From: Planctomycetota bacterium
Lineage (GTDB): Bacteria; Planctomycetota; Planctomycetia; Pirellulales; UBA1268
Direction: 5' to 3'
Length of the DNA: 64,000 nt
NCBI GenBank assembly: GCA_016872555.1
Contig: VGZO01000018.1
Span: 1-64,000 of the forward strand
The notes under the pieces were generated by a model. It ran no database searches. It worked only from the letters and a program-made list of their open reading frames with translations, and had not been told where the DNA came from. The translations under genes were made by a program, and so were the position numbers. Below, piece by piece: positions 1-64,000 of the stretch. Each line of letters begins with the position of its first letter. The first letter of the stretch is position 1.

Positions 1-641
1 ACGTGGTCGTCGCCGCGATCGCGACGGTTCAGTTTGCCCGGGCCGGCCACCTGCGGCTCGGATTCCTCGTGCCGCTGGCGCTGGCGAGCGCTCCTTGCGC
101 GTGGCTCGGTGGGCGAACGACGCTCCCGGTCCACTGGCTCGAGGCGCTGCTCGGGGCGGTGCTGGCCTGGTCGGCAGTGCAGCAGGCGATCGCCAGTGTC
201 CCGAAACCCAGCGCGCCGGCCGCCCCGCCGCTTCCGAGGGCGTTGCCGACATGGCAACTGACATTCCTCGGGGGAGCGATCGGGCTGCTCTCCGGCCTGA
301 CCGGCGTGGGCGGGGGTATTTTCCTGACGCCAGCCCTGTTGGCGGCACGGGCGGCACCCCTCAAGACGGTCGCCGGGGTCACGGCGCCCTTCATCCTGGT
401 CAATTCGATCGCGGGCCTCGTGGCGCTCGGTATGTCGGCGTCGACCCCACAGATCGCCGGGAAAACCGTGGTCGCAGCCGCTGCGATCGGCGGCTTGCTC
501 GGCTCCCAGGCGGGGGCCTTTCAGCTCCCGGTCCGGTCGCTGCGCGTGCTCCTGGCGATCGTCTTGGCGATCGCCAGTCTCAAAATGCTCGGCGCGAGCA
601 TCGGGCCACTCCTGGCCACACCCCTCGCAGGAGGTGCCTGA
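1..641 (+). CDS. TauE/SafE (TSUP) family sulfite exporter-like permease, 5'-truncated by window edge
   Basis: This is the C-terminal part of a polytopic inner-membrane permease of the TauE/SafE (TSUP) family, whose members move sulfite, sulfonates or related organic anions. About 212 residues are visible. They include several hydrophobic helices and, near the middle, the glycine-rich segment [16 protein letters not shown] that opens the second half-repeat of TSUP proteins. The family is usually about 250-270 residues long, so the first helices lie upstream of base 1. The GTG at base 3 is probably internal and not the real start. The TGA at 639-641 is followed by about 190 bases that carry the promoter of the next gene. 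The family is fairly sure from the motif and helix pattern; the substrate is unknown. Confidence 0.85.
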
Positions 642-699
642 CGGTCGACCTCGAACCGTTTCGCGACGGCAAAAAACCGCTGCAACCCCTTGCCAGGAA

Positions 700-728
700 T
701 TGCCGATTGTGACGCCGATCGCTATCCT
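700..728 (+). promoter_or_regulatory. sigma70-like promoter for the DUF1559 gene
   Basis: TTGCCG (700-705) and TATCCT (723-728) are separated by 17 bases, about 100 bases upstream of the DUF1559 start. It lies in a relatively AT-rich gap that holds no gene. The hexamers match the bacterial -35/-10 consensus at four of six positions each. Assignment is by inspection only. Confidence 0.45.
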
Positions 729-770
729 TCGCCAGAGTCGATTTAGGGGGATGGACGCTCGAGGCCGATT

Positions 771-785
771 GATCCGTAGCGGATC
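771..785. promoter_or_regulatory. 15-bp palindrome in the DUF1559 leader
   Basis: GATCCG-TAG-CGGATC is a perfect inverted repeat in the 5' leader, between the proposed promoter and the start codon. It could be an operator or a small mRNA hairpin, but a 6-bp arm can also arise by chance. Confidence 0.25.
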
Positions 786-828
786 GCTGGCGGTTGTTTC
801 ATTCATTTTTGCCACTTGGAGCCTTCTC

Positions 829-1887
829 ATGAGTACCCAGGTCTACACCCGCAGTCGACGGGCATTCACGCTCGTCGAACTGCTCGTCGTCATCGCGATC
901 ATCGGCACGCTCGTCGGCCTGTTGCTGCCGGCCGTGCAGGCCGCCCGTGAAGCCGCACGGCGGTCGCAGTGCACCAACAACCTCAAGCAGATCCTGCTCG
1001 GCCTGCAAAATCATCACGACGCCAAGAAGCAGTTCCCGCTGACCGTCGGCTGGGGCGACAACTGGGGCGGCGCGTACTACTTCTCCGACAAGGTCTACCT
1101 CCTGCCTTACATCGAGCAGGCGACCACCTGGAACGCCCTCTCGGGTGCGAAGGACGGCGGCAGCTATTACGAAGGTTGGAGCGGCAACAACCAGGTCGCT
1201 CTCAACACGAAGATCTCCGTGTTCAACTGCCCGTCGAATCCCAATCGGATCGGCAACAACAACGCCAACCACACCTACTCGATCAACATGGGCACGGCGT
1301 TCGACCCGCCGCATGCGACGATAGGTGCCCGGCAGGCCAACGACGGTCGTCATAACGGCCTGATGGCGGGGGGCCACGCCAGCCCGCAAACCTGGAACGA
1401 TCCGCCGCGGACGTTCGCGAGCATCCCCGACGGCTCGAGCAAGACTGCCGCCTACTCGGAATTCGTGATCGAGAGCTGGGCCGGCAACATCACCAATGAC
1501 CCGTCCCTCCACCGGCAGCAGGTCTACAACTGGGCGAATGGCAACTCGACGGCGGAGGTCCGCAACAGCTGCCTCTCGCTCACGAGCCTCAACGACGCCG
1601 GCGGTGGCCGCGTGATGCGTGGCGGCAGCTGGTCGTGGGGCATGGCGGCGGTCGGTGCTGCCTACTCCCACACGATGATGCCCAACGAGAAGAGTTGCCA
1701 CTCGTGGAACGACGCCGGCGACTGGGGTGGTTCAAACGCCCTTGCCGCGACGAGCGAGCACTCCGGCCTCGTCAACGTCGGCATGGTGGACGGGTCGGTC
1801 CGTTCCGTCTCCAACAACGTCGCCAACGACGTGTGGTGGGCGATGGGCACGCGGGCCGGTCGCGAAAACACCGCAAATTCGGAGTGA
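829..1887 (+). CDS. DUF1559 family protein with type IV prepilin-like N-terminus
   Basis: This is a 352-residue member of the large planctomycete DUF1559 family, probably exported through a type IV pilin/type II secretion-like route. The N-terminus has a basic leader and then [29 protein letters not shown], split here by the usual prepilin-peptidase site before FTLVE; the helix then runs into [17 protein letters not shown], typical of the family. Near the C-terminus the H-X9-DG signature is present (His 311 to DG of GMVDGSV). I chose ATG 829 because GGAG at 818-821 sits 7 bases upstream and the prepilin leader then has normal length; the frame is open back to 634 but that part is not family-like. 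A TPR gene follows after 9 bases, so the two are probably co-transcribed. Substrate and surface role are unknown. Confidence 0.93.
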
Positions 1888-1896
1888 TCTCCGAGC

Positions 1897-3522
1897 ATGC
1901 CAAAGAGCCATGTCGTGGGCCGCGGGGTTTCCGGTCGCTACCGGGGCCTCGCGGCCCTCGTCGTTTGTGGACTCGTGGCGGGAGCCGTCGGCCTCGCCGC
2001 ATGGTGTCAGGCCGGCCTGTCGATGGCCCAGGGCCTGGCCAAGCACGGCCTGTGGTCCGACGTCCACGCGCCGCTCGAGCGCTACCTCAGGCTCCACCCG
2101 CGCGATCCCTCGGCCAACATGCTGCGGGCCGAGGCGTTGGTGAAAGACGATGGCCTGCCGCTCCTGCAGCGGATCACCGAGTCGATCGAGCGACTCGAGC
2201 AGATCCCCGACGACGCCCCCGAAGCCGCGGCCGCACGGATCGCCGCGGCGCGTGTCCACCTCTTCCTGCGCTACGAGCCGGTCGCCGCGTGGCGGAGCCT
2301 CGAGCGCGCGATGAAGCTCGATCCGGAGTCGCTCGAGGCCCATCTGCTCGCCTGGCGGCTGTTCGAGTTGATCGGACGGATCGACGACGTCGAGGAGCTG
2401 TTTTGGAAGGCGTACGAACTGAGCCCGGAAGCCGAGCGGCCCCTGCGCCTGCGCGAGTGGTATGCCAGCCAGTTCTTTCCGCAGACCACGCTGGCCGAAT
2501 TCGACACGCTGATGGGGTTTCGGCAGGCGATCTCCGACCCGGTCGATATCGTCGAGGGTCGGCGCCTGCAGCGGTTCGTCCGCGCCGAGCCGACCGAGCC
2601 CTGGGGCCATGCGGCGCTGGCCCGATGGTTCCTGTCGCGCGGTGAACCGGAGGTCGCCGTCGAGGTTCTCGATCGTGCGGCGACGGTGGTGCCGCCCGAG
2701 GGGCGCGGCGATCCCTATTGGCTGTCGACCGAAATCGACGTCCTGTGCGACGTCGGGGAAGCGGAGAAGGCCGCCGAGGCATTCGCCCGCTGGCCCGCCT
2801 CGGACCGTAGCCGCCGGTATGCCTTGGCACGCGGCCGGGTGCTGGCCGATGCGGACGGGGACGCGGCCGGCGCCGTGACCGCCTACGATGAAGCGCTGGC
2901 AATCTGGCCCGGACCTGTCGATTGGCAGACCGTCAATCGTTCGGCGACGTGCCTCGCCCGGGCCGGCGACGAGCAGGGGGCCAACGCCCGGCGCGAGGAA
3001 GCGCGGCGGATCGAACGGCTCATGAAGGAAGAGGTCCATCAGCGGCTCTTCAAGCGGCTGGCCGACCTGTCGGACCCGGCGCTCCTCGCGGAGATGGAGG
3101 CGTTTTATCGCGACCTGAATCGCCCCCGGGAGGCGGCTGGCTGGGCGGCGGCCCGCGCGGCGCTCGCGTCCCCGGTCAGTGCGGCTCCCGGACGCGTGGC
3201 GTGGGAGATCAACGCCCGGTTCGGCGGCTGCCCTTTGCCCGACGGGCGGGAATCGATGACAATACGACAGGTGGTGGGGGGTGACGAGCGCGTCCACGCG
3301 GACGCGGCACCTCGCAAGGCGTGCGACGGAGACGTGGCGATGACACGCGGACTGGTTGCCGTGGCGATGGTGGCGGCGGTGATGGCGGCGAGTGGCTGCA
3401 CGAAGGCGCCTCCGCCGGAGAAGCCCTCGACGGTCGACACGGGAATCAGCCCCCGCGAGCGCGCGATGCAGAACATGCCCGCCAACATGCAGCCCAAGTA
3501 CCAGCAGCAGCAGAACAAGTGA
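1897..3522 (+). CDS. TPR-repeat membrane protein, in-frame fused to a downstream lipoprotein module
   Basis: The 541-codon frame has two unlike parts. Residues 1 to about 430 form a TPR-type helical-repeat protein: a single hydrophobic segment (about 20-37) anchors the N-terminus, followed by repeats such as AKHGLWSDVHAPLERYLRLHP. After about residue 435 comes a low-similarity linker, and residues 482-541 read as a complete small lipoprotein with its own signal peptide (separate entry). No stop codon separates the two, so a ribosome starting at 1897 must make the fused chain. The gene starts 9 bases after the DUF1559 stop, with GGAG overlapping that stop. It converges on another TPR gene encoded with CRTAC1 proteins. 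TPR proteins usually mediate protein contacts; the partner is not identifiable. The fusion could be real or could reflect a lost stop or a sequence error. Confidence 0.75.
   Translation: MPKSHVVGRGVSGRYRGLAALVVCGLVAGAVGLAAWCQAGLSMAQGLAKHGLWSDVHAPLERYLRLHPRDPSANMLRAEALVKDDGLPLLQRITESIERLEQIPDDAPEAAAARIAAARVHLFLRYEPVAAWRSLERAMKLDPESLEAHLLAWRLFELIGRIDDVEELFWKAYELSPEAERPLRLREWYASQFFPQTTLAEFDTLMGFRQAISDPVDIVEGRRLQRFVRAEPTEPWGHAALARWFLSRGEPEVAVEVLDRAATVVPPEGRGDPYWLSTEIDVLCDVGEAEKAAEAFARWPASDRSRRYALARGRVLADADGDAAGAVTAYDEALAIWPGPVDWQTVNRSATCLARAGDEQGANARREEARRIERLMKEEVHQRLFKRLADLSDPALLAEMEAFYRDLNRPREAAGWAAARAALASPVSAAPGRVAWEINARFGGCPLPDGRESMTIRQVVGGDERVHADAAPRKACDGDVAMTRGLVAVAMVAAVMAASGCTKAPPPEKPSTVDTGISPRERAMQNMPANMQPKYQQQQNK
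3340..3522 (+). CDS. small lipoprotein, alternative internal start inside the TPR frame
   Basis: ATG 3340 is in the same frame as the TPR gene and is preceded by GGAG (3328-3331) at 8 bases, a good Shine-Dalgarno. From there the frame gives a 60-residue protein with a lipoprotein signal: MTRGLVAVAM, a hydrophobic core, the lipobox AASG-C (Cys 20), then a short hydrophilic Pro/Gln-rich tail ending in QQQQNK. Small lipoproteins of this shape are common in planctomycetes, often near DUF1559 genes. I infer that the ancestral gene stood alone and is still translated from this start. Function is unknown. Confidence 0.6.
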   Translation: MTRGLVAVAMVAAVMAASGCTKAPPPEKPSTVDTGISPRERAMQNMPANMQPKYQQQQNK

Positions 3523-3550
3523 GCCGGTCGGACGGCGGGCGTCTCGATGC

Positions 3551-4855
3551 TCAATGGGCCTCGATCGGTACGCCTTCCAGCGATGGCAGCTTTCCGCGCG
3601 ACCGGATCGCCGCGCGCAGGTCGCGGATGAAGGGCTCGTCGTCATAGGTCCCGGTGACGGCGAGCAGGAGGTCCTGCGCCTCGGCCCAGTTGCCCGCCGA
3701 CGCGAAGCGGTGGGCGCGGAGGGCGATCGCCCAGGGGGACGCCGGAGTCGAGACCATCAGGCTCTCGAGCGACTGGATCCGCCGGCCGTGACTCCGCAAT
3801 CGGTCGGCCAGGGCTTTCCAGCGCTCGAATGCCTCGGTGTCGCGGCGGGCGGCGGCGAGCCGCTGGAACAGATACGCCGTCTCCGTCCGTTCAGCCGCGA
3901 CGGCCTCGAGCGGCGCGAGCCACTCGGCCGCCTCGTCGATCCGTCCGGCGGTGAGTGATTCCTCGGCGAGCGCCTCGCGCGGCGACACGCCGCGCGGGTC
4001 GAGCTCGACGGCCTGCTTCCACGCCGCGACGGCTGCGGCGGCTTCGCCGGTTTGGTTCTTCGCCCGCCCCAGCTCGTAGAGCGTGGCTGCCGACGGGCGG
4101 ATCGCCTGGCTCTTCTCCAACCAGCCGATGGCCGCCGGCGCGTCGCCCTCGGCGAGGAGCAGGCTGCCGTACAGGAACCAGACCTCCGCCGGCGGTAGCT
4201 GGAGCCCCTCGGCCGTGGGCGCCATCTCGGTCACACGCGAAAATGCCGCGAGGGCGGCGTCGTCGTCCTGGATGTCGTGGTGAAGGATCGCCTGAAGGAG
4301 CGTGCCGCGGGCTTCCTGACCCGGGCAGGCGGTGTAGCGGCCGGCAGCGGCCAGGGCGTCTTCGAACAGCCCGATCCGCGCCTCGCTCATCGCCAATTCG
4401 TACAGGGCGTCGGGGTCGTCGGGACGCAGCCGCAGGTACTGCTTGAGGAACTGGACCCCCCGGGACCACGACTCCTGCACCAGATAGGCCCGCGCCCAGG
4501 CGTGCATGTCGTCGGGAGTCGCCGCCCCGACACGGTCATAGAGCCCGGCCGCCGCGCGGGCATCCTCGACGGCCCCGCGGGTGTCGCCTTGGCCCACGCG
4601 GGCCTCGCCGCGGGCCATCAGCGACCGCGCCTTGAGGGCCGACGCCTCGCCATGGTCGGGGTGGGCGTCGAGGAAGTAGTCGGTCAGCGCCACCGCCCGC
4701 GCCGCGTCGCCGGCGGCCAGCGCCGTCCGCGCCTTGCGGAGCGGCCACTCCTGCCACCACTCGGCACCGAGCGCGACTGCCAGCGCCCCGGCGACCGACA
4801 CGACGACGAGCGCCACCAGCCGACCGAACCGGTACCACGACGAGGGACGGCTCAT
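3551..4855 (-). CDS. TPR-repeat protein, membrane-anchored, CRTAC1-operon partner
   Basis: This 434-residue protein has one N-terminal transmembrane helix (YRFGRLVALVVVSVAGALAV, about residues 8-27) followed by TPR-like helical pairs, for example KARTALAAGDAARAVALTDY and LYELGRAKNQTGEAAAAVAA. It probably sits at the cytoplasmic or outer membrane as a scaffold. The start at 4855 is chosen because its ATG overlaps the TGA of the upstream CRTAC1 gene (ATGA), giving translational coupling; the frame is open further upstream but only as a shadow of that gene. It is the last gene of a three-gene minus-strand operon and converges on the TPR gene at 1897-3522 with 28 bases between the two stop codons. 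Specific function unknown. Confidence 0.85.
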   Translation of the reverse strand: MSRPSSWYRFGRLVALVVVSVAGALAVALGAEWWQEWPLRKARTALAAGDAARAVALTDYFLDAHPDHGEASALKARSLMARGEARVGQGDTRGAVEDARAAAGLYDRVGAATPDDMHAWARAYLVQESWSRGVQFLKQYLRLRPDDPDALYELAMSEARIGLFEDALAAAGRYTACPGQEARGTLLQAILHHDIQDDDAALAAFSRVTEMAPTAEGLQLPPAEVWFLYGSLLLAEGDAPAAIGWLEKSQAIRPSAATLYELGRAKNQTGEAAAAVAAWKQAVELDPRGVSPREALAEESLTAGRIDEAAEWLAPLEAVAAERTETAYLFQRLAAARRDTEAFERWKALADRLRSHGRRIQSLESLMVSTPASPWAIALRAHRFASAGNWAEAQDLLLAVTGTYDDEPFIRDLRAAIRSRGKLPSLEGVPIEAH

Positions 4856-6780
4856 GACCGGCCTCCGCTCGGGCGCCCCGAGTCGTCGAGCGGGACCGGC
4901 TCCTGCCCCTCGGTCACGCGCCAATGGCGGTCGCCGCCGAGCGAGACCCGATCGACGCGCCCCGACGGCCAGTGGATCGTGACGGCGGCCGGTTCGCTTC
5001 CCGGCGGCAGCGTGAACAGGAGCCGCGGGTCGTGGCTGGCCATGTAGCTGCCCCCGGCGACGACCGGCCGCACCATCCGGATCGGCCCGCACACCATCTC
5101 GACGCGGCCGCCGACCGGCGGGACTCGGCCGGCCGTCTCGAGCTCGAGGCCGAGGAACCGCCCCGGTGCCGCGGTGTCGTTGCGCAACAGCGCGAACGGG
5201 GAATCGTTGTGGGCGACGGCGATGTCGAGGTCGCCGTCGTTGTCATAGTCGCCCCCGGCGACGCCACGGCCGAGGTAGGTGCCGTGGAAGTAGTCACCGA
5301 CGACGTCGGCGGAGACGTCGGCGAACCGCTCCTTGTCGATCCGCCGCAGGAGCTGCGGGGTCATCCGCTCGGGGATGTAGTTCGGGCCGAGGACGTGGCC
5401 GGTGGCGTTGAACATCTCGAGCTTTCCGTCGCGGTCCCAGTCGAGTGCGACGGTCCCGAAGCCGAGATTGTCGAAGCTCGTGGCAGCGATCCGCGTCCGC
5501 CGGCTCTCGTCGGCGAATTGGAGCCGGCCGAGGTTGTGGTAGAGCGTGTTCTTCGCCTTGTAGAAGTGGCACAGGAAGATGTCGGGGCGGGCGTCGTCGT
5601 TGAGGTCGTCGATCACGATCCCCATCGTGGCCTCGTTCTCCCCGCGGTCGCTCACCGCACAGCCGCGGTCGAACGCCACTTCCTCGTAGCGGACGCGCGG
5701 CACCGATCCGGTCGGCGTCGGCTCGGTGCTGGTGCCGGCGACATACAGGTAGTTCGGGGTCATGTCGTTGCCGACGTAGATCTCGGGCTTGAGGTCGTCG
5801 TCGAGATCGGCGACGGCGACACACAACCCCTTGCCCGCCCCCTCGCTCTCCACGAATCCCAGCTCGGCCGCCGCAGGGGCGAAGGTCCCGTCGCCGCGGC
5901 CGCGGTACACGGCGTCCTGCTCGCCGCGGTAATTGCCCGGACCGCAGTAGCCCTCGCGCGAGGCATATTCGGTCGCGCCGACGACTTCGGCGCCGACGAA
6001 GCAGGGGCGCGCGTTGGCCGGCACGTTGTCGAGGAAATTGGTGACGTAGATGTCGAGGATGCCGTCGAAGTCGAGGTCGGTGAACACGGCGCCGGTGCCC
6101 CAGTTGTCGTCGCCGACGCCGGCCGGGCCGGTCACGGCGGTGAACGTCCCGTCGCCGTTGTTGCGCAGCAGGGCGTTGGGGCCGTAGTTGGCCAGGTACA
6201 GGTCGGGGAACCCGTCGGCGTCGTAATCCCCGACCGCCACACCCTGGCTGTAGGTCGGATCGACGACCGCCGCCGGCGCGGTGACGTCGGTGAAGCTCAC
6301 GCTGCCGTCGGCCCCACGGCCACGGCTGCGGAACAGCCGATCGGGCGCGTCGCGCTCGGGCCCCTTCGAATACTCGATCCGGCCACCGTTGGTGAGAAAC
6401 AGGTCGAGCCAGCCGTCGCGGTCGAAGTCGATCCAGGCCACGCCCCCGCCCATGATCTCGACGACCAACCAGCGCCCGGGCACCGCGTCGCGGTCGAACG
6501 TGAAGTCGACCCCCGCGGCGCGGGCCACGTCGGTGAACACCGGCGTGACGGCGCCCCGTTGGCTGGCGGTGGAGCGGCCCGGCGACCGCTCGGGCGCCAC
6601 GACCGGCTCGGCGGCCCGCGGCGCCGCCGCCGCGCCTGCGGCAGGCCGCGCTCCTGCCGCCGGGGCGGGCGGAGAACGGCTGCAGCCGCCGACAATCGCG
6701 AGCGCCGCCAAGCTCCCGACACCGACAATCGCCACCAGCCGCCACTGGCGCGTCGCGCAGGTTCGCTGGACCACGCTCAT
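4852..6780 (-). CDS. CRTAC1-family FG-GAP/VCBS and ASPIC/UnbV lipoprotein
   Basis: A 642-residue exported protein of the CRTAC1 family. The N-terminus has a lipoprotein signal ending at a lipobox (AIVGG-C, Cys 33) and then an Ala/Pro-rich spacer. The body is a run of FG-GAP/VCBS beta-propeller repeats with calcium-binding DxDxDG loops such as DFDRDGWLDLFLTNGG, NYGPNALLRNNGDGTF and DLDFDGILDIYVTN. The last 80 residues (RFLGLELETAG...GGSYMASHDPRLLF) match the ASPIC/UnbV domain. The gene overlaps its upstream paralogue and its downstream TPR gene by 4 bases on each side. Such proteins are thought to be extracellular binding or adhesion propellers, and no enzyme activity is evident. Confidence 0.9.
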   Translation of the reverse strand: MSVVQRTCATRQWRLVAIVGVGSLAALAIVGGCSRSPPAPAAGARPAAGAAAAPRAAEPVVAPERSPGRSTASQRGAVTPVFTDVARAAGVDFTFDRDAVPGRWLVVEIMGGGVAWIDFDRDGWLDLFLTNGGRIEYSKGPERDAPDRLFRSRGRGADGSVSFTDVTAPAAVVDPTYSQGVAVGDYDADGFPDLYLANYGPNALLRNNGDGTFTAVTGPAGVGDDNWGTGAVFTDLDFDGILDIYVTNFLDNVPANARPCFVGAEVVGATEYASREGYCGPGNYRGEQDAVYRGRGDGTFAPAAAELGFVESEGAGKGLCVAVADLDDDLKPEIYVGNDMTPNYLYVAGTSTEPTPTGSVPRVRYEEVAFDRGCAVSDRGENEATMGIVIDDLNDDARPDIFLCHFYKAKNTLYHNLGRLQFADESRRTRIAATSFDNLGFGTVALDWDRDGKLEMFNATGHVLGPNYIPERMTPQLLRRIDKERFADVSADVVGDYFHGTYLGRGVAGGDYDNDGDLDIAVAHNDSPFALLRNDTAAPGRFLGLELETAGRVPPVGGRVEMVCGPIRMVRPVVAGGSYMASHDPRLLFTLPPGSEPAAVTIHWPSGRVDRVSLGGDRHWRVTEGQEPVPLDDSGRPSGGRS

Positions 6781-8585
6781 CGGACCTCCCCCAGGTCGAC
6801 GACGGTCGGATCCCCGTCGGCGGTGGTCGGCTCGATCACGACATACTCGCGCCCAGCGGCGAGACCCGCGACCGACGAACGGCCGCCGTGGGGCCAGCGG
6901 ATCTCGAGCCCTGCCGACGGCTCGGTCCGCAACACGGCGAACGCCAGGCGCGGATCACGCGACGACAGATAGCCCCCGCCTCCCTTGACGGGGCGGTGCT
7001 GCGTCGGCCCGGTGGAGCCGCGCAGGGTGACGCTCGAGCCGATCGCGTCGCGGTTGCCGCGCGTGCCCACGAGGCGGACGACGAGCGCCTGCGTCGCGGT
7101 CGCCGCCGAGGCGGCATCGTTGCGGAGCAGGGCGGCCGGCTCGTCGCGGTGGTTGAAGGCGAGGTCGGCGTCGCCGTCGCCGTCGAGATCGGCGGCGACC
7201 ACCGCCCGCCCCTGGTGGAGATCGACGAATGGCGTGCCGAGCGTGGCGGCGGGCACGGGGGCGAACCGGGTGCCCCGATTGGCGAGCACGAGCAGCGGCT
7301 GCCGCAGGCTCTCGGCCCCGCGGACCTCGCGCCGTTCGTCCCCCACGTGGCCGTTGGCGATGACCACGTCCTCGCGGCCGTCGCCGTCGAAGTCGGCGAA
7401 CTGCACCCCCCAGCCGACCAGCGGCAGCCCCGGGGGGCCGATCCCGCTGCGCTCGCTGGCATCGTGAAACGTGCCCCCGCCCGCGTTGGCGAAGAACAGG
7501 TCGTACTCCCCCTCGAAGTCCGTGACGATCAGGTCGCAGCGTCCCGACCCGGTGGTGTCGGCGGCGTCGACCCCCATGCTCGACTTCACGCGCCCCAGCG
7601 AATCGAACGCCGTGCCCGACAGGTCGCTGGCATCGCGGAACCGTCCGTCCGGACCGCCCAGAAACAATTGATTGGGATTGAGGTCGTTGGCGACGTACAG
7701 GTCGATCCATTCGTCGTCGTCGAGCCGCGTGGCCACCACGCCGAGCCCGCGCACCGGGCGGCCGTCGAGACCGGCATCGGCCGTGACGTCGCGGAAGCTC
7801 CCGTCGCCGTCGTTGTGCCACAGCGAATCGGCCTCCGGCTCGACCGTTATCGGACTGCAGAACACGCGCCGGCCACGGGCCCGGTCGCCGCAGAACGGGT
7901 TGTCCTCCGGGGTCCATTTGCCGTAGCGGCAGACGAACAGGTCGAGCAGGCCGTCGGCGTCGGCGTCAAAAAACACCCCCGTCGAGCTCCAGCGCGGGTC
8001 CTCGACGCCGGAAGTCACGACCGCGAAGGTCCCGTCACCGTTGTTGCGGTACAGCACGTCGGCCCCGTAACAGGCGAGGAACAGGTCGGGAAACCCGTCG
8101 GCATCGACATCACCGACGGCGATCCCGTGGGTGTACCCGCGGTGCCCCAGGCCGGTGGCGACGGTGACGTCGTCGAACCGCCACGCTCCCCGGTTGCGGT
8201 AGCAGCGATTGGCCTGCCGCGCCGTCGCCGGATCGACCGGAAACGGATTGCCGGCGGCGAACAGCAGGTCGGGGCGGCGGTCGAGGTCGAAGTCGAACGT
8301 CGCCAGCCCGCTGCCGTTGGCCGACGGAAACGGCTTCTCCGGTGAGTCGCCGGAGTGATGGACGAAATCCACTCCCGACTCGGCCGACATGTCGGTGAAC
8401 CACGCCGGACCCGTCGGAGGCTGGGGAGCCGGCTGCGGCTGCGGGGACGCGGCCCGGGGCTCCGCCGCGATCGGCGGCACGGCCGGCGGGGGAGGCTCGA
8501 CGGGCCGGGAAGACGACCGCAGCACGAGCCAGCCGCCCATCAGGGCGCCTGCCACGAGGAGGGGAATGACGATCGCCCGCCTCAT
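6777..8585 (-). CDS. CRTAC1-family FG-GAP/VCBS and ASPIC/UnbV protein
   Basis: First gene of the minus-strand CRTAC1-TPR operon, 602 residues. An N-terminal hydrophobic helix (IVIPLLVAGALMGGWLVL) acts as signal or membrane anchor, with no lipobox cysteine, unlike its downstream paralogue. It is followed by a Pro-rich linker. The propeller repeats carry calcium-loop motifs (DFDLDRRPDLLFAAG, DVDADGFPDLFLACYG, DLDGDGDADLAFNH), and the C-terminus has the ASPIC/UnbV pattern (LVVRLVGTRGNRDAIGSSV...GGGYLSSRDPRLAF). The TGA overlaps the next start (ATGA at 6777-6780). The paralogue downstream shares the same architecture, so the pair probably arose by duplication. Confidence 0.9.
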   Translation of the reverse strand: MRRAIVIPLLVAGALMGGWLVLRSSSRPVEPPPPAVPPIAAEPRAASPQPQPAPQPPTGPAWFTDMSAESGVDFVHHSGDSPEKPFPSANGSGLATFDFDLDRRPDLLFAAGNPFPVDPATARQANRCYRNRGAWRFDDVTVATGLGHRGYTHGIAVGDVDADGFPDLFLACYGADVLYRNNGDGTFAVVTSGVEDPRWSSTGVFFDADADGLLDLFVCRYGKWTPEDNPFCGDRARGRRVFCSPITVEPEADSLWHNDGDGSFRDVTADAGLDGRPVRGLGVVATRLDDDEWIDLYVANDLNPNQLFLGGPDGRFRDASDLSGTAFDSLGRVKSSMGVDAADTTGSGRCDLIVTDFEGEYDLFFANAGGGTFHDASERSGIGPPGLPLVGWGVQFADFDGDGREDVVIANGHVGDERREVRGAESLRQPLLVLANRGTRFAPVPAATLGTPFVDLHQGRAVVAADLDGDGDADLAFNHRDEPAALLRNDAASAATATQALVVRLVGTRGNRDAIGSSVTLRGSTGPTQHRPVKGGGGYLSSRDPRLAFAVLRTEPSAGLEIRWPHGGRSSVAGLAAGREYVVIEPTTADGDPTVVDLGEVR

Positions 8586-8760
8586 GCTCGCACCCGCAGG
8601 CTCGCCGACGACTTACCGTAGTCCCGGCCGCCACGCGCCGATCGGGCCGTCACCGGGCTCGTTTCAGCATACGCAGCGGCACCCGCCGGGCGACGGTGCT
8701 CTCCCTCCGGCAGGATAAAACCGCCCTCCACCCCGCTCAAGCGGCCGGTCGGTGGCCGGC

Positions 8761-8796
8761 TGCCAGCCTCACTCGGTCTGCCAGCCCCACTCGGTT
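8761..8796. repeat. tandem 18-bp direct repeat beside a MocA gene stop
   Basis: Two adjoining 18-base units, TGCCAGCCTCACTCGGTC and TGCCAGCCCCACTCGGTT, differ at two positions and end 1 base before the stop codon of the minus-strand oxidoreductase. A 15-base stretch GGCCGGCTGCCAGCC occurs at 8754-8768 and again at 8807-8821, the second copy inside the last codons of that gene. The pattern suggests local duplication of the gene's 3' end. Confidence 0.7.
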
Positions 8797-8797
8797 C

Positions 8798-10198
8798 TCA
8801 CACCCAGGCCGGCTGCCAGCCATCGCGATACCCCTTGGTGACACAGGCGCTCGCTCCGGCATGGCCGGCAAGCGTCAGGGCCGCGGAGTCCCAGGTGAGC
8901 AGGGCCCCCGGGTGGCGGGCGGCGATCGTCCCGAGCAACACCGCCTCGGTGAGGGGTCCGGAGTAGGCAAAGGCGCTGGTCGTATGGTCGGTGCCCCGGA
9001 TCGCGTCGATCCAACTCGTGTAGTGGTCGCGGGCCGCCTCGGGCTCAATCGTGACCTCGGTGAACTTCGCCACCGGCACGAAATAGGGCATCGCGAAGTG
9101 GGGCACGACGAGGCTCGCAGCCGTGCCGATGATCACCGAGCCCGAGCCGGGCAGTGCCCCCTCCGCGCCATCCTTTCCCGGCGGCAGGTCTCCGGCGACG
9201 AGGCCGAGGGTGTCGAGCGAAGGCTTGTGCCCCGGCCCGTCGTACCACGTCACGTCGACCGTCGGGCCGGCGGTGCGCGGCGTGCCGGGAAACGTCCAGC
9301 GGACGGCCGACTTGGTGTACCAGACCTCGTCGTTCATCGGCGTCGCCTCGGCGCGGACCGAGAGCGGCGCCGTCAGGCCCAGCGCCATGAACACCGGATC
9401 GAGGATGTGGCAGCCGAAGTCGCCGAGTTGGCCGTTGGAAAATGCCTGCCACCCGCGCCAATTGAACGGATGGTAGATCTCCGGCTGGAACGGGCGCTGC
9501 TCGGCGACCCCGAGCCATTCGTCCCAGTGCACTCCGGCCGGCACGTCGGCACCGCCCGCAGGGCGATCGTCGAGCTTCCGCCACGGCATCCCCCCCGACT
9601 GCCACGAATGGACCGCCGTGACCTTCCCCAGCTTGCCGTCGTGGACGAGTTTCACCGCGGTGCGGTACGAGGGGTGCGACTGGATCTGGTTGCCCATCTG
9701 GGTCACCAGGCCGAAGCGCTCCGCGGCCTGCCGCAATTGCCGGGCCTCGAACACGGTGTGGGTCAGCGGCTTCTGGCACTGGACGTGCTTCCCGAGGTGC
9801 ATCGCCGCCAGCGCCGGCGCGGCGTGCATGTGGTCGGGGGTCGAGACGATCACGGCGTCGAGCGCGCCCGGGTCGTCGAGCAGCTTCCGCCAGTCGGTGT
9901 AGGTCTTGGCCATCGGGAACTTCTCGGCGGCGTTGCCGAGGTGGCCCTTCGACTCGTCGATGTCGCATAGCGCGACGACGTCGGCGTGGGGGCTCTTGGC
10001 GGTGTCGAGCAGGTCGGAGAAGCCCTTGCCGCCGCAGCCGATCGACGCGATCCGTACCCGCTCGTTGGCACCGTAGGCCCGCGCCCAGCCCCGGGCCGAC
10101 AGACCGGCGGCGATTCCGCCGGCGAGCACCTTCCGGCGCGAAACGGCGTTGGCCGCCGGCCCCGATCGTGAAAACCCACGAGTCTTCCGCGCTGTCAT
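8798..10198 (-). CDS. Tat-exported Gfo/Idh/MocA family oxidoreductase
   Basis: A 466-residue NAD(P)-dependent sugar oxidoreductase of the Gfo/Idh/MocA family. The N-terminus carries a twin-arginine signal (SRRKVLAGG, then a hydrophobic stretch to about residue 40). A Rossmann fold follows with RIASIGCGGKGFSDLL, acidic residue ALCDID and the segment VQCQKPLTHT, where QKP replaces the classic EKP, as in many planctomycete homologues. I chose ATG 10198 because GGGAGG lies 7 bases upstream and the Tat motif then falls at the right place. The frame stays open upstream only as antisense. It stands as a single gene between the CRTAC1 operon and rtcB. Substrate is unknown; family members act on sugars, inositols or glycoside derivatives. 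Confidence 0.9.
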   Translation of the reverse strand: MTARKTRGFSRSGPAANAVSRRKVLAGGIAAGLSARGWARAYGANERVRIASIGCGGKGFSDLLDTAKSPHADVVALCDIDESKGHLGNAAEKFPMAKTYTDWRKLLDDPGALDAVIVSTPDHMHAAPALAAMHLGKHVQCQKPLTHTVFEARQLRQAAERFGLVTQMGNQIQSHPSYRTAVKLVHDGKLGKVTAVHSWQSGGMPWRKLDDRPAGGADVPAGVHWDEWLGVAEQRPFQPEIYHPFNWRGWQAFSNGQLGDFGCHILDPVFMALGLTAPLSVRAEATPMNDEVWYTKSAVRWTFPGTPRTAGPTVDVTWYDGPGHKPSLDTLGLVAGDLPPGKDGAEGALPGSGSVIIGTAASLVVPHFAMPYFVPVAKFTEVTIEPEAARDHYTSWIDAIRGTDHTTSAFAYSGPLTEAVLLGTIAARHPGALLTWDSAALTLAGHAGASACVTKGYRDGWQPAWV

Positions 10199-10307
10199 CG
10201 GACCGCCTCCCGGGGGATTCGAAGCCTGGCACCGTGCCTGTCGGCCGGCATGGGCGACAGTGTGCCGTTCCCGGACCGCCGCCGGCAACAGCGACCGGCT
10301 CGCGCGG

Positions 10308-10313
10308 TAGGCT
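10308..10313 (+). promoter_or_regulatory. -10-like hexamer placed for leaderless rtcB transcription
   Basis: TAGGCT ends 6 bases before the rtcB ATG, and no Shine-Dalgarno is visible. A start site about 7 bases after the hexamer would coincide with the A of ATG. The -35 is poor (GCAACA at 10285-10290, spacer 17). Confidence 0.4.
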
Positions 10314-10319
10314 CCGGGC

Positions 10320-11774
10320 ATGAACTCCAAGTCGCTCGTCCGGATGGGGATTCCCGCGTCGCTCGTCGACCGTGCCGGATGGCTCGTCGGCGAGGCCCGG
10401 CGCACGGGGATGGATCCGGGGGAGATCCGCCGGATCCTCGCCGGGCTCGTCGCCACGCCGCAGGAATTCGTCGCCGATCCGCTGTTCGGCCCCCTCGCGG
10501 CGGCGGTCGGCGGGCACCAGGCGGCCACGGCGGCCGACGCCGCGGCGTTCGCGCCGCGCGACGAACCGCTCGCCTGGCGTCAGTGGGGCGAGGGACTCGA
10601 GCCGGACGCGGTCGGCCAGATGAACGCGGCGATGCGCCTCCCGGTGGCGGCGGCCGGCGCGCTGATGGCCGACGCCCACGTCGGCTACGGCCTGCCGATC
10701 GGCGGCGTCCTCGCGACCGACGGCGCCGTCGTCCCCTACGCCGTCGGCGTCGACATCGCCTGCCGGATGAAGCTCTCGGTTCTCGACCTGCCGCCGGAGT
10801 GGCTCGACGAGCGCCCCGACCGGCTGACGACCGCGCTCGAGACCGAGACGCGGTTCGGCGTCGGTGCCGAGTTCGGCCGGCGCGGCGACCCGCAGCGCAC
10901 GCGGCCGCGCGAGCACGCGGTCCTCGACGACGACTGGAGCGTGTCTCCGGTCACCGCCCGCCTCCGCGACAAGGCCCGGCTGCAACTGGGCACCAGCGGC
11001 AGCGGCAACCACTTCGTCGAATTCGGCACGTTCACCGTCGCGGGCGACGAGGCGGGGCGGCTCGGCCTCGCCTCGGGGGGGACGTTTCTGGCGCTCCTCT
11101 CCCACTCCGGATCGCGCGGCACCGGTGCGGCGGTCTGCGACCACTATTCGCGGCTGGCGATGAACCGCTGCCGTGACCTTCCCGGTGCGATGCGGCACCT
11201 CGGCTGGCTGGACCTCGACTCCGAGCCGGGGCAGGAGTACTGGGCGGCGATGAACCTGATGGGGCGCTACGCCGCCGCCAACCACGCCTGCATCCACCGG
11301 CACGTCGTCGAGCACCTCGGCGCGCGGGTGATCCTCGACGTCGAGAACCACCACAACTTCGCCTGGGAGGAGGACCACGAGATCGACGGCGTCCGCCGCC
11401 GCGTGATCGTCCACCGCAAGGGGGCGACGCCGGCGGGCGCGGGGGTCCTGGGGATCATCCCGGGATCGATGGCCGCCCCCGGCTTTCTCGTGCGCGGGCG
11501 CGGCGTGGCCTCGTCGCTCGCCTCGGCGAGCCACGGGGCCGGGCGGCGGATGAGCCGGACGAAAGCGCGGGAGACCTACCGCTGGAAGGAGATCAAGCCG
11601 CTCCTCGAACAGCGCGGCGTGCGCCTGCTCAGCGCCGGGATCGACGAGGTGCCCCACGCCTACAAGGACATCCACGCCGTGATGGCCGCCCAGGCCGACC
11701 TCGTCGAGACGGTTGCCCGGTTCGACCCGCGGCTGGTGAAGATGGCGCCGGAGGGGGAGAAACCCGAAGACTGA
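10320..11774 (+). CDS. rtcB: RtcB family RNA-splicing ligase
   Basis: A 484-residue cytoplasmic GTP- and Mn2+-dependent RNA ligase of the RtcB family, which seals 2',3'-cyclic-phosphate or 3'-phosphate ends to 5'-OH ends in tRNA and RNA repair. Metal ligands are recognisable: Asp 145 and Cys 148 in GVDIACRM (the usual GCG is ACR here), His in GTSGSGNHF, His in HSGSRG and His in NHHNFAW. The guanylylated histidine is His 405 in ASHGAGR, and HRKGATPA gives the GMP-binding loop. The length matches the 480-residue archaeal/bacterial type. No archease or RtcA is adjacent, so it stands alone. The ATG at 10320 has no Shine-Dalgarno, and translation may be leaderless. Confidence 0.93.
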   Translation: MNSKSLVRMGIPASLVDRAGWLVGEARRTGMDPGEIRRILAGLVATPQEFVADPLFGPLAAAVGGHQAATAADAAAFAPRDEPLAWRQWGEGLEPDAVGQMNAAMRLPVAAAGALMADAHVGYGLPIGGVLATDGAVVPYAVGVDIACRMKLSVLDLPPEWLDERPDRLTTALETETRFGVGAEFGRRGDPQRTRPREHAVLDDDWSVSPVTARLRDKARLQLGTSGSGNHFVEFGTFTVAGDEAGRLGLASGGTFLALLSHSGSRGTGAAVCDHYSRLAMNRCRDLPGAMRHLGWLDLDSEPGQEYWAAMNLMGRYAAANHACIHRHVVEHLGARVILDVENHHNFAWEEDHEIDGVRRRVIVHRKGATPAGAGVLGIIPGSMAAPGFLVRGRGVASSLASASHGAGRRMSRTKARETYRWKEIKPLLEQRGVRLLSAGIDEVPHAYKDIHAVMAAQADLVETVARFDPRLVKMAPEGEKPED

Positions 11775-11796
11775 CGGGCCCGCGGCCGTGCCCCCG

Positions 11797-12162
11797 TCAG
11801 GTCGCCGCGGCGGGCCGCTCGCGGCGCCGCGTGAGCATGAACTCGTTGCCCTCGGGATCGACGCACATCGCCAGGTGGGGCGGCTCGCCCTCCTCGGGCT
11901 CCGGCTCGCGCGCCAGCGCCCCGCCGGCGGCCGCCACTTCACCGGCGGCGGCGACGACGTCGGCCACCTGGAGATTGATGCCCGTCCAGGTGCGCTTGCC
12001 CTCGCCGCCGGAATGGATGCCGATCACCGCGCCGGCGATCTCGATCTCGGCGATGACGGGGTTGCGCTTCAGCAACCGGCCGCCGAACGTGTCGCACCAG
12101 AACCGGATGGCGCGGTCGAAATCGGCCGCCCAGATGACGTACTTCAGCCGCTCGACGTGCAT
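11797..12162 (-). CDS. VOC (glyoxalase/bleomycin-resistance-type) family protein
   Basis: A 121-residue single-domain vicinal-oxygen-chelate protein. The first strand-helix, MHVERLKYVIWAADFDRAIRFWCDTFGG, and the last strand, HLAMCVDPEGNEFML, are typical of glyoxalase-like folds, in which His and Glu residues hold a metal ion. ATG 12162 was chosen because GGAG is 9 bases upstream and the protein then begins exactly at the first VOC strand. A TATCCT hexamer at 12189-12194 (minus) may be its -10. It converges on rtcB with 22 bases between stops. Substrate is not predictable. Confidence 0.85.
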   Translation of the reverse strand: MHVERLKYVIWAADFDRAIRFWCDTFGGRLLKRNPVIAEIEIAGAVIGIHSGGEGKRTWTGINLQVADVVAAAGEVAAAGGALAREPEPEEGEPPHLAMCVDPEGNEFMLTRRRERPAAAT

Positions 12163-12275
12163 GCGATCGCTCCGGGGAAGAGCCGCCCAGGATAGCCGGT
12201 GGCCAGCGCGCCGGGCGCGGGGCCGGACGAGCGCCGTCGCGGACAGGCCCCGACGACGGCCCGCCCCGAGGCTGG

Positions 12276-12281
12276 TAGGCT
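12276..12281 (+). promoter_or_regulatory. -10-like hexamer TAGGCT upstream of the PhyH gene
   Basis: TAGGCT precedes the PhyH start by 45 bases and would give a leader of about 40 bases that contains GGAGGA at 12313-12318, 8 bases before the ATG. The same hexamer lies upstream of rtcB and the 61459 gene. The -35 is not clear. Confidence 0.35.
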
Positions 12282-12326
12282 CTCGGAAAACGCTGCCGGG
12301 CCACCGCGTTTCGGAGGATCTCACCG

Positions 12327-13163
12327 ATGCTCACCACCGACCAGATCGCCGAGTACCAGCGCGAGGGCTACTGCATCGCCCGCGGGTTCTTCGACCGCGA
12401 CGAGATCGATCTCCTCCGCCGCGCCGCCAAGGAAGACCGCGAGCTCGACCGCCACTCGTTCGGCCGCGCCGACGGCGAAGGGGGCACGGTCCGGCTGTCG
12501 CTGTGGAACCATCCGGGCGACGGGATCTACGGGATGTTCGCCCGCTGCCAGCGCGTCGTCCGATCCGCCGAGGCGCTCCTCGGCGGCGAGGTCTACCACT
12601 ACCACTCGAAGATGATCATGAAGGATCCGCGCGTCGGCGGAGCCTGGACCTGGCACCAGGACTACGGCTACTGGTATCGCAACGGCGTCCTCTGGCCGCT
12701 CCTCACCAGCGTCTCGATCGCCGTCGACGGCGCCACCAAGGCCAACGGCTGCCTCCAGGTGATTCCCCGGTCGCACGAGGTCGGGCGCATCGACCACGTC
12801 CAATCGGGTGAGCAGGCCGGTGCCGACATGGAGCGCGTCACCGCGCTGCTCGAGCGCCTGCCGCTGGTCCACTGCGAGATGGACCCCGGCGATGCGATCT
12901 TCTTCCACGCCAACCTCCTCCACCGCTCCGACATGAACCGCTCCGACGAGCCGCGCTGGTCGATGATCTGCTGCTACAACGCCGCCCGGAACGATCCCTA
13001 CAAGGAGTCGCATCACCCGCGCTACACGCCGCTCGACGTCGTCCCCGACGCGCGCATCCGCGAGGTGGGGATCCGCCGGTTCGCCGATTCGTCGGCCGAC
13101 GTCGCCTGGCTCGACGTCGCGCGCGACGCCTCGGCGCGCGGCGAAGGTGCAGGCCGCGCGTGA
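12327..13163 (+). CDS. phytanoyl-CoA dioxygenase (PhyH) family protein
   Basis: A 278-residue Fe(II)/2-oxoglutarate dioxygenase of the PhyH family. The facial-triad motif HxD is WHQDYGYW (His 110, Asp 112), and the distal His is in LLHRSDMNRSDEPRWS, where the following Arg would bind 2-oxoglutarate. Start is supported by GGAGGA 8 bases upstream. Its TGA overlaps the GTG of the next gene by 4 bases (GTGA), so the dioxygenase and the oxidoreductase-isomerase frame are translationally coupled. I infer a role in catabolism of a small polar compound and not of phytanic acid; the substrate is unknown. Confidence 0.9.
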   Translation: MLTTDQIAEYQREGYCIARGFFDRDEIDLLRRAAKEDRELDRHSFGRADGEGGTVRLSLWNHPGDGIYGMFARCQRVVRSAEALLGGEVYHYHSKMIMKDPRVGGAWTWHQDYGYWYRNGVLWPLLTSVSIAVDGATKANGCLQVIPRSHEVGRIDHVQSGEQAGADMERVTALLERLPLVHCEMDPGDAIFFHANLLHRSDMNRSDEPRWSMICCYNAARNDPYKESHHPRYTPLDVVPDARIREVGIRRFADSSADVAWLDVARDASARGEGAGRA

Positions 13164-15139
13164 CACCCGCCCCGCCGATGGCGTTTCCCGACCACCTTCC
13201 ACCGTTGCCCCGCGACCGCAGCCCGGGGATCGGCTGCATCGGCGCCGGGTTCATCATGGCCGACTGCCACCTGCCGGCCTACCGGGCGGCGGGGTTCAAC
13301 GTGGTCGCGATCGCGGCCCGGCGGCGCGAGGCGGTGGCCGACGTGGCGGCGCGATACGGCATCGCCACGGTCCACGACTCGGCCGAGCGGCTGCTCGACG
13401 ACCCCGCCGTGGCGGTCGTCGACATCGCCGTGCCGCCGGACGTGCAGCCGGCGCTGATCCGTGCCGCCGCCGCGCGGCCGCACGTGCGCGGGATCCTCGC
13501 GCAGAAGCCGCTCGCCGGATCGCACGCCGAGGCCGCGGAGGCGGTCCGTGCCTGCGCCGCCACCGGCACGGCCCTGGTCGTCAACCAGAACATGCGCCAC
13601 GACCACGCCGTCGCCACCTGCCGGCGGCTCCTCGAGCGCGGCGATCTCGGCGCCCCGGTGCTGGCGACGATCGAGATGCGCGCCATCCCCCACTGGATGC
13701 CGTGGCAGGAGCGCCAGGGTTGGATGACGCTGCGGATCATGTCGATCCACCACCTCGACTGCCTGCGGGGCTGGTTCGGCGACCCGCGGACGATCTTCAC
13801 CGCCGTCCGGTCCGACCCGCGGACCGCCGCACGGTTCGCCCACGTCGACGGGATCTGCACGTCGGTGCTCCAGTACGACTCGGGGCTGGTGTGCACGTCG
13901 CTGGAAGATGTCTGGGCAGGGCCGGCCCGCGAGGGAGCGGAGGGGGACGCCTTCGTGCGGTTTCGCGTCGAGGGCACGCGCGGCACGGCGCTGGGCACGA
14001 TCGGCTGGCCGCGGTGGCCGGACCACGCGCCCTCGACGCTCGACTGGACGACGACGGCCGGTGGCTGGCACCGCCCGCGCTGGCCCGAGGCCTGGTTTCC
14101 CGACGCCTTCGTGGGGCCGATGGCCGAACTGCTCCGCGACCTCGAGGGGACCGCACCGGCCACCTGCACTGGCGCCGACAACCTGATGACGATGGCGCTG
14201 GTCGACGCCGCCTACCGATCGGCCCGTGAGGGACGGGCGGTGGACCCGCGCGAGATCGTCGGCGAAGATGACGCCCGCGGGCACTCTCGCCCCGCGGCCA
14301 CGAGGAGGAAAGCGATGCGACTGGGACTGATCAATTCGGCGTTCGCCCAGGCAGGGAAGGGGACCCGGTTCGGCCTCGAGCAGACGAAGCGGCTCGGCTT
14401 CGACTCGGTCGACCTGCTCGCCGATCCCCTGGTGATGTCGGCGGAGGAGCGCCGGCTGATCCCCGCCGTCTGCCGTGAGCTCGACCTGCCGATCGTCAGC
14501 CTGTGTTGCGTGTCGCTCGGGCTGATCGACTGGAATCCGCCGATCCGCGACTGCCATCTCGCGCGAACGAAAGCCCACGTCGATCTGTGCGCGGAGTACG
14601 GCTGCACCAACCTCCTGCTCGTCCTCGGCGAGTACGTCTGGCAGAAGGAGTGCGTGCCGCCGCAGGAGCAGTGGGACCTCGCCGTCGATGCCTGCCGCCG
14701 GCTCGGCGCCTACGCCGCGGACCGTGGCGTGCGGATCGCGATCGAGCTCGAGCCGTTCCATATGTCGCTGGTCAATTCGATCGACAGCATGCTCCGCCTC
14801 CTCGACGAGGTCGGCCTCCCCGACACCGTCCGTGCCAACTGCGACATCTCCCACCTCCACATCGTCCGCACCCCGCCGGCCGAGATCGCCCGGCTCGCCG
14901 GCCGGATCGAGCACGTCCATCTGTCCGACTGCGACGGCACGCGCCACGGCGACCTGCCGCCGGGGCGCGGCGTGACGCCGATCGCCGACTACCTGGCGGC
15001 GATCCGCGACACCGGCTACGACGGCACGGTGAGCGTCGAGCTGGAATTCGCCCCCGACCCGGCGGGGATCGTGGACTGGGTCGCCGAGGCCCACGACGCC
15101 ACGGCGAAGATCATGGCCGACCTCGGCTGCCGCCGATGA
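13160..15139 (+). CDS. Gfo/Idh/MocA oxidoreductase fused in frame to a TIM-barrel sugar isomerase/epimerase
   Basis: The 659-codon frame holds two complete enzymes. Residues about 17-370 are a Gfo/Idh/MocA NAD(P)-dependent oxidoreductase (GIGCIGAGFIMADCH dinucleotide loop, ILAQKPLAGS at the EKP position). Residues 386-659 are a xylose-isomerase-like TIM barrel (IELEPFH, HVHLSDCDGTRHGDLPPGRG) of the sugar phosphate isomerase/epimerase family. A hydrophilic linker of about 20 residues joins them, with no stop codon. Start is GTG 13160 overlapping the PhyH stop; ATG 13178 is an alternative. MocA oxidoreductases and such isomerases are often adjacent genes in inositol or keto-sugar catabolism, so a fusion would join sequential steps. 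A good internal ribosome site for the second half exists (next entry). Confidence 0.82.
   Translation: MTPAPPMAFPDHLPPLPRDRSPGIGCIGAGFIMADCHLPAYRAAGFNVVAIAARRREAVADVAARYGIATVHDSAERLLDDPAVAVVDIAVPPDVQPALIRAAAARPHVRGILAQKPLAGSHAEAAEAVRACAATGTALVVNQNMRHDHAVATCRRLLERGDLGAPVLATIEMRAIPHWMPWQERQGWMTLRIMSIHHLDCLRGWFGDPRTIFTAVRSDPRTAARFAHVDGICTSVLQYDSGLVCTSLEDVWAGPAREGAEGDAFVRFRVEGTRGTALGTIGWPRWPDHAPSTLDWTTTAGGWHRPRWPEAWFPDAFVGPMAELLRDLEGTAPATCTGADNLMTMALVDAAYRSAREGRAVDPREIVGEDDARGHSRPAATRRKAMRLGLINSAFAQAGKGTRFGLEQTKRLGFDSVDLLADPLVMSAEERRLIPAVCRELDLPIVSLCCVSLGLIDWNPPIRDCHLARTKAHVDLCAEYGCTNLLLVLGEYVWQKECVPPQEQWDLAVDACRRLGAYAADRGVRIAIELEPFHMSLVNSIDSMLRLLDEVGLPDTVRANCDISHLHIVRTPPAEIARLAGRIEHVHLSDCDGTRHGDLPPGRGVTPIADYLAAIRDTGYDGTVSVELEFAPDPAGIVDWVAEAHDATAKIMADLGCRR
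14315..15139 (+). CDS. sugar phosphate isomerase/epimerase, alternative internal start
   Basis: GAGGAGG at 14302-14308 lies 6 bases before ATG 14315, the strongest Shine-Dalgarno noted in the window. It would give a free 274-residue TIM-barrel isomerase starting MRLGLINSAF, a normal start and length for this family (xylose isomerase-like, AP_endonuc_2 fold). Metal-site-like residues are seen in IELEPFH and HVHLSDCDG. I infer that the cell may make both the fused 659-residue chain and this free domain. Confidence 0.7.
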   Translation: MRLGLINSAFAQAGKGTRFGLEQTKRLGFDSVDLLADPLVMSAEERRLIPAVCRELDLPIVSLCCVSLGLIDWNPPIRDCHLARTKAHVDLCAEYGCTNLLLVLGEYVWQKECVPPQEQWDLAVDACRRLGAYAADRGVRIAIELEPFHMSLVNSIDSMLRLLDEVGLPDTVRANCDISHLHIVRTPPAEIARLAGRIEHVHLSDCDGTRHGDLPPGRGVTPIADYLAAIRDTGYDGTVSVELEFAPDPAGIVDWVAEAHDATAKIMADLGCRR

Positions 15140-15150
15140 GCCCTGCTCCG

Positions 15151-15384
15151 TCACGCGGCGGCGGGCGAGTCGATCGGCTCGATGGCCGTGACATGCAGCA
15201 ATGCCACCGAGCGATAGCGGGTCGGCACACCCTGTCGCTCCGCGAGACCGATGAGCAGCTCGACGCGCGTCAGCAGCGCCATTTCCGCGTGGCGGATCTC
15301 GAACCTCTCCCCGGCGCTGGTAGCGACCTGAAACGGGGCGAAGGGCTGCTTGCGCAACCAGGCGTTGACCGAGTCGGCGTTCAT
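15151..15384 (-). CDS. small conserved hypothetical protein
   Basis: A 77-residue acidic-basic protein beginning MNADSVNAWLRKQPFAPFQV and containing a second strand-like part GERFEIRHAEMALL. The pattern (short helix, QPF-PF, then 'parameter/residue-binding' strands) resembles a small hypothetical family that is frequent in planctomycetes. Function is unknown. ATG 15384 starts the conserved part, and the frame is open further upstream only as antisense of the ribokinase gene. It converges on the isomerase with 11 bases between stops and is divergent from ribokinase. Confidence 0.6.
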   Translation of the reverse strand: MNADSVNAWLRKQPFAPFQVATSAGERFEIRHAEMALLTRVELLIGLAERQGVPTRYRSVALLHVTAIEPIDSPAAA

Positions 15385-15497
15385 GGTCGTCGCCCCACTG
15401 CGGGGGCAGCCCTGGCCGTCGCTCGAGAACGGATGTTCACTCCCGGAATTGTCGCCGTGAAAACCGGCTCCTGTCAACTCCGCCACACCTTCGAGCA

Positions 15498-16463
15498 ATG
15501 ACCCCACGCCGTCCCCGGATCGTCGTCGTCGGCAGTGCCAATACCGACCTCGTCGTTCGCTGCGGTCACATTCCGCGCCCCGGTGAGACGGTGCTCGGCG
15601 GCGAGCTGCTCCAGGCTCCGGGGGGCAAGGGGGCCAATCAGGCGGTCGCCGCCGCGCGGCTCGGTGCGGCGGTGACGTTCGTCGCCCGGCTCGGCGACGA
15701 TCCCTTCGGCGCGGCTGCCCGAGCCGGCTACGCCCGCGACGGCATCGACACCACCCACTGCCTCGCCGATCCCTCCGCACCGTCGGGCGTGGCGCTGATC
15801 CTCGTCGACGGCGCCGGGGAAAACGCGATCGCCGTCGCCTCCGGTGCCAATGCCCGGCTGTCGGTCGCCGATGTCGACCGGGCCGCGGCGGCGATCCGTG
15901 GCGCCGATCTGCTCCTGCTCCAGCTCGAGGTGCCCCTGGCCACGGTCACGCACGCGGCGCGCATCGCCCGGGCCGCCGGCGTGCCGGTGCTCCTTGACCC
16001 GGCGCCAGTGCCTGACGGCGGCATTCCCGACGAGCTCGCCGCGCTGGTCACGGTCCTCAAGCCCAATGAGTCCGAAGCCGCCCGGCTCACCAGTGCCGCG
16101 ACGGGCGACGTCACCTCGGCTGCCGGGGCAGCCCGTCAGCTGCTCGCCCGCGGCCCTCACCTCGTGGTGGTGACGCGCGGCGCCGCCGGCGCCGTCGTCG
16201 CCAACCGCGACGGGGTCGTCGCGCTGCCGGCGTTTTCGGTCACCGCGGTCGACACGACCGCCGCGGGCGATGCCTTCACTGCCGCCCTCGCGGTGGGGCT
16301 GGCCGAGCGGCTGCCCCCGGCCGAGGCCGCGCGCCGCGCCGCAGCCGCCGGCGCGCTGGCCGCGACCCGCCGCGGTGCCCAACCCTCGCTGCCGACGCGT
16401 GCCGAACAGGAGGCGTTTCTCGCCGCGCACGTCACGGCGCCCCGGCCAGCGGCCGACCGATGA
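15498..16463 (+). CDS. rbsK: ribokinase
   Basis: A 321-residue PfkB-family kinase most like ribokinase, which makes ribose 5-phosphate from ribose and ATP in the cytoplasm. The N-terminus IVVVGSANTDLVV, the substrate loop APGGKGANQAVAAARLG and the catalytic loop DTTAAGDAFTAALAV (Asp base in AAGDAF) are all present, along with LKPNESEAARL, which is typical of RbsK. Length fits ribokinase (about 305-320). No clear Shine-Dalgarno precedes ATG 15498. No ribose transporter is adjacent, so it may serve nucleoside or general pentose salvage. Confidence 0.92.
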   Translation: MTPRRPRIVVVGSANTDLVVRCGHIPRPGETVLGGELLQAPGGKGANQAVAAARLGAAVTFVARLGDDPFGAAARAGYARDGIDTTHCLADPSAPSGVALILVDGAGENAIAVASGANARLSVADVDRAAAAIRGADLLLLQLEVPLATVTHAARIARAAGVPVLLDPAPVPDGGIPDELAALVTVLKPNESEAARLTSAATGDVTSAAGAARQLLARGPHLVVVTRGAAGAVVANRDGVVALPAFSVTAVDTTAAGDAFTAALAVGLAERLPPAEAARRAAAAGALAATRRGAQPSLPTRAEQEAFLAAHVTAPRPAADR

Positions 16464-16740
16464 TCCCGGCATCGGTCGCGTGGACGACGACGTAGGTCGT
16501 GCGCCCATCGGCCACGGTCACCGGCAGCGGGCCGCGCGCACCGAACGGGTGCCCCGCGCCGTCCACGGCGGCGAGGTCGAGCCGGTGGCTCCCGGCCGGG
16601 AGCTCGAGGCGGGCGACCGGGATCGAATCGGGGAGCAGCCCCCAGCAGCGCGTGTCAGGCCGTTCGGTCGCCTGCCATGCCAGCCCGGCGACGCCGAGGC
16701 GATCACGGCCGGCTGCGGGGCCGGGTGGCCCACCACCGTG
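16432..16740 (-). pseudogene. probable 3' remnant of a COG3014-like gene
   Basis: The minus frame here encodes about 90 residues that read like the end of a secreted protein: ATERPDTRCWGLLPDSIPVARLELPAGSHRLDL, followed by PLPVTVADGRTTYVVVHATD. This 'W-LP-I-AR--LPAG-H' pattern resembles the C-terminus of COG3014 proteins, which in some bacteria are encoded beside lpoB. No N-terminal part or start is visible. Upstream the frame runs antisense-free into the out-of-frame 3' end of the LpoB-like gene. I infer that a deletion removed most of the gene. The identification is from memory of the family and is not certain. Confidence 0.45.
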
Positions 16741-17398
16741 ACAGCCGGCTGTGGTGGTAGCCCTTGGAAAGTTCGGCCGACTGCTTGTCGTAGGTGCCGG
16801 TGCGGACATCGACCAGTTCGAGCGTCAGCAGGTAGTCGCGCTGCTCATCGCGGTTGGATCGCGTGGTGCCGCTGGTGAGGCGGGCGTAGAGGAGGAAGTC
16901 GATCGGCTGCCCTTGGCTCTCCATCGTCGCGGCGAAGGCACGCATCCGCTCGGGGACGAGCAGCTCGTCGGGGCGCGAACGCGTCTCGCGGAGGGCGGCG
17001 TCGACCGCGCGGCGGTTGATCGACTCGAACGACTGGCTGTCGAGGATCCGCTGGTCGATGATCTCGAACACCTGCTCCTTGAAGTCGCCGATGTCCTCGG
17101 CGCTCGCGTTCTCGACGCCGACAAAGCAGATCCGGCGCCGCGGCGGCGGCACCACCTCGACGCCGTCGAACGACACCTGCCGGACCGGGTCGCCGCAGTG
17201 CCGGGCCAGGAGCTTGGCCACCGACTCGTTGACCAGCGGGCGAAACGTTTCCTGGCCGGCCTGGTGGCTTCCGGTCATCAGCCGGTCTCCCGGCTCGATG
17301 ATCCGGGAGAACCGGGTCGCCCGGCAGCCGGCGGCCGAGGCGGCAGCGACCAGCGGAACGACCAGCGTCGAGACGAACGCGCGCCGTGGTGACGGCAT
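16703..17398 (-). CDS. LpoB-like lipoprotein (penicillin-binding-protein activator family)
   Basis: A 231-residue lipoprotein: basic N-terminus, hydrophobic core and lipobox ASAAG-C (Cys 25). The body has the family pattern FRPLVNESVAKLLARHCG, FVGVENASAEDIGDF, a long helix and the C-terminal strand DYLLTLELVDVRTGTYDKQSAELSKGYHHS. LpoB activates the peptidoglycan synthase PBP1b from the outer membrane in enterobacteria. In planctomycetes the partner is unknown. The last ten residues (WWATRPRSRP) look unlike the family and overlap the COG3014-like remnant, so the 3' end may have been altered by a deletion. A minus-strand TAGGAT (17431-17426) may be its -10. Confidence 0.8.
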   Translation of the reverse strand: MPSPRRAFVSTLVVPLVAAASAAGCRATRFSRIIEPGDRLMTGSHQAGQETFRPLVNESVAKLLARHCGDPVRQVSFDGVEVVPPPRRRICFVGVENASAEDIGDFKEQVFEIIDQRILDSQSFESINRRAVDAALRETRSRPDELLVPERMRAFAATMESQGQPIDFLLYARLTSGTTRSNRDEQRDYLLTLELVDVRTGTYDKQSAELSKGYHHSRLSRWWATRPRSRP

Positions 17399-17501
17399 GG
17401 GGTTGGGCTCCGGAGCGGGGGCGGGATCCTAGCGGGTCCCCTGCCGTGGCGGAGAGCCCATTTCCCCCCGGGATTTCCCCACGTCCGGTACGCGCCCGGC
17501 G

Positions 17502-18644
17502 TCAGAACCGCGTGGGCGACAGGAAGCCGATCGGCAGTGCCGTGGCGCCGGCGAGGGCGAGGTCGGCGAGCACCTCGCCGACGACGGCGGCGAACTTGAA
17601 GCCGTGGCCGGAGAAACCGGCGGCGATCGCCACCCGCGGATCGGCCGGATGGAGGCCGAGGAGGAAGTGGCCGTCGGGGGACATCGTGTAGAGGCAGGCC
17701 GCGGACCGGACCGGCGGCCCGTCCGCCGCGGGGACGTGCGCGGCGAGGAACCGACGGACCCGCGCCACTTCCTGTTCGTCGATCCCGCGGTCGACGGCCA
17801 GCGGATCGGCGATGGGCGTGCCGCCGGTGTGCTCGGCGACCTTGACGCCGCTTCCGTCGATCTCGGGGAACCCGTAGAAGAATCCCTCGGGCAGGTCGAA
17901 GGCGAAGCAGGGGAGCGTGCCAGGCGCGAACTCCGCCCGGCGCCGGGCGCGCGGGCGAAACCAGAACAGCCCCTTGCGAAGGACGCGGAACGTCACCTTC
18001 GGCAGCTGGAGAAGGTCGCCGGCCCACGGCCCCGGCGCGAGGACGACCCGGTCGGCGGCGTACGTCCCCCGGTCGGTGTCGATCACGATCTCGCGGCCGC
18101 CGCCGCGCCAGCCGTGGACGGTCACGCCCGTGTCGATCCGCGCGCCATGCCGAACCGCCCGATCGACGTGGGCGGCGACGCACTCCTCGACGCGCAGCCA
18201 CCCGCCGCGGCGTTCGAGAAGGGCGACCCAGTCGTCGGGGAGGGAAAACAGCGGGCTTGCGGCGCGCGCGGCGGCGGTGTCGAGCCGCTCGAGGGGCAGG
18301 CCGTGGACCGCGGCGGCGTGGAGCGTGCCGCGGATCGCCTCCCCCGTGGGCGGACCGACGAGCAGCAGGCCCGACTCGGTGAGCAGCCCCCGCCCCGTCT
18401 CCTCCTCGAGCGCACGCCACCGCTCGTAGGCGCGACGGAGGAGCGGGACGTAGTCGGGATGCTCGAAGTAGGCCAGACGGATGAGGCGCGACTGCCCGTG
18501 CGAACTGCCCCGGTCGTGCGGCGGCGGGAAGCGGTCGAGGACGATCACGCTCCGGCCGCGCGCGGCGATCTCCGCCGCCGCGGCACTGCCCATGCCGCCA
18601 CCGCCGACGACGACCACGTCGGCATGGGAGCCCGCGGGCGTCAT
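17502..18644 (-). CDS. solA: N-methyl-L-tryptophan oxidase / monomeric sarcosine oxidase family FAD enzyme
   Basis: A 380-residue flavoenzyme of the SolA/monomeric sarcosine oxidase family, which oxidatively demethylates N-methylated amino acids with O2. The FAD site VVVGGGGMGSAAAAEIAARG, the SSHGQSRLIRLAY segment and the covalent-flavin cysteine (Cys 317 in ACLYTMSPDGHFLLGLHP) are all present, and the C-terminal FSGHGFKFAAVVGE strand closes the domain. Start at ATG 18644 was chosen because it gives a normal family length; the frame runs further upstream only as a shadow. It lies 55 bases after the isochorismatase/ThuA gene on the same strand and may be co-transcribed. Exact amine substrate is unknown. 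Confidence 0.88.
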   Translation of the reverse strand: MTPAGSHADVVVVGGGGMGSAAAAEIAARGRSVIVLDRFPPPHDRGSSHGQSRLIRLAYFEHPDYVPLLRRAYERWRALEEETGRGLLTESGLLLVGPPTGEAIRGTLHAAAVHGLPLERLDTAAARAASPLFSLPDDWVALLERRGGWLRVEECVAAHVDRAVRHGARIDTGVTVHGWRGGGREIVIDTDRGTYAADRVVLAPGPWAGDLLQLPKVTFRVLRKGLFWFRPRARRRAEFAPGTLPCFAFDLPEGFFYGFPEIDGSGVKVAEHTGGTPIADPLAVDRGIDEQEVARVRRFLAAHVPAADGPPVRSAACLYTMSPDGHFLLGLHPADPRVAIAAGFSGHGFKFAAVVGEVLADLALAGATALPIGFLSPTRF

Positions 18645-18699
18645 CGCACCACCGCGAGCGGTGCAGATGCAGTCGCGGCTGCGCCACAGCGGCCGGTGA

Positions 18700-20880
18700 T
18701 CATTCGAGCACCGTGACGGCGTCGGCCGGGCCGCCGAATTGGGCCGGCAACGGCATGTCGGGAAACCCGGCGCCACGGGCACCGCCGACGCGGATCTGCC
18801 AGCGGTCGAGCATGACGTGCGCGGCGGCATCACGCGCCACCAGCGTGGTCGTCGCGTCGACGTAGGCGCGCACGGCGCTGGCAGCGACTTCCACCGCCAG
18901 CACCCCGGGGCGGTGCCGCGTGAGGATCGAGGCCGGCAGCGTGAACACGGTCCCGCGGCCCTCGACGACTTCCGCCGCCAGTGGCCGGCCGTCGTACCAG
19001 GCCTCGAGCGCGCCGGCGGCAAAGCCGCCCCCATCCGCGGGCGCGACGACGAGCTCGAGCCCCCGTTCCGCGGCGGCGGCATCGGGCACGACCACCGTCC
19101 GCGCCCAGAGCGCCGACGCGCTCCCGGTATGGCGGACGACCAGATCGGCAGCCGCGGGGAATTCCGCCGTGGCGACTTTCCGCACGCTGACCCAGCGGAG
19201 CGCCGGATCGTGGGGATCGCGCTGGTCGAGCTCACGAGGTGGCTTCACACCGGCGGCCACATGGACGGCGTTGACGATCACCCGTTCCACCTCCGGCCGC
19301 GCGAGGTCGTCGGGATGGCCGACCGACGTATAGATCGAGAGGCCACCGTCGGGACGGCGGAGCTCGGTGAGGACCGGCTGCGGCGCCTCGCCCGGTATCG
19401 CCCCGGTGGCGAGCACGACCGTGGCCGGTGTCGCCGGTGCGATCCGGTACAGCGACCCGGTCTGGGGCAGCTCCCCCTCGGTGGGAACGCCCGAGAGGAG
19501 CGGGTGAACCGCCGCGGCGCGCTCGGCGCGGATCACCGAGGCCACGTCCTTGCCGAAGTGCCCCGTGTACTCGATCCCGAACACGTCGCGGTCGAACTCC
19601 GGCCAGGTCTCGCGGTCGGCCACCGGCGGCCGCGGTTCGAACGGGTGGCTCGCCGTGCGGATCCCGATCACGGGCTTGCCCGCGGCGAGAAACGCCCGCA
19701 GCGCCGTCATCTGCCCCGACGGCAACCCGCGGCGCCGCACGGCCAAGACGAGCACGTCGGCCTCGGCGATCCGCTCGAGCCCGGGGATCGAGTGGGGATC
19801 ATCGGGGGCGACATGGTGCTCGACGACGCGAAACGCGCCCCCGAGCCGCCGCCGCGCCAGCGCCGGCAGCGTGCGGTGGCTGCCATATTCGTCTTCGGCG
19901 ATGACCAGCGCCACCGTCGGCCGGGCGTCGCGCGGCGACCGGAACGGCCGCGCTCCTTCGCCGAGCAGCTCGTCGCTGCCGATCGTCGGGCAGACGTGCC
20001 GCTCGACATGGTCGATCATCCGCTCGGTGCCGGTGAAATGGTTGACCCACGGCCACTCGGCCGGGTCGTACATCGTGTCGGTGAGATCACGGACGAGCAC
20101 CACGTCGCGTCCGGCCTCGGCCATCCGCCGCAGGCCGAATGGCCGGCCGAGGACGCACATGTTGAGGTGGACTCCGACGAGGATCACGTGCCGGATCCCG
20201 CGCGCGGCCAGCACCCGCGCCGTCTCCGCACCATCGTCGGTGATGAAGTCGCGCTCGGCGTCGATCGGCACGTCCGGCGACTGCCGCAGCCAGGGCATCC
20301 GTGGATTCCGCCCCAGCCGCTCGAGCTCCGCCGCCCAGGCCGCGTGCTCGGCCGGGTCGTCATCCTCGCCGCCGAGCGACTGGTCGAGGGGATACTCGGC
20401 GTCGGCCTCGGCCGCGAGCGTCGAGCACCAGCCGGCGCGGGCTGCCTCCGGAGGCACGAAACCGGCGGGAAGCCCGGCGGCGACGAGCTCGACGACGCGC
20501 TTCCGGGCCGGGTGGAGAGCGTAGGCCGGCATGCAGTCGCTCGGCGCGTGGATCACCGTGCCGCCGGTGGCCCGGATCCGGTCGCAGACCGCCGCGATCC
20601 GCGGGGCGAATTCGCCGAGCCGTTCGACCGCGCGCTTGCAGTGGTGCTGATCCCAGACGTCGCACACGATCACGGCCGTCGCCGGCGCCGGCCACTCGAC
20701 CGGCGTCGCCACCGTGCGCCACCAGTCGCGGGCGGCATCGCCGGGCGTCTGCCGTCGCGCCTCGAGGCGCCAGGTGGCGGCACCGTCGGCGCACGACGAA
20801 CGCGAGCCGACCCCGAGGAGGGCCGCGACCAGCACGATCAGACACCGCGCGCCGCACCGTCTGCCGTCGCTCGCTCCCAT
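18700..20880 (-). CDS. secreted isochorismatase-like / ThuA-like fusion protein
   Basis: A 726-residue exported protein. A signal peptide (CLIVLVAALLGVGSRSSCA) is followed by a cysteine-hydrolase (isochorismatase-like) domain at about 50-300, with VIVCDVWDQHH and the catalytic-cysteine strand VLVGVHLNMCVLGR (Cys about 241). Next is a ThuA-like trehalose-utilisation domain at about 320-545 (VALVIAEDEYG, VLVLAVRRRGLP, IYTSVGHPDDL). The last 170 residues are a beta-rich domain (VRKVATAEFP...FTLPASILTRHRPGVLAVEV). Start ATG 20880 has GGAGG 8 bases upstream; the frame is open for 52 further codons through a 9-bp repeat. It is divergent from a MocA oxidoreductase gene. Similar isochorismatase/ThuA architectures exist in planctomycetes, but substrates are unknown. 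Confidence 0.85.
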   Translation of the reverse strand: MGASDGRRCGARCLIVLVAALLGVGSRSSCADGAATWRLEARRQTPGDAARDWWRTVATPVEWPAPATAVIVCDVWDQHHCKRAVERLGEFAPRIAAVCDRIRATGGTVIHAPSDCMPAYALHPARKRVVELVAAGLPAGFVPPEAARAGWCSTLAAEADAEYPLDQSLGGEDDDPAEHAAWAAELERLGRNPRMPWLRQSPDVPIDAERDFITDDGAETARVLAARGIRHVILVGVHLNMCVLGRPFGLRRMAEAGRDVVLVRDLTDTMYDPAEWPWVNHFTGTERMIDHVERHVCPTIGSDELLGEGARPFRSPRDARPTVALVIAEDEYGSHRTLPALARRRLGGAFRVVEHHVAPDDPHSIPGLERIAEADVLVLAVRRRGLPSGQMTALRAFLAAGKPVIGIRTASHPFEPRPPVADRETWPEFDRDVFGIEYTGHFGKDVASVIRAERAAAVHPLLSGVPTEGELPQTGSLYRIAPATPATVVLATGAIPGEAPQPVLTELRRPDGGLSIYTSVGHPDDLARPEVERVIVNAVHVAAGVKPPRELDQRDPHDPALRWVSVRKVATAEFPAAADLVVRHTGSASALWARTVVVPDAAAAERGLELVVAPADGGGFAAGALEAWYDGRPLAAEVVEGRGTVFTLPASILTRHRPGVLAVEVAASAVRAYVDATTTLVARDAAAHVMLDRWQIRVGGARGAGFPDMPLPAQFGGPADAVTVLE

Positions 20881-20889
20881 CGCTTCGCC

Positions 20890-20925
20890 TCCATGACCTC
20901 GATGACGTCCATGACCTCCATGCCG
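20890..20925. repeat. 9-bp tandem repeat in a 5' leader
   Basis: Four 9-base units (TCCATGACC, TCGATGACG, TCCATGACC, TCCATGCCG) lie just upstream of the isochorismatase/ThuA start codon, with the first unit next to its ribosome site on the minus strand. Repeat slippage here could alter spacing or an upstream frame. Confidence 0.7.
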
Positions 20926-21082
20926 TCCTTGATCCGGCGCGACGGCGGAGGCCGTGCTCGCCGCGGTCACCGGCTTGCGGTCGCCACGGCGGAGACGATA
21001 GCGTACCGGGATCGGGGAACTGGCAACGAGCGGCACCGCGACGCGCCCCGCTGGTGAGCTTCCTTCTCAGGACACCCTACCG

Positions 21083-22447
21083 ATGGCTGCCTCCGCTCCC
21101 CGCACCTCCGGCCCGCCCGAACCGGTCACCGGCAGCCCGGGGGCGCGCTCCATCGGCCGTCGCGACCTGCTGCGGGCCGCGGCGCTGGCCGCGCCGACGA
21201 TCGTCTCGGCGCGGGCGCTGGGCCTCGAGCCGGGAGTGGCGGCGGCGAGCGAACGGATCACGCTGGGGGTGATCGGAATCGGGCCGCGCTGCCGCTACGT
21301 TCTCGGCGCGATGCTGCCGCTGCCCGACGTGCAGTGCCTGGCGATCGCCGACGTGCAGCGCACGCGGCGCGACGCCGGGAAGAAACTCGTCGACGACCAC
21401 TACGGCACCACCGATTGTCGGGTGTTTCGTGACTTCCGCGAGCTCCTCGATCGCCCCGGCATCGACGCCGTCCTCGTCGCCACCGGCGACCGCTGGCACG
21501 GTCCGGCCTCGATGCTCGCCGCCGCGGCGGGGAAGGACGTGTACAGCGAGAAGCCGTGCGGGATCTCGATCGGGGTCTGCCAGCGGCTCGCCGACACATT
21601 CCGTCGTACCGGGCGGATCTTCCAGGCCGGCACGCAGCGCCGCAGTGTTCCCAACTTCATCGCCGCAGTCGAGCTTGCCCGGTCGGGAAAGCTCGGGGCG
21701 CTGCGCACGCTCCACGCCTCGGCCTACAAGCCGGTGCTCGCCAACGACTGGCTCCCCGCCCAGCCCACCCCCGACCGCGACGAGTGCGACTGGAACCTGT
21801 GGCTCGGCCCGGCGCCGTGGCGCCCGTTCAACCAGCAGTACGTCGACGGCAAGTGGCGCGGGTATCACGATTTCGACTCAGGCGCCAAGCTGCTCGACTG
21901 GGGTGCCCACACCGTCGACCTCTGCCAGTGGGCCGGTGGCTACGACGGCACGACGCCGGTCGAGTTCGATCCGCAGCCGACCGCGCTCGAGTGCCGCTAC
22001 GCCGACGGCGTCAGGCTCGTGATCGACTTCCTCCCCGACCCGTTCGGCGACCGGGGCCCCAACTGGAACACCAAGCTCGGCACCTGCCCCGTGAAGTTCG
22101 TCGGCGACGACGGCTGGGTGGAGACGGGCGACGCCGGGGGAACCGATCTTTCCGACGAGGCGCTACGCCCGGCGATCGGCGCCGCCGCCAAGAAGATCGC
22201 CGGCACCGATGCGGCGCTCCACGCGCGCAACTTCTTCGACTGCGTCAAGTCGCGCCAGCCGACGGTCTGCAACGCCGACGTGATGCGCACCAGCCACGTC
22301 GCCTGCCACGCCGCGGCGCTGGCGTGGATCCTCGGCCGCCCGCTGCGCTTCGACCCGGTGCAGGAGGCTTTCCTCACCGCCGACGGCCGGCCCGACCACG
22401 AGGCCGACGGCCTCCGCTCGCGCCCGGAGCGCGACCCGTTTGCCTGA
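21083..22447 (+). CDS. Tat-exported Gfo/Idh/MocA family oxidoreductase
   Basis: A 454-residue oxidoreductase with a twin-arginine signal (GRRDLLRAAALAAPTIVSARA). The Rossmann part has LGVIGIGPRCRYVLGAML, LAIADVQ and the classic EKP in VYSEKPCGIS. The C-terminal domain has LDWGAHTVDLCQWA, giving the DWGxH(x3)D catalytic pattern of the planctomycete group. Start at 21083 has AGGA at about 9 bases. It is divergent from the isochorismatase/ThuA gene across about 200 bases and convergent with the DHDPS-family gene with 20 bases between stops. Substrate unknown. Confidence 0.9.
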   Translation: MAASAPRTSGPPEPVTGSPGARSIGRRDLLRAAALAAPTIVSARALGLEPGVAAASERITLGVIGIGPRCRYVLGAMLPLPDVQCLAIADVQRTRRDAGKKLVDDHYGTTDCRVFRDFRELLDRPGIDAVLVATGDRWHGPASMLAAAAGKDVYSEKPCGISIGVCQRLADTFRRTGRIFQAGTQRRSVPNFIAAVELARSGKLGALRTLHASAYKPVLANDWLPAQPTPDRDECDWNLWLGPAPWRPFNQQYVDGKWRGYHDFDSGAKLLDWGAHTVDLCQWAGGYDGTTPVEFDPQPTALECRYADGVRLVIDFLPDPFGDRGPNWNTKLGTCPVKFVGDDGWVETGDAGGTDLSDEALRPAIGAAAKKIAGTDAALHARNFFDCVKSRQPTVCNADVMRTSHVACHAAALAWILGRPLRFDPVQEAFLTADGRPDHEADGLRSRPERDPFA

Positions 22448-22467
22448 TTGGTCCCGCCGGGCCCGGT

Positions 22468-23388
22468 TCAGACCGTGCGGTCGGCGGCGAGCAGCGTCCG
22501 CGCGGCGGCGGTGATCGGCGCCACGTGCTCCGGCTCCACCGTGGTGAGGAGCGGCAGCAACGGACCGGTGGCGGCGATCCCGGCGCTGGCAACCGCCTGG
22601 TGGAGGACGCGGATCGGATTGATGGCGTTGCGCAGATCCTCGAGCGGCCGGAACAGGTCGCGGATCCGCTCCGCTTGGGCGAAATCGCCGCGGCGCACCG
22701 CCGCCAGCAGCGCCTGGGAGAGCCGCGGCGCCACACAGACGCAGCCGCTGGTGAACCCACCGAGCCCGAAGCCGCGGAGATGCTCGATCGCCGGCTGTTC
22801 GCCGATCCCGCTGATGATCTTCCGCGGATCGACCAGCGCCACCAGCCGCCGCAGGTAGGGATCGACGGCCGGATCGGTGCGGACCGTCGCGTACTTGATC
22901 GCCGAGATCAGCCCGTCGCGGTCGAGGTCGGCGACGTCCTCGGGCTCGATGAACCCGTCGTGCTTGACGTACACCAGCGCCGGAACCCCGGCCGCATCGA
23001 CGAACCGGCGGATCCCGTCGGCGACGCCCCGGCTGGTCGTGATTCCGTGCTGGGGCAGGACCATCACCGTCGGAAAGGCATGGCGCCGCACGACACGGGC
23101 CTGTTCCAGCAGCAGCCCGTAGGTCGGCCCCGCCGACGGGACCACGAGCGTCCGGGGTCCGGCCAGGCGCGACAGCAGCGCGAGCAACCCGTCGTACTCC
23201 GACAGCGGCAGGTGATACAGGTTGGCGTTGCCGCCGTAGAGGAGCAGTTCCACGCCGCCGTTCTCCAGATGGCGGATGATCCGCTCGTTCTCGGGCTCGC
23301 TGATCGCGCCGTCGGTGGACCGCGCCAGCGGGGGCACCGCCATCACGGAGCGGGCGAGATGGTCGGGGGACAGCGGTGCGGTGAGCAT
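22468..23388 (-). CDS. dihydrodipicolinate synthase family lyase/dehydratase
   Basis: A 306-residue class I aldolase-fold enzyme of the DapA family. The Schiff-base lysine is in LISAIKYATV, and the tyrosine-strand VPALVYVKHDG and the early GGNANLYHLPLSEY loop are family-like but differ from true DapA GGTTGE motifs. With an IlvD/Edd-family dehydratase 103 bases upstream on the same strand, I infer action on a 2-keto-3-deoxy sugar acid: cleavage or dehydration to a 2-keto semialdehyde. GAGGA sits 6 bases before ATG 23388. A minus-strand TAGCCT near 23440 may be a promoter of its own. Confidence 0.85.
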   Translation of the reverse strand: MLTAPLSPDHLARSVMAVPPLARSTDGAISEPENERIIRHLENGGVELLLYGGNANLYHLPLSEYDGLLALLSRLAGPRTLVVPSAGPTYGLLLEQARVVRRHAFPTVMVLPQHGITTSRGVADGIRRFVDAAGVPALVYVKHDGFIEPEDVADLDRDGLISAIKYATVRTDPAVDPYLRRLVALVDPRKIISGIGEQPAIEHLRGFGLGGFTSGCVCVAPRLSQALLAAVRRGDFAQAERIRDLFRPLEDLRNAINPIRVLHQAVASAGIAATGPLLPLLTTVEPEHVAPITAAARTLLAADRTV

Positions 23389-23491
23389 GGCATCCTCGTG
23401 ACCGGCGGGGAGTCGTGAGGGGGGCAGGCTACCCGCGGCCGCGCGCGTCGTCCATTCCCGCGGGCGGGGGTCGGTCGGCTTCGCGCGGCGG

Positions 23492-25234
23492 TCAGAAGAT
23501 GTCGGGCTCCGGCGTGTCGGGGCCGGCCTCGAGGAACCGGAAATCGCAGCCCTCGGGCGCCTGCGTCACCTCGTCGAGATACAGCCGGCCGTACCCGCGC
23601 TCCGCGCGCCGCGGCGGCGGGCTCCACGCGGCGCGGCGCCGGGCCAGCTCTGCCACATCGACGAAGAGGTCGAGCCGCCGGGCCGGCACGTCGAGGGCCA
23701 CGAGGTCGCCGTCGCGGACCAGCGCGAGCGGCCCACCGATCGCCGATTCCGGCGCGACGTGGAGCACACACGTGCCGTAACTCGTCCCCGACATCCGCGC
23801 GTCGGAGACCCGCACCATGTCGCGCACCCCCGCGGCGAGCAGCTTTCTGGGGATCGGCAGCATGCCCCATTCGGGCATCCCGGGGGCGCCCACCGGGCCG
23901 GCGGAACGGAGGACGAGCACGCTGTCGGGGGTGACGGGCAGATCCGGGGCGTCGATCCGCGCCTTGAGGTCGGCGTAATCGGCGAACACCAGCGCCGGCC
24001 CGGTATGGACCAGCAGCCGCGGATCGGCGGCGGTCGGCTTGATCACCGCGCCGTCCGGGGCGAGGGTGCCGCGGAGCACGCACGTTCCCCCGGCGGTATC
24101 GAGCGGCCGATCGAGCGGGCGGATGACGTCGTCGGCGAGAACCTCGGCGCCGGCGATGTTCTCGCCGAGCGTCCGACCGGTGACGGTCGGGCAGTCGAGG
24201 GCGAGGTGGCCGCGGAGACGCGAGAGCAGCGCCGGCACCCCTCCGGCGTCGTGGAAATCCTCCATCAGGTAGGCGCCGGCGGGGCGGAGGTTGGCGATCA
24301 CCGGCACTTGCCGCGAGATCCGGTCGAAGTCGTCGAGCGACAGCGCGACGCCGGCGCGCCGCGCCAGCGCGATGAGGTGGACGATGGCGTTGGTCGAACC
24401 GCACAGCGCCATGTCGGCGACGACGGCGTTGGCGAACGCCGCCGCCGACAGGATCCGCGCCGGCGTCAGCCGCTCCCAGACCATGTCCACGATCCGCCGG
24501 CCGCAGGCCGTGGCGAGGCGAGCGTGTGCCGAGTGGACGGCGGGGATCGTCGCCGATCCGGGAAGGGCCATCCCGAGCGTCTCGACCAGCGCCGCCATCG
24601 TCGAGGCGGTGCCCATCGTCATGCAGGTGCCGGGCGACCGCGCGATCCCGTCCTCGATCTGCCGCCAGGCGCAGTCCGAGAGGCAGCCGGCCTGGCGCTC
24701 CGCCCAATACTTCCAGACGTCGGTGCCGCTGCCGAGGCGTTGGTCGCGGTAGCGTCCGGCGAGCATCGGCCCGGCGGGGAGGAACAGCGCCGGCAGGCCG
24801 GCGGAGATCGCCCCGAGGAGCAGCCCCGGCACGGTCTTGTCGCAGCCTCCCATCAGCACGCAGCCGTCGATCGGCTGGCTGCGGAGGACCTCCTCGACCT
24901 CGAGGGCCAGCAGGTTGCGGTGGTACATCGCCGTCGGCTTGACGAACATCTCCGACAGCGACAGCACCGGGATCTCGACCGGGAATCCCCCCGCCTGCCA
25001 GACACCGCGCTTCACGTCGGCAACGCGATCACGGAAGTGCGTGTGGCACTGTGCCAGATCGCTCCACGTGTTGAGGATCGCGATCACCGGCTTGCCTTCG
25101 GCATCGTCGGCGGTGAGCCCCATCTGCCGGAGTCGGCTGCGGTGCCCGAAGCTGCGCAGGTCGTCGGGGCCGAACCAGCGCCACGAACGGAGGGAGCGCG
25201 GATCGCGATCGGGCACGGACGGACTGTTCGGCAT
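23492..25234 (-). CDS. IlvD/Edd family dehydratase, probably a sugar-acid (aldonate) dehydratase
   Basis: A 580-residue Fe-S hydro-lyase of the dihydroxy-acid dehydratase/phosphogluconate dehydratase family. Cluster and active-site motifs are visible: CHTHF early, PIDGCVLMGGCDKTVPG, GTCMTMGTASTM, CGSTNAIVHLIA, and the C-terminal RVSDARMSGTSYGTCVLH. The N-terminus (RSWRWFGPDDLRSFGHRSRLRQMG) matches pentonate dehydratases such as L-arabinonate dehydratase better than IlvD, since IlvD proteins lack the WFG start. The DHDPS-family gene lies downstream on the same strand, so the two enzymes probably catalyse sequential steps. A terminator-like hairpin lies between this gene's start and the preceding DUF1501 gene. 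Confidence 0.88.
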   Translation of the reverse strand: MPNSPSVPDRDPRSLRSWRWFGPDDLRSFGHRSRLRQMGLTADDAEGKPVIAILNTWSDLAQCHTHFRDRVADVKRGVWQAGGFPVEIPVLSLSEMFVKPTAMYHRNLLALEVEEVLRSQPIDGCVLMGGCDKTVPGLLLGAISAGLPALFLPAGPMLAGRYRDQRLGSGTDVWKYWAERQAGCLSDCAWRQIEDGIARSPGTCMTMGTASTMAALVETLGMALPGSATIPAVHSAHARLATACGRRIVDMVWERLTPARILSAAAFANAVVADMALCGSTNAIVHLIALARRAGVALSLDDFDRISRQVPVIANLRPAGAYLMEDFHDAGGVPALLSRLRGHLALDCPTVTGRTLGENIAGAEVLADDVIRPLDRPLDTAGGTCVLRGTLAPDGAVIKPTAADPRLLVHTGPALVFADYADLKARIDAPDLPVTPDSVLVLRSAGPVGAPGMPEWGMLPIPRKLLAAGVRDMVRVSDARMSGTSYGTCVLHVAPESAIGGPLALVRDGDLVALDVPARRLDLFVDVAELARRRAAWSPPPRRAERGYGRLYLDEVTQAPEGCDFRFLEAGPDTPEPDIF

Positions 25235-25267
25235 GCGGAGGCCCCGGGGCAGGAGAGAGGACCGGGA

Positions 25268-25273
25268 AGTCTA
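25268..25273 (-). promoter_or_regulatory. -10-like hexamer TAGACT for the IlvD/Edd gene
   Basis: On the minus strand TAGACT lies 33 bases upstream of the dehydratase start, just after the hairpin at 25281-25311. It matches the recurrent TAGRCT hexamer seen before other genes. The -35 is unclear. Confidence 0.3.
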
Positions 25274-25280
25274 GCTGTCC

Positions 25281-25311
25281 GTGGACGAAGCCATCCCTGG
25301 CCTTCGTCCAC
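25281..25311 (-). terminator. hairpin after the DUF1501/PSD1 block
   Basis: A perfect 10-bp inverted repeat, GTGGACGAAG and CTTCGTCCAC, with an 11-base loop; the stem extends by two G-C pairs if one base bulges. On the minus strand it starts 12 bases after the DUF1501 stop and lies before the promoter of the dehydratase gene. There is no T-tract, so it may be a factor-dependent or weak terminator. Confidence 0.5.
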
Positions 25312-25322
25312 CAGCCACCGCG

Positions 25323-26774
25323 TCAGGCGAGGATCTCGCCGATCACCCGGCCATGGTCGATCTCGAGCCGCTTCCGTCCCGGGATCTCGAGGCTGCGGTT
25401 ATCGAGCCCGAGGAGGTGGAGCACGGTGGCGTGGAGGTCGGTGACGTAGTGGCCGTCGCCGAGGGCGTTGTAGCCGAGCTCGTCGGTCGCGCCGTGGACG
25501 AACCCCTGCCTGACGCCCGCCCCGGCGAGCCAGACGGTGAACCCGTTGGGATGGTGGTCGCGGCCGTCGACCCCGCCGCCGCGCTGCTCGAGCCCCGGCG
25601 TCCGGCCGAACTCGGTGCAGAACACGACGAGCGTCTCGTCGAGCAGGCCGCGTGCGGCGAGGTCGTGGATCAGGCCGGCGACCGGCAGATCGACCATCGC
25701 GCACTGGGTGGCATGGTTCTGCTTGAGCTTCTGGTGGCTGTCCCAGACGCCGTATGGCGAGGGGAAGACCTGCACGAAGCGGACCCCGCGCTCCACCAGC
25801 CGCCGGGCCGCGAGCAGGCGCCCGCCGGCGAGCTTCGTCGGCTCGGCGTCGAGGCCGAAAAGCAACCGCGTGGCCGCGGTCTCGCCGGAGAAATCGACCG
25901 CTTCGGGCACGGCCGATTGCATCCGGAACGCCAGCTCGTAGGCGTGGATCCGAGCCCGGAGCTCGGCGTCGGCGGGATACTCGACCGCCGCCAGGCCGTT
26001 CAAGCGCTCGAGCAGGGCGAACTCCCGCGCCTGATCCTCCGCGGCGTGGCCGGGGCGGCGCCTGGCGAAGGGGAGCGGATCGGCCGGATCGAGCGACAGC
26101 GTGACGCCGGCATGCTCCGGACCGAGGTAGCAGGAATCGATCGACTGCCGCGTGTCGGAGCGCGTCGGGCCGCCGAGGACGACGTAGCGCGGAAGATCCT
26201 CGGTGAGGCTCCCGAGGCCGTACGAGGCCCAGCTCCCGATCGACGGCTGCGGCTCGTCGAGGCGGTGGCGGCCGGTGTGGATCTGGTTCTCGGCGGCGTG
26301 GTCGTTGTCGGTCGTCCACATGTTCCGCACGAAACACAGCCGGTCGACGCAGCCGGCGAGGTGCGGCCACCAGTCGGAGATCTCGATGCCGCTGGCGCCG
26401 CGCGGGGCGAAGCCGACCTGGAGTGGATAGATGATCGGATAGACGTCGCGGACGTTGATCTCCTCGGCCGGCACGGAACGGAAGCGGCGCCGATGGGCCG
26501 GCGAGTTGACCGGATTGTCGAACGGCGTGTTGTCGTAGGTCAGCCCCGCGTACCGGTCGAGCGCCGGCTTGGGATCGAACGTCTCGAGATGGCTGTAGCC
26601 CCCCGAGAGGAAGATCCAGATCACGCTCTTCGCCCGCGGCGGCGGCCCCTTGCCGGCCACGGGCGCACGGCCGATGCCGTCGTCGGCGAGGAGACTTCCC
26701 AGCGACATCCCGGCGCACCCGAGGCCGACGTCGGCGAGAAACGTCCGGCGTGGCGGATGAAAGCACGGCGGCAC
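25323..26774 (-). CDS. DUF1501 family protein (PSD1-associated)
   Basis: A 483-residue exported protein of the DUF1501 family, which has a sulfatase/alkaline-phosphatase-like fold. The N-terminus CFHPPRRTFLADVGLGCAGMSLG is a Tat-like signal (RRTFL). Family motifs follow: SVIWIFLSGGYSHLETFDPK, NQIHTGR, VQVFPSPYGVWDSHQKL, TLVVFCTEFGRTPG and GRDHHPNGFTVWLAGAGV. The TEFGRTP and GRDHHP strings are metal-ligand-like. It follows the PSD1 protein by 12 bases and ends a four-gene minus-strand block. Members are always paired with DUF1549/DUF1553 proteins in planctomycetes; the reaction remains unknown. Confidence 0.93.
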   Translation of the reverse strand: MPPCFHPPRRTFLADVGLGCAGMSLGSLLADDGIGRAPVAGKGPPPRAKSVIWIFLSGGYSHLETFDPKPALDRYAGLTYDNTPFDNPVNSPAHRRRFRSVPAEEINVRDVYPIIYPLQVGFAPRGASGIEISDWWPHLAGCVDRLCFVRNMWTTDNDHAAENQIHTGRHRLDEPQPSIGSWASYGLGSLTEDLPRYVVLGGPTRSDTRQSIDSCYLGPEHAGVTLSLDPADPLPFARRRPGHAAEDQAREFALLERLNGLAAVEYPADAELRARIHAYELAFRMQSAVPEAVDFSGETAATRLLFGLDAEPTKLAGGRLLAARRLVERGVRFVQVFPSPYGVWDSHQKLKQNHATQCAMVDLPVAGLIHDLAARGLLDETLVVFCTEFGRTPGLEQRGGGVDGRDHHPNGFTVWLAGAGVRQGFVHGATDELGYNALGDGHYVTDLHATVLHLLGLDNRSLEIPGRKRLEIDHGRVIGEILA

Positions 26775-26786
26775 GACGGCCTCCTC

Positions 26787-29471
26787 TCAGCGGATGGCGA
26801 CGAAGTCGTTGTGATTGAACAGCACGCGCACCAGCGCCGCCCGCGCCGCCGCGGCATCGGTCGCCGGCCCGGCGAGGAAGCCGCTGCAGGCCGCCGCTTC
26901 ATCGGGCCGCGGCGGTCGGCCGAGGACGTGGGTGAAGGCGGCCGCGGCGAACGCGCCATGGTCGTCGCGCCGCGGCTCGGGGAGCGCCGCGGCGAGCGCG
27001 GCGGCGAGGGCTCCGGCCATGTCGTGGACCAGTTCGCTGTTGGATAGCGCGAGCGCCTGCTGCGGCTGGATCGTCCGCGCCCGGCGGTAGCAATCGGCCG
27101 GATCGGGGCCGTCGAACGGCGTGGCGAACGTGCTGCGGCCGTCGCTCTCCGGCTGGCAGCAGTAGTAAAGGCCGCGCCGGAACGTCGAGAACACCTGCGT
27201 GTTTTCCAGTTCGGGGCCGCCGCGCGTCGGGTCGAGCCGTCCGGCGAGATGGAGCAGGCTGTCGCGGACCACCTCGGCCTCCATCCGACCGACGTTCATC
27301 CGCGACAGGAGGCGGTTGTCGGGATCGGCCGCCGCGGCGGCGGCGTCGGAGACGTGCGATGCCCGGCGGTAGGCGCGGCTGGTCACGACGAGCCGGTGGA
27401 TCGGCTTGAGCCGCCAGCCCCCGTCCATGAACTCGACCGCCAGCCAATCGAGCAGCTCCGGATGGGTCGGCGGGCTCCCGGCCCGGCCGAAGTCGAACAC
27501 CGTCGCCACCAAGGGCGCGTGGAAGTGCCGCATCCAGACATGATTCATCGCCACCCGCGCCGTAAGCGGATTGCCGCGTGCCGTGATCCACCCGGCCAGC
27601 GCGCGCCGCCGGCCCGTGCTCCGGGCCGGGTAGACGCTCCCCAGCGCGGGATAGTCTTCGCCGGCGGGCGCGGCGGCGGCAGCGCGGGCGTCGTCGAGGC
27701 GCTTCCGCGCCGCGGCCAACCGCTTGCCCACCGCGTCGATCTCGCCGGCGCGGGCGGAGTCGGAAGCGGGCCGCGCGTGCGCCGCCGCCACGCCGACCTC
27801 CTCGCCGGCCAGCGCCGCCACGGCCGCCGCCACGTCGGCGGCCCGGTGGAGCTCCTGCGCGCTCCGGGCCAGCGTCACGGCCTCCGTCATGCTGCCGCCG
27901 CCGTAGCGCGCGAGGTCGGCCGCCTCGCGGGCGTCGATCGCCGCCAGGCGGGCCAGACGCTCGTCGAGCGCCGCCCGGGCGGCATCGCGGCGGAGGAGCG
28001 TGTCGGGGGCCCCTTCCTCGTCGAGGACGTTCGCCAGCGCCTGCCGTGCGGCGACCACGGCGGCCGCCGCCTCGTCGCGCACCGCGCGCCGGAGCGCCGG
28101 GTCGATCCCGGGGTAGAACGCCGCCGGCGGCAGATCGACCGGCCCGATCGCCGGCCCGCCGGCGGGCGCGAGGAAGCGCGGCAGGCCCGGCGCGATCGCC
28201 CCGCGCGCCGTGTCGCGGTTGCGTTCGTCGCCGCCGGCGTAGAACCAGGTCGGCGCGTCGGGGGACTTGTCGAACACCTGCACCGTCCCGAGGCGCTGCA
28301 CCTTGCGGAGCGTGCTGTAGGCGTATTCCTGGAACGGGCCGGGATCGGCCTCGCCGGGGAGCCGGTCCTGGCGCAGGCCGAGCGGCTCGAAGAACGCCCG
28401 GAAACGGAAGTAGTCGTCCTGCGCGATCGGGTCGTATTTGTGGTCGTGGCAGTGGGCGCAGTGGAACGTGAGCCCGAGAAACGCCTTGCCGACGTGCTCG
28501 ACGTTGGCCCGCATCCAGTCGTTGGGGTTGAGCGCGTACCAGTTGCGGACCAGGTAGCCGGTGGCGACGGCCGCGGCGCGATCGCCGGGGCGCAGCTCGT
28601 CGGCGGCGAGCATCTCGGCCACCATCCGGTCGTAGCCGACGTCGGCGTCGAGCGATGCGATGATCCAGTCGCGCCACCGGAAGATCTGCGGGGCGCTGTT
28701 CCAGACGTCGGGCACGTGGCGGCGGCCGTGCCAGTCGGCGTAGCGCCACACGTCCATCCAGTGGCGCGCCTGCCGCTCGGCGTGCTGCGGCGACGCGAGC
28801 AACCGATCGACGACGCGCTCGTAGGCATCGGGGGACTCGTCGGCGAGGAACGCCTCGACCTCGGCCGCCGTCGGCGGAAGACCGACCAGGTCGAGCGCGA
28901 CGCGGCGCAGCAGCGTCGCCTTGTCGGCCGGCGGGCCCGGCGTGATCCCGGCGGCGGCGAGCCGGGCCTCGACGAAGGCGTCGATCGGGTTGGCCGTCCC
29001 GTCGGCCACGGCCGGAAGCGCCATCTTCTGCGGCGGACGGAAGGCCCAGTGGTCGCGGGGGTCGCTCTCCGGGACCTCGCCCTCGATCCCCGGCGCGCCG
29101 GCCGCGATCCAGGCTGCGAGCGTCGCGATCCGCGCTGCGCTCAGCGGCGGCCCCTCGGGGGGCATTCGCTGCGCCGGATCGGTCGACGCGACCCGGTCGA
29201 GAAGCGGGCTGGCGGCCGCGTCGCCGGGCACCACCGCCGGCCCCCCCGCACCGCCGACGACGATGCCGGCACGGGTGTCGAGGCGGAGGTCGGAACGCTG
29301 CGCCAGCGCCCCGTGGCAGGCGGTGCAGCGCTGGCGGAGCAGGGGGCGGATGTCGCGCGCGTAGTCGGCGGCGGGGGGCTCCTCGGCGCCGGCGGCAGCC
29401 CCGACCACGAGCACGATGACGAGGGCGGCGAGCGTTTGCGGTGGGATCGGAAGACGGAGCATCGCGCCCAA
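26787..29471 (-). CDS. PSD1/PSCyt1/DUF1549/DUF1553 planctomycete cytochrome-type protein
   Basis: An 894-residue exported protein of four modules. A signal peptide (LAALVIVLVVGAAAGA) precedes a PSCyt1 haem-binding segment with CTACH (about residue 51). Next come DUF1549 (about 150-370), including CAHCHDHKYDPIAQDDYFRFRAFF (second CxxCH near 339), a variable coiled middle rich in Ala, Arg and Asp (about 450-610), and DUF1553 to the end (AGWITARGNPLTARVAMNHVWMRHFH). It is the partner of the DUF1501 gene downstream. The CxxCH motifs suggest c-type haem and outer-side redox activity. The reaction and electron acceptor are not known. Confidence 0.93.
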   Translation of the reverse strand: MGAMLRLPIPPQTLAALVIVLVVGAAAGAEEPPAADYARDIRPLLRQRCTACHGALAQRSDLRLDTRAGIVVGGAGGPAVVPGDAAASPLLDRVASTDPAQRMPPEGPPLSAARIATLAAWIAAGAPGIEGEVPESDPRDHWAFRPPQKMALPAVADGTANPIDAFVEARLAAAGITPGPPADKATLLRRVALDLVGLPPTAAEVEAFLADESPDAYERVVDRLLASPQHAERQARHWMDVWRYADWHGRRHVPDVWNSAPQIFRWRDWIIASLDADVGYDRMVAEMLAADELRPGDRAAAVATGYLVRNWYALNPNDWMRANVEHVGKAFLGLTFHCAHCHDHKYDPIAQDDYFRFRAFFEPLGLRQDRLPGEADPGPFQEYAYSTLRKVQRLGTVQVFDKSPDAPTWFYAGGDERNRDTARGAIAPGLPRFLAPAGGPAIGPVDLPPAAFYPGIDPALRRAVRDEAAAAVVAARQALANVLDEEGAPDTLLRRDAARAALDERLARLAAIDAREAADLARYGGGSMTEAVTLARSAQELHRAADVAAAVAALAGEEVGVAAAHARPASDSARAGEIDAVGKRLAAARKRLDDARAAAAAPAGEDYPALGSVYPARSTGRRRALAGWITARGNPLTARVAMNHVWMRHFHAPLVATVFDFGRAGSPPTHPELLDWLAVEFMDGGWRLKPIHRLVVTSRAYRRASHVSDAAAAAADPDNRLLSRMNVGRMEAEVVRDSLLHLAGRLDPTRGGPELENTQVFSTFRRGLYYCCQPESDGRSTFATPFDGPDPADCYRRARTIQPQQALALSNSELVHDMAGALAAALAAALPEPRRDDHGAFAAAAFTHVLGRPPRPDEAAACSGFLAGPATDAAAARAALVRVLFNHNDFVAIR

Positions 29472-29483
29472 GCCACGGGACTC

Positions 29484-30752
29484 TCAGGACGGTTCGCGCA
29501 GCAATCGGCCAACCGGCCGGCCGGCACCGAGCTTCATCGGCCGGCCAATCGGCGTCGTCACTTCCTCGGCCGAGTCGACGCCGACGGCCGCCAGCACGGT
29601 GGCGGCGAAATCGGCGACGTCGATCGGATCGGACGGGGTCCTCGATTCACCCCGCGGATCGGTCGCACCGACGAGCTGCCCGCGGGCGAAGCCGGCCCCG
29701 GCGAGCAGGCAGGAGAAGCCGTGCGGCCAGTGGTCACGGCCGTCGAGCGGGTTGATCGCCGGCGTCCGCCCGAACTCGCCGACGACGACGACCGCCGTCG
29801 AATCGAGGAGGTCGCGCCCCTCGAGATCGGTGACCAGCGCCGCCAGCGCCGGGTCGAGAACCCGGGCCCGAGCGTTCTGCCCGGAGAAATTGTCGGCGTG
29901 CGTGTCGAACCCGGCGAGCGTGACGTCGACGCTCCGCACGCCCGCCTCGACCAGCCGGCGGGCGACGAGGCACCCGCGGCCGAAGACCGAGTCGCCGTAG
30001 GCGGTCCGGACCGCCTCCGGCTCGTCGGCGACCGAGAACGCCGCCAGCTGCTCGGACTCCATCAGCGTCAGCGCCTCGCGGCGCGTGTGGTCGTCGAGCG
30101 TCCGCTCGACGGTCGCCTCGCGCCCCGCGGCGAACGACCGCGACAGGGCATCGAGTGCCCCGAGGCGCCGCGCCTGGCGGTCGGCAGCCACGTGGGGAAC
30201 CATGTTCTCCCCCGCCCGCCCCGGCACCGTCACCCGGTAGGGGTCGAGCGTCGCGCCGAGATAGCCCCCGCGCGACGGGAAGGGATCGTTGCCGAGGGCG
30301 ACGAACGCCGGCAGTTCGAGCCCCGGCGACGGGACGGCACGGGCGACGATCGCGCCGAGCGCCGGATGGACCAGGTTCGGATCGGGACGGTAGCCGGTGC
30401 GGACCGCATGGCTGCCACGCTCGTGATCCCCCTCGCGCGACACGAGCGACCGCACGACCGTGAACCGGTCGAGGACGTCGGCGACGCGCGGATAGTCGGC
30501 GGCCACCAGCGCGCCCGGCAGCCGCGTGGCGATCGCCGCCGTCGGCCCGCCGATCGGCGTGCCGGGGTGGGGGTCGAACGACTCCAGCTGGCTCGGGCCG
30601 CCGGCCAGCCAGATCGAGACCAGCGCCCGTGGGCGCTCGCCGCCGCGCCTGGCGGCGGCCCGGGCGGGCAGTGCCGGCACGGCGAACGACAGCCCCAGCG
30701 GTGCCACGTGGCACCAGCGGCGGCGTGGGAGGAACAGCGACTTTCGGTGCAT
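29484..30752 (-). CDS. DUF1501 family protein
   Basis: A 422-residue DUF1501 protein, shorter than the one at 25323-26774. A short N-terminal basic/hydrophobic stretch (RRRWCHVAPLGLSFAVPALPA) serves as signal peptide without the RRTFL motif. Family motifs: ALVSIWLAGGPSQLESFDPHPGT, SHAVRTGY, VDVTLAGFDTHADNF, AVVVVGEFGRTPA and GRDHWPHGFSCLLAGAGF. It lies 34 bases after the DUF1549 gene at 30787-32442 and 12 bases before the PSD1 gene, so all four genes of this block are probably one transcript. It is one of two unlike DUF1501 paralogues here. Confidence 0.92.
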   Translation of the reverse strand: MHRKSLFLPRRRWCHVAPLGLSFAVPALPARAAARRGGERPRALVSIWLAGGPSQLESFDPHPGTPIGGPTAAIATRLPGALVAADYPRVADVLDRFTVVRSLVSREGDHERGSHAVRTGYRPDPNLVHPALGAIVARAVPSPGLELPAFVALGNDPFPSRGGYLGATLDPYRVTVPGRAGENMVPHVAADRQARRLGALDALSRSFAAGREATVERTLDDHTRREALTLMESEQLAAFSVADEPEAVRTAYGDSVFGRGCLVARRLVEAGVRSVDVTLAGFDTHADNFSGQNARARVLDPALAALVTDLEGRDLLDSTAVVVVGEFGRTPAINPLDGRDHWPHGFSCLLAGAGFARGQLVGATDPRGESRTPSDPIDVADFAATVLAAVGVDSAEEVTTPIGRPMKLGAGRPVGRLLREPS

Positions 30753-30786
30753 CGGTGGTCGACCGCCGTGCGGCCGCGTGACGGGA

Positions 30787-32442
30787 TCAGTGGTTCCAGC
30801 CGAACTCGACGGAGTTGGTCAGTGCCCAGAACAGGTCCTGCATCCCGCCGCCGCGGTCGGGGGCGGCGGTGATCAGCGAACGCGTCGCGGAGCGTTCCTC
30901 TGGAGAAGGATGGCGCGTGAGGACGGTGAGGAACGCGAGGTCGAGGCGCTGCTCGTCGTCGGCGGCGAGGCCGGCGATCCGGCCCGGCGCGGTGAACGGG
31001 TTGGCCTCGACCAGCTCGCGGGCCAGCCGGCCATTCATGCGGACGAGCGTCTGCGGAATCGTGGCCGGCTGCCGGTCCCCGTTGGCATCCTCGGTGGGGC
31101 CGTAATCGCGGAGAAAATCGACTTCGCGGAAGAACCGGATCGTCCGTGTCAGCAGATGGGAATCGCGGTCGATCGTCCGCAGGCTCGTCGCCTGGACGAG
31201 GGCGGCGATCATCACGTCGGGGCCCAACGGCGTGACCGGAAACGCGCCCCAGGCGGCGTCGAGGCGCGTCGCGCCGTCGGGCTCGGCGCGGAGCGGATGA
31301 CGGCTGGAGAGGTGGAACGGCCGCGCCCGGGCGAGGATCGAGAGCAACCGCCGGAGGTCGCAGCCGTGCTCCCGGAAGTCCTCGGCGAGCAGGTCGAGGG
31401 GATCGCGCGGGTCGGGGTCGGCGGGCGGATCGGGGAGGTCGTCGAGCGGCTCGTGGAGCCCGCGGCCGTAGACGATCGCCCACGCGCGGTTGACCACCGC
31501 GCGGTGGAAGCGGCGATTACGCGGGTCGACGAGCCAGGCGGCGAGGTTCTCGCGGTGCGTCCTGCGCTCCGCCTGCCAGTCGTCGCCGTAGGGGACGCGC
31601 GGCGGCACTTTCCGGCTCTTCGGCGCCATCGCGGCCGCGCCGCCGTCGGCCGGCGCGGGCAGGTCGATCGACAGCACGCGGGCAGGATCGTCCTCGACAC
31701 CCAGGCCGGTGACCCGGACCTGGCCGAAACAGGCGGCGAGCCCCTCGTATTGCCGCTGCGTGATCGGTGCGAAGGGATGGTCGTGGCACTGGGCGCAGTC
31801 GATCCGCTGGCCGAGGAGGACCCGCGCCACGCGCCCCGCCAGCACGTTGGCGTCGAGGGTGCCGTCGGCCATCGCCTGTGTGACGAAGTTGACCTCGGGG
31901 GCCTCGGTCCACAGGCCACCGTGGGCGACCATCGCGGTCACCGTCCGGTCGAACGGGTCGTTGGCCAGCAGCCGCGCGGCGAGCCAGTCGGTGAACCGAT
32001 CGCGGCGGAAGACGATGACCTGGCCGGCGGCATCGCCGACCAGCGCGTGGGCCAGGCGCCGCGCGAGGTGGTCGGCACTCCGCCGGTCGGCGAGGACCAG
32101 CGCGATCCAGCGCCCGAGGCGGCCGGGATCGCCATCGGCCTCGAACCGGCGGATCTCCTCGACCGAGGGGATCGTGCCCGCCAACCCGAGCCAGGCGCGC
32201 CGGAGCACCTCGAGATCGTCGGCGCGCCCTGCCGGCTCGATCCCCGCGGCCCGCCACCGCTCGGCCAGCGCGGCGTCGAGCCGGCTCACCGTCGCCTCCG
32301 ACCCGTCGGGCGCGACGGCGGGCGGGGGGGCGAGCGCCGACGCGGGAAGCGGGTCGCGGGCCCCGGAGGCGAGGACGACCGCGACGGTCGTCAGGGCGAC
32401 GGCCGGTAGCAGGGCGCGGAGGATCTGCCGGTGGGACGGCAT
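30787..32442 (-). CDS. DUF1549/DUF1553 family cytochrome-type protein
   Basis: A 551-residue exported protein, first gene of the block. A signal peptide (ALLPAVALTTVAVVLASGA) leads into DUF1549, with LARRLAHALVG, AMVAHGGLWTEAPEVNFVTQ and the single CxxCH CAQCHDHPFAPITQRQY (about residue 217). DUF1553 follows, with HRENLAAWLVDPRNRRFHRAVVNRAWAIVYGRGLHEPLDDL and the C-terminal MNGRLARELVEANP. It lacks the PSCyt1 domain and the long coiled insert of the other member. Paired with the DUF1501 gene that follows. It is divergent from a membrane protein gene over about 200 bases. Confidence 0.92.
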   Translation of the reverse strand: MPSHRQILRALLPAVALTTVAVVLASGARDPLPASALAPPPAVAPDGSEATVSRLDAALAERWRAAGIEPAGRADDLEVLRRAWLGLAGTIPSVEEIRRFEADGDPGRLGRWIALVLADRRSADHLARRLAHALVGDAAGQVIVFRRDRFTDWLAARLLANDPFDRTVTAMVAHGGLWTEAPEVNFVTQAMADGTLDANVLAGRVARVLLGQRIDCAQCHDHPFAPITQRQYEGLAACFGQVRVTGLGVEDDPARVLSIDLPAPADGGAAAMAPKSRKVPPRVPYGDDWQAERRTHRENLAAWLVDPRNRRFHRAVVNRAWAIVYGRGLHEPLDDLPDPPADPDPRDPLDLLAEDFREHGCDLRRLLSILARARPFHLSSRHPLRAEPDGATRLDAAWGAFPVTPLGPDVMIAALVQATSLRTIDRDSHLLTRTIRFFREVDFLRDYGPTEDANGDRQPATIPQTLVRMNGRLARELVEANPFTAPGRIAGLAADDEQRLDLAFLTVLTRHPSPEERSATRSLITAAPDRGGGMQDLFWALTNSVEFGWNH

Positions 32443-32633
32443 CGCGGTGGCTCCCGGGAACAGACGGTCCGGATTCTACCCCACGGGCCGTCCGGCAGCC
32501 TCCCCGACCCGGTGGCCGCCTCCACCCGCCATGGCCGCCCGCGGCGCCGACACGGCACGGGCACCGACACCGGAAGATCGTCATCGCGGCCGGTCGCGAC
32601 CGCCGGGAAACGACGGCGGCGCGGCGCCGAACC

Positions 32634-32639
32634 TATCAT
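32634..32639 (+). promoter_or_regulatory. -10-like hexamer placed for leaderless transcription of the membrane protein gene
   Basis: TATCAT ends 7 bases before ATG 32647, and no Shine-Dalgarno is present. No good -35 is visible in this very GC-rich stretch. Confidence 0.35.
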
Positions 32640-32646
32640 CAACCCC

Positions 32647-33846
32647 ATGGCCACCGCGCTCCCGTCCGCGCTCTCCGCTGCGACCGCTCCCCCCCGCGTC
32701 GCCGGCGCGCCGGCGCAGCCGTTCGGCGAGCTCGCTCCCTGCCCACACCCGCTGCGGCATCCGCTCCGCGCGCTGGGCTGGCTGATCGCCGTCGGCGCGG
32801 GGCTGGCGAGCCTCGTCTGGCTCCTCTCGCTGCTGGCGGCGATCCCGCTGGTGAGCTTCCTGGCGCTCGGTTACATGCTCGAGGGGGAGGGGCGCGTGGT
32901 CCGCAGCGGGCGGCTCCGCGACGGCGTGCCGCTGCTCGGCGGTCTGCCGCGGTTGGGGGCGGTGGTGGTCGGCACCTGGTTCTGGGTGCTCGTCGTGCGG
33001 TTCGTGACGTCGGTGGCCGCCGACGCCGCGCTCGTGGCGCCGGGGAGTCCTTCAGCCGCACGCTGGGCCGTGGCCCGCACGCTCGTCGCGCTGGTGGTCG
33101 GCCTCCACGTCGCGCTGGCGTGGCGGGCCGGCGGCAGTCTGGCGTCGTTTTTCCGTCCGCTCCGCAACGTCCGTGCGGCGCGCCGCCAGTGGCGCGCCGG
33201 CACGCTGTGGAGCGGTGCGGCCGACGGTCTCGCCGCCGTGATCGGCGCGATCCGCCCGCTCCATCTGCTCCGTCTCGGCGTCGGTGGCTTCGCCGGTGCG
33301 CTGGCGTGGCTGCTGCTCCCGACCCTGGCCTTTTCGGCGCTGCGCGACACCCAACACCCCGGAGCGGTGCTCGTGACCCTCGCCGGTGGGGTCGCCTTGG
33401 CGGTCGTCCTCGCCTGGGTCCCGTTGCTCCAGGCGACGTACGCGACCGAGGGGCGGCTGCGCGCGTTCACGGAGGTGGCTCGCGTCCGCGAGCTTCACCG
33501 CCGCGCGCCGGTGGTGCTGCTGGTCGCGCTGGCCGTCCTCTACGGCCTGTCGCTGCCGCTGTTCCTTCTCAAGGTGATCGCGGCGCCGCGCGACGCGGTG
33601 CTGCTGCTGACGCCGCTGTTCATCGTCACCATTTACCCCGCGCGGCTGCTCGTCGGCTGGGCGACGGCCTTCGCACGCCGCCGGCCGCAGCGGCGCTGGC
33701 TCGTGGTCCGGTTCGGTGCCGGGGCCGCGCTGGTGGCAGCGCTGGGCCTGTATCTGTTCCTGCTGTTCTTCACCCCGGCGATCGGCGCCCTCGGCCGCCG
33801 GGTCCTCCTCGACCACCACGCGCTGCTCCTCCCGACGCCGTTCTGA
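32647..33846 (+). CDS. polytopic membrane protein, planctomycete family of unknown function
   Basis: A 399-residue protein with about seven or eight hydrophobic segments, for example WLIAVGAGLASLVWLLSLLAAIPLVSFLALGYMLE, WFWVLVVRFVTSVAADAAL, VLLVALAVLYGLSLPLFLL and AALVAALGLYLFLLFFTP. The string SFLALGYMLEGEGRVVRSGRLRDG, split here by the membrane boundary, resembles a family seen widely in planctomycetes but not functionally named. No catalytic motif is evident. The start at 32647 is favoured by the hydrophobic pattern and the -10-like element at 7 bases; no ribosome site is seen. It is convergent with the cyclase-repeat gene across a 57-base gap that holds a hairpin. Confidence 0.8.
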   Translation: MATALPSALSAATAPPRVAGAPAQPFGELAPCPHPLRHPLRALGWLIAVGAGLASLVWLLSLLAAIPLVSFLALGYMLEGEGRVVRSGRLRDGVPLLGGLPRLGAVVVGTWFWVLVVRFVTSVAADAALVAPGSPSAARWAVARTLVALVVGLHVALAWRAGGSLASFFRPLRNVRAARRQWRAGTLWSGAADGLAAVIGAIRPLHLLRLGVGGFAGALAWLLLPTLAFSALRDTQHPGAVLVTLAGGVALAVVLAWVPLLQATYATEGRLRAFTEVARVRELHRRAPVVLLVALAVLYGLSLPLFLLKVIAAPRDAVLLLTPLFIVTIYPARLLVGWATAFARRRPQRRWLVVRFGAGAALVAALGLYLFLLFFTPAIGALGRRVLLDHHALLLPTPF

Positions 33847-33885
33847 TCACGGCCGACGCCGGGGCGCGGAGAGGGAGGGTACGAC

Positions 33886-33905
33886 GACCGGCCAGCGGGC
33901 CGGTC
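33886..33905. terminator. bidirectional hairpin between convergent genes
   Basis: GACCGGCC-AGCG-GGCCGGTC is a perfect 8-bp stem with a 4-base loop that overlaps the stop codon of the cyclase-repeat gene and lies 39 bases after the membrane protein stop. Position suggests a bidirectional terminator; no T-tract is seen. Confidence 0.4.
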
Positions 33906-36111
33906 ACCGGCCGGCCGGCGCTGCGCCGCTGCCGGGGGGCGCGAGATCGTAAGTCGGCAGGCGGCGCGACGGGACCTCGAGCGCCAACAGGTGGAGCGCG
34001 GTCACGTACACCCGCCCCCCGTAGCCGCCCCAGCGATCGGGGATCCCACCGAGCGGATCCCAACTCCCCTCCACCGCCCCCGACCGCTCCTGCCGCGCTT
34101 CGAGCAGCCGGCACAGCGCCTTGTACCACCGCTCCCAGTCGCTGCCGCCGGTGTGGACGAGGACCTGCGAGGCGTAGTACCAGAGGTAGGCGTCGCGGCG
34201 CCGCACCTGCCGCGTGCCGTACGACGGCTCGAACGCCGCCAGCGCCGCGGCGGCGTCGCGGACGGCCGGGTCGTCGACGGGCGTGCCGGTGTGGAGCCGC
34301 ATCAGCGTCCCCAGCGCCGTCATGCAGGCGATCGACAAGTCGCTCGGGCGCTGCTGCGGATTGCCGACGTTGTACACGTAGCGGCGCGCCGCGATCCCGG
34401 TGCCCGCGTCCGCTCCCGCCGACGACGCCTCGACGAACGTTCGCACGTGCGCGATGGCCGCGGGGTCGATGGCGATCCCGGCCAGCTGACCGGCACGGAG
34501 CGCGACGAGCATCCAGCCGCTCACCGACAGGTCGGCATCGGAGCGGGGCGTGTAGCGCCAGCCGCCGCGCTCGGGGTGCTGGCTGGCGGCGATGAACGCG
34601 CAGGCCTTCTCCGCGGCGGGGCGGAGCAGGGGATCACCCGTCATCCCGACCGCCTCGCACAGCGCCATCGTGCCGATGGCGTGGCTGTAGAGCCATGCGC
34701 AGCTGTCGGAGAGGGGGTCGGACGCGACGTACAGGTCGCCGTCGGGCTTCTGGGTGCGCGCGAGCCATTCCAGACCACGGCGCACCGCGTCGTGGTGCGG
34801 ACCGTCGAAATGGTCGTAGCCGGCGCCGAGGAAAGCCAGCAGCGCCAGGCCGGTGGCAGCGGTGTCGCTGCGGAGCTTCGTGACCTGCCGTGCCGCCGGG
34901 TCGGCGCTGCCGTCGAGCGACCAGCTCCCGTCAGGGCGTTGGCCCCGCGCCAGGAAGGCGAGGCCGCGCTCGATCATCCGATCGGCGGGCCCGTCGGCGA
35001 GGCGCCCCGACGAGCGGCCCGCGTAGGGCCGGGCGATCGAGCGCACGCGCCCCTCGGAGGGGAGGACGACCGCCGCGGCGCGCGGCAGCGTGACGGCGGC
35101 CACGGCGCCTGGGACCTGTCCCCGGCTCGGCGCTGCCGCCGCGCGGCGCGGCTGCGCGAGCGGCGGCAGCGATTCGGCCGACAGCGCCTCCTCGTCGCCG
35201 CCGCGCGGTGCCGTGACCGCGCCCCCCGCTGCCGCGGCCGTCGGCCGCCGCGCTGCCGGGCGGACGCCCAACTCCGCCAGCGAGCCCGTCGCGCCGCGTG
35301 GCCCGCCCGGCGCGGCCATCGCGGGAGCCGGAGGGAGCGCCGCGACCCGCCCCGCGCCCGCGTCGACCGCAATCGGCTCGCGCCGGTTGACACCGTCGGG
35401 CGCGGGGACGACGGCGCTCGGCCGGGGACGCCTCGAGACGCTCGGCGCCAGTGCGGCCGACAGCCCTACGCCGTCGCGCTCGGCCGCCAGCGGCGGCGGC
35501 GCTGCCGCGACGGGCTCGGCCAGCGCCGCAGCGCCGCCCCGCGTCGCCGGCCGCAGCTCGATCGCGCCATCGGCCAGCGCAGCGGGTGCGGGGAGCTCGG
35601 GCGTTACATCCGCGGCCGTCAGGTCCGGCTCGGCGGCGATCCGCGCAAGCGCCGCCGGTGCGGGCATGGCGTCGTCGGCTGCCGACTCGGGGCGCGCGAC
35701 GTCCGCAGCCGCCGGCACGAACGCCTCCGCGGCCGCCGGAGCGCCGGGATCGGTCGCGGTCGGCAGCGCATCCCGGACCGTGCCATCGGCAGCGAGCGCC
35801 GCGTCGAGGAGCGGCTCGAGCGGCCGCTCGTGGGCCGACTCCGCCCGGGGATCGTCCGCGACCGAGAGCGTGAACTCGCGGGGCACCGGCCGGGATCGCT
35901 CGCGCTCGGGGACGGGGGCCGGGGCGTCGGTCGCCAGCCGCAGCGGCGTCCGCGCCAGGCCCCCAGCGAGCCAGGCATGGGCGGCAAGGCTCGCCAGCAA
36001 CGCGAGGCCGAGACGGAACCGATTGCGCCACACGGCGGCGCGGAGGCCGCGCGACCCGCTGGCGGGGGAAACGGTGCCGACGGCTGGCGCGAGACGCTCC
36101 ATCGCGGTCAT
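33904..36111 (-). CDS. TonB-like membrane anchor plus squalene-cyclase-type repeat protein
   Basis: A 735-residue protein with an N-terminal transmembrane segment (FRLGLALLASLAAHAWLAGGL, about 32-52), in the style of TonB/TolA, then a 300-residue Ala/Pro-rich, low-complexity linker (about 55-370). The C-terminal third, from about residue 385, carries repeats of the prenyltransferase/squalene cyclase alpha-alpha toroid: RGLAFLARGQRPDGSWSLDG, RRGLEWLARTQKPDGDLYV, WLYSHAIGTMALCEAVGMTG, ERGGWRYTPRSDADLSVSGWMLVAL. Classical DxDD or QW cyclase chemistry is not obvious. It is the last gene of the TPR-ExbB-ExbD operon, starting just upstream of the ExbD stop (1 base between). I infer an energy-coupled periplasmic protein, with the cyclase-like domain probably binding rather than cyclising. 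Confidence 0.85.
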   Translation of the reverse strand: MTAMERLAPAVGTVSPASGSRGLRAAVWRNRFRLGLALLASLAAHAWLAGGLARTPLRLATDAPAPVPERERSRPVPREFTLSVADDPRAESAHERPLEPLLDAALAADGTVRDALPTATDPGAPAAAEAFVPAAADVARPESAADDAMPAPAALARIAAEPDLTAADVTPELPAPAALADGAIELRPATRGGAAALAEPVAAAPPPLAAERDGVGLSAALAPSVSRRPRPSAVVPAPDGVNRREPIAVDAGAGRVAALPPAPAMAAPGGPRGATGSLAELGVRPAARRPTAAAAGGAVTAPRGGDEEALSAESLPPLAQPRRAAAAPSRGQVPGAVAAVTLPRAAAVVLPSEGRVRSIARPYAGRSSGRLADGPADRMIERGLAFLARGQRPDGSWSLDGSADPAARQVTKLRSDTAATGLALLAFLGAGYDHFDGPHHDAVRRGLEWLARTQKPDGDLYVASDPLSDSCAWLYSHAIGTMALCEAVGMTGDPLLRPAAEKACAFIAASQHPERGGWRYTPRSDADLSVSGWMLVALRAGQLAGIAIDPAAIAHVRTFVEASSAGADAGTGIAARRYVYNVGNPQQRPSDLSIACMTALGTLMRLHTGTPVDDPAVRDAAAALAAFEPSYGTRQVRRRDAYLWYYASQVLVHTGGSDWERWYKALCRLLEARQERSGAVEGSWDPLGGIPDRWGGYGGRVYVTALHLLALEVPSRRLPTYDLAPPGSGAAPAGR

Positions 36112-36112
36112 C

Positions 36113-36544
36113 TCACGGCGGGGGCGGCCGGTCGTCGCTGACCGACTGCACGTGGTAGTCCTCGATTCCCGCCAGCACGCAGGCGTTCATCGCGCCGACG
36201 ACGAACTTGTGGGGAACCTCCTCGTCGGCGCGGAGGATCACCCGTTGGCCGGCGGGCTGGTCGGCGGCCGCCTGGCGGAGGAGCCGCTCCAGTTCGTCGA
36301 GCTCCACCGGCCGCGCGCCGGCGTGGTAGGCGCCGGACCGGTCGATGTTGATCACGAACTCGGGCACGCGCGTCGTCAGCGGGCGGGCAGCGCTGCCCTG
36401 GGGGAGGACGACGTCGATCACGCGATCGGCCTCCTCGAGCCGGCTGGCGACGAGAAAGAAGATCATCAGCAGGAACACGACGTCGATCAGCGGCGTCATC
36501 TCGAGCCCCGCGCCGAGGCGCCCCTTGTCGATGCGGACGCTCAT
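36113..36544 (-). CDS. ExbD/TolR family biopolymer transport protein
   Basis: A 143-residue ExbD/TolR protein: a short cytoplasmic N-terminus, one transmembrane helix with the essential aspartate (MTPLIDVVFLLMIFFLVAS), and a periplasmic domain. With ExbB it forms a proton-driven motor that energises a TonB-like partner. The start overlaps the ExbB stop by 4 bases (ATGA at 36541-36544), and it ends 1 base before the cyclase-repeat gene start. The frame is open further upstream only in shadow. Confidence 0.93.
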   Translation of the reverse strand: MSVRIDKGRLGAGLEMTPLIDVVFLLMIFFLVASRLEEADRVIDVVLPQGSAARPLTTRVPEFVINIDRSGAYHAGARPVELDELERLLRQAAADQPAGQRVILRADEEVPHKFVVGAMNACVLAGIEDYHVQSVSDDRPPPP

Positions 36545-37248
36545 GGCGCGCTCCCCACGCGGCCACCGGCGCCGGCCGGTTCGCCACGCCCGGCAAGCGC
36601 CGTGCGGGGCCGAGGCTCCGCCCCCTCGAGCGCCGCGACGAGCGGCCCGACACACGCGTCGACACGGCGGAAGCCACCCATGATCCGCCCCTCGAGGAGG
36701 TGGGCGATGACCGCCGCCGGAATCGCCACGCACAGTCCGGCAAACGTCGTGATCAGCGCCACGTAGATCCCCGAGGCGAGCTCGGCGGCGCGGTTGGCAC
36801 CGGCCTCGAGCTGGGCGGTGGTGTAGAAGGCGAGGATCATCCCCTGCACGGTGCCGAGCAGACCGAGGAGCGGCGCCACCTGGACCGCCAGGGCGATCGG
36901 GCGGATGTTGGCATACAAGGCCGCCGCCTCGCGCTCCTTGGCGACCTCACCGGTCCGCTCGATCTCGGCCGCGGGGCGTTCGGCCCGGGCGACGACCGCG
37001 CGGACGACGTTGGCAGCGACGCTCGGGCGCCGGGCGCACAGGTCGAGCAGGGCGTGGGTGTCGACCGGGCGGGAGCCCGCCAGCCGGTCGACCTCGTCGG
37101 CGAACCGCCAGGGCACGAACCGCCCCGGGCGCAGCGCCAGGATCCGCTCGAGCGTGAAGGCGACGACGATCACCGACAAGGCGGCGATCGGCCACATCAA
37201 CGGCCCCCCGGCGAGGAACATCTGCCAGAGGTTGGTGACGTCGTTCAT
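36541..37248 (-). CDS. MotA/TolQ/ExbB family proton channel protein
   Basis: A 235-residue ExbB/TolQ protein with three hydrophobic regions: GPLMWPIAALSVIVVAFTLERIL, then PIALAVQVAPLLGLLGTVQGMILAFY and GIYVALITTFAGLCVAIPAAVIAHLLE, the family's two channel helices. It forms the pentameric proton channel of Exb/Tol motors. Start at 37248 overlaps the TPR gene stop by 4 bases. The C-terminal tail is unusually Ala/Gly/Arg-rich. Operon order: TPR, ExbB, ExbD, TonB-like/cyclase. Confidence 0.93.
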   Translation of the reverse strand: MNDVTNLWQMFLAGGPLMWPIAALSVIVVAFTLERILALRPGRFVPWRFADEVDRLAGSRPVDTHALLDLCARRPSVAANVVRAVVARAERPAAEIERTGEVAKEREAAALYANIRPIALAVQVAPLLGLLGTVQGMILAFYTTAQLEAGANRAAELASGIYVALITTFAGLCVAIPAAVIAHLLEGRIMGGFRRVDACVGPLVAALEGAEPRPRTALAGRGEPAGAGGRVGSAP

Positions 37249-40200
37249 CGTTTCTCCTCGTCGCGCCCCGGCGCCGCGGTCGCGGCGCCGAGCGCGGCCA
37301 GCCGCTTCCGAGCCGCCGCCAGCTGCGGTGAATCGGGATGTTTTTCGACCAGTTCGCCGTACAGCTTCCGCGCCTGATCGGGCTGCCTGAGGACCTCGAA
37401 GCACCGCGCCGCCTCGAACAGCGCCTGCCCCTGCCAGGGGCGGTAGTCGGCCCCCTCGGCCGTCCCGTAGGCGACCTTGAAGAAGCTCCGGATCGCCTCG
37501 TCGTGGCGTCCCTCCTCGAACAGCACCTCGCCTTCCATCAGCCGGGCCCGCGCGGCCAACGGCGTCGTGGCCGCGTCGGCCAGCGCCCGGAAGCCCTCGC
37601 GCGCGGCGGCGAGCTGGCCGAGTTGCTGGCGTGCCGCCGCTGCGGCATACGCGGCCTGCGCGGCCGTGCCACCGGCCGCCTCGGCGTCGGGAAGCGCCGC
37701 GCGGGCGCGCTCGGCGAGGTCGAGGCTGTCCTGCCAGGCGTCCTGGCGGGCCGCGGCCTCGGCGGCGCGGAGCAACGTCACCGCGCGGAGGCCGTCGCTC
37801 GAGATCCGCTCCGGCTCGGCGAGCGCCTCGGCGAGCGCCTTGCGCGCCTCGTCGACGCGTCCGAGGGCGAACAGCGACTGGCCGAGCAGTGCCCGGCCGT
37901 CCACCGCCCACGGCCCCTGCGGTGCCGCGGCGATCTGCCGGGTGAATTGCGCGGCTGCCGCGGCATGGTCGCCACGCAGGGTGTGGACCCAGCCGAGCTT
38001 GTGGCGGGCCTGCTCGGCGATCGCCGCACCCGCCGGCGGCGCCGCGGCGAGTGCTTTCTCGTAGGCGGCGGCAGCGGCATCGGGGCGGTCGTCGAGGAAG
38101 GCGATCTCGCCGCGCTCGAGCCACGCGGCCGCCACCAGCGGGCTACGCGGGAAGGTATCGACGAGCCTCGTGAACGATTCCTCGGCCGCCGTCGGATCCC
38201 CAGCCGCGAGCGCCGCCAGGCCCCGTTCCCAGCAGACGCGATCACCGGCGGGAAAACCCGGGTCGTCGCCGACGAGCCGGTCGAGCAGCGCCAGCGCCTC
38301 TCCCGCGCGGCCGACCGCGGTCAGGCAGGTGGCGGCCACCAGCCGCGCTTCGCCGAGCGCGCGCGGATCGAGCGGCCTGCTGCCGTCGCCATGGGCTGCC
38401 AGCAGGCGCTCGGCGTCGGCGAGCCCGGCGGCCGGATCACCCGAGCGGGCCCGGGCGTCGGACCGGGCCAGCAACGCCGACGTCGCCGCTGACGAAGCAG
38501 GATAGCGCTCGATCGCAGCCGTCCACGCGGCGATCGCCTCCGGGAGCCGACTGGCGCGCTCGTGGCACCAGCCCGACGCGGTCAGGCTCGGCGCCGCCCG
38601 CGGGCCCTGCGGCGCGAGGCGCAGCACCTCGGCGAACGCTTCGAGCGCCTCCTCGGCGCGGCCGGCCGCCATCCGCGCCTGGCCGAGTCGGAACGCCACC
38701 TGCTCGCGCGAGCCCTCCGGCACGCGGCCCGCCGCGAGCCGCTCGGCGAGCTCGAGCCCCCCCGCCGCATCGCCCCCGTCGAGCCGGGCGCGGATCGCGA
38801 GCAGGTCGCGGTCGACGGCGCGCGTCCCCGGCGGAACGGCGCGGGCGAGCCGCTCGAGGATCACCAGGGCGTCGCGCGGCTGTCCGAGCTCGACCGCCGC
38901 GGTCGCCTCGAGCAACAGCGCTTCGGCACGGGCCTCGGGCCCGGGGCGGGTCTGGTCGAGAGCGGGCAGGGCGCGGGCGAGCTGGTCGCGGGCCGCCTTC
39001 CAGTCGCCGCCGGCGCCGAGCGCGGCGGCCTGGCGCACGAGCCAGGCGCCGGTGCGTGCGTCGGCGGGATGGTCCTCGGCGAGCCGTGCGAACGCGTTCA
39101 CGGCCGCCGCCGTGTCGCCCGAGGCGAGCAGCGCCTCGGCGCGGATCGCGGCGACGTCGATCCGGAGCGGGTCGCCTGCCGGGGCGGCGGCGAGCAGCGC
39201 GTCGGTCTCCGAAATGGCCTCGGCCGTCCGCCCCGCCTCGAGCGCGGCGAGGGCGAGCACGGCCCGCGCACTGGCGGCGGCGCCGTCGCCGGGGTGGTCG
39301 CCGACCACCTTCCGGTAAGCGGCCTCGGCATCGGCACGGCGATCGGGGAGCTCCCATAGCGCGTCGGCCCTCGCCAAGTGGAGCGCGGCGACGCCAGCGG
39401 GTGCGGCCGACGGAACCCCTACGGCAAGCCCGAGACCGCGCTCGGCCGCGGCGAGCGCCTCGGCGGCGCGGCCCTCGGCCAATTCGACCCGCGACAGCTC
39501 GGCGGCCGCCTCCAATGCGATCGGGGCGCCGGACCCGACGAGCTTCATCAGCCGCGCCCGTGCCGCCCCCGTATCGCCGGCGGCGGTGAGCGCCCGCGCG
39601 GCGAGGAGCGCGCCACGGGCGGCGAGCGGCGAATCGGCGTGGCGATCGGCGAGGCGGCCATAGGCTTCCGCGGCCCCCTTCCAATCGGCCGCCTTCCATC
39701 GCGCCGCGCCGATCCGCTCGAGCGCGGCGTCGGCGCGCGGTCCGCTCGCCAATGGCAGGAGGAGCTTCTCGGCGGCGCGTGGATCGTCGGCGACGAGCAG
39801 ATCGGCACGGCGGAGGGCCACGTCGGCGGCGAGCGGATGCGCCGGGAACAGCTTCGCGAACCGGCCGAGCGTCGCCAGCGCCGCACTCCCGTCGCCGGCC
39901 TCCGCTTCGGCCACGCCCAACGAATGGAGGACGTCGGCGAGACGGGGCGTGGCGGCGGCACGCGAGTCGGGGATCGGCGCGGCGGCCTCGCGCCACGCCG
40001 CCAGCGCACCCTCCCGATCACCGGCCTGCCAGCGGGCCTCGCCGAGGTACCAGCGGGCCTCGGTGTCGAGGCCCGGCGGGACTCCGGCGGCGACCGTCTC
40101 GCCGAGCAACGCGGCGGCCGCGCCGTAGTCGGCCGGCACCGCGGTCGCCTGGGCGGCGACGAGCGTGCCCTTGGCCCATTCGAAGCGGGCCAGCGCCACC

Positions 40201-40571
40201 GTCTCGGCGTCGGCACCGGCCTGGGTCACGACCCCGCGAAAGGCTTCGGCCGCCGCCGGCCAGTCGCCGAGCTTCGCGCGACAGATCCCGAGTTGGTACT
40301 GCGCCTTGGCGACGAGCGCGTCGGCGGGATGGTCGCGGAGCAGCGCCTGCCACTCCTGTGCCGCCAGATCCCAGGCACCCCGATTTTGCAGTGCGGCGGC
40401 CGATGCATAGGCCGCCCGCGCGGCGACGCTCGGCACCGGCTCCGCGGCGCCGGCACCGGCGGCGAGCACCAGCGCCAGGCAGGCTGCGGCACGGACCACG
40501 AGGCTGCGGCGGCCGGGACGACGACCCCCCACGCCCCGGGGCGGAACGGACACCACAGGCATCGCACTCAC
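37245..40571 (-). CDS. large secreted TPR-repeat protein, first gene of the ExbB/ExbD operon
   Basis: A 1108-residue protein, nearly all TPR-like helical pairs after a signal peptide (LVVRAAACLALVLAAGAGAAEP, about 22-45). Examples are LGICRAKLGDWPAAAEAFRGVV, LGEARWQAGDREGALAAWREA and ARCFEVLRQPDQARKLYGELVEKHPDSPQ. I read no enzyme motif. About 25 repeats fit the length. The ATG at 40571 or 40562 could both serve. Its stop overlaps the ExbB start by 4 bases. TPR periplasmic proteins such as YbgF/CpoB also accompany Tol systems, so I infer a scaffold working with the Exb motor. Divergent from the esterase gene over about 150 bases. Confidence 0.9.
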   Translation of the reverse strand: MSAMPVVSVPPRGVGGRRPGRRSLVVRAAACLALVLAAGAGAAEPVPSVAARAAYASAAALQNRGAWDLAAQEWQALLRDHPADALVAKAQYQLGICRAKLGDWPAAAEAFRGVVTQAGADAETVALARFEWAKGTLVAAQATAVPADYGAAAALLGETVAAGVPPGLDTEARWYLGEARWQAGDREGALAAWREAAAPIPDSRAAATPRLADVLHSLGVAEAEAGDGSAALATLGRFAKLFPAHPLAADVALRRADLLVADDPRAAEKLLLPLASGPRADAALERIGAARWKAADWKGAAEAYGRLADRHADSPLAARGALLAARALTAAGDTGAARARLMKLVGSGAPIALEAAAELSRVELAEGRAAEALAAAERGLGLAVGVPSAAPAGVAALHLARADALWELPDRRADAEAAYRKVVGDHPGDGAAASARAVLALAALEAGRTAEAISETDALLAAAPAGDPLRIDVAAIRAEALLASGDTAAAVNAFARLAEDHPADARTGAWLVRQAAALGAGGDWKAARDQLARALPALDQTRPGPEARAEALLLEATAAVELGQPRDALVILERLARAVPPGTRAVDRDLLAIRARLDGGDAAGGLELAERLAAGRVPEGSREQVAFRLGQARMAAGRAEEALEAFAEVLRLAPQGPRAAPSLTASGWCHERASRLPEAIAAWTAAIERYPASSAATSALLARSDARARSGDPAAGLADAERLLAAHGDGSRPLDPRALGEARLVAATCLTAVGRAGEALALLDRLVGDDPGFPAGDRVCWERGLAALAAGDPTAAEESFTRLVDTFPRSPLVAAAWLERGEIAFLDDRPDAAAAAYEKALAAAPPAGAAIAEQARHKLGWVHTLRGDHAAAAAQFTRQIAAAPQGPWAVDGRALLGQSLFALGRVDEARKALAEALAEPERISSDGLRAVTLLRAAEAAARQDAWQDSLDLAERARAALPDAEAAGGTAAQAAYAAAAARQQLGQLAAAREGFRALADAATTPLAARARLMEGEVLFEEGRHDEAIRSFFKVAYGTAEGADYRPWQGQALFEAARCFEVLRQPDQARKLYGELVEKHPDSPQLAAARKRLAALGAATAAPGRDEEKR

Positions 40572-40723
40572 CGGAGCGCTCGAGGGGCTGGAAACGATCG
40601 CGACGCTGGGCGGGGACAGGCTCGTGCATGATACTGCCTCCCGGTCCGATCCGGACAGCGCCCGGCGGCGCGTCGACCGCGGCCGGCCACCGCCGCCATC
40701 GTCCCATCCCGGAGCCTGCAGCG

Positions 40724-42601
40724 ATGTCTTTCCCCGTGCGTTCCCTGGCAGCGTCGTTCCCCCGGTCGCGGGTCTTCGCGCCGCGCCCCGCCACCGTCGC
40801 GCAGGCGACGGCGCGGCTGGCGGTGGGAGTCGCGCTGGCCGCCGCGGCAGCCTGCGGGCAGGCCGCGTTCGCCGACCCCCCGGCCGGCGAGGTGCTCCAG
40901 TTCTCGTTCGAGAACAGCCGGATTTTCCCCGGCACGTTCCGTGACTACTGGGTCTACGTCCCGCGGCAGTACGACGGCACGACGCCGGCCTGCGTCCATG
41001 TCAACCAGGACGGGATCCAGTTCGACGCCCCGAAGGTCTTCGACCGGCTGATCGACGAAAAGAAGATGCCGGTCACGATCGGCGTGTTCGTGATGCACGG
41101 CCGCGTCAGGGCGGCCCGGCCGGACGCCCTCGACCGGTTCAACCGCAGCTACGAATACGACGGCCTCGGCGGCGATTACGCCCGCTTCCTTCTCGACGAA
41201 CTGCTCCCCGACGTCGAGAAACGCACGACCTCGGACGGGAGGAAGATCGTCCTCTCCAGGGCCGGCAACGACCGGGCGATCGCCGGCACCAGCAGCGGCG
41301 CGATCGCCGCCTTCACCGCCGCCTGGGAGCGCCCCGACGCCTTCACGCGCGTGTTCAGCGGGATCGGCACCTACGTCGGCCTCCGCGGTGGCCACGGCTA
41401 TGCGACGCTCGTGCGCAAGACCGAGCCGAAACCGATCCGGATCTTCCTCCAGGGGGGATCGAACGACCTCAACATCTACGGCGGCGACTGGTGGATCGCC
41501 AACCAGGCGCTCGAGCGCTCGCTCTCCTTCGCCGGCTACGACGTGCGCCACGAGTGGGGCGATGGCGGCCACAACGGCAAACATGCCACAGAGCTGTTTC
41601 CCGCCGCCGTCGAGTGGCTGTGGCGTGACTGGCCGCAGCCGGTCGCACGCGGCGCGGGGAGCAGCCAACTGCAGGACATCGTCGCCGCCGGCGGGAGCGG
41701 ATGGGAACGGGCGACGAGCCTCGCCGGGTTTGCCGCCACCGTCGATCCGACCGGTCGCCCGGCGCTCTTCCACCGGGAAACCAAGACGGTCGACGGCGTG
41801 GGGCGGGCCGAGACGACCTGGACGGAGATCGGACTCCCCGGCAGCACGCCGCGCGACGGCGGGCCGCTCGTCGCCACACCGCCCGGGATGGTCAGCTCGG
41901 CCCAGATCTGGCGTCCCGACGGGACGCTCGTCGTCGCCCAGGAGCCGGCCCCGGCGCCCGACGGGCGCCGGCAGGTGACGCTGGTGGTGTGCGAGCCCGG
42001 GCGGGCGCGGCCGCTGGCCCAGCTGCCACCGGGGCGCGTCGGCGCCCTCGCCGTGCGCGCCGACGGCAGCCTGTATGCGACGCTGGCGGGCACCGGCCCC
42101 GAAACACCCTCGCGCGTCGTCTTCATCCCGGCCGCGGAAGAGGCGCCGCGCGTCGTCGCCACGCTTCCCGGTCCGGCAGTCGCCACGGGCGTCTGTCTGT
42201 CGCCGGACCAGAACCTGCTGTATGTCGCCGACGGCGCGTCGCACTGGGTCCACAGCTTCGTCGTGGCCGCCGACGGCACGCTCGCCGACGGGCAGAAATA
42301 CTTCCACCTCCACGTGCCCGACACGAGCGACGACGCCGGCGCCGACGGGCTCGCCGTCGACCGCGACGGGCGCCTCTGGGTGGCGACCGCCATGGGGCTG
42401 CAGGTCTGCGATCAGGCGGGGCGCGTGAACGTGATCCTGCCGCTGCCCGACGGCGCACGGCCGACGAGCGTGGCCTTCGGCGGACCGGAGTTCGACTCCG
42501 TCGTGGCGACCACCGACACCGGCGCGTTCACACGCCGGCTGAAGGTCCGCGGCGCGCCCGGCTGCCTGCCCCCGAGCCTGCCGGCGAAGCCGCGACTGTG
42601 A
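40724..42601 (+). CDS. secreted esterase (Fes/EsteraseD-like) fused to an SMP-30/gluconolactonase-like domain
   Basis: A 625-residue exported protein. The signal peptide (LAVGVALAAAAACGQAAFA) is followed by an esterase-D-like alpha/beta-hydrolase (about 50-315) with YWVYVPRQYDGTTPACVHVNQDG, the nucleophile motif GTSSG (Ser 190) and a His region GGHNGKH. Residues about 330-625 form a beta-propeller (SSAQIWRPDGTLVVAQEP, CLSPDQNLLYVADGASHWVHSF, GLAVDRDGRLWVATAMG) of the SMP-30/gluconolactonase type. GGAG lies 9 bases before ATG 40724. Enterochelin-esterase-like and gluconolactonase-like units in one chain suggest a polysaccharide- or ester-degrading exoenzyme; both activities are inferred. The frame continues upstream but is shadow. 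Confidence 0.88.
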   Translation: MSFPVRSLAASFPRSRVFAPRPATVAQATARLAVGVALAAAAACGQAAFADPPAGEVLQFSFENSRIFPGTFRDYWVYVPRQYDGTTPACVHVNQDGIQFDAPKVFDRLIDEKKMPVTIGVFVMHGRVRAARPDALDRFNRSYEYDGLGGDYARFLLDELLPDVEKRTTSDGRKIVLSRAGNDRAIAGTSSGAIAAFTAAWERPDAFTRVFSGIGTYVGLRGGHGYATLVRKTEPKPIRIFLQGGSNDLNIYGGDWWIANQALERSLSFAGYDVRHEWGDGGHNGKHATELFPAAVEWLWRDWPQPVARGAGSSQLQDIVAAGGSGWERATSLAGFAATVDPTGRPALFHRETKTVDGVGRAETTWTEIGLPGSTPRDGGPLVATPPGMVSSAQIWRPDGTLVVAQEPAPAPDGRRQVTLVVCEPGRARPLAQLPPGRVGALAVRADGSLYATLAGTGPETPSRVVFIPAAEEAPRVVATLPGPAVATGVCLSPDQNLLYVADGASHWVHSFVVAADGTLADGQKYFHLHVPDTSDDAGADGLAVDRDGRLWVATAMGLQVCDQAGRVNVILPLPDGARPTSVAFGGPEFDSVVATTDTGAFTRRLKVRGAPGCLPPSLPAKPRL

Positions 42602-42623
42602 CGCCTGACGAACGGCCGCCGTG

Positions 42624-45170
42624 ATGAACCAGCCCCCGCCACGGGAACCGCTGCCGCCGTGGGCGGCCGACCTGCCCGTCCGCGCGGTGCTCGACGACGT
42701 CGTCGCCGCGTCGCGCGGCGGTGCGGCGGTGGTCGTCGCCCCGCCGGGATCGGGCAAGACGCTGCTGGTGCCGGCGGCGCTCGTCGACGACCTCGGGGGC
42801 GCCGCGGTGATCCTCGTCCAGCCGCGGCGCCTCGCGGCCCGGGCGGTGGCGGCACAGATCGCGCGGCTCCGCGGCGGCGCGCTCGGCGACGAGGTCGGCT
42901 ACCAGGTGCGTTTCGACACCTGCACGTCGCGGGCCACGCGGCTGTTCGTCGAGACGACCGGGATCGTCCTCCGCCGGCTCCTCGACGACATCGCGCTGCC
43001 GGGCACCGGCGCCGTCGTCCTCGACGAGTTTCACGAGCGCTCGGTGGAGATGGACCTCGTGTTCGGTCTCCTGCGCCGCGTCCGCGAGTCGCTCAGGCCC
43101 GACCTGCGGGTCGTCGTCACCAGCGCCACGCTCGCGGCCGGCCCGGTGGCGGCTGCGCTCGGGGGCTGCCCGGTGATCGAGGCGGCCGGGAGGATGTTTC
43201 CGGTCGAGGTCGTCCACCACGGGCGCGGGCCGCGCCGCGAGCTGGTCGAGATGGTGCGGCCGGCCGTCGAAGAGGCACTCGGGCGCACGCCCGGGCACGT
43301 GATCGTCTTCCTGCCGGGAGTCGGTGAGATCGCCGCCTGCCAGCGCGATCTCGACGGACTCGCCGCGCGCGGCGGCCACGACCTCCTCCCGCTCCACGGC
43401 GACCTCCCCCCCGAGCGCCAGGACGCGGCGCTGGCCGAGACCGGCCGGCGAAAGATCATCCTCGCGACCAACGTCGCCGAAACGTCGCTGACGATTCCCG
43501 GCGTGACCGCGGTGGTCGACTCGGGTCTGGCACGGCAGCTGGTCGTCAATCCGGCGACCGGTCTGCCGCGCCTCGAGCTGGTGGGCATCTCGCGGGCCGC
43601 CGCCGACCAGCGCGCCGGCCGCGCGGGGCGCACGGGGCCGGGGCGAGCCGTGCGGCTGTGGACCGAGGCGGAGCACGCTGGCCGCCCCGCCGCCGAGACC
43701 CCCGAGATCCTCCGCAGCGACCTCGCCGGGCCGCTCCTCTGGCTCGAAACACTCGGCGAGGCGACCGACTTTCCCTGGCTCGATCGCCCCTCCGAGGAGG
43801 CCCTGGCGACCGCCCGCCGGGTGCTCGAGCGCCTCGGCGCGGTCGATGCCGACGGGCGCGTGACCGCACAGGGACGCGAGATGGTGCGGCTCCCGACCCA
43901 TCCCCGGCTCGGCCGGATGCTGATCGAGGGGGCGGCGCGGGGCGTGCTCCGGGAAGCCTCGATCGCGGCGGCGCTCGTCTCCGACCGGGATCCGTTCCGC
44001 CGCGCCGCCCATGCCGGAGGGGGCCCGCGCGACAGGCGCCAGGTGCGCTCACGCTGCGACGTCGCCGACCGCGTCATCGCCCTCCAGGCGTTTCATGCCG
44101 GCGCTGCCGCCGACGATCCCGCCCTCGAGCCCCACCCGCCGGCGGCCCGGGCGGTCCTCCGCGCCGCCGAGCAGCTGTTCCGGATGGCACCCGGCCCGCT
44201 CGGCCCGCGGAGCGCCGACCCGCGCGAGGCGCTGGCACGCTGCCTGCTGGTGGCGTTTCCCGACCGGCTCGCGCGCCTCCGCGCCGGGTCGGGAGACAGG
44301 GGCACGCTCGTCGGCGGGCGCGGCGTGCGCCTCACCGAGCCGTCGCGCGTCAGCCACGAAGCGCTGTTCCTTGCCGTGGACATCGACGACGCGCGGGGCG
44401 AGGCGCGGACGCGGCTGGCAACCGCCGTCGAGCGCGCCTGGCTCGACGACCCGACCACGGCGGCCAATCTCCATTCCGCCGACGAGATCGTCTTCGACCC
44501 GGGCCGGCGCCGCGTCGCCGGACGGCGGCGGACGCGGTGGATCGATCTCGTACTCGACGAGGCGCCGCTGCCGGTCGGCGCCGGCCTTGCCGCCGAGGCG
44601 GCCGCGGTCCTTGCCGCCGAGGCGCTGGCCCAGGCACAGCGCTGTTTCCCGGCAGCCGATTCGGCGCCGGGGCGCTTCCGCGCCCGGGTCCGCTGGCTTG
44701 CCGGACTCGTTCCCGACCTCGGCCTCCCGCCGCTCGACGACGGGCAACTCGCCGGCCTGCTGCCCGACATCTGCCGGGGCCTCGAATCGCTCGACGACGT
44801 CGCCACCGCCGACTGGCGGCCGCGCCTCGAGGCCCTCGTCGGTCATGACCGGCTCCACCTCGTCGACCGGCTGGCACCCGACACGATCGCGCTGCCGGCG
44901 GGGCGGCGAACGCGCGTCGACTATCCCGCCGGCGGTCAGCCACAGGTCGCGGCCCGGATCCAGGACTTCTTCGGGCTCGCCGAATCCCCGCGGATCGCCG
45001 ACGGACGCGTCGCGGTGGTCCTGCAGCTGCTCGGCCCCGATCAGAGGCCGCGCCAGGTGACTTCCGACCTGGCGGGATTCTGGCGGACCACCTATCCGGG
45101 ACTGCGGCGCGAGCTGGCCCGGCGCTATCCGAAGCACGCCTGGCCCGAGGATCCCCTGGCGGCGCGGTGA
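42624..45170 (+). CDS. hrpB: ATP-dependent helicase HrpB
   Basis: An 848-residue DExH-box helicase of the HrpB family. Walker A APPGSGKT is at 39-46 (GSGKT 42-46), then QPRRLAAR, the DEFH box (VVLDEFHERS), SATL, LPGVGEI, TNVAETSLTIPG and the QRAGRAGRTGPGR motif VI. The C-terminal half carries the HA2 and HrpB-specific regions to the ending PKHAWPEDP, characteristic of HrpB. ATG 42624 was preferred to the GTG at 42621; both are in frame, and the preceding gene stops 22 bases upstream. Role in E. coli is unknown; likely RNA remodelling. Confidence 0.95.
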   Translation: MNQPPPREPLPPWAADLPVRAVLDDVVAASRGGAAVVVAPPGSGKTLLVPAALVDDLGGAAVILVQPRRLAARAVAAQIARLRGGALGDEVGYQVRFDTCTSRATRLFVETTGIVLRRLLDDIALPGTGAVVLDEFHERSVEMDLVFGLLRRVRESLRPDLRVVVTSATLAAGPVAAALGGCPVIEAAGRMFPVEVVHHGRGPRRELVEMVRPAVEEALGRTPGHVIVFLPGVGEIAACQRDLDGLAARGGHDLLPLHGDLPPERQDAALAETGRRKIILATNVAETSLTIPGVTAVVDSGLARQLVVNPATGLPRLELVGISRAAADQRAGRAGRTGPGRAVRLWTEAEHAGRPAAETPEILRSDLAGPLLWLETLGEATDFPWLDRPSEEALATARRVLERLGAVDADGRVTAQGREMVRLPTHPRLGRMLIEGAARGVLREASIAAALVSDRDPFRRAAHAGGGPRDRRQVRSRCDVADRVIALQAFHAGAAADDPALEPHPPAARAVLRAAEQLFRMAPGPLGPRSADPREALARCLLVAFPDRLARLRAGSGDRGTLVGGRGVRLTEPSRVSHEALFLAVDIDDARGEARTRLATAVERAWLDDPTTAANLHSADEIVFDPGRRRVAGRRRTRWIDLVLDEAPLPVGAGLAAEAAAVLAAEALAQAQRCFPAADSAPGRFRARVRWLAGLVPDLGLPPLDDGQLAGLLPDICRGLESLDDVATADWRPRLEALVGHDRLHLVDRLAPDTIALPAGRRTRVDYPAGGQPQVAARIQDFFGLAESPRIADGRVAVVLQLLGPDQRPRQVTSDLAGFWRTTYPGLRRELARRYPKHAWPEDPLAAR

Positions 45171-45439
45171 CGGCGGCCGGCCTGTGGCAACGGTTCTGCC
45201 GGGGGTGCTGGGGAATCCTCGGCTGGCGCTTCTGCGCCCGCTGGCGATCGTGCCTCGGGCACCGCGCCGCCGGTCGGCGCTTGAGTGGCGGCCGGCGCCG
45301 CGCCGATCCCTTCGGTCACGCGGTCGACAGCCTCCCCGCCCCCGGGGTGTCGGCGGGCTTCCCCCCAAAGGTGCCTCGCCCGCCGTCGCGCCGCCGGTCC
45401 GGTCGGTCCCCCCCAAAGCCTGTTCGAAGGAGTCTCCCC

Positions 45440-45622
45440 ATGCGTCGGTTGCTCGTCCTGTCGACGATTGCCACGGTCCTTATCATGTTGGCGTCCGCCC
45501 CCCAGGCTCAGGCCCAGGGCACGCGTGCCGTCCGTGCCCAGCGCAACGGTCCGATCGCCAAGCTGATCGAGCTGGAGCGCCGCAAGAACGAGTGGCTGCG
45601 GCAGCGCTTCCTCGGCCGCTGA
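45440..45622 (+). CDS. small secreted basic peptide
   Basis: A 60-residue peptide with an N-terminal signal peptide (LLVLSTIATVLIMLASAPQAQA, cleavage after AQA) and then a 35-residue basic helix-like tail (KLIELERRKNEWLRQRFLGR). AAGGAG at 45427-45432 lies 7 bases before ATG 45440, a clear Shine-Dalgarno. The 270 bases upstream, back to the hrpB stop, hold no gene; they contain two CCCCCCAAAG words (45361 and 45409) 48 bases apart and nothing else I can read. Small exported proteins of this shape are common in planctomycetes; function unknown. Confidence 0.7.
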   Translation: MRRLLVLSTIATVLIMLASAPQAQAQGTRAVRAQRNGPIAKLIELERRKNEWLRQRFLGR

Positions 45623-45662
45623 GCCCTGTGGGGGGCGGCCGCGCCGGAGCCGCCTGCCTCTC

Positions 45663-46256
45663 ATGTTTCCCCTCACCCGGCAGTGGGCCGACGATCTGGC
45701 CCGCTTCGTTGACGACCATCGGGCTGCCCGGCCCGCGCGGGCAGTCCCGATGGTCGCTGCGGAGGCTGCCGCCCACGACGCGATCCTCGTGGACCATCTG
45801 CGGCGGTTCCTCGACCACGATCTCGCCGTGCTGCGCCGCCACCGCACGGCGCTGGCCGAGCGCACGGACGTCGATCCCGATCCGGTGGTCGTCGTCATGA
45901 CCAACCCCTGGGGCCTGCCGGCGACGTCCCGGGCACTCCTCGCCGTCCCCCCCGGCAGCGTGATCGCCGTCACGGAGCTCGAGTTCCGCTATTTCTCGCG
46001 CTGGCGGCCCGACGAGGGCCACCGCCACCACGTCAACCACTGGAGCTGGATCAAGCGCGGGCTCCCGGAGCCGCGGCAGGCGGAGTTCGCCTGGCTCGGC
46101 GCGCCGACCGACGCGGTCCTCTGGCTGCACCGCAGCGGGACCACCGGCGCGGGTGCCGGAGACGGGCTGGTGTGCGCCGTCCACCACTGGGACGGCACGC
46201 GCGCCCGCCTGCTCACCGCCGACGCGGCGCGGCGCACCCCCGGGGGAGCGCCATGA
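45663..46256 (+). CDS. hypothetical protein, 197 aa
   Basis: A 197-residue soluble-looking protein, with no signal or transmembrane helix and no motif I recognise. It has a mixed pattern: a helical N-terminal third (residues 1-70), a strand-rich centre (DPVVVVMTNPWGLPATSRALLAVPPGSVIAVTELEF) and a His/Trp-rich segment HRHHVNHWSWIKRGLPEP (about 119-136). Codon use and base composition match the neighbours. The start at 45663 has no visible Shine-Dalgarno. Lies between the small peptide gene and a dehydrogenase. Function unknown. Confidence 0.6.
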   Translation: MFPLTRQWADDLARFVDDHRAARPARAVPMVAAEAAAHDAILVDHLRRFLDHDLAVLRRHRTALAERTDVDPDPVVVVMTNPWGLPATSRALLAVPPGSVIAVTELEFRYFSRWRPDEGHRHHVNHWSWIKRGLPEPRQAEFAWLGAPTDAVLWLHRSGTTGAGAGDGLVCAVHHWDGTRARLLTADAARRTPGGAP

Positions 46257-46291
46257 CCGGCCGGGCCGCGGTCGCAGCGGCCGCGCGCGGT

Positions 46292-46321
46292 TTGACGCTC
46301 GCCGGCGCGGTGCGGTATTAC
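46292..46321 (+). promoter_or_regulatory. sigma70-like promoter upstream of the dehydrogenase gene
   Basis: TTGACG (46292-46297) and TATTAC (46316-46321) with 18 bases between them, 54 bases before ATG 46375. The -35 matches five of six consensus bases and the -10 four of six, the best pair in the window. Confidence 0.5.
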
Positions 46322-46374
46322 CATCCGCTCGTCAGCCGCTGCGGCCGCCGGCCAGCAACCCCGCCGAACACGCG

Positions 46375-47361
46375 ATGAAGACGCCGCGGATCCTCCTCAC
46401 GACGACCTCGTTCCAGGACACGCCGGGGGAGCATCACGCGGCGCTGGCCGCCACCGGCTGGGAGGTGGTCACCGCCCGTGGGCCGCTCTCCGAGGAGGCG
46501 ACGCTCGCCGCCCTCGCCGACGCCGACGCCACGATCTGCGGCGACGACATGCTCACCCGCCGCGTCCTCGACGCGACGGCGCCGCGGCTGAAGGTGGTGA
46601 GCAAATACGGCATCGGCGTCGACAAGATCGACGTCGCCCGCTGCACCGAACTGGGGATCCCGGTCCTGTTCACCCCCGGGGTCAACCACACCACGGTCGC
46701 CGAGCATGCCTTCCTGCTGCTGCTGTCGCTCGAGAAGCACCTCCTGTTCCACGCCGATTCGACGCGGGCCGGGGGCTGGAAGCGGCAGACCGGCCGGGAA
46801 CTGCTCGGCAAGACGATCGGAATCGTCGGCCTCGGCCGGATCGGCAAGGAGGTTGCGATCCGGGCCCGGGCGTTCGGGATGCCGGTGATCGCCCACGACG
46901 TGTTCTGGGACGACGACTTCGCCCGGGACCATGGCGTCGCCCGGTCCGCGACGCTCGCCGAGCTGCTCGCCGCCGCCGACTACGTCTCGCTGCACACCAA
47001 CCTCACCCCCGAGACGCGGCACCTCGTCAACGCGGCGTCGATCGCGACGATGAAGCCGGGCGCGATCGTGATCAATTGCGCCCGCGGCGAGATCGTCGAC
47101 ACCGCGGCGGTCGTCGACGCGCTGCGCTCCGGCCGCCTCCGCGGCTACGGCACCGACGTCCTCGACGAGGAGCCGCCGCCGGCCGACCACCCGCTCCTGC
47201 GGCTGCCCAACTGCGTCGTCACGCCGCACGTCGGCTCGCGGACGCTCGAGAGCGTGCAGCGGCAGGCGATGGCGGCGGTCACCAACCTCGTCCGCGCGCT
47301 GCGCGGCGAAGCGCCGCTGGCCCAGGTCAACCCCCAGGTGCCCGTCCGCGCGTTCGGCTGA
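46375..47361 (+). CDS. D-2-hydroxyacid dehydrogenase (SerA-like phosphoglycerate dehydrogenase family)
   Basis: A 328-residue NAD(H)-dependent D-isomer 2-hydroxyacid dehydrogenase. The Rossmann loop GIVGLGRIGKEVA, the substrate/catalytic strand NCARGEIVD (Arg), DVLDEEPPP (Glu) and TPHVGSRTLES (His) are in place. It looks like the SerA-like subset without an ACT domain. No good Shine-Dalgarno precedes ATG 46375. The Ldh-family oxidoreductase begins 38 bases later, with a KDG-kinase-like gene after it, so I infer a hydroxy-acid or sugar-acid route and not serine synthesis. Confidence 0.9.
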   Translation: MKTPRILLTTTSFQDTPGEHHAALAATGWEVVTARGPLSEEATLAALADADATICGDDMLTRRVLDATAPRLKVVSKYGIGVDKIDVARCTELGIPVLFTPGVNHTTVAEHAFLLLLSLEKHLLFHADSTRAGGWKRQTGRELLGKTIGIVGLGRIGKEVAIRARAFGMPVIAHDVFWDDDFARDHGVARSATLAELLAAADYVSLHTNLTPETRHLVNAASIATMKPGAIVINCARGEIVDTAAVVDALRSGRLRGYGTDVLDEEPPPADHPLLRLPNCVVTPHVGSRTLESVQRQAMAAVTNLVRALRGEAPLAQVNPQVPVRAFG

Positions 47362-47399
47362 GGCGGGGCCCGCGCGGGGCAGGAGGAGGCAGCGCGATC

Positions 47400-48497
47400 A
47401 TGGCAGAGACGTTCCACGTCGTCCCGGTGGAGGCCCACGAGGCGCTCGTCGCCGGCGCCTACCGGGCGCGTGGGTTCGACGCGGCGGAGGCCGCCGCCGC
47501 CGCGCGGCTCGCGACCGCGGCGACGACCCACGGGATCCGGACCCACAACGCGATCAAGGCGCTGCATCTCGACGAGATGTTCGGCTCGCGGCAGGGGGGC
47601 TGCGTGCCGGGAGCGGCGATCCGCCAGCTGCCGGGCCGGTTCGACGCCGCCGAAGTCTGGGACGCCGGCCGCAAGCTCGGCCAGGCCGTCGCCTGGGAGG
47701 CGATCGAGACCTGCATCCGCCTCGCCGACCGCCACGGCATCGGCATCGTCAGCGTCGACAACGCCTTCCATTACCTGTGGGGGGGCGGCTACGTCATGGA
47801 GGCCGCCCGGCGCGGCTACCTCGCCTACACCAACTGCACCGCGTCGCTGGCCGAGGTGGTGCCGTTCCAGGGGGCGTTCCCCACGCTCGGCACCAACCCG
47901 CACTCCTGGGGCTTCCCGACCACGGCCGCGGTCGGGTTTCCGGTGGTCGTCGACTGGGCGACCAGCGTGATCGCGATGGGGCGCGTGCAGCAGCTCAAGC
48001 GCGAAGGGAAACCGCTCCCTCCCGGCGCCGCGGTCGATGCCCAGGGACGCCCGACCACCGATCCCGACGCGGTGGCGGCGCTGGTGCCGTTCGGCGACCA
48101 CAAGGGCTACGGCCTGTCGCTGATCAACGAGCTGGTCGCCGCGTTCATCGGTGGCTCGCTGCCGACGATCCGCAGCCGGCCGCGGGCCCCGGCCGCCCCG
48201 GGGGAGAAGCACTCCTGCTGCTTTTTCTTCCAGGTGATCCATCCCGATGCGGTCAGCGGCGGAGCGTTCGCCGCCGGCCGCGACCAGGCCGCCAACGTCG
48301 CGGCGGTCCTCGCCGACATCCGCGGCCATGGCAACGACCGGAGCCTCCTCCCCGGCGAGGTCGAGGCCCGGGCGGCGCGGCGTGCCGGCGCGGCCGGCGG
48401 GTTGCTGTTCTCGTCGGCCGAGGTCGAGGCCCTCAACGACATCGCCCGCGAGGCCGGCCTCCCGGCGCTCGACCCGGCGCCCCTGGCGACCGCCTGA
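47400..48497 (+). CDS. malate/L-lactate dehydrogenase (Ldh) family oxidoreductase
   Basis: A 365-residue member of the Ldh family (malate/L-lactate/ureidoglycolate dehydrogenases and diketogulonate reductase), which fold differently from the classic lactate dehydrogenase. Motifs: TTHGIRTHNAI, GIVSVDNAFHYLWGGGYV, YTNCTASLAEVVPFQG, LGTNPHSWGFPT and LVPFGDHKGYGLSLINELVAAFIGG. AGGAGG is 12 bases upstream of ATG 47400. It sits between a hydroxyacid dehydrogenase and a KDG-kinase-like gene in the same direction, so an aldonate or 2-keto-acid reduction is likely. Substrate unproven. Confidence 0.9.
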   Translation: MAETFHVVPVEAHEALVAGAYRARGFDAAEAAAAARLATAATTHGIRTHNAIKALHLDEMFGSRQGGCVPGAAIRQLPGRFDAAEVWDAGRKLGQAVAWEAIETCIRLADRHGIGIVSVDNAFHYLWGGGYVMEAARRGYLAYTNCTASLAEVVPFQGAFPTLGTNPHSWGFPTTAAVGFPVVVDWATSVIAMGRVQQLKREGKPLPPGAAVDAQGRPTTDPDAVAALVPFGDHKGYGLSLINELVAAFIGGSLPTIRSRPRAPAAPGEKHSCCFFFQVIHPDAVSGGAFAAGRDQAANVAAVLADIRGHGNDRSLLPGEVEARAARRAGAAGGLLFSSAEVEALNDIAREAGLPALDPAPLATA

Positions 48498-48530
48498 ACA
48501 ATTTCCCCCGCGGCCCCCTGAGGAGTGCCC

Positions 48531-49628
48531 ATGTCCCTCCCGCTCAAGCCCCGTGAACGCTGCGGCTTCGACCAGGTCTCACTCGGCGAGGTGATGCTCC
48601 GCCTCGACCCCGGCGAGGGGCGGATCCGCACGGCCCGGCAGTTCCACGCCTGGGAAGGGGGCGGGGAATACAACGTCGCCCGTGGACTGCGGAAGTGCTT
48701 CGGGCTCAAGACGGCGCTGGTCAGCGCCTTCGTCGACAACGAGGTCGGCCACCTGATCGAAGACTTCATCCTCCAGGGGGGCGTGAACACCGACTTCGTC
48801 CTCTGGCGTGCCGACGACGGCATCGGCCGCAGCGTCCGCAACGGGCTCAACTTCACCGAGCGCGGGTTCGGGATCCGCGGCGCCGTCGGCGTGCCCGACC
48901 GCGGCAACACCGCCGCCAGCCAGCTCAAGCCGGGCGACGTCGACTGGGACCGCCTGTTCGGCTCGATCGGGGTGCGCTGGTTCCACACCGGCGGGATTTT
49001 CGCCGCCCTCTCGGAGTCGACGGCGCGGCTCACGATCGAGGCCGTCGAGGCCGCCAAGCGCCACGGCACGATCGTCTCCTACGACCTCAACTACCGGCCG
49101 AGCCTGTGGAAGAGCATCGGCGGGCTGGCCAAGGCCCGCGAGGTCAACCGGGCGATCGCCCGCCACGTCGACGTGATGATCGGCAACGAGGAGGACTTCA
49201 CCGCCTGCCTGGGGTTCGAGGTCAAGGGGGTCGATCACGGCCTGACGGCGATCGAGGCCGACGCGTTCAAGGCGATGATCGCCACGGCGGTCGAGGAGTA
49301 TCCCAACTTCAAGGTCGCGGCCACGACGCTCCGCCGGGTGGTGTCGGCGACGAAGAACGACTGGTCGGCGATCCTCTGGCACGACGGCACGTTCCACGAC
49401 AGCCGCAAATACCCGGAGATGGAGATCCTCGACCGCGTCGGCGGCGGCGACAGCTTCGCCAGCGGACTGATCTTCGGATTCCTCGAGTTCAACGACCCGC
49501 ATCGGGCGGTCGAGTACGGAGCCGCCCACGGCGCCCTGGCCTCGACGACCCCCGGCGACACCTCGATGGCGACCCGGGCCGAGGTCGAGAAGCAGATCGC
49601 CGGCGGCGGCGCGCGGGTCGTCCGCTGA
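48531..49628 (+). CDS. PfkB family carbohydrate kinase, 2-keto-3-deoxygluconate kinase-like
   Basis: A 365-residue PfkB kinase. N-terminal SLGEVMLRLDP and the glycine-rich loop WEGGGEYNVARGLRKCFG resemble KDG kinases, and the catalytic loop DRVGGGDSFASGLIFGFLE is near the C-terminus. GGAG at 48522-48525 lies 5 bases before ATG 48531, so this start is chosen over the GTG six bases earlier. It follows two dehydrogenase genes on the same strand. KDG kinase phosphorylates 2-keto-3-deoxygluconate in sugar-acid catabolism; the assignment to KDG is from the neighbourhood and family and is not proven. Confidence 0.87.
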   Translation: MSLPLKPRERCGFDQVSLGEVMLRLDPGEGRIRTARQFHAWEGGGEYNVARGLRKCFGLKTALVSAFVDNEVGHLIEDFILQGGVNTDFVLWRADDGIGRSVRNGLNFTERGFGIRGAVGVPDRGNTAASQLKPGDVDWDRLFGSIGVRWFHTGGIFAALSESTARLTIEAVEAAKRHGTIVSYDLNYRPSLWKSIGGLAKAREVNRAIARHVDVMIGNEEDFTACLGFEVKGVDHGLTAIEADAFKAMIATAVEEYPNFKVAATTLRRVVSATKNDWSAILWHDGTFHDSRKYPEMEILDRVGGGDSFASGLIFGFLEFNDPHRAVEYGAAHGALASTTPGDTSMATRAEVEKQIAGGGARVVR

Positions 49629-49666
49629 CGCCGCGGAGCGGTCCGGCGCGGAGCACAACGGCGCTC

Positions 49667-50212
49667 ATGGAGGGTGGCAGGAACTTCGTCGTCGTCCCCG
49701 AGGGGCTCGCCGCACGGCCGCGCGCCGATCGGCTGACCCGGCCGTCGTGGGTCTTCGAGACGGTACTCGAGCGCTGCCACGCGCTGGCTGGCGCCCACGA
49801 CGAGGTGTATCTCGCCCCGGCCAACACCTTCGGCCAGGCCGAGACCGAGCAAGCCGTCGCCCACCGCTTCCTCGACGCGCTCGGGCCGGCGTACGGGATC
49901 ACCTCGTTCGCCACCGCCACAACGCGGTACGTCGACACCCGCGGCAACGCGACGTTGTTGCGCGACTGGCTCACCGCGCACGCGCGGTGGCCGCTGCCGC
50001 GCTGCACGCTGGTCGTCAACGAGTGCCATCTGGCCCGGGCGCGGCTCGTATTCGAGCAGGAGGGATTCCGGTTCGAGCACTGCGAGGGGGTGCCGCGGGG
50101 TGCGCGGCGGCCGGAGCCGGTCGTGCCGCGGCTGTGGTACTACAACCACCCGATCACGCACCGGGCCTACGAGCAGGCTGCCTTACTGGCCAGCCGGCTG
50201 CGGTTGATCTGA
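49667..50212 (+). CDS. DUF218/YdcF-like protein
   Basis: A 181-residue protein with pattern FVVVPEGLAARPRADRL, VYLAPANTFGQAETEQAVAHRFLDALG, YVDTRGNATLLRDWLTAH and LVVNECHLARARLVFEQEGF. This order (first strand, a glutamate-tagged helix, a TRGNA box, and the H-ARA strand) resembles the DUF218/SanA/YdcF fold, whose members are involved in envelope processes. The N-terminal transmembrane helix of SanA/ElyC is missing. The similarity is by eye and moderate. ATG 49667 follows the kinase stop by 38 bases. Confidence 0.5.
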   Translation: MEGGRNFVVVPEGLAARPRADRLTRPSWVFETVLERCHALAGAHDEVYLAPANTFGQAETEQAVAHRFLDALGPAYGITSFATATTRYVDTRGNATLLRDWLTAHARWPLPRCTLVVNECHLARARLVFEQEGFRFEHCEGVPRGARRPEPVVPRLWYYNHPITHRAYEQAALLASRLRLI

Positions 50213-50246
50213 GCCGTTGCGGGGGGACTCGGCCCGGGAAGCGCCG

Positions 50247-50840
50247 TCACTTCGCCGGGGCGGCGCGGACGTGGATCCCGTCGGCGGTCAGCTGGATCAC
50301 CGGGATCGGCAGCTTCGGGTCGAACACCGCCTTGCCGGTGACGACGACGTCGGCCCCCTTGGCCACGCCGAACAGCTTCCGGGCGTCGAGCGGCAGCACT
50401 TTGCCGTCGTCGCCGAGGAACTGGACGGCGACCATCGGGGCGTTGGCGGACCGCTTCCTGCAGAACGGGCAGTTGTCGGCATCGTGACCGGGCTTCGCGC
50501 CATGGTCATCGGCCGGGATCTCGAGGAGGACGAACGACGCCTTGCCGTCGAGAAACGGCTCCATCCCCTTCGCCCCGATCCGGCCGGCGACGACGATCGG
50601 CTGCGGTGTGGTGGAGAGCTTCGCCTTGGCAGCCGAGGGGCTCACCGCGCCGGCAGGCTCGGCGGCCTTCACCAGCCGGCTGCGGGCCGCCGCTGGATCG
50701 ACGTCGGCCCGCGCCACTGTCGGCAGGACCGCCACGAGCAGCGCGATCGCCACGAGCAGCGCGACCGCCACGCGCCGTGTGACGCGACCACCGGCCCCCC
50801 ATCCTCCCGCACCGTCGTTCACGAATCCCGTGTCCGTCAT
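50247..50840 (-). CDS. secreted CxxC protein
   Basis: A 197-residue exported protein with a transmembrane/signal segment (VAVALLVAIALLVAVLPTVARA, about 24-45). The mature part has a beta pattern and a CxxC pair in DADNCPFCRKRSA (about 125), with a HGAKPGHDAD segment before it. I read no named domain. CxxC in an exported protein suggests thiol redox or metal binding; proof is lacking. It follows the His-rich lipoprotein by 16 bases, so the two form an operon and may share a metal-related role. Confidence 0.65.
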   Translation of the reverse strand: MTDTGFVNDGAGGWGAGGRVTRRVAVALLVAIALLVAVLPTVARADVDPAAARSRLVKAAEPAGAVSPSAAKAKLSTTPQPIVVAGRIGAKGMEPFLDGKASFVLLEIPADDHGAKPGHDADNCPFCRKRSANAPMVAVQFLGDDGKVLPLDARKLFGVAKGADVVVTGKAVFDPKLPIPVIQLTADGIHVRAAPAK

Positions 50841-50856
50841 GACAGACTCCTTTCCG

Positions 50857-51405
50857 TCAGGTTCCCTCGCCGAGCACGCCGATCGCCTTCTCGATCGCCT
50901 CCGCATGGGGCGCGAACTCCACCGGCTTGTCGGCAGCGCCGTGGATCGCCGTGTCGAGGGCGTCGAACGCGGCGAAGATCTCGCCGAGCGCCGTCTTCAC
51001 CGCCGCTTCGCGCTCCGCCGGGAGCTTGGCCTTCGCCACCAGCCCCTCCATGTCCTCGAGCAGATGACCGACGGCATGCACCGGACCGTCGGCTTTGTCA
51101 CGGTCGCCGGCGGCGAGGGCTTCCTTCACCTTGCCGACCAGCTCACGCAGTTCGGTGACCGCGGCGGCGAGGGTGGTGGGATGCGCGTGCTCGGCGGCAC
51201 TGCCGGGCTTGGCATGGTCGTGGCCGTGATCGTGGTCATGTTCATGGTCATGGTCGTGGGCCGCCCCGGACTGCTTGACCGCGATCGGCGGCCCGACCGG
51301 CTTCGGGGGAGTGGCCTGATCGGTGCAGCCGGCGAAGAGGATGGCGGCACCCACGGCGGCCGCGGCAGCGGAGACGAATCGAGGCGACTGTGACAGACGA
51401 GGCAT
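50857..51405 (-). CDS. His-rich lipoprotein, likely metal-binding
   Basis: A 182-residue lipoprotein: N-terminal hydrophobic segment and lipobox LFAG-C (Cys 27). Straight after is a histidine/aspartate tract HDHDHEHDHDHGHDH (about 50-64), then a helical region (LAAAVTELRELVGKVKEALAAGDRDKADGPVHAVGHLLEDME) with further His. HxDxH tracts are seen in zinc- or nickel-handling proteins. The repeated CATGATCG-type DNA is a coding microrepeat. Same transcript as the CxxC gene after it; the GlgX gene is 65 bases upstream. Confidence 0.8.
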   Translation of the reverse strand: MPRLSQSPRFVSAAAAAVGAAILFAGCTDQATPPKPVGPPIAVKQSGAAHDHDHEHDHDHGHDHAKPGSAAEHAHPTTLAAAVTELRELVGKVKEALAAGDRDKADGPVHAVGHLLEDMEGLVAKAKLPAEREAAVKTALGEIFAAFDALDTAIHGAADKPVEFAPHAEAIEKAIGVLGEGT

Positions 51406-51470
51406 GATCGGTTCCCCGGTACTCGGCCGCAGCGGCGGCCCGTGACGGCAACTGGATTGCAGGATACCCC

Positions 51471-53660
51471 TCAGCCCGGTCGTCCCGCAACGAGAATCGG
51501 CATTTCCCACCCCGGATCAGCGACCAAACAGGCGAGGCTCCGCGGCGCGAGGTCGAGGGGCACGCTCGGGTCGACAAGCGGCCCACGGCCGTCGGCGTGG
51601 ATGTCGCCGGGCGCCGGCCGGGAGGTGTCGATGAACAGCCGCCACGAGAGCCGCGGGATCGGGCCGCTCGAGGGCACGCGGAACTGGCGCGGACTCCCGC
51701 CGGCATTGGCGAACAGGAGCAGGTGCCGGGGCATCCCGGCCGACTCTCCCCCCGCCGCGCTCTCCGGCGCCTCCGGGGCCCCGAGGAAGCACGTCAGCGC
51801 GGCGTCGGCCGCGTACCAGTCGATCGGCCCGCCGTCGGCAGCGAACCACTCCACGTCGGGGAGGGCGCCGGAACTGCTCGCCCCCCCCTGGAGGAACGAG
51901 CGGCGGCGGAGTGTCGGGTTGCCGCGGCGGAAGGCCACCAGCTCGCGCACGAAACGGAGCAGGTCGGCGTTGCCGTCGACGAGCCGCCAGTCGAACCAGC
52001 TGACGTCGTTGTCCTGGCACCAGGCGTTGTTGTTGCCGCGCTGGGTGCGGCCCGCCTCGTCGCCGGCCAGCAGCATCGGCACGCCCTGGGAGAGGAGCAG
52101 CGTGGCGACGAGGTTCCGCTGCTGGCGGCGGCGGAGGGCGATCACGTCGGCCGCGTCGGTCGGTCCCTCGACCCCGTGGTTGTCGGAGAAGTTGTTGTTG
52201 TCGCCGTCGCGGTTCCCCTCGCCGTTGGCCTGGTTGTGCTTGTCGCGGTAGGCGACCAGATCGGCGAGCGTGTAGCCGTCGTGCGAGGTGACGAAGTTGA
52301 TGCTGTGGCAGGGCTGGCGGCCGTCGTCGCCGTACAGGTCGCTCGACCCGGCGAGGCGCGTGGCGAAGTGCCCGGTCTGGCCATGGTCGCCGCGCCAGAA
52401 GCGCCGCACGTCGTCGCGGTAGCGGCCGTTCCACTCCGCCCACCGGAGGCTGGCGAACGACCCCACCTGGTAGGCCCCGGCGGCATCCCAGGCCTCGGCG
52501 ATGACCTTCGTGTCGGCGAGCAACGGGTCTTCGGTGATCATCTCGACGACCGGCGGGTTGGGGAGCATCTCGCCGTTGCGGTCGCGCGAGAGGATGCTCG
52601 CCAGGTCGAACCGGAACCCGTCGACGTGGAAGTTGTGGACCCAGTGGCGGAGGCAGAGGAAGATCAGCTCGCGGACGATCGGGTGATTGCCGTTGACGGT
52701 GTTGCCGCAGCCGCTGTAGTTGCGGTACGACGCCCCCCCGTCGCCGAGCATGTAGTAGACGCGGTTCTCCAACCCCTTGAACGACAGCGTCGGCCCGGCC
52801 TCGTTGCCCTCGGCGGTGTGGTTGAAGACGACGTCGAGGATCACCTCGATGCCCGCCGCGTGGAGGGCGCGGACCATCTCCTTGAACTCGTGCACCTGGC
52901 AGCCCGGCGTGCTGCCGGCCGCGTAGCCGCGGTGCGGGGAGAAGAACGCCAGCGGATCGTAGCCCCAGTAGTTGCCGCGCTCGCCGGGCAGCCCGCGCAT
53001 CGGTTCGTCGGGATACTCGTGGACCGGCATCAGCTCGACCGCCGTGACCCCGAGGCTCTTGAGGTAGGGGATCTTCTCGATCACGCCGAGGTAGGTGCCC
53101 GGCGCCGCCACGCCGCTGGTCGGGCTGCGGGTGAAGCCACCGACGTGGAGCTCGTAGATCACCGTGTCGGCAAGCTCACGGCGGAGGTGACGATCCCCCT
53201 GCCAATCGAAGGCGTCGTCGACGACCACGCACTTCGGCGGGCGCACGATCCCGTCGCCGTGGTGGAGGAACCGGCCGGCGAGGGCGCGGGCGTAGGGGTC
53301 GATCAGCCGCGCCGTGCCGTCGAAGCGCTGCCCGCGTGCCGGATCCCAGGGGCCGTCGGCCTGGAAATGGTACAGCTGCCCCGGGCCGAGCCCGGGGACG
53401 AACAGGCTCCAGATGTCACCCCACCGGTCACGCGCGGGGTCGAACTCGATCACCTCGGCCGGCTCGGCAGCGGCGACCGAGTCGTAGAGGAGGACGCGGA
53501 GGGCCGTCGCCGACCGGCTGTAGATGGCGAACTGCACCCCGGCGCGGCCGCCTGCGGCGCCGTCGTGGACCACCGCGCCGTACGGCAGCGGGTAGCTGAA
53601 CTCGAGCACGGGAGTGTCGCGGGGACGCCGCGGGGGCGTCGGGCCAGAAGAGCGTCGCAT
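51471..53660 (-). CDS. glgX: glycogen debranching enzyme GlgX (isoamylase-type)
   Basis: A 729-residue GH13 isoamylase-type debranching enzyme that removes alpha-1,6 branches from glycogen phosphorylase limit dextrins. An N-terminal CBM48-like part (VQFAIYSRSATALRVLLYDS) is followed by the GH13 barrel: DVVFNHTAEGN, GFRFDLASIL (nucleophile Asp 352), VIAEAWDAAGAYQVG (acid/base Glu 389) and FVTSHDGYTLAD (Asp 461), then GNNNAWCQDND. The family length is about 650-730. Start 53660 has no Shine-Dalgarno and a -10-like element 7 bases upstream. It is divergent from purM. Confidence 0.93.
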   Translation of the reverse strand: MRRSSGPTPPRRPRDTPVLEFSYPLPYGAVVHDGAAGGRAGVQFAIYSRSATALRVLLYDSVAAAEPAEVIEFDPARDRWGDIWSLFVPGLGPGQLYHFQADGPWDPARGQRFDGTARLIDPYARALAGRFLHHGDGIVRPPKCVVVDDAFDWQGDRHLRRELADTVIYELHVGGFTRSPTSGVAAPGTYLGVIEKIPYLKSLGVTAVELMPVHEYPDEPMRGLPGERGNYWGYDPLAFFSPHRGYAAGSTPGCQVHEFKEMVRALHAAGIEVILDVVFNHTAEGNEAGPTLSFKGLENRVYYMLGDGGASYRNYSGCGNTVNGNHPIVRELIFLCLRHWVHNFHVDGFRFDLASILSRDRNGEMLPNPPVVEMITEDPLLADTKVIAEAWDAAGAYQVGSFASLRWAEWNGRYRDDVRRFWRGDHGQTGHFATRLAGSSDLYGDDGRQPCHSINFVTSHDGYTLADLVAYRDKHNQANGEGNRDGDNNNFSDNHGVEGPTDAADVIALRRRQQRNLVATLLLSQGVPMLLAGDEAGRTQRGNNNAWCQDNDVSWFDWRLVDGNADLLRFVRELVAFRRGNPTLRRRSFLQGGASSSGALPDVEWFAADGGPIDWYAADAALTCFLGAPEAPESAAGGESAGMPRHLLLFANAGGSPRQFRVPSSGPIPRLSWRLFIDTSRPAPGDIHADGRGPLVDPSVPLDLAPRSLACLVADPGWEMPILVAGRPG

Positions 53661-53667
53661 CGGTTCG

Positions 53668-53673
53668 AGGATA
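53668..53673 (-). promoter_or_regulatory. -10-like hexamer placed for leaderless glgX transcription
   Basis: On the minus strand TATCCT ends 7 bases before the glgX ATG at 53660. On the plus strand GATGAT (53723-53728) likewise ends 6 bases before the purM GTG, so both divergent genes could be leaderless. Confidence 0.4.
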
Positions 53674-53734
53674 CCCTCGCCGCCGCGCCCACGCCGGGGC
53701 TTGCGGGCCGGGCCGGCGCGGCGATGATGCGGGG

Positions 53735-54805
53735 GTGAGCGGAGCCACCTATTCCAGCGCCGGCGTCGACCTCGAGGCCTACGCCGACGCGATGTCGCGC
53801 CTTCCCGCCCATCTGCGGCGGACGCAGTGCCCGCGCGTCGTCAGCCCCGAGGGGGGCTTCGCCGCCCTGTTCCACCTCGACCTGCCGGGGATCTTCGCCC
53901 GGGGCTACCGCGACCCGCTGCTCGTGTCGTGCACCGACGGCGTGGGCACCAAGCTCAAGGTCGCCGTCGCCGCCGGGATCCACCACACCGTCGGCATCGA
54001 CCTGGTGGCGATGAGCGTCAACGACGCCCTCTGCACCGGCGCCGAGCCGCTGTTTTTCCTCGACTACATCGCCCTCGCCGCCGACGATCCGGCCCTCATC
54101 GAACGGATCGTGGCGGGGATCGCCGACGCCTGCGTGGCCTGCGACTGCGCCCTGGTCGGCGGCGAGACGGCGATCCTTCCCGACATGTACCACCCCGGCG
54201 AATACGATCTGGCCGGGTTTTGCGTCGGCGTCGTCGAGCGCCGCCGGCTCGTCGACGGCCGGCAGATCCAGCCTGGCGACGTCGTCCTCGGGCTGGCGTC
54301 GAGCGGCCTGCACTCCAACGGCTACAGCCTCGTGCGCCGCGCGGTCTTCGACCTCGGCGGGCTGTCGTGCGGCGACCGGGTCGCCGAGTGCGGCGGTGCG
54401 ACGGTCGCCGAGGTGCTGCTGACCCCGACGCGCCTCTACGCCCGCCCGCTCCGCGCCGTGCTCTCCCACTACCGCCTCAAGCAGCCGGTCCACGGGATCG
54501 CCCACGTCACCGGCGGCGGGCTGGTCGAGAACCTCGCCCGCATCGTCCCGCACGAAGTGGAGATCGTCCTCGAGCGCGGGTCGTGGACCGTGCCGCCGGT
54601 GTTCGGCTGGGTGCAACGCTGTGGCACGATCGCCGACGCCGAGATGGAGCGCGTGTTCAACATGGGGATCGGGATGGTGACGGTCGTCGCCGCGCGGTTT
54701 GCCGACAGCATCCGCGATCAGCTGGCCGATCACGGCGTCGAGAGCTGGGTGATCGGCGGCGTGCGGGCCGCGACGGGCGCGGGCGAGCGCGTCCGCTTCG
54801 CCTGA
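53735..54805 (+). CDS. purM: phosphoribosylformylglycinamidine cyclo-ligase (AIR synthetase)
   Basis: A 356-residue AIR synthetase, fifth enzyme of purine synthesis, cytoplasmic. The N-terminal YSSAGVDLEAYADAM, the ATP/Mg motif SCTDGVGTKLKVAVAAG, the catalytic and substrate loops VAMSVNDALCTGAEPLFFLDYIA and GGETAILPDMY, and the HVTGGGLVENLAR loop are all present. Start is GTG 53735. The stop codon lies within a 16-bp palindrome shared with the dsbD-like gene stop. No other pur genes are adjacent. Confidence 0.95.
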   Translation: MSGATYSSAGVDLEAYADAMSRLPAHLRRTQCPRVVSPEGGFAALFHLDLPGIFARGYRDPLLVSCTDGVGTKLKVAVAAGIHHTVGIDLVAMSVNDALCTGAEPLFFLDYIALAADDPALIERIVAGIADACVACDCALVGGETAILPDMYHPGEYDLAGFCVGVVERRRLVDGRQIQPGDVVLGLASSGLHSNGYSLVRRAVFDLGGLSCGDRVAECGGATVAEVLLTPTRLYARPLRAVLSHYRLKQPVHGIAHVTGGGLVENLARIVPHEVEIVLERGSWTVPPVFGWVQRCGTIADAEMERVFNMGIGMVTVVAARFADSIRDQLADHGVESWVIGGVRAATGAGERVRFA

Positions 54806-54817
54806 CGCGCGCGTCAG
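54802..54817. terminator. palindrome containing both convergent stop codons
   Basis: CTGACGCG-CGCGTCAG is a perfect 16-bp palindrome that contains the TGA of purM (54803-54805) and, on the minus strand, the TGA of the DsbD-like gene (54814-54816). It is the whole gap between the two convergent genes; a short hairpin could form. Confidence 0.4.
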
Positions 54818-57513
54818 CGGCCCGGTGCGGCACGCGGCGCGGCGGCGGCGCGGACCTCGGGTCCCGACGACCGACTCGGCCCCGCCGCCTCGAGGGCGGC
54901 GAGCACGTCGCGCTCGGTGATCAGGTCGCGGAGCACGATCGGCTCGGGCAGCGGCTCCCCGGGACGGGCGCCGGGGAAGATCGCGAGGACCGGGATCGAG
55001 CGGCTCTGGAGGCTGGCGAGCATCTGCTTGATCTCGTCGGAGCCGTCGGTGTAGTCGGCGAGCAACGGTGCGACGCGGTTGCGCTTGATCGCCTCGCTGA
55101 CTTTCCGCGTCTCGATCGCGTTGGCGAGGTTCATCTTGCAGGTCAGGCACCAGTCGGCGGTGAAGTCGACCATCACCGTCTGCCCCGACTCGCGGAGTGC
55201 CGCCAGCCGCGCCCGGCTGAACGGCCGCTCCCACTCGATCTCCGACGACGACGGCGCGAGCCCGAGGAGGGCCGCGCCCCCGACGGCGGCGCCGAGAGCC
55301 GCCGCCTGGACCCAGCGGCCGAAGCCGGCCACACCACGCGATTCCTGCTCACGGCCGACCCACCAGCAGGCCATCCAGATCCCGATCAGGAGGACGAACG
55401 TCGGCACGAACCAGTCGCGCGCCAGAAAGCTGAAGAAGAACGCGACCGTCCCGAGCATCACGAACCCCAGCAGTTCCTTGAACGTCGCCATCCAGGCGCC
55501 GGGCCTGGGGAGGAAACGGACGAGGCCGGGGAACAGCCCGACGACGATGTACGGCAGCGCCATGCCGGTGGCGATCGCCCCGAACACGGCGTAGGTCACG
55601 CCGGTCGACTGCGTGAGCGTGAATCCGAACACCGGCCCGAGGAACGGCCCGCTGCAGGGGGTGGCGAGGACCGTCGACAGTACCCCCTTGAGAAACGCCC
55701 CGACCGGCCCCTCGCGCGACTGCACGTGCCCGGCCTGCTCGCCGATGAACCCCGGGATCGGCAGCTCCCAGATCCCGAGGAACGCCAGGGCGAAGGCGAA
55801 CACGATCCCGATCATCACGATGTTGAACGTCGTCGAGGTGAACTGCTCGCCCCAGGCGAGGTTGGCGCTTCCCAGGCCGAGATTGGCGGCGACGCTGGCC
55901 GTCGCCAGCGCGAAAAACACCGCATACACCCCGAGGCAGTACCAGAGATTCATCTGGAACACCTCGCGCCGGGCCCGCCCCGACTGCTGGGCGAACGACA
56001 TCAGCTTGAGGCCGAGGACCGGCAGGACGCAGGGCATGAGGTTGAGGATCAGCCCGCCGAACAGACCAAAGAGGAGCGCCGAGGGGAGCGATAGCGACGA
56101 CGGCGGAGCGACGAGCGCCGGCGCCGCAGCGGGACCGGTACCGATCTCGGGACCGGCGGAACGCGGCGCCGCGGCCGCCGTCGGCTCCGGGGTCCCCGCC
56201 GCCGGCTCGACCGGCTCAGCGGCGGCCTCGGCGACGACCGGCACCGCGCCGCGGGCGGCCTCGCCGTAGCGCAGCGCGGCAAACTCGATCCCCGGCGACG
56301 AGCCCGACGGAGGCAGCGTCGCCGACAGGCGCACCCCCTGGGGTGGATCGCAGCTGGTGTCGGCACAGGTCTGGAACCCGAGCCGCAGTTCGAAAGCCGC
56401 GCCGGGCGCGGGCGGGGCATCGGCGACGAGCACCGCCTCGAGCTCGATCGGCCCTTCGACGGCGCCCGCCGCCGCCAGTTCGGCCGATCCGGCAGCGCGC
56501 ACGCCACGGGCCCGCACTTCCGCGAGACGAACGCCCTCGGGCAGCGTCGCCGACACGACCGTCGGCTTCCCCTGGCCGACCGCCGTCGTGGCGGAGGCGG
56601 CGGGGGCGTAGAGATGCCAGCCATCTTCGGGGAGGAGTCGGACGGTGAGCCGGTAGGGCGGCTCGGTCGTCGTGAACACCGCCTCGACGGCTGAATGGCC
56701 CGTTTTCGGCACGTGCGTCGCCAGCAGTTGGGCCGCGGGTGCGCCGGCGGGAGGGCCAGCCGGCAGGGCCGCGGGCCGCGTCGCGACGGCGGCCGCTGCG
56801 GCGGCAGTGAACTCGTGTGATTCAGGCGGAATGCAGGCATTGTCGCGGCAGAGCTGCACCGTCACGCTCCCGCGCGGCGCCCCGGCGTCGGCCCGGGTCG
56901 GGGTGATCGGCGCCCGCCACGTGGTCCGCCCCGAATGCTCACGGATCGTGAGGCCTTTCCAGGGCGACCCCTCGCCTATCGTCTGCGCCGTGGCCGGCAC
57001 CTCGGGCACGAACGGCCCGGCGACCGTCCAGCCGCTTTCGCCGTCGACCTCGATCCGCGTCGCCAGCGGCCCGCCGCGGGGCTGGTCGACCGCATACAGG
57101 TGCCACCCCTCGGCGAGGTCGGCCGTGACGACCAACACGCTCGGCTGTCCGGGGGCCGCCGGGGGCTCGACGGCGGCAGTCACGGCGAGCGGCGCGGCAG
57201 CGCCCTCGACCCCCAGACCGGGAGCGAACACTCCCAGATCGATCGCGCCAGCCCCCTTCGCCGCCGGCTGACGATCGGCCGCGGGGGCCACGCCGCTCCC
57301 CACCGAGAGGGCCAGCGCGAGTGCCCCGAGGGCGAGCAACAACCCGCCGAACAGGGTTTCCCCCACCTGCCGGACGACGAAGCGGCGAACGGCCGCAGCG
57401 GAAGTTCGCCGCGAGGAGCGCTCGGAGGTGGTCGCAAAAAGCATGGCGGGAACCGGCGACAGGGCGAACGGACCTGCCGATGCTTTTCGGTTGAACAACG
57501 GACCTGGACGCAT
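54814..57513 (-). CDS. DsbD-like thiol:disulfide interchange protein (with CcdA and thioredoxin-like domains)
   Basis: An 899-residue membrane protein. It has an N-terminal signal/anchor (about 55-80), then two DsbD-N-like beta domains (EGWHLYAVDQ near 134, DGWHLYAPAAS near 299) and a Pro/Ala linker. A CcdA-type membrane block follows (about 480-745) with the redox cysteines NLMPCVLPVLGLK (near 494) and ATPCSGPFLGP (near 619), and a C-terminal thioredoxin-like domain with WCLTCK (near 790). It probably transfers electrons from cytosolic thioredoxin to envelope proteins, for example in c-type cytochrome maturation, which would suit the many CxxCH proteins here. Start at 57513 fits a promoter that allows a leaderless mRNA; ATG 57444 is an alternative. 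Confidence 0.9.
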   Translation of the reverse strand: MRPGPLFNRKASAGPFALSPVPAMLFATTSERSSRRTSAAAVRRFVVRQVGETLFGGLLLALGALALALSVGSGVAPAADRQPAAKGAGAIDLGVFAPGLGVEGAAAPLAVTAAVEPPAAPGQPSVLVVTADLAEGWHLYAVDQPRGGPLATRIEVDGESGWTVAGPFVPEVPATAQTIGEGSPWKGLTIREHSGRTTWRAPITPTRADAGAPRGSVTVQLCRDNACIPPESHEFTAAAAAAVATRPAALPAGPPAGAPAAQLLATHVPKTGHSAVEAVFTTTEPPYRLTVRLLPEDGWHLYAPAASATTAVGQGKPTVVSATLPEGVRLAEVRARGVRAAGSAELAAAGAVEGPIELEAVLVADAPPAPGAAFELRLGFQTCADTSCDPPQGVRLSATLPPSGSSPGIEFAALRYGEAARGAVPVVAEAAAEPVEPAAGTPEPTAAAAPRSAGPEIGTGPAAAPALVAPPSSLSLPSALLFGLFGGLILNLMPCVLPVLGLKLMSFAQQSGRARREVFQMNLWYCLGVYAVFFALATASVAANLGLGSANLAWGEQFTSTTFNIVMIGIVFAFALAFLGIWELPIPGFIGEQAGHVQSREGPVGAFLKGVLSTVLATPCSGPFLGPVFGFTLTQSTGVTYAVFGAIATGMALPYIVVGLFPGLVRFLPRPGAWMATFKELLGFVMLGTVAFFFSFLARDWFVPTFVLLIGIWMACWWVGREQESRGVAGFGRWVQAAALGAAVGGAALLGLAPSSSEIEWERPFSRARLAALRESGQTVMVDFTADWCLTCKMNLANAIETRKVSEAIKRNRVAPLLADYTDGSDEIKQMLASLQSRSIPVLAIFPGARPGEPLPEPIVLRDLITERDVLAALEAAGPSRSSGPEVRAAAAPRAAPGR

Positions 57514-57520
57514 CCAAAAA

Positions 57521-57550
57521 ATTCTAAGGGCCCCGTTTTTCGAGGGTCAA
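57521..57550 (-). promoter_or_regulatory. promoter giving a leaderless DsbD-like mRNA
   Basis: On the minus strand TTGACC (57550-57545) and TAGAAT (57526-57521) are 18 bases apart, and TAGAAT ends 7 bases before ATG 57513. The -35 matches five of six consensus bases and the -10 five of six. It overlaps the end of the upstream kinase gene. No Shine-Dalgarno is present. Confidence 0.5.
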
Positions 57551-58641
57551 ACCGATTCGCCCCGTGCGTGCGAGCGGGGAGGCGGGAGCGTCTCGACCAG
57601 GTCCAGCGCCTCGGGAAGGAGCGTGAGCAGCCGATCGATCCGGGCCTCGACGAGCCCGCTGGCGGCGAATGAGCGGTTCTCGTCGATGATCCAGCGAAAC
57701 CAGCGGTCGATTCCAAACACGACTGCCGTCGCCGCCAACCACGCAACCAGCGTGCGCTGGTCGGCACGGAGCGGCCGGACGCGGCCATAGGCGTCGAGCG
57801 CCGACTCCCAGCAATCGACCCACGCCACGCCCCTTGCGCCCGTTGCCCAATCCCCCAAGAGTCTCGCAATGTCGGTTGCCGGGGTGTCGATGGCGGCACC
57901 ATGGAAGTCGACGATCCCAGACACCGTCGCGGGCTCCGCGCGTGGCGGCGGTGCCACGGTGAACAGCACATGGTCGGCGCGGAGGTCGCGGACGACGGCC
58001 TGGAGGGGCGTCAACGCCGGCTCGATCACCGCGATCGCGCCGAGGAGCCGACGGAATCGCACCGGCTCGATCACGCCGGCGGCGATCGCCCGCCGGTCGG
58101 CAATCCGATCGTGGCGCGGATCGCGGTTTGCGGCGGTGGCGCGCGGCCGATCCCACGGGTCGGCGAGCAGCACGCGCGCGGCGGCAATCCGGCGGATCAT
58201 CGCCGGCGCCGGTCCGACCCGCGCGGGCTCACGAGCCCAGCCGGCGCTCGCGAGATGAATCCGCGCGAGGGCCGTCATCGCCGCGCTCACCTGGTTGCCG
58301 GTCGGTCGGTCGACCGCGGCGCCCGGCATCCGCGTGGCGAGCTCCCAGAGCGTGCCATCGGCCTCGACGGCGACCGTGCCCCGACCGACCGTCTCGAGCA
58401 CGCGCGGCACGGCGGTGACGCCGGAGGCGGTGAGGTGGTTCATGAATCCGTGGATCCACGCCGCGCGCTCGAGGGTCGTGCCGGGGGCGAACGCCTTGAG
58501 GACGGCGCCGGTGCCGGCGGGGGTCCGGACGGCGACGACCGGTGAGCCGCTGAAGCCGCCGCCAAGCGCGGGGCCGCAGTCGTCCTCGGGGAGCCCCGGG
58601 AACCAGTGACGGCGGACGATGGCAAGAGGGGAGGAGGGCAT
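57547..58641 (-). CDS. APH-fold (aminoglycoside phosphotransferase-like) kinase
   Basis: A 364-residue protein of the APH family, an atypical protein-kinase fold shared by choline, homoserine and aminoglycoside kinases. Recognised are GGGFSGSPVVAVRTPAG (nucleotide loop), VVRDLRADHVLF (catalytic loop near 217; the usual HGD His is replaced by Arg) and GIVDFHGAAIDTPATDIARLLG (DFG-like metal loop near 243). Start at ATG 58641 gives the MPSSPLAIV N-terminus; further upstream the frame is shadow. Substrate not predictable. Divergent from the 58721 gene. Confidence 0.85.
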   Translation of the reverse strand: MPSSPLAIVRRHWFPGLPEDDCGPALGGGFSGSPVVAVRTPAGTGAVLKAFAPGTTLERAAWIHGFMNHLTASGVTAVPRVLETVGRGTVAVEADGTLWELATRMPGAAVDRPTGNQVSAAMTALARIHLASAGWAREPARVGPAPAMIRRIAAARVLLADPWDRPRATAANRDPRHDRIADRRAIAAGVIEPVRFRRLLGAIAVIEPALTPLQAVVRDLRADHVLFTVAPPPRAEPATVSGIVDFHGAAIDTPATDIARLLGDWATGARGVAWVDCWESALDAYGRVRPLRADQRTLVAWLAATAVVFGIDRWFRWIIDENRSFAASGLVEARIDRLLTLLPEALDLVETLPPPRSHARGESV

Positions 58642-58720
58642 GGGAATGCCGTGCGGGATACCGTCGCATCGTACGGGGTCCGCTGGGGATAGACTCGCGA
58701 CACTCTTGCGGAGGGAACCG

Positions 58721-59170
58721 ATGAGCCGGATCATTCGCCACGACGTCAGCCGCCTCGCCGGTGTCGCAAGCGCTTCCGTCGTCTCCGTGTCAGGCGCGGA
58801 TCGCGGCGTCGTTCGCGGCTCGCGCGTCGCCCGCTGGCGGTTCGTCGCGGCGATCATCGGCGCTGCTGCCGGCGCCGTCGTCGACGGGGCACTGGAGTGG
58901 AGCGCCACGGCCGATCCCGAGAGCGGCCTGGCCGGGTTCGTCATCGAGCGCGACGGCACGCGCATCGCCACGCTTCCCGAGCAGCCCCGCAATCCCTTCG
59001 GCCGGCCGGTGTTAGAAAACCTGCTCTATAGCGACACGCCGCCGCATCCGCTCCAGTCGCCGCGCTTCGTCGATCCGGCGCCGGTGGCAGGCGCGGCCCA
59101 CGCCTACCGCGTGATCGCCGTGAACACGGTGGGGCTCGAATCGGCACCAAGCGCCCCGGCGCGGCGGTGA
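58721..59170 (+). CDS. orphan fibronectin type III-like fragment protein
   Basis: A 149-residue product. Residues about 50-147 look like the last fibronectin type III-like domain of a large planctomycete exported protein (LEWSATADPESGLAGFVIERDG ... PRFVDPAPVAGAAHAYRVIAVNTVGLESAPS). Residues 1-49 are an unrelated-looking basic start with a hydrophobic piece RWRFVAAIIGAAAGAVV. GGAGG lies 7 bases before ATG 58721, and TAGACT (58690-58695) is a -10-like element, so it may be expressed. I infer a truncated gene that kept the 3' end and gained a new 5' end; a genuine short protein is possible. Confidence 0.55.
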   Translation: MSRIIRHDVSRLAGVASASVVSVSGADRGVVRGSRVARWRFVAAIIGAAAGAVVDGALEWSATADPESGLAGFVIERDGTRIATLPEQPRNPFGRPVLENLLYSDTPPHPLQSPRFVDPAPVAGAAHAYRVIAVNTVGLESAPSAPARR

Positions 59171-59279
59171 GGCTGCACGGCTCAGGGGCTGTCGATCGCC
59201 GGGGCGCGTCGCCTGCCGGGCCGCCTGACAGACCTGCATGCAGGTCTCGCAAGGCAATGGCCCGCGGTCGCACCGCCGT

Positions 59280-61190
59280 TCATCCGGCTTTGATCGCCCG
59301 GACCTCGGCGGCGCGACCGTCGACCGGGATCAGCGGAAGGCGCCCCGGGCCCTCGACCGGCAACGCGCGCAGGTAGTCCATGATCGCCTGCCATTCCTTG
59401 ATTTCGCGCACCGCCCCGGCGGTACCGACCGTGGCGACGCTGTCGGTGTCCACCGTGGCCTTCGGCGGCAGGAGGTCGGGCGTGGTGCCCCGGGGGAGGT
59501 CGAGGGCCTCGGTCTTCGATCGGAGCGGCTGACCGGCTCTGTTCTTCGGCACGAGCGACAGCTTCCCCTTCGTGTAGCCGGGGATGGCGAGCATGATCAT
59601 GCCCAGGTACAGCGGGCAGGTGAGGCTGAACAGCCGGTCGGCGCCGGCGCTCGAGTCGATCGCACGGTAGCCGCGGTCCACGTCGCCGATCTCGATCGCC
59701 GTCACGACGTCGAACACCGGCCGCGCCGGGTCGTAGCGGAAGCGCATTGCCGACGCGCGGGGAAAGTACTCGCCGGGGTGGGCGGGATTGTCCACGAGGG
59801 TGAACTCGAGGAGGTTCTTCAACTCGCGGCCCGTGAACCAGGCGGTCACGAGCGTGCTGCCGGCCGTGGTGTCGACCACGCCCGCGCCGAGCGGAGCCAC
59901 GCAAAACAGGTCGTACACCGTCTGCACGCCCGACTTCCCGCGCGTCAAGCCAGCGCGCAACAGCCCGTTGGCCGTGAATCCGACGTCGGCGTTCGTCGCC
60001 TTCCGAAAGGCATCGGTGACGAGGTTCGCCAGGACCGTGCCGGCGGCGATGTCGGTGAACGTGTTGGGCAGGTCCCGTGGCACCACGGCCAACGGCTGAT
60101 CGATCCGATAGCCACGCGACGCGAACACCACGTCGGTGACCGTCTGCTCGAGCCTGCCGATCTCGGCGGAGATCGACCGATCACCCGGAATCGTATCGTC
60201 GATCCGGTACAGCGAGTACGACTCGACCGCGAGCCTGTCGCCGTCGAGGGCGATCACCAGCTCGCCGAGATGCTCGCCATATTTTCCGGTCTGCACGACG
60301 GGCGTGCGGCCGTCGACGATCACCGGCTGTTCGAGCACGGTGTGGGTGTGGCCGCCGACGATCACGTCGATGCCGGGCACGGCCTTCGCCAGGCGCACAT
60401 CCTCGCCGTCGGTGAAGCGACCGTCCTGCCCCTGCTCCATGCCGCCATGGCTCAAGCAGATGACGACGTCCACGCGCTCGGTCTCCCGGAGCAGGGTCAC
60501 CATCTCGGTGGCGGTCGCCACGGCATCGGGAAACGTGATCGCTCCGGCGCCGCTGGTGTAGTGAATCGACTCCTTGCCCATCACGCCGAAGATCCCGAAG
60601 CGCACGCCGCCGCGCTCGATCACGACGTGGCGGCGGATCACGCCGTCCTCCGCCAGACGCCGCAACTCAGCGAGCCCCGCTCCGTCGGCGTCGATGTTGG
60701 TATTCGAGGCGACGACCGCCGGAATCCGGCCGGCCCTCGCGGCCACGTCGAGGCTCGCGGCGAGGCCGTCGGGCCCGAGGTCGAAATCATGGTTGCCCAG
60801 CGTGGTGACGTCGTATCCCATCCGGGACAGGAGCTGGAGCTCGCCGCCGGTCTCGCGGATCGCCGCCCCGAACGCGGTGCCCATGCTGTAGTCGCCGGCG
60901 TCGAGCACCAGCACGGGCCCTTGTCGCTTCCGCGCGTCCTTTCGGGCCACGATCAGGGTGGCGAGGCGCGCGAACCCTCCGCGCGTGCCGTCGTCGTCGA
61001 GCGTGGCTGGCGAATACTCCGAGGCCGGGCCGAGGCCGATCAGCATCGAGTGGAGATCGTTGGTATGCAGGATCGTGAACGTCTTCCTGCCATCGGCCAC
61101 CGCGGCTGCCTCAGGATGAGGAGCGAGGGTGGCCGCCCCGGCCGACGCCCCAGCCAGAAACTCGCGACGCGACACGGGTGGATGGGTCAT
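59280..61190 (-). CDS. Tat-exported bifunctional metallophosphatase / 5'-nucleotidase
   Basis: A 636-residue exported enzyme of the 5'-nucleotidase/UshA family that hydrolyses nucleotides and cyclic nucleotides outside the cell. It has a twin-arginine signal (VSRREFLAG), the metallophosphatase motifs HTNDLHS (near 43), LDAGDYSMGT, LGNHDFDLG (near 135), CLSHGGMEQG and GGHTHTV (near 278). The 5'-nucleotidase C-terminal domain follows (LANLVTDAFRKATNADVGFTANGLLR, FTGRELKNLLEF). ATG 61190 was chosen since the Tat motif then starts at residue 7. It is divergent from the metalloprotease gene over a 268-base region with two inverted repeats. Confidence 0.92.
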   Translation of the reverse strand: MTHPPVSRREFLAGASAGAATLAPHPEAAAVADGRKTFTILHTNDLHSMLIGLGPASEYSPATLDDDGTRGGFARLATLIVARKDARKRQGPVLVLDAGDYSMGTAFGAAIRETGGELQLLSRMGYDVTTLGNHDFDLGPDGLAASLDVAARAGRIPAVVASNTNIDADGAGLAELRRLAEDGVIRRHVVIERGGVRFGIFGVMGKESIHYTSGAGAITFPDAVATATEMVTLLRETERVDVVICLSHGGMEQGQDGRFTDGEDVRLAKAVPGIDVIVGGHTHTVLEQPVIVDGRTPVVQTGKYGEHLGELVIALDGDRLAVESYSLYRIDDTIPGDRSISAEIGRLEQTVTDVVFASRGYRIDQPLAVVPRDLPNTFTDIAAGTVLANLVTDAFRKATNADVGFTANGLLRAGLTRGKSGVQTVYDLFCVAPLGAGVVDTTAGSTLVTAWFTGRELKNLLEFTLVDNPAHPGEYFPRASAMRFRYDPARPVFDVVTAIEIGDVDRGYRAIDSSAGADRLFSLTCPLYLGMIMLAIPGYTKGKLSLVPKNRAGQPLRSKTEALDLPRGTTPDLLPPKATVDTDSVATVGTAGAVREIKEWQAIMDYLRALPVEGPGRLPLIPVDGRAAEVRAIKAG

Positions 61191-61275
61191 GCAGGAATCC
61201 CTGTTTTCACGGGGTCTCGTCGGGGAACGAACCGGCGGTGCGGCGACGCTGCGACCATCGGCCAGTTTCAGGCCG

Positions 61276-61290
61276 GAAACGATACGTTTC
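61276..61290. promoter_or_regulatory. 15-bp operator-like palindrome in a divergent region
   Basis: GAAACG-ATA-CGTTTC is a perfect 15-bp inverted repeat about 86 bases upstream of the phosphoesterase start and 169 bases upstream of the metalloprotease start. It is AT-rich compared with its surroundings, as regulator sites often are. Confidence 0.4.
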
Positions 61291-61314
61291 GCCGCTGATT
61301 TCGGGCAGGCTTCC

Positions 61315-61343
61315 CGGCCGGCCACGCCGAAAATGGCCGGCCG
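61315..61343. promoter_or_regulatory. 10-bp inverted repeat (9-base loop) near a promoter
   Basis: CGGCCGGCCA and TGGCCGGCCG form a perfect 10-bp stem with the loop CGCCGAAAA. It lies just before TAGGCT (61357-61362), the -10-like element for the metalloprotease gene; the second arm covers the -35 position. It could be an operator or a terminator for the divergent phosphoesterase. Confidence 0.4.
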
Positions 61344-61458
61344 CGGAACTCGATGCTAGGCTGCTGAAGCTGCCCCGACGGGGGCAGGAACCGGGGTTTC
61401 GTGGCTGTTTTCCGCCGCACCCGGGATCACGGGACCCCCTCTCCGGTCAGGGAACGCC

Positions 61459-64000
61459 ATGTCGCCGCATCGAGCCAGCCGCCCCTCGAAGTCCTTCCTC
61501 GGATTCACGCTCGCCGGCCTGACGCTCGCCGCTGCCGTCGGCCATGCCACCGGCCGGGCCGACGAACCGGCCGCTGCCAGCCCGGCGACACCCGGGGCGA
61601 CCGCGGCCGATCCGGCTCCGGCTGCACCGCCGGCCGCCGCTCCGGCGGCGCCGTCCGGGGGCGCGGCAGGCTCCGGTGAAGGGCGCGGCGGCAAGCCGCC
61701 GTTTTCGGCCGTCGTCAAGGAGGCGACCAAGATCTCCGGCCTGATCACGCTCCACCGCCGCGACGACAAGGTGTTTGCCGAGCTGCCCGACTCGATCCTC
61801 GGCAAGGACCTGTTCGTGCTGATTTCGATCGCCCGCGGGATCGGCGAGCGCGGCGTCCTCGGCGGCGTGAGCTGGGGTGACGGCGACGACTGGATCTGGC
61901 AGTTGCGCAAGGTCGACGACGCGATCCAGATCGTCCGCCGCAACGTCCGGTTCTTCGCCGACCGCGGCAGCCCCGAGGAGAAGGCCGTCGAACTGGCCTA
62001 CACCGACAGCATCATCGCCAGCGTGCCGATCGTGACCTACGCGCCCAGCGGTGCCCCGGTGATCGACCTGGCGAGCATCTTCTTCACCGACTTGCCGCAG
62101 ATCTCATCGTCGCTGCCGGGCTTCGCGTTCGCCCGCGACCGCAGCAGCTGGTCGCGAGTGAAGGCGTTTCCCGACAACATCGAGATCCAGGTCGCGGCGA
62201 CCTACGGGTCGGGCGGCAGCGCCCGGTTCGACACCGTGCCCGACACGCGCGGGATCACCGTCAACGTCCACTATTCCATCAGCCTGCTGCCCAACACCAA
62301 CGGCTACCGTCCGCGCCTCGCCGACACGCGTGTCGGGTATTTCGTGACCGCCCTCAAGGACTTCTCGCAGAAGGTCGACGAAGACCGGTTCGTGCGCTAC
62401 ATCAACCGCTGGCAGCTCGAGAAGGCCGATCCGTCGGCGGCCGTGTCGCCGCCGAAGAAGCCGATCGTGTTTTGGATCGAGAAGACGGTGCCGTTCCGCT
62501 ACCGGCAGCCGATCCGCGAGGGTATCGAGGCCTGGAACGAGGCCTTCGCCAAGGCCGGATTCGCCAGCGCCATCGAGGTCCGGCAGCAGCCCGACAACGT
62601 CGACTGGGACGCCGAAGACGTCAATTACAACACGTTCCGCTGGATCACCGCCGGTGCCGGCTTCGCCCAGGGTCCGTCGCGCGTCAACCCGCGGACCGGG
62701 CAGATCCTCGACGCCGACATCATCTTCGACGCCGACTTCCTCCAGTTCTGGCGGAGCGAATACGAGACCTTCACACCGCAAACGGTGGCCATGCTCACCG
62801 GCGACCTGCCGGCCACGGCGCACGGCCACGACCGCGCCTGCGCCTGCAACCTGTTCGACGGACATGCCCGTGAGACGGCGCTGGGCGCCACGGCACTGGC
62901 CGTCGCCAACCCCGGCCCGGCCTTCGAGGCGGAAAAGGAGAAACTCGTCATTCAGGGGCTCAAGCTCGTGGCGATGCACGAGGTCGGCCACACCCTCGGC
63001 CTGCGCCACAACTTCAAGGGGAGCGCCCTGCGCAGCCTCGCCGACTTCAACGACACGGCGAAGACCGCTCAGCAGGGGGGCACGACGAGCGTGATGGACT
63101 ATGTCCCCGCCAACGTGATGCCCAAGGGGCGGCCACAGGGGGATTACTACACCGCCAAGCTCGGCCCGTACGACGTCTGGGCGATCCAGTACGGCTACAC
63201 GCCGATCAGCGCCTCGTCGCCCGCCGGCGAGCTGCCCGAGCTGCAGAAGATCGCCAGCCGGAGCGGTGAGCCCGAGCTCGCCTACGCGACCGACGAGGAC
63301 ACGCAGCCCAACGATCCCGATCCGCACTCCAACCGGTTCGACCTCGGTAACGATCCGCTCGAGTTCGCCAAGACCCGCGCCGAGCTGGTCACGCAGCTCA
63401 TGCCGCAGATCGTCGAGCGGATGACGCCGGGCGGCAAGGGGTACGAGCGCGTCCGGCAGGCGTTCGGCGTGCTCTTGTCGGCTCACGGCAAGGCGATGAT
63501 GTTCGCCGCCCGACTGGTCGGCGGCCTCCACACCTCGCGCAGCCACCGCGCCGATGCCAACGCGCTGCCGCCCTACCGCGTGGTCGAGGCCCAGAAGCAG
63601 CGCGACGCGCTGGCCCTGCTCGAGACGCAGATGTTCAGCGCCCAGCCGTTCTCGTTTCCCCCGGAGCTGCTCAACCAGCTCGTGCCGACGAAGTGGAACC
63701 ACTGGGGTTCCGACGGCCCGGACCGCGAGGACTATGCGATCCACGACGTGGTCCTGATGTGGCAAAACCGCGCCCTCGGCCAGCTCCTCGACCCGCTCAC
63801 GCTCGAGCGGATCCGCGACGGCGAGCTGAAGGTGCCGGCCGACCAGGATGCGTTCACCCAGGCCGAGCTGCTCGACCGGCTCTCGGGGGCGATCCTCTCG
63901 GAGCTGACGACGACGCAGCCGGGGCAATACACCGCCCGCAAGCCGGCGATCGGCAGCATGCGGCGGGCCCTGCAGCGCGAGTATGTCGCCGATCTCGGGA
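61459..64000 (+). CDS. zinc-dependent metalloprotease (DUF5117/DUF4953 type), 3'-truncated by window edge
   Basis: The frame from ATG 61459 is open to the end of the window (at least 847 residues), so this gene is incomplete at its 3' end. A signal peptide (LGFTLAGLTLAAAVGHATG) and an Ala/Pro/Gly linker are followed by a DUF5117-like region (about 75-300), then the catalytic domain with HEVGHTLGLRHNF: HEVGH at 507-511 and the third ligand His 517. This is the HExxHxxxxxH pattern of metzincin-like proteases. Further C-terminal parts (GTTSVMDYVPANV, a met-turn-like SVMDY) match the zinc-dependent metalloprotease group. Upstream TAGGCT (61357-61362) may be its -10. Exported protein degradation is the likely role. 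Confidence 0.9.
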   Translation, partial: MSPHRASRPSKSFLGFTLAGLTLAAAVGHATGRADEPAAASPATPGATAADPAPAAPPAAAPAAPSGGAAGSGEGRGGKPPFSAVVKEATKISGLITLHRRDDKVFAELPDSILGKDLFVLISIARGIGERGVLGGVSWGDGDDWIWQLRKVDDAIQIVRRNVRFFADRGSPEEKAVELAYTDSIIASVPIVTYAPSGAPVIDLASIFFTDLPQISSSLPGFAFARDRSSWSRVKAFPDNIEIQVAATYGSGGSARFDTVPDTRGITVNVHYSISLLPNTNGYRPRLADTRVGYFVTALKDFSQKVDEDRFVRYINRWQLEKADPSAAVSPPKKPIVFWIEKTVPFRYRQPIREGIEAWNEAFAKAGFASAIEVRQQPDNVDWDAEDVNYNTFRWITAGAGFAQGPSRVNPRTGQILDADIIFDADFLQFWRSEYETFTPQTVAMLTGDLPATAHGHDRACACNLFDGHARETALGATALAVANPGPAFEAEKEKLVIQGLKLVAMHEVGHTLGLRHNFKGSALRSLADFNDTAKTAQQGGTTSVMDYVPANVMPKGRPQGDYYTAKLGPYDVWAIQYGYTPISASSPAGELPELQKIASRSGEPELAYATDEDTQPNDPDPHSNRFDLGNDPLEFAKTRAELVTQLMPQIVERMTPGGKGYERVRQAFGVLLSAHGKAMMFAARLVGGLHTSRSHRADANALPPYRVVEAQKQRDALALLETQMFSAQPFSFPPELLNQLVPTKWNHWGSDGPDREDYAIHDVVLMWQNRALGQLLDPLTLERIRDGELKVPADQDAFTQAELLDRLSGAILSELTTTQPGQYTARKPAIGSMRRALQREYVADLG

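Follow-up and report, generated by a model that had tools for sequence, protein, structure and literature searches.

A planctomycete operon that joins an ExbB/ExbD motor to a probable toroid-headed, TonB/TolA-like transducer

What does an ExbB/ExbD motor act on when the protein encoded in the place of TonB ends in a cyclase-type toroid? This question is raised by a four-gene operon in the window (the whole 64,000-nucleotide stretch of planctomycete DNA that was analysed). The initial annotation inferred a proton-driven envelope machine and named three findings that would refute it: no co-occurrence of the genes in other genomes, a normal TonB elsewhere in the genome, or intact cyclase catalytic residues with an unrelated substrate pathway. 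The genes run in the order TPR, ExbB, ExbD, toroid protein:

40571..37245, minus strand: TPR gene, first in the operon (GTG start, 1108 aa)
37248..36541, minus strand: ExbB gene (ATG start, 235 aa; ATGA overlap with the TPR gene)
36544..36113, minus strand: ExbD gene (ATG start, 143 aa; ATGA overlap with the ExbB gene)
36111..33904, minus strand: gene of the putative toroid-headed TonB/TolA-like transducer (ATG start, 735 aa; 1-base gap after ExbD)

The two ATGA overlaps and the 1-base gap agree with the tight packing first described, and the identities given to the first three products are borne out by Pfam matches above the curated cut-offs: many TPR models for the TPR protein, MotA_ExbB (82 bits) for ExbB and ExbD (PF02472, 83 bits) for ExbD.

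The expectation that like arrangements occur in other planctomycetes, and with it the proposed check on co-occurrence, was met. A toroid gene lies directly downstream of ExbD in 42 of 80 ExbD loci sampled across Planctomycetia. In an independent scan by toroid similarity (71 loci in named genomes, among the matches listed), ExbD is directly upstream in 63 and ExbB is present in 56, 49 of which have a TPR homologue upstream of ExbB. The search for motor-linked toroids covered Planctomycetota only; the best 80 toroid relatives listed in named genomes are all from planctomycetes, and the cultured relative Blastopirellula marina carries the operon. A salt-induced exbB/exbD pair of R. baltica, RB12053/RB12055 (PMC2754498), may be a further instance. 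The operon is not a product of chance, since dozens of genomes have its gene order, with identities of 25-35%. The TPR gene is the sole widely conserved flanking gene beyond ExbB, ExbD and the toroid gene (54 loci); the neighbourhood survey revealed no other broadly conserved gene, no conserved substrate-pathway gene and no linked division or envelope gene. An adjacent ExbB is missing from 18 of the 42 ExbD-toroid pairs, and therefore a dedicated motor is not always co-encoded; six genomes searched that have such a pair hold 6-9 MotA/ExbB-family genes each. The core of the system is the pair of ExbD and toroid, and ExbB and TPR are at times missing from the locus. Some genomes hold several copies of the system, and several toroid paralogues that share the toroid domain have no motor genes nearby.

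Related ExbBD genes are retained without a toroid neighbour in genomes of family f100, as would be expected if the toroid protein were not energised and its gene were a passive neighbour, with ExbBD only conducting protons or serving another transducer. Such a passive role is very improbable in the face of the tight ExbD-toroid pairing even where ExbB lies elsewhere, the overlapping or 1-base junctions, the preserved docking motif (see below) and the ExbD tree, on which toroid-linked ExbDs cluster (4 label changes vs 34 in shuffles).

Motors of this type consist of an ExbB pentamer and an ExbD dimer in the inner membrane. The ExbB of the window has the features of a member (MotA_ExbB domain, conserved pore Thr and kink Pro), its Ser25, Pro126, Thr133, Thr168 and Pro177 corresponding to the conserved Ser34, Pro141, Thr148, Thr181 and Pro190 of ExbB/TolQ. 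The transmembrane (TM) motif of ExbD, MTPLIDVVFLL, contains the proton-carrying Asp, D21. The best equivalog models are TolQ for ExbB and TolR for ExbD, both below cut-off. A study of ExbB residue roles found that its Ser and Pro link TonB/TolA to the pore (PMC12215075). Among toroid-linked ExbBs (n = 86), the Ser is kept in 82 and the Pro in 84, whereas the Pro is kept in just 29 of 47 other ExbBs. The Trp of the docking network is replaced by Val/Leu, with Val at the conserved Trp38 position in the window.

Composition and structure prediction support the architecture proposed at the outset for the toroid protein, which has a single N-terminal TM helix (membrane span at residues 32-50), an Ala/Pro linker of about 320 residues (27% Ala, 15% Pro) and a C-terminal toroid:

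35956..36018, minus strand: N-terminal TM helix, residues 32-52, carrying Ser41-x3-His45 and Leu52, which belong to the SHLS pattern
35848..35883, minus strand: segment that may contact ExbD, residues 77-88, P-REFTLSVADD-P (flanked by prolines and matching the D-box pattern of the literature)
34987..35955, minus strand: Ala/Pro-rich linker, residues 53-375, assigned as periplasm-spanning from its composition
33946..34986, minus strand: alpha-alpha toroid domain, residues 376-722, folded like squalene-hopene cyclase but lacking DXDD

TonB and TolA use the SHLS motif to dock on ExbB/TolQ. S41, H45 and Leu52 of this pattern are present and Pro56 stands for the last Ser, so that the early guess of a TonB/TolA-like helix is now backed by a Ser-x3-His docking motif. 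S41 and H45 are invariant in an alignment of 13 divergent operon proteins; the only other invariant columns in the N-terminal half are two prolines in the poorly aligned linker. Ser-x3-His occurs in the last TM region of 52 of 55 linked proteins, compared with 5.2 expected from shuffling. A larger sample of 118 motor-linked toroid proteins was reduced to 83 clusters at 60% identity. In the last N-terminal membrane helix, the His site is occupied by His in 79 clusters, Asn in 3 and Leu in 1, and the Ser site by Ser (71), Cys (5), Ala (4) or Gly (3); column entropies are 0.32 and 0.82, respectively, against 1.6-3.9 for neighbouring columns. An automatic Ser-x3-His check failed in 17 of 63 linked proteins of the wider set (among the matches listed), because Ser is replaced by Cys, Gly or Ala, His is Asn in three, and one protein lacks the motif. 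Conservation thus gives good support to docking of the toroid protein on the motor, although docking itself is inferred. The segment after the helix is less clear: the window protein fits the D-box pattern, but only 4 of the 118 proteins do, vs 5.1 in shuffles, and neither the generic nor the strict pattern is enriched over this family. Other conserved post-TM motifs were found in the toroid family.

The Pfam scan of the toroid protein gives SQHop models only, in line with the initial statement that a TonB C-terminal domain is absent; SQHop_cyclase_C matches residues 376-459 with 35 bits (cut-off 26.1). The AF2 model of the domain has a pLDDT of 91.9, and its top VIA-align match is 2sqc (Z 26.8, 293 aligned, rmsd 3.3). 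Matches to unrelated alpha-alpha toroid enzymes were taken as evidence of fold only. The top PDB rows of a Foldseek search with the toroid domain were AprG.

The domain has enzymes for structural neighbours (SHC, drimenyl diphosphate synthase, sugar 2-epimerases and GH76), and the toroid could itself be an enzyme, with a glycan or an isoprenoid lipid as substrate; the ExbBD motor to which it is tethered would then only localise it or gate substrate access, with force being secondary. Conservation reaches at least 95% at 44 positions over 113 toroid domains, among them invariant Y, W, E, D and R, and such positions account for 21% of the N-terminal ends of inner helices vs 3% of outer helices; the invariant aromatic and polar residues are likewise concentrated on the inner helices. 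The occurrence of the domain in paralogues without motor genes also suits an enzyme. However, the domain lacks the class II cyclase catalytic motif, DXDD: DxDD occurs anywhere in only 3 of the 113 domains, incidentally, and no invariant positions form it, so that the cyclase residues whose presence would have refuted the machine were not found. No substrate-pathway gene is conserved nearby, and a conserved Ser/His docking helix on a long Pro/Ala linker would be superfluous for an enzyme. A tethered enzyme is therefore unlikely. Hopanoid cyclase activity in particular was rejected because DXDD is missing and no pathway gene is linked; the NCBIfam hopene_cyclase model scores 30.3 bits, under its cut-off of 431.1.

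The TPR protein, predicted to be exported, begins as follows:

40443..40571, minus strand: signal-peptide-like N-terminus (basic stretch, hydrophobic SLVVRAAACLALVLAA, AxA)

Its AF2 model has 54 helices in one continuous TPR superhelix (pLDDT 87.6), with low pLDDT at residues 1-21 and 34-43, flanking a helix at 25-37. The protein exceeds the cut-off of the tol_pal_ybgF equivalog. Together with the sub-cut-off TolQ/TolR scores this raises a narrower version of the force-transducer reading, compatible with it, in which the machine replaces Tol-Pal in planctomycetes: the toroid protein would be a TolA analogue and the TPR protein a CpoB/YbgF-like partner, coupling outer membrane and wall at budding. 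The available text of PMC12204202 places a TPR gene in other PVC motor operons as well, and that of PMC3422733 argues for an asymmetric outer membrane in planctomycetes. But the YbgF score stems from generic TPR repeats, genes for division or the envelope are not linked to the operon, the several copies in some genomes are unlike a housekeeping Tol system, and OmpA-type domains exist. Replacement of Tol-Pal remains possible, but no more than tentative. As for a normal TonB elsewhere, the genome of the window has neither a TonB C-terminal domain (PF03544) nor a TonB-dependent receptor plug (PF07715, which the E. coli, Caulobacter and Bacteroides controls do have); TonB_C was found in only 3 of 12 other genomes carrying the toroid system.

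With none of the three refuting findings made, the proton-driven envelope machine is supported, while movement of the toroid and its target remain inference. We consider it likely that these genes specify a machine of the Ton/Tol type whose transducer is of a new kind and bears a ligand-binding head, probably an undescribed device for mechanical work in the cell envelope. ExbB and ExbD would form the inner-membrane motor and the toroid protein would stand in for TonB/TolA: its TM helix would dock on the outside of ExbB via Ser41/His45, and the segment right after the helix would probably touch ExbD. The Ala/Pro linker would cross the periplasm, and the toroid would be the head that does the work, holding on to a conserved ligand or partner at the outer membrane or the peptidoglycan and being pulled or released by proton flow; the TPR superhelix may act in the periplasm as a partner or as a scaffold. 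Sequence and comparison show that the operon exists and is deeply conserved, that both partners carry the docking motif, that the head has a toroid fold and that the cyclase motif has been lost. What is inferred is the docking itself, the movement and transmission of force, where the machine sits, what ligand it binds and what it does for the cell. Its most likely role, also by inference, is to couple the outer membrane to the wall, in a lineage for which the genome of the window shows no classical Ton.

Against force transduction stand the absence of any experiment or complex model, the lack of family-wide D-box enrichment, the Val/Leu in place of the ExbB Trp, the ExbB-less pairs, the motor-less paralogues and the toroid-free ExbBDs of f100; an enzyme, too, would be consistent with the invariant residues on the side of the pocket. 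A more far-reaching proposal, on which our judgement is evenly divided, is a third class of ExbBD/TolQR-driven transducers: a catalytically retired terpene-cyclase toroid would bind a specific component of the envelope, be it a polyprenyl/hopanoid lipid, a lipoprotein or a glycan, and be pulled by the motor, and the SHLS anchor would be a modular handle for unrelated heads, as with vWA and TonB/TolA.

The genome of the window shows no classical Ton system; a conserved motor operon with a new head would be a candidate answer to how planctomycetes power outer-membrane work, and would broaden the range of effectors known for 5:2 proton motors. Natural variants with Asn for His, together with the matching ExbB residues, make the system useful for testing the TonB/TolA docking model on evolutionary grounds.

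The toroid protein resembles TonB in its N-terminal Ser-x3-His docking helix, Pro-rich periplasmic linker and co-encoded ExbB and ExbD. Unlike TonB, it has an alpha-alpha toroid in place of the TonB C-terminal domain, its genome lacks the receptor plug, and a giant TPR protein is added. With TolA it shares an SHLS-type TM helix, a motor operon and a TPR protein in the cluster (cf. CpoB/YbgF); however, the TolA C-terminal domain is absent, the linker is Ala/Pro-rich rather than the TolA helix, and no tolB or pal was recognised beside the operon. SHC and single-domain class II cyclases (2sqc, 8paj, 8pak, MstE) have the same alpha-alpha toroid (Z 22.5-26.8), QW-like repeats and the SQHop_cyclase_C match, whereas the planctomycete protein lacks DXDD, has one toroid only, is membrane-anchored on a long linker and is encoded with a motor. 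The initial annotation knew of no described function, and our literature searches on ExbD with squalene-type repeats in planctomycetes likewise found no description of toroid transducers. Toroid heads go unmentioned in the section on new transducers of a 2025 paper on PVC bacteria, the part of it available here, which describes vWA-domain force transducers with an SHLS TM helix, a disordered linker and no known function (PMC12204202). As far as that section goes, these share with the toroid protein the helix, the linker, a globular head other than that of TonB and a TPR-TolQ-TolR neighbourhood, but have paired TolR-like genes, whereas a single ExbD lies between ExbB and the toroid gene and the toroid protein has no vWA domain. 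On this evidence, the vWA transducers are the closest published precedent for a toroid transducer.

The window holds a tight minus-strand operon, and all four of its genes were found where the initial annotation had placed them. Together with the two likely genes that flank them, they are:

40571-37245, minus strand, TPR protein
37248-36541, minus strand, ExbB
36544-36113, minus strand, ExbD
36111-33904, minus strand, toroid protein of 735 aa (TonB/TolA-like transmembrane (TM) helix, Ala/Pro linker, cyclase-type head)
32431-33846, plus strand, flanking frame, likely gene
about 40850-42400, plus strand, flanking esterase/gluconolactonase-like frame, likely gene

The junctions are as close as had been claimed: TPR ends in CGATGA at the point where ExbB begins, ExbB and ExbD share ATGA, and the toroid ATG follows the ExbD stop after a single base. 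Pfam matches above the cut-off were obtained for ExbB, ExbD, TPR and SQHop_cyclase_C. Because both likely flanking genes lie on the other strand, the unit appears to consist of exactly four genes. A planctomycete PSCyt2/PSD1 (DUF1549/DUF1553) protein is encoded nearby (30787-32442, minus strand), and the plus-strand frame 42621-45170 encodes an HrpB-type helicase.

The TPR protein has a signal-peptide-like N-terminus, and its model is a single unbroken superhelix of 54 helices (pLDDT 87.6). TPR proteins are homologous between loci (23-32% identity to the window protein), and the YbgF/CpoB model is matched through generic TPRs only.

The AlphaFold2 model of the toroid (113 aligned domains) has a pLDDT of 91.9 and a pTM of 0.92. 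VIA-align ranked squalene-hopene cyclase first (2sqc; Z 26.8, 293 aligned residues, rmsd 3.3). Next came single-domain relatives and drimenyl diphosphate synthase, ahead of other alpha-alpha toroid enzymes. The catalytic DXDD motif is missing. Conservation of at least 95% is found at 44 positions, which account for 21% of positions at the N-terminal ends of the inner helices, 10% elsewhere in the inner helices and 3% in the outer helices (assigned by helix alternation, not from coordinates). Such a pattern would be expected if a ligand site had been retained at one mouth of the toroid, but QW-type packing accounts for part of it.

That similar arrangements occur in other planctomycetes was borne out in two samples, which share a few genomes. 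Toroid domains are widespread in the phylum, with at least one match in 256 of 294 genomes and often several paralogues, and the best-matching regions of the same order show TPR-ExbB-ExbD-toroid. For a sample meant to be less biased by the query, PF02472 was searched in 118 genomes of the class and found in all 118; the surroundings of 80 of the ExbD places listed were fetched. The toroid gene lies directly downstream of ExbD in 42 of these 80 loci: 25/36 in the window's own order, 15/25 in family f4 and 0/14 in family f100. Since the places listed are the best-scoring ExbDs, these fractions are not class-wide rates. In the second sample, named genomes were scanned with the toroid alignment (at least 80 loci). 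The matches listed were all planctomycetes, including Rhodopirellula, Rubripirellula, Blastopirellula marina, Stieleria and Neorhodopirellula; among those with upstream DNA, adjacent ExbD was present in 63/71, ExbB in 56/71 and TPR in 49/71. TPR is the sole widely recurring flanking gene (54 loci; the next cluster has 10). In an ExbD tree that rests on few columns and has several long branches, 4 changes suffice to explain the toroid label, versus 34 in shuffles. A different arrangement is seen at L124, L126 and L138, where a toroid gene precedes ExbB-ExbD-ExbD operons by about 1 kb.

In 18 of the 42 sampled ExbD-toroid pairs (one at a contig end), no ExbB was near; the lineages concerned include f4 and Blastopirellula-like genomes. 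A Pfam search of six such genomes found 6-9 MotA/ExbB-family genes elsewhere; in the pairs checked (genomes G121 and G181), the nearest ExbB was tens of kilobases off. Because such pairs persist without a nearby ExbB, ExbD and toroid form the tightest pair, and it appears that ExbD subunits pair with effectors while sharing an ExbB in trans. Such ExbB-less pairs are seen at L035, L040, L071 and L142 (Blastopirellula marina).

Within the N-terminal half of 13 aligned operon proteins (26-34% identity to the window protein), the only invariant residues are S41 and H45, besides two proline columns that fall in the poorly aligned linker. TonB Ser16 and His20 make contact with the ExbB residues Ser34 and Trp38, the second of which in turn touches Pro190 (PMC12215075). 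Ser-x3-His occurs in the last TM region of 52-53 of 55 linked proteins (two counts) versus 5.2 expected by shuffling. When the set was enlarged to 118 linked proteins, which fall into 83 clusters at 60% identity, the residue counts per cluster were S71/C5/A4/G3 at the Ser position and H79/N3/L1 at the His position. The docking His is naturally replaced by Asn at L144, L156 and L204; these variants are noteworthy because Asn, judging from a title listed in PMC8928145 (Swayne and Postle 2011), reportedly substitutes fully for TonB His20. Among 86 toroid-linked ExbBs, the matching Ser is kept in 82 and the Pro in 84, with Val or Leu usual at the Trp position; ExbBs without a toroid link keep the Pro in 29/47. 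Docking of the toroid helix on ExbB is thus a well-supported prediction, resting on sequence conservation in both partners.

At 38 ExbD loci without a toroid, a convincing motif was found in only one downstream product, from L105; the others scanned were VTT/DedA, TPR or PQQ proteins, or gave no match. The L105 product (2535-5060), a coiled-coil protein beginning MKNIVLASVLIHVVLL and located after a pair of ExbDs, is likely a TolA-like transducer of yet another architecture. In f100 genomes, a VTT/DedA-family membrane protein gene recurs right after ExbB-ExbD:

L102, 4191-4895
L107, 4264-4971
L120, 6543-7208
L131, 6541-7341
L130, 6502-7374

Contact with ExbD is less clear than docking on ExbB. 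In the window protein, the stretch FTLSVAD (residues 80-86), bordered by Pro77 and Pro88, fits the published D-box, a hydrophobic/hydrophilic alternation between flanking prolines (PMC10907165), but the toroid family shows no enrichment of this pattern (4/118 versus 5.1 in shuffles). The family does have post-helix motifs of its own, picked after inspection of the sequences: V-x-P-[DE]-Y about 30 residues past the His (35 toroid proteins versus 1.5 in shuffles) and aromatic-x-x-P-[VL] about 50 residues past it (56 versus 4.3).

The toroid protein had been proposed to occupy the place of TonB, and no normal TonB turned up: neither TonB_C nor a receptor plug was found in the window's own genome (completeness 97.9%), which has three MotA/ExbB loci. 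TonB_C was present in only 3 of 12 other genomes carrying the toroid system, at a separate place. Several further toroid paralogues in the own genome are distant from motor genes, and at least one of them also has the Ser-x3-His helix. Two tandem orphan toroid proteins are encoded at L049 (G000:C38:24000-40000), one with S-M-L-V-H in its TM helix and the other with Gln in place of the His. This genome also has a second motor operon (L054, G000:C1:128000-144000; 2527-9047), which encodes ExbB, two ExbDs that differ from each other, a short TPR protein and a 1115-aa protein lacking any Pfam match; no transducer was recognised beside it. In Rhodopirellula baltica, the exbB/exbD pair RB12053/RB12055 is reported to be induced by high salinity (PMC2754498), although its identity with the toroid operon is not established.

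The toroid system works like TonB/TolA and belongs to neither family, because the C-terminal domains that define them are absent. Its force, ligand and physiological role are inference. No description of it was found in the literature searched, which left out most subscription papers, so that this absence is not proof. Transducers with a vWA head and an SHLS helix, beside TPR, TolQ and paired TolR, were proposed for PVC bacteria in 2025 (PMC12204202); the toroid system shares this plan, except that its head is of another kind and it has only one ExbD.
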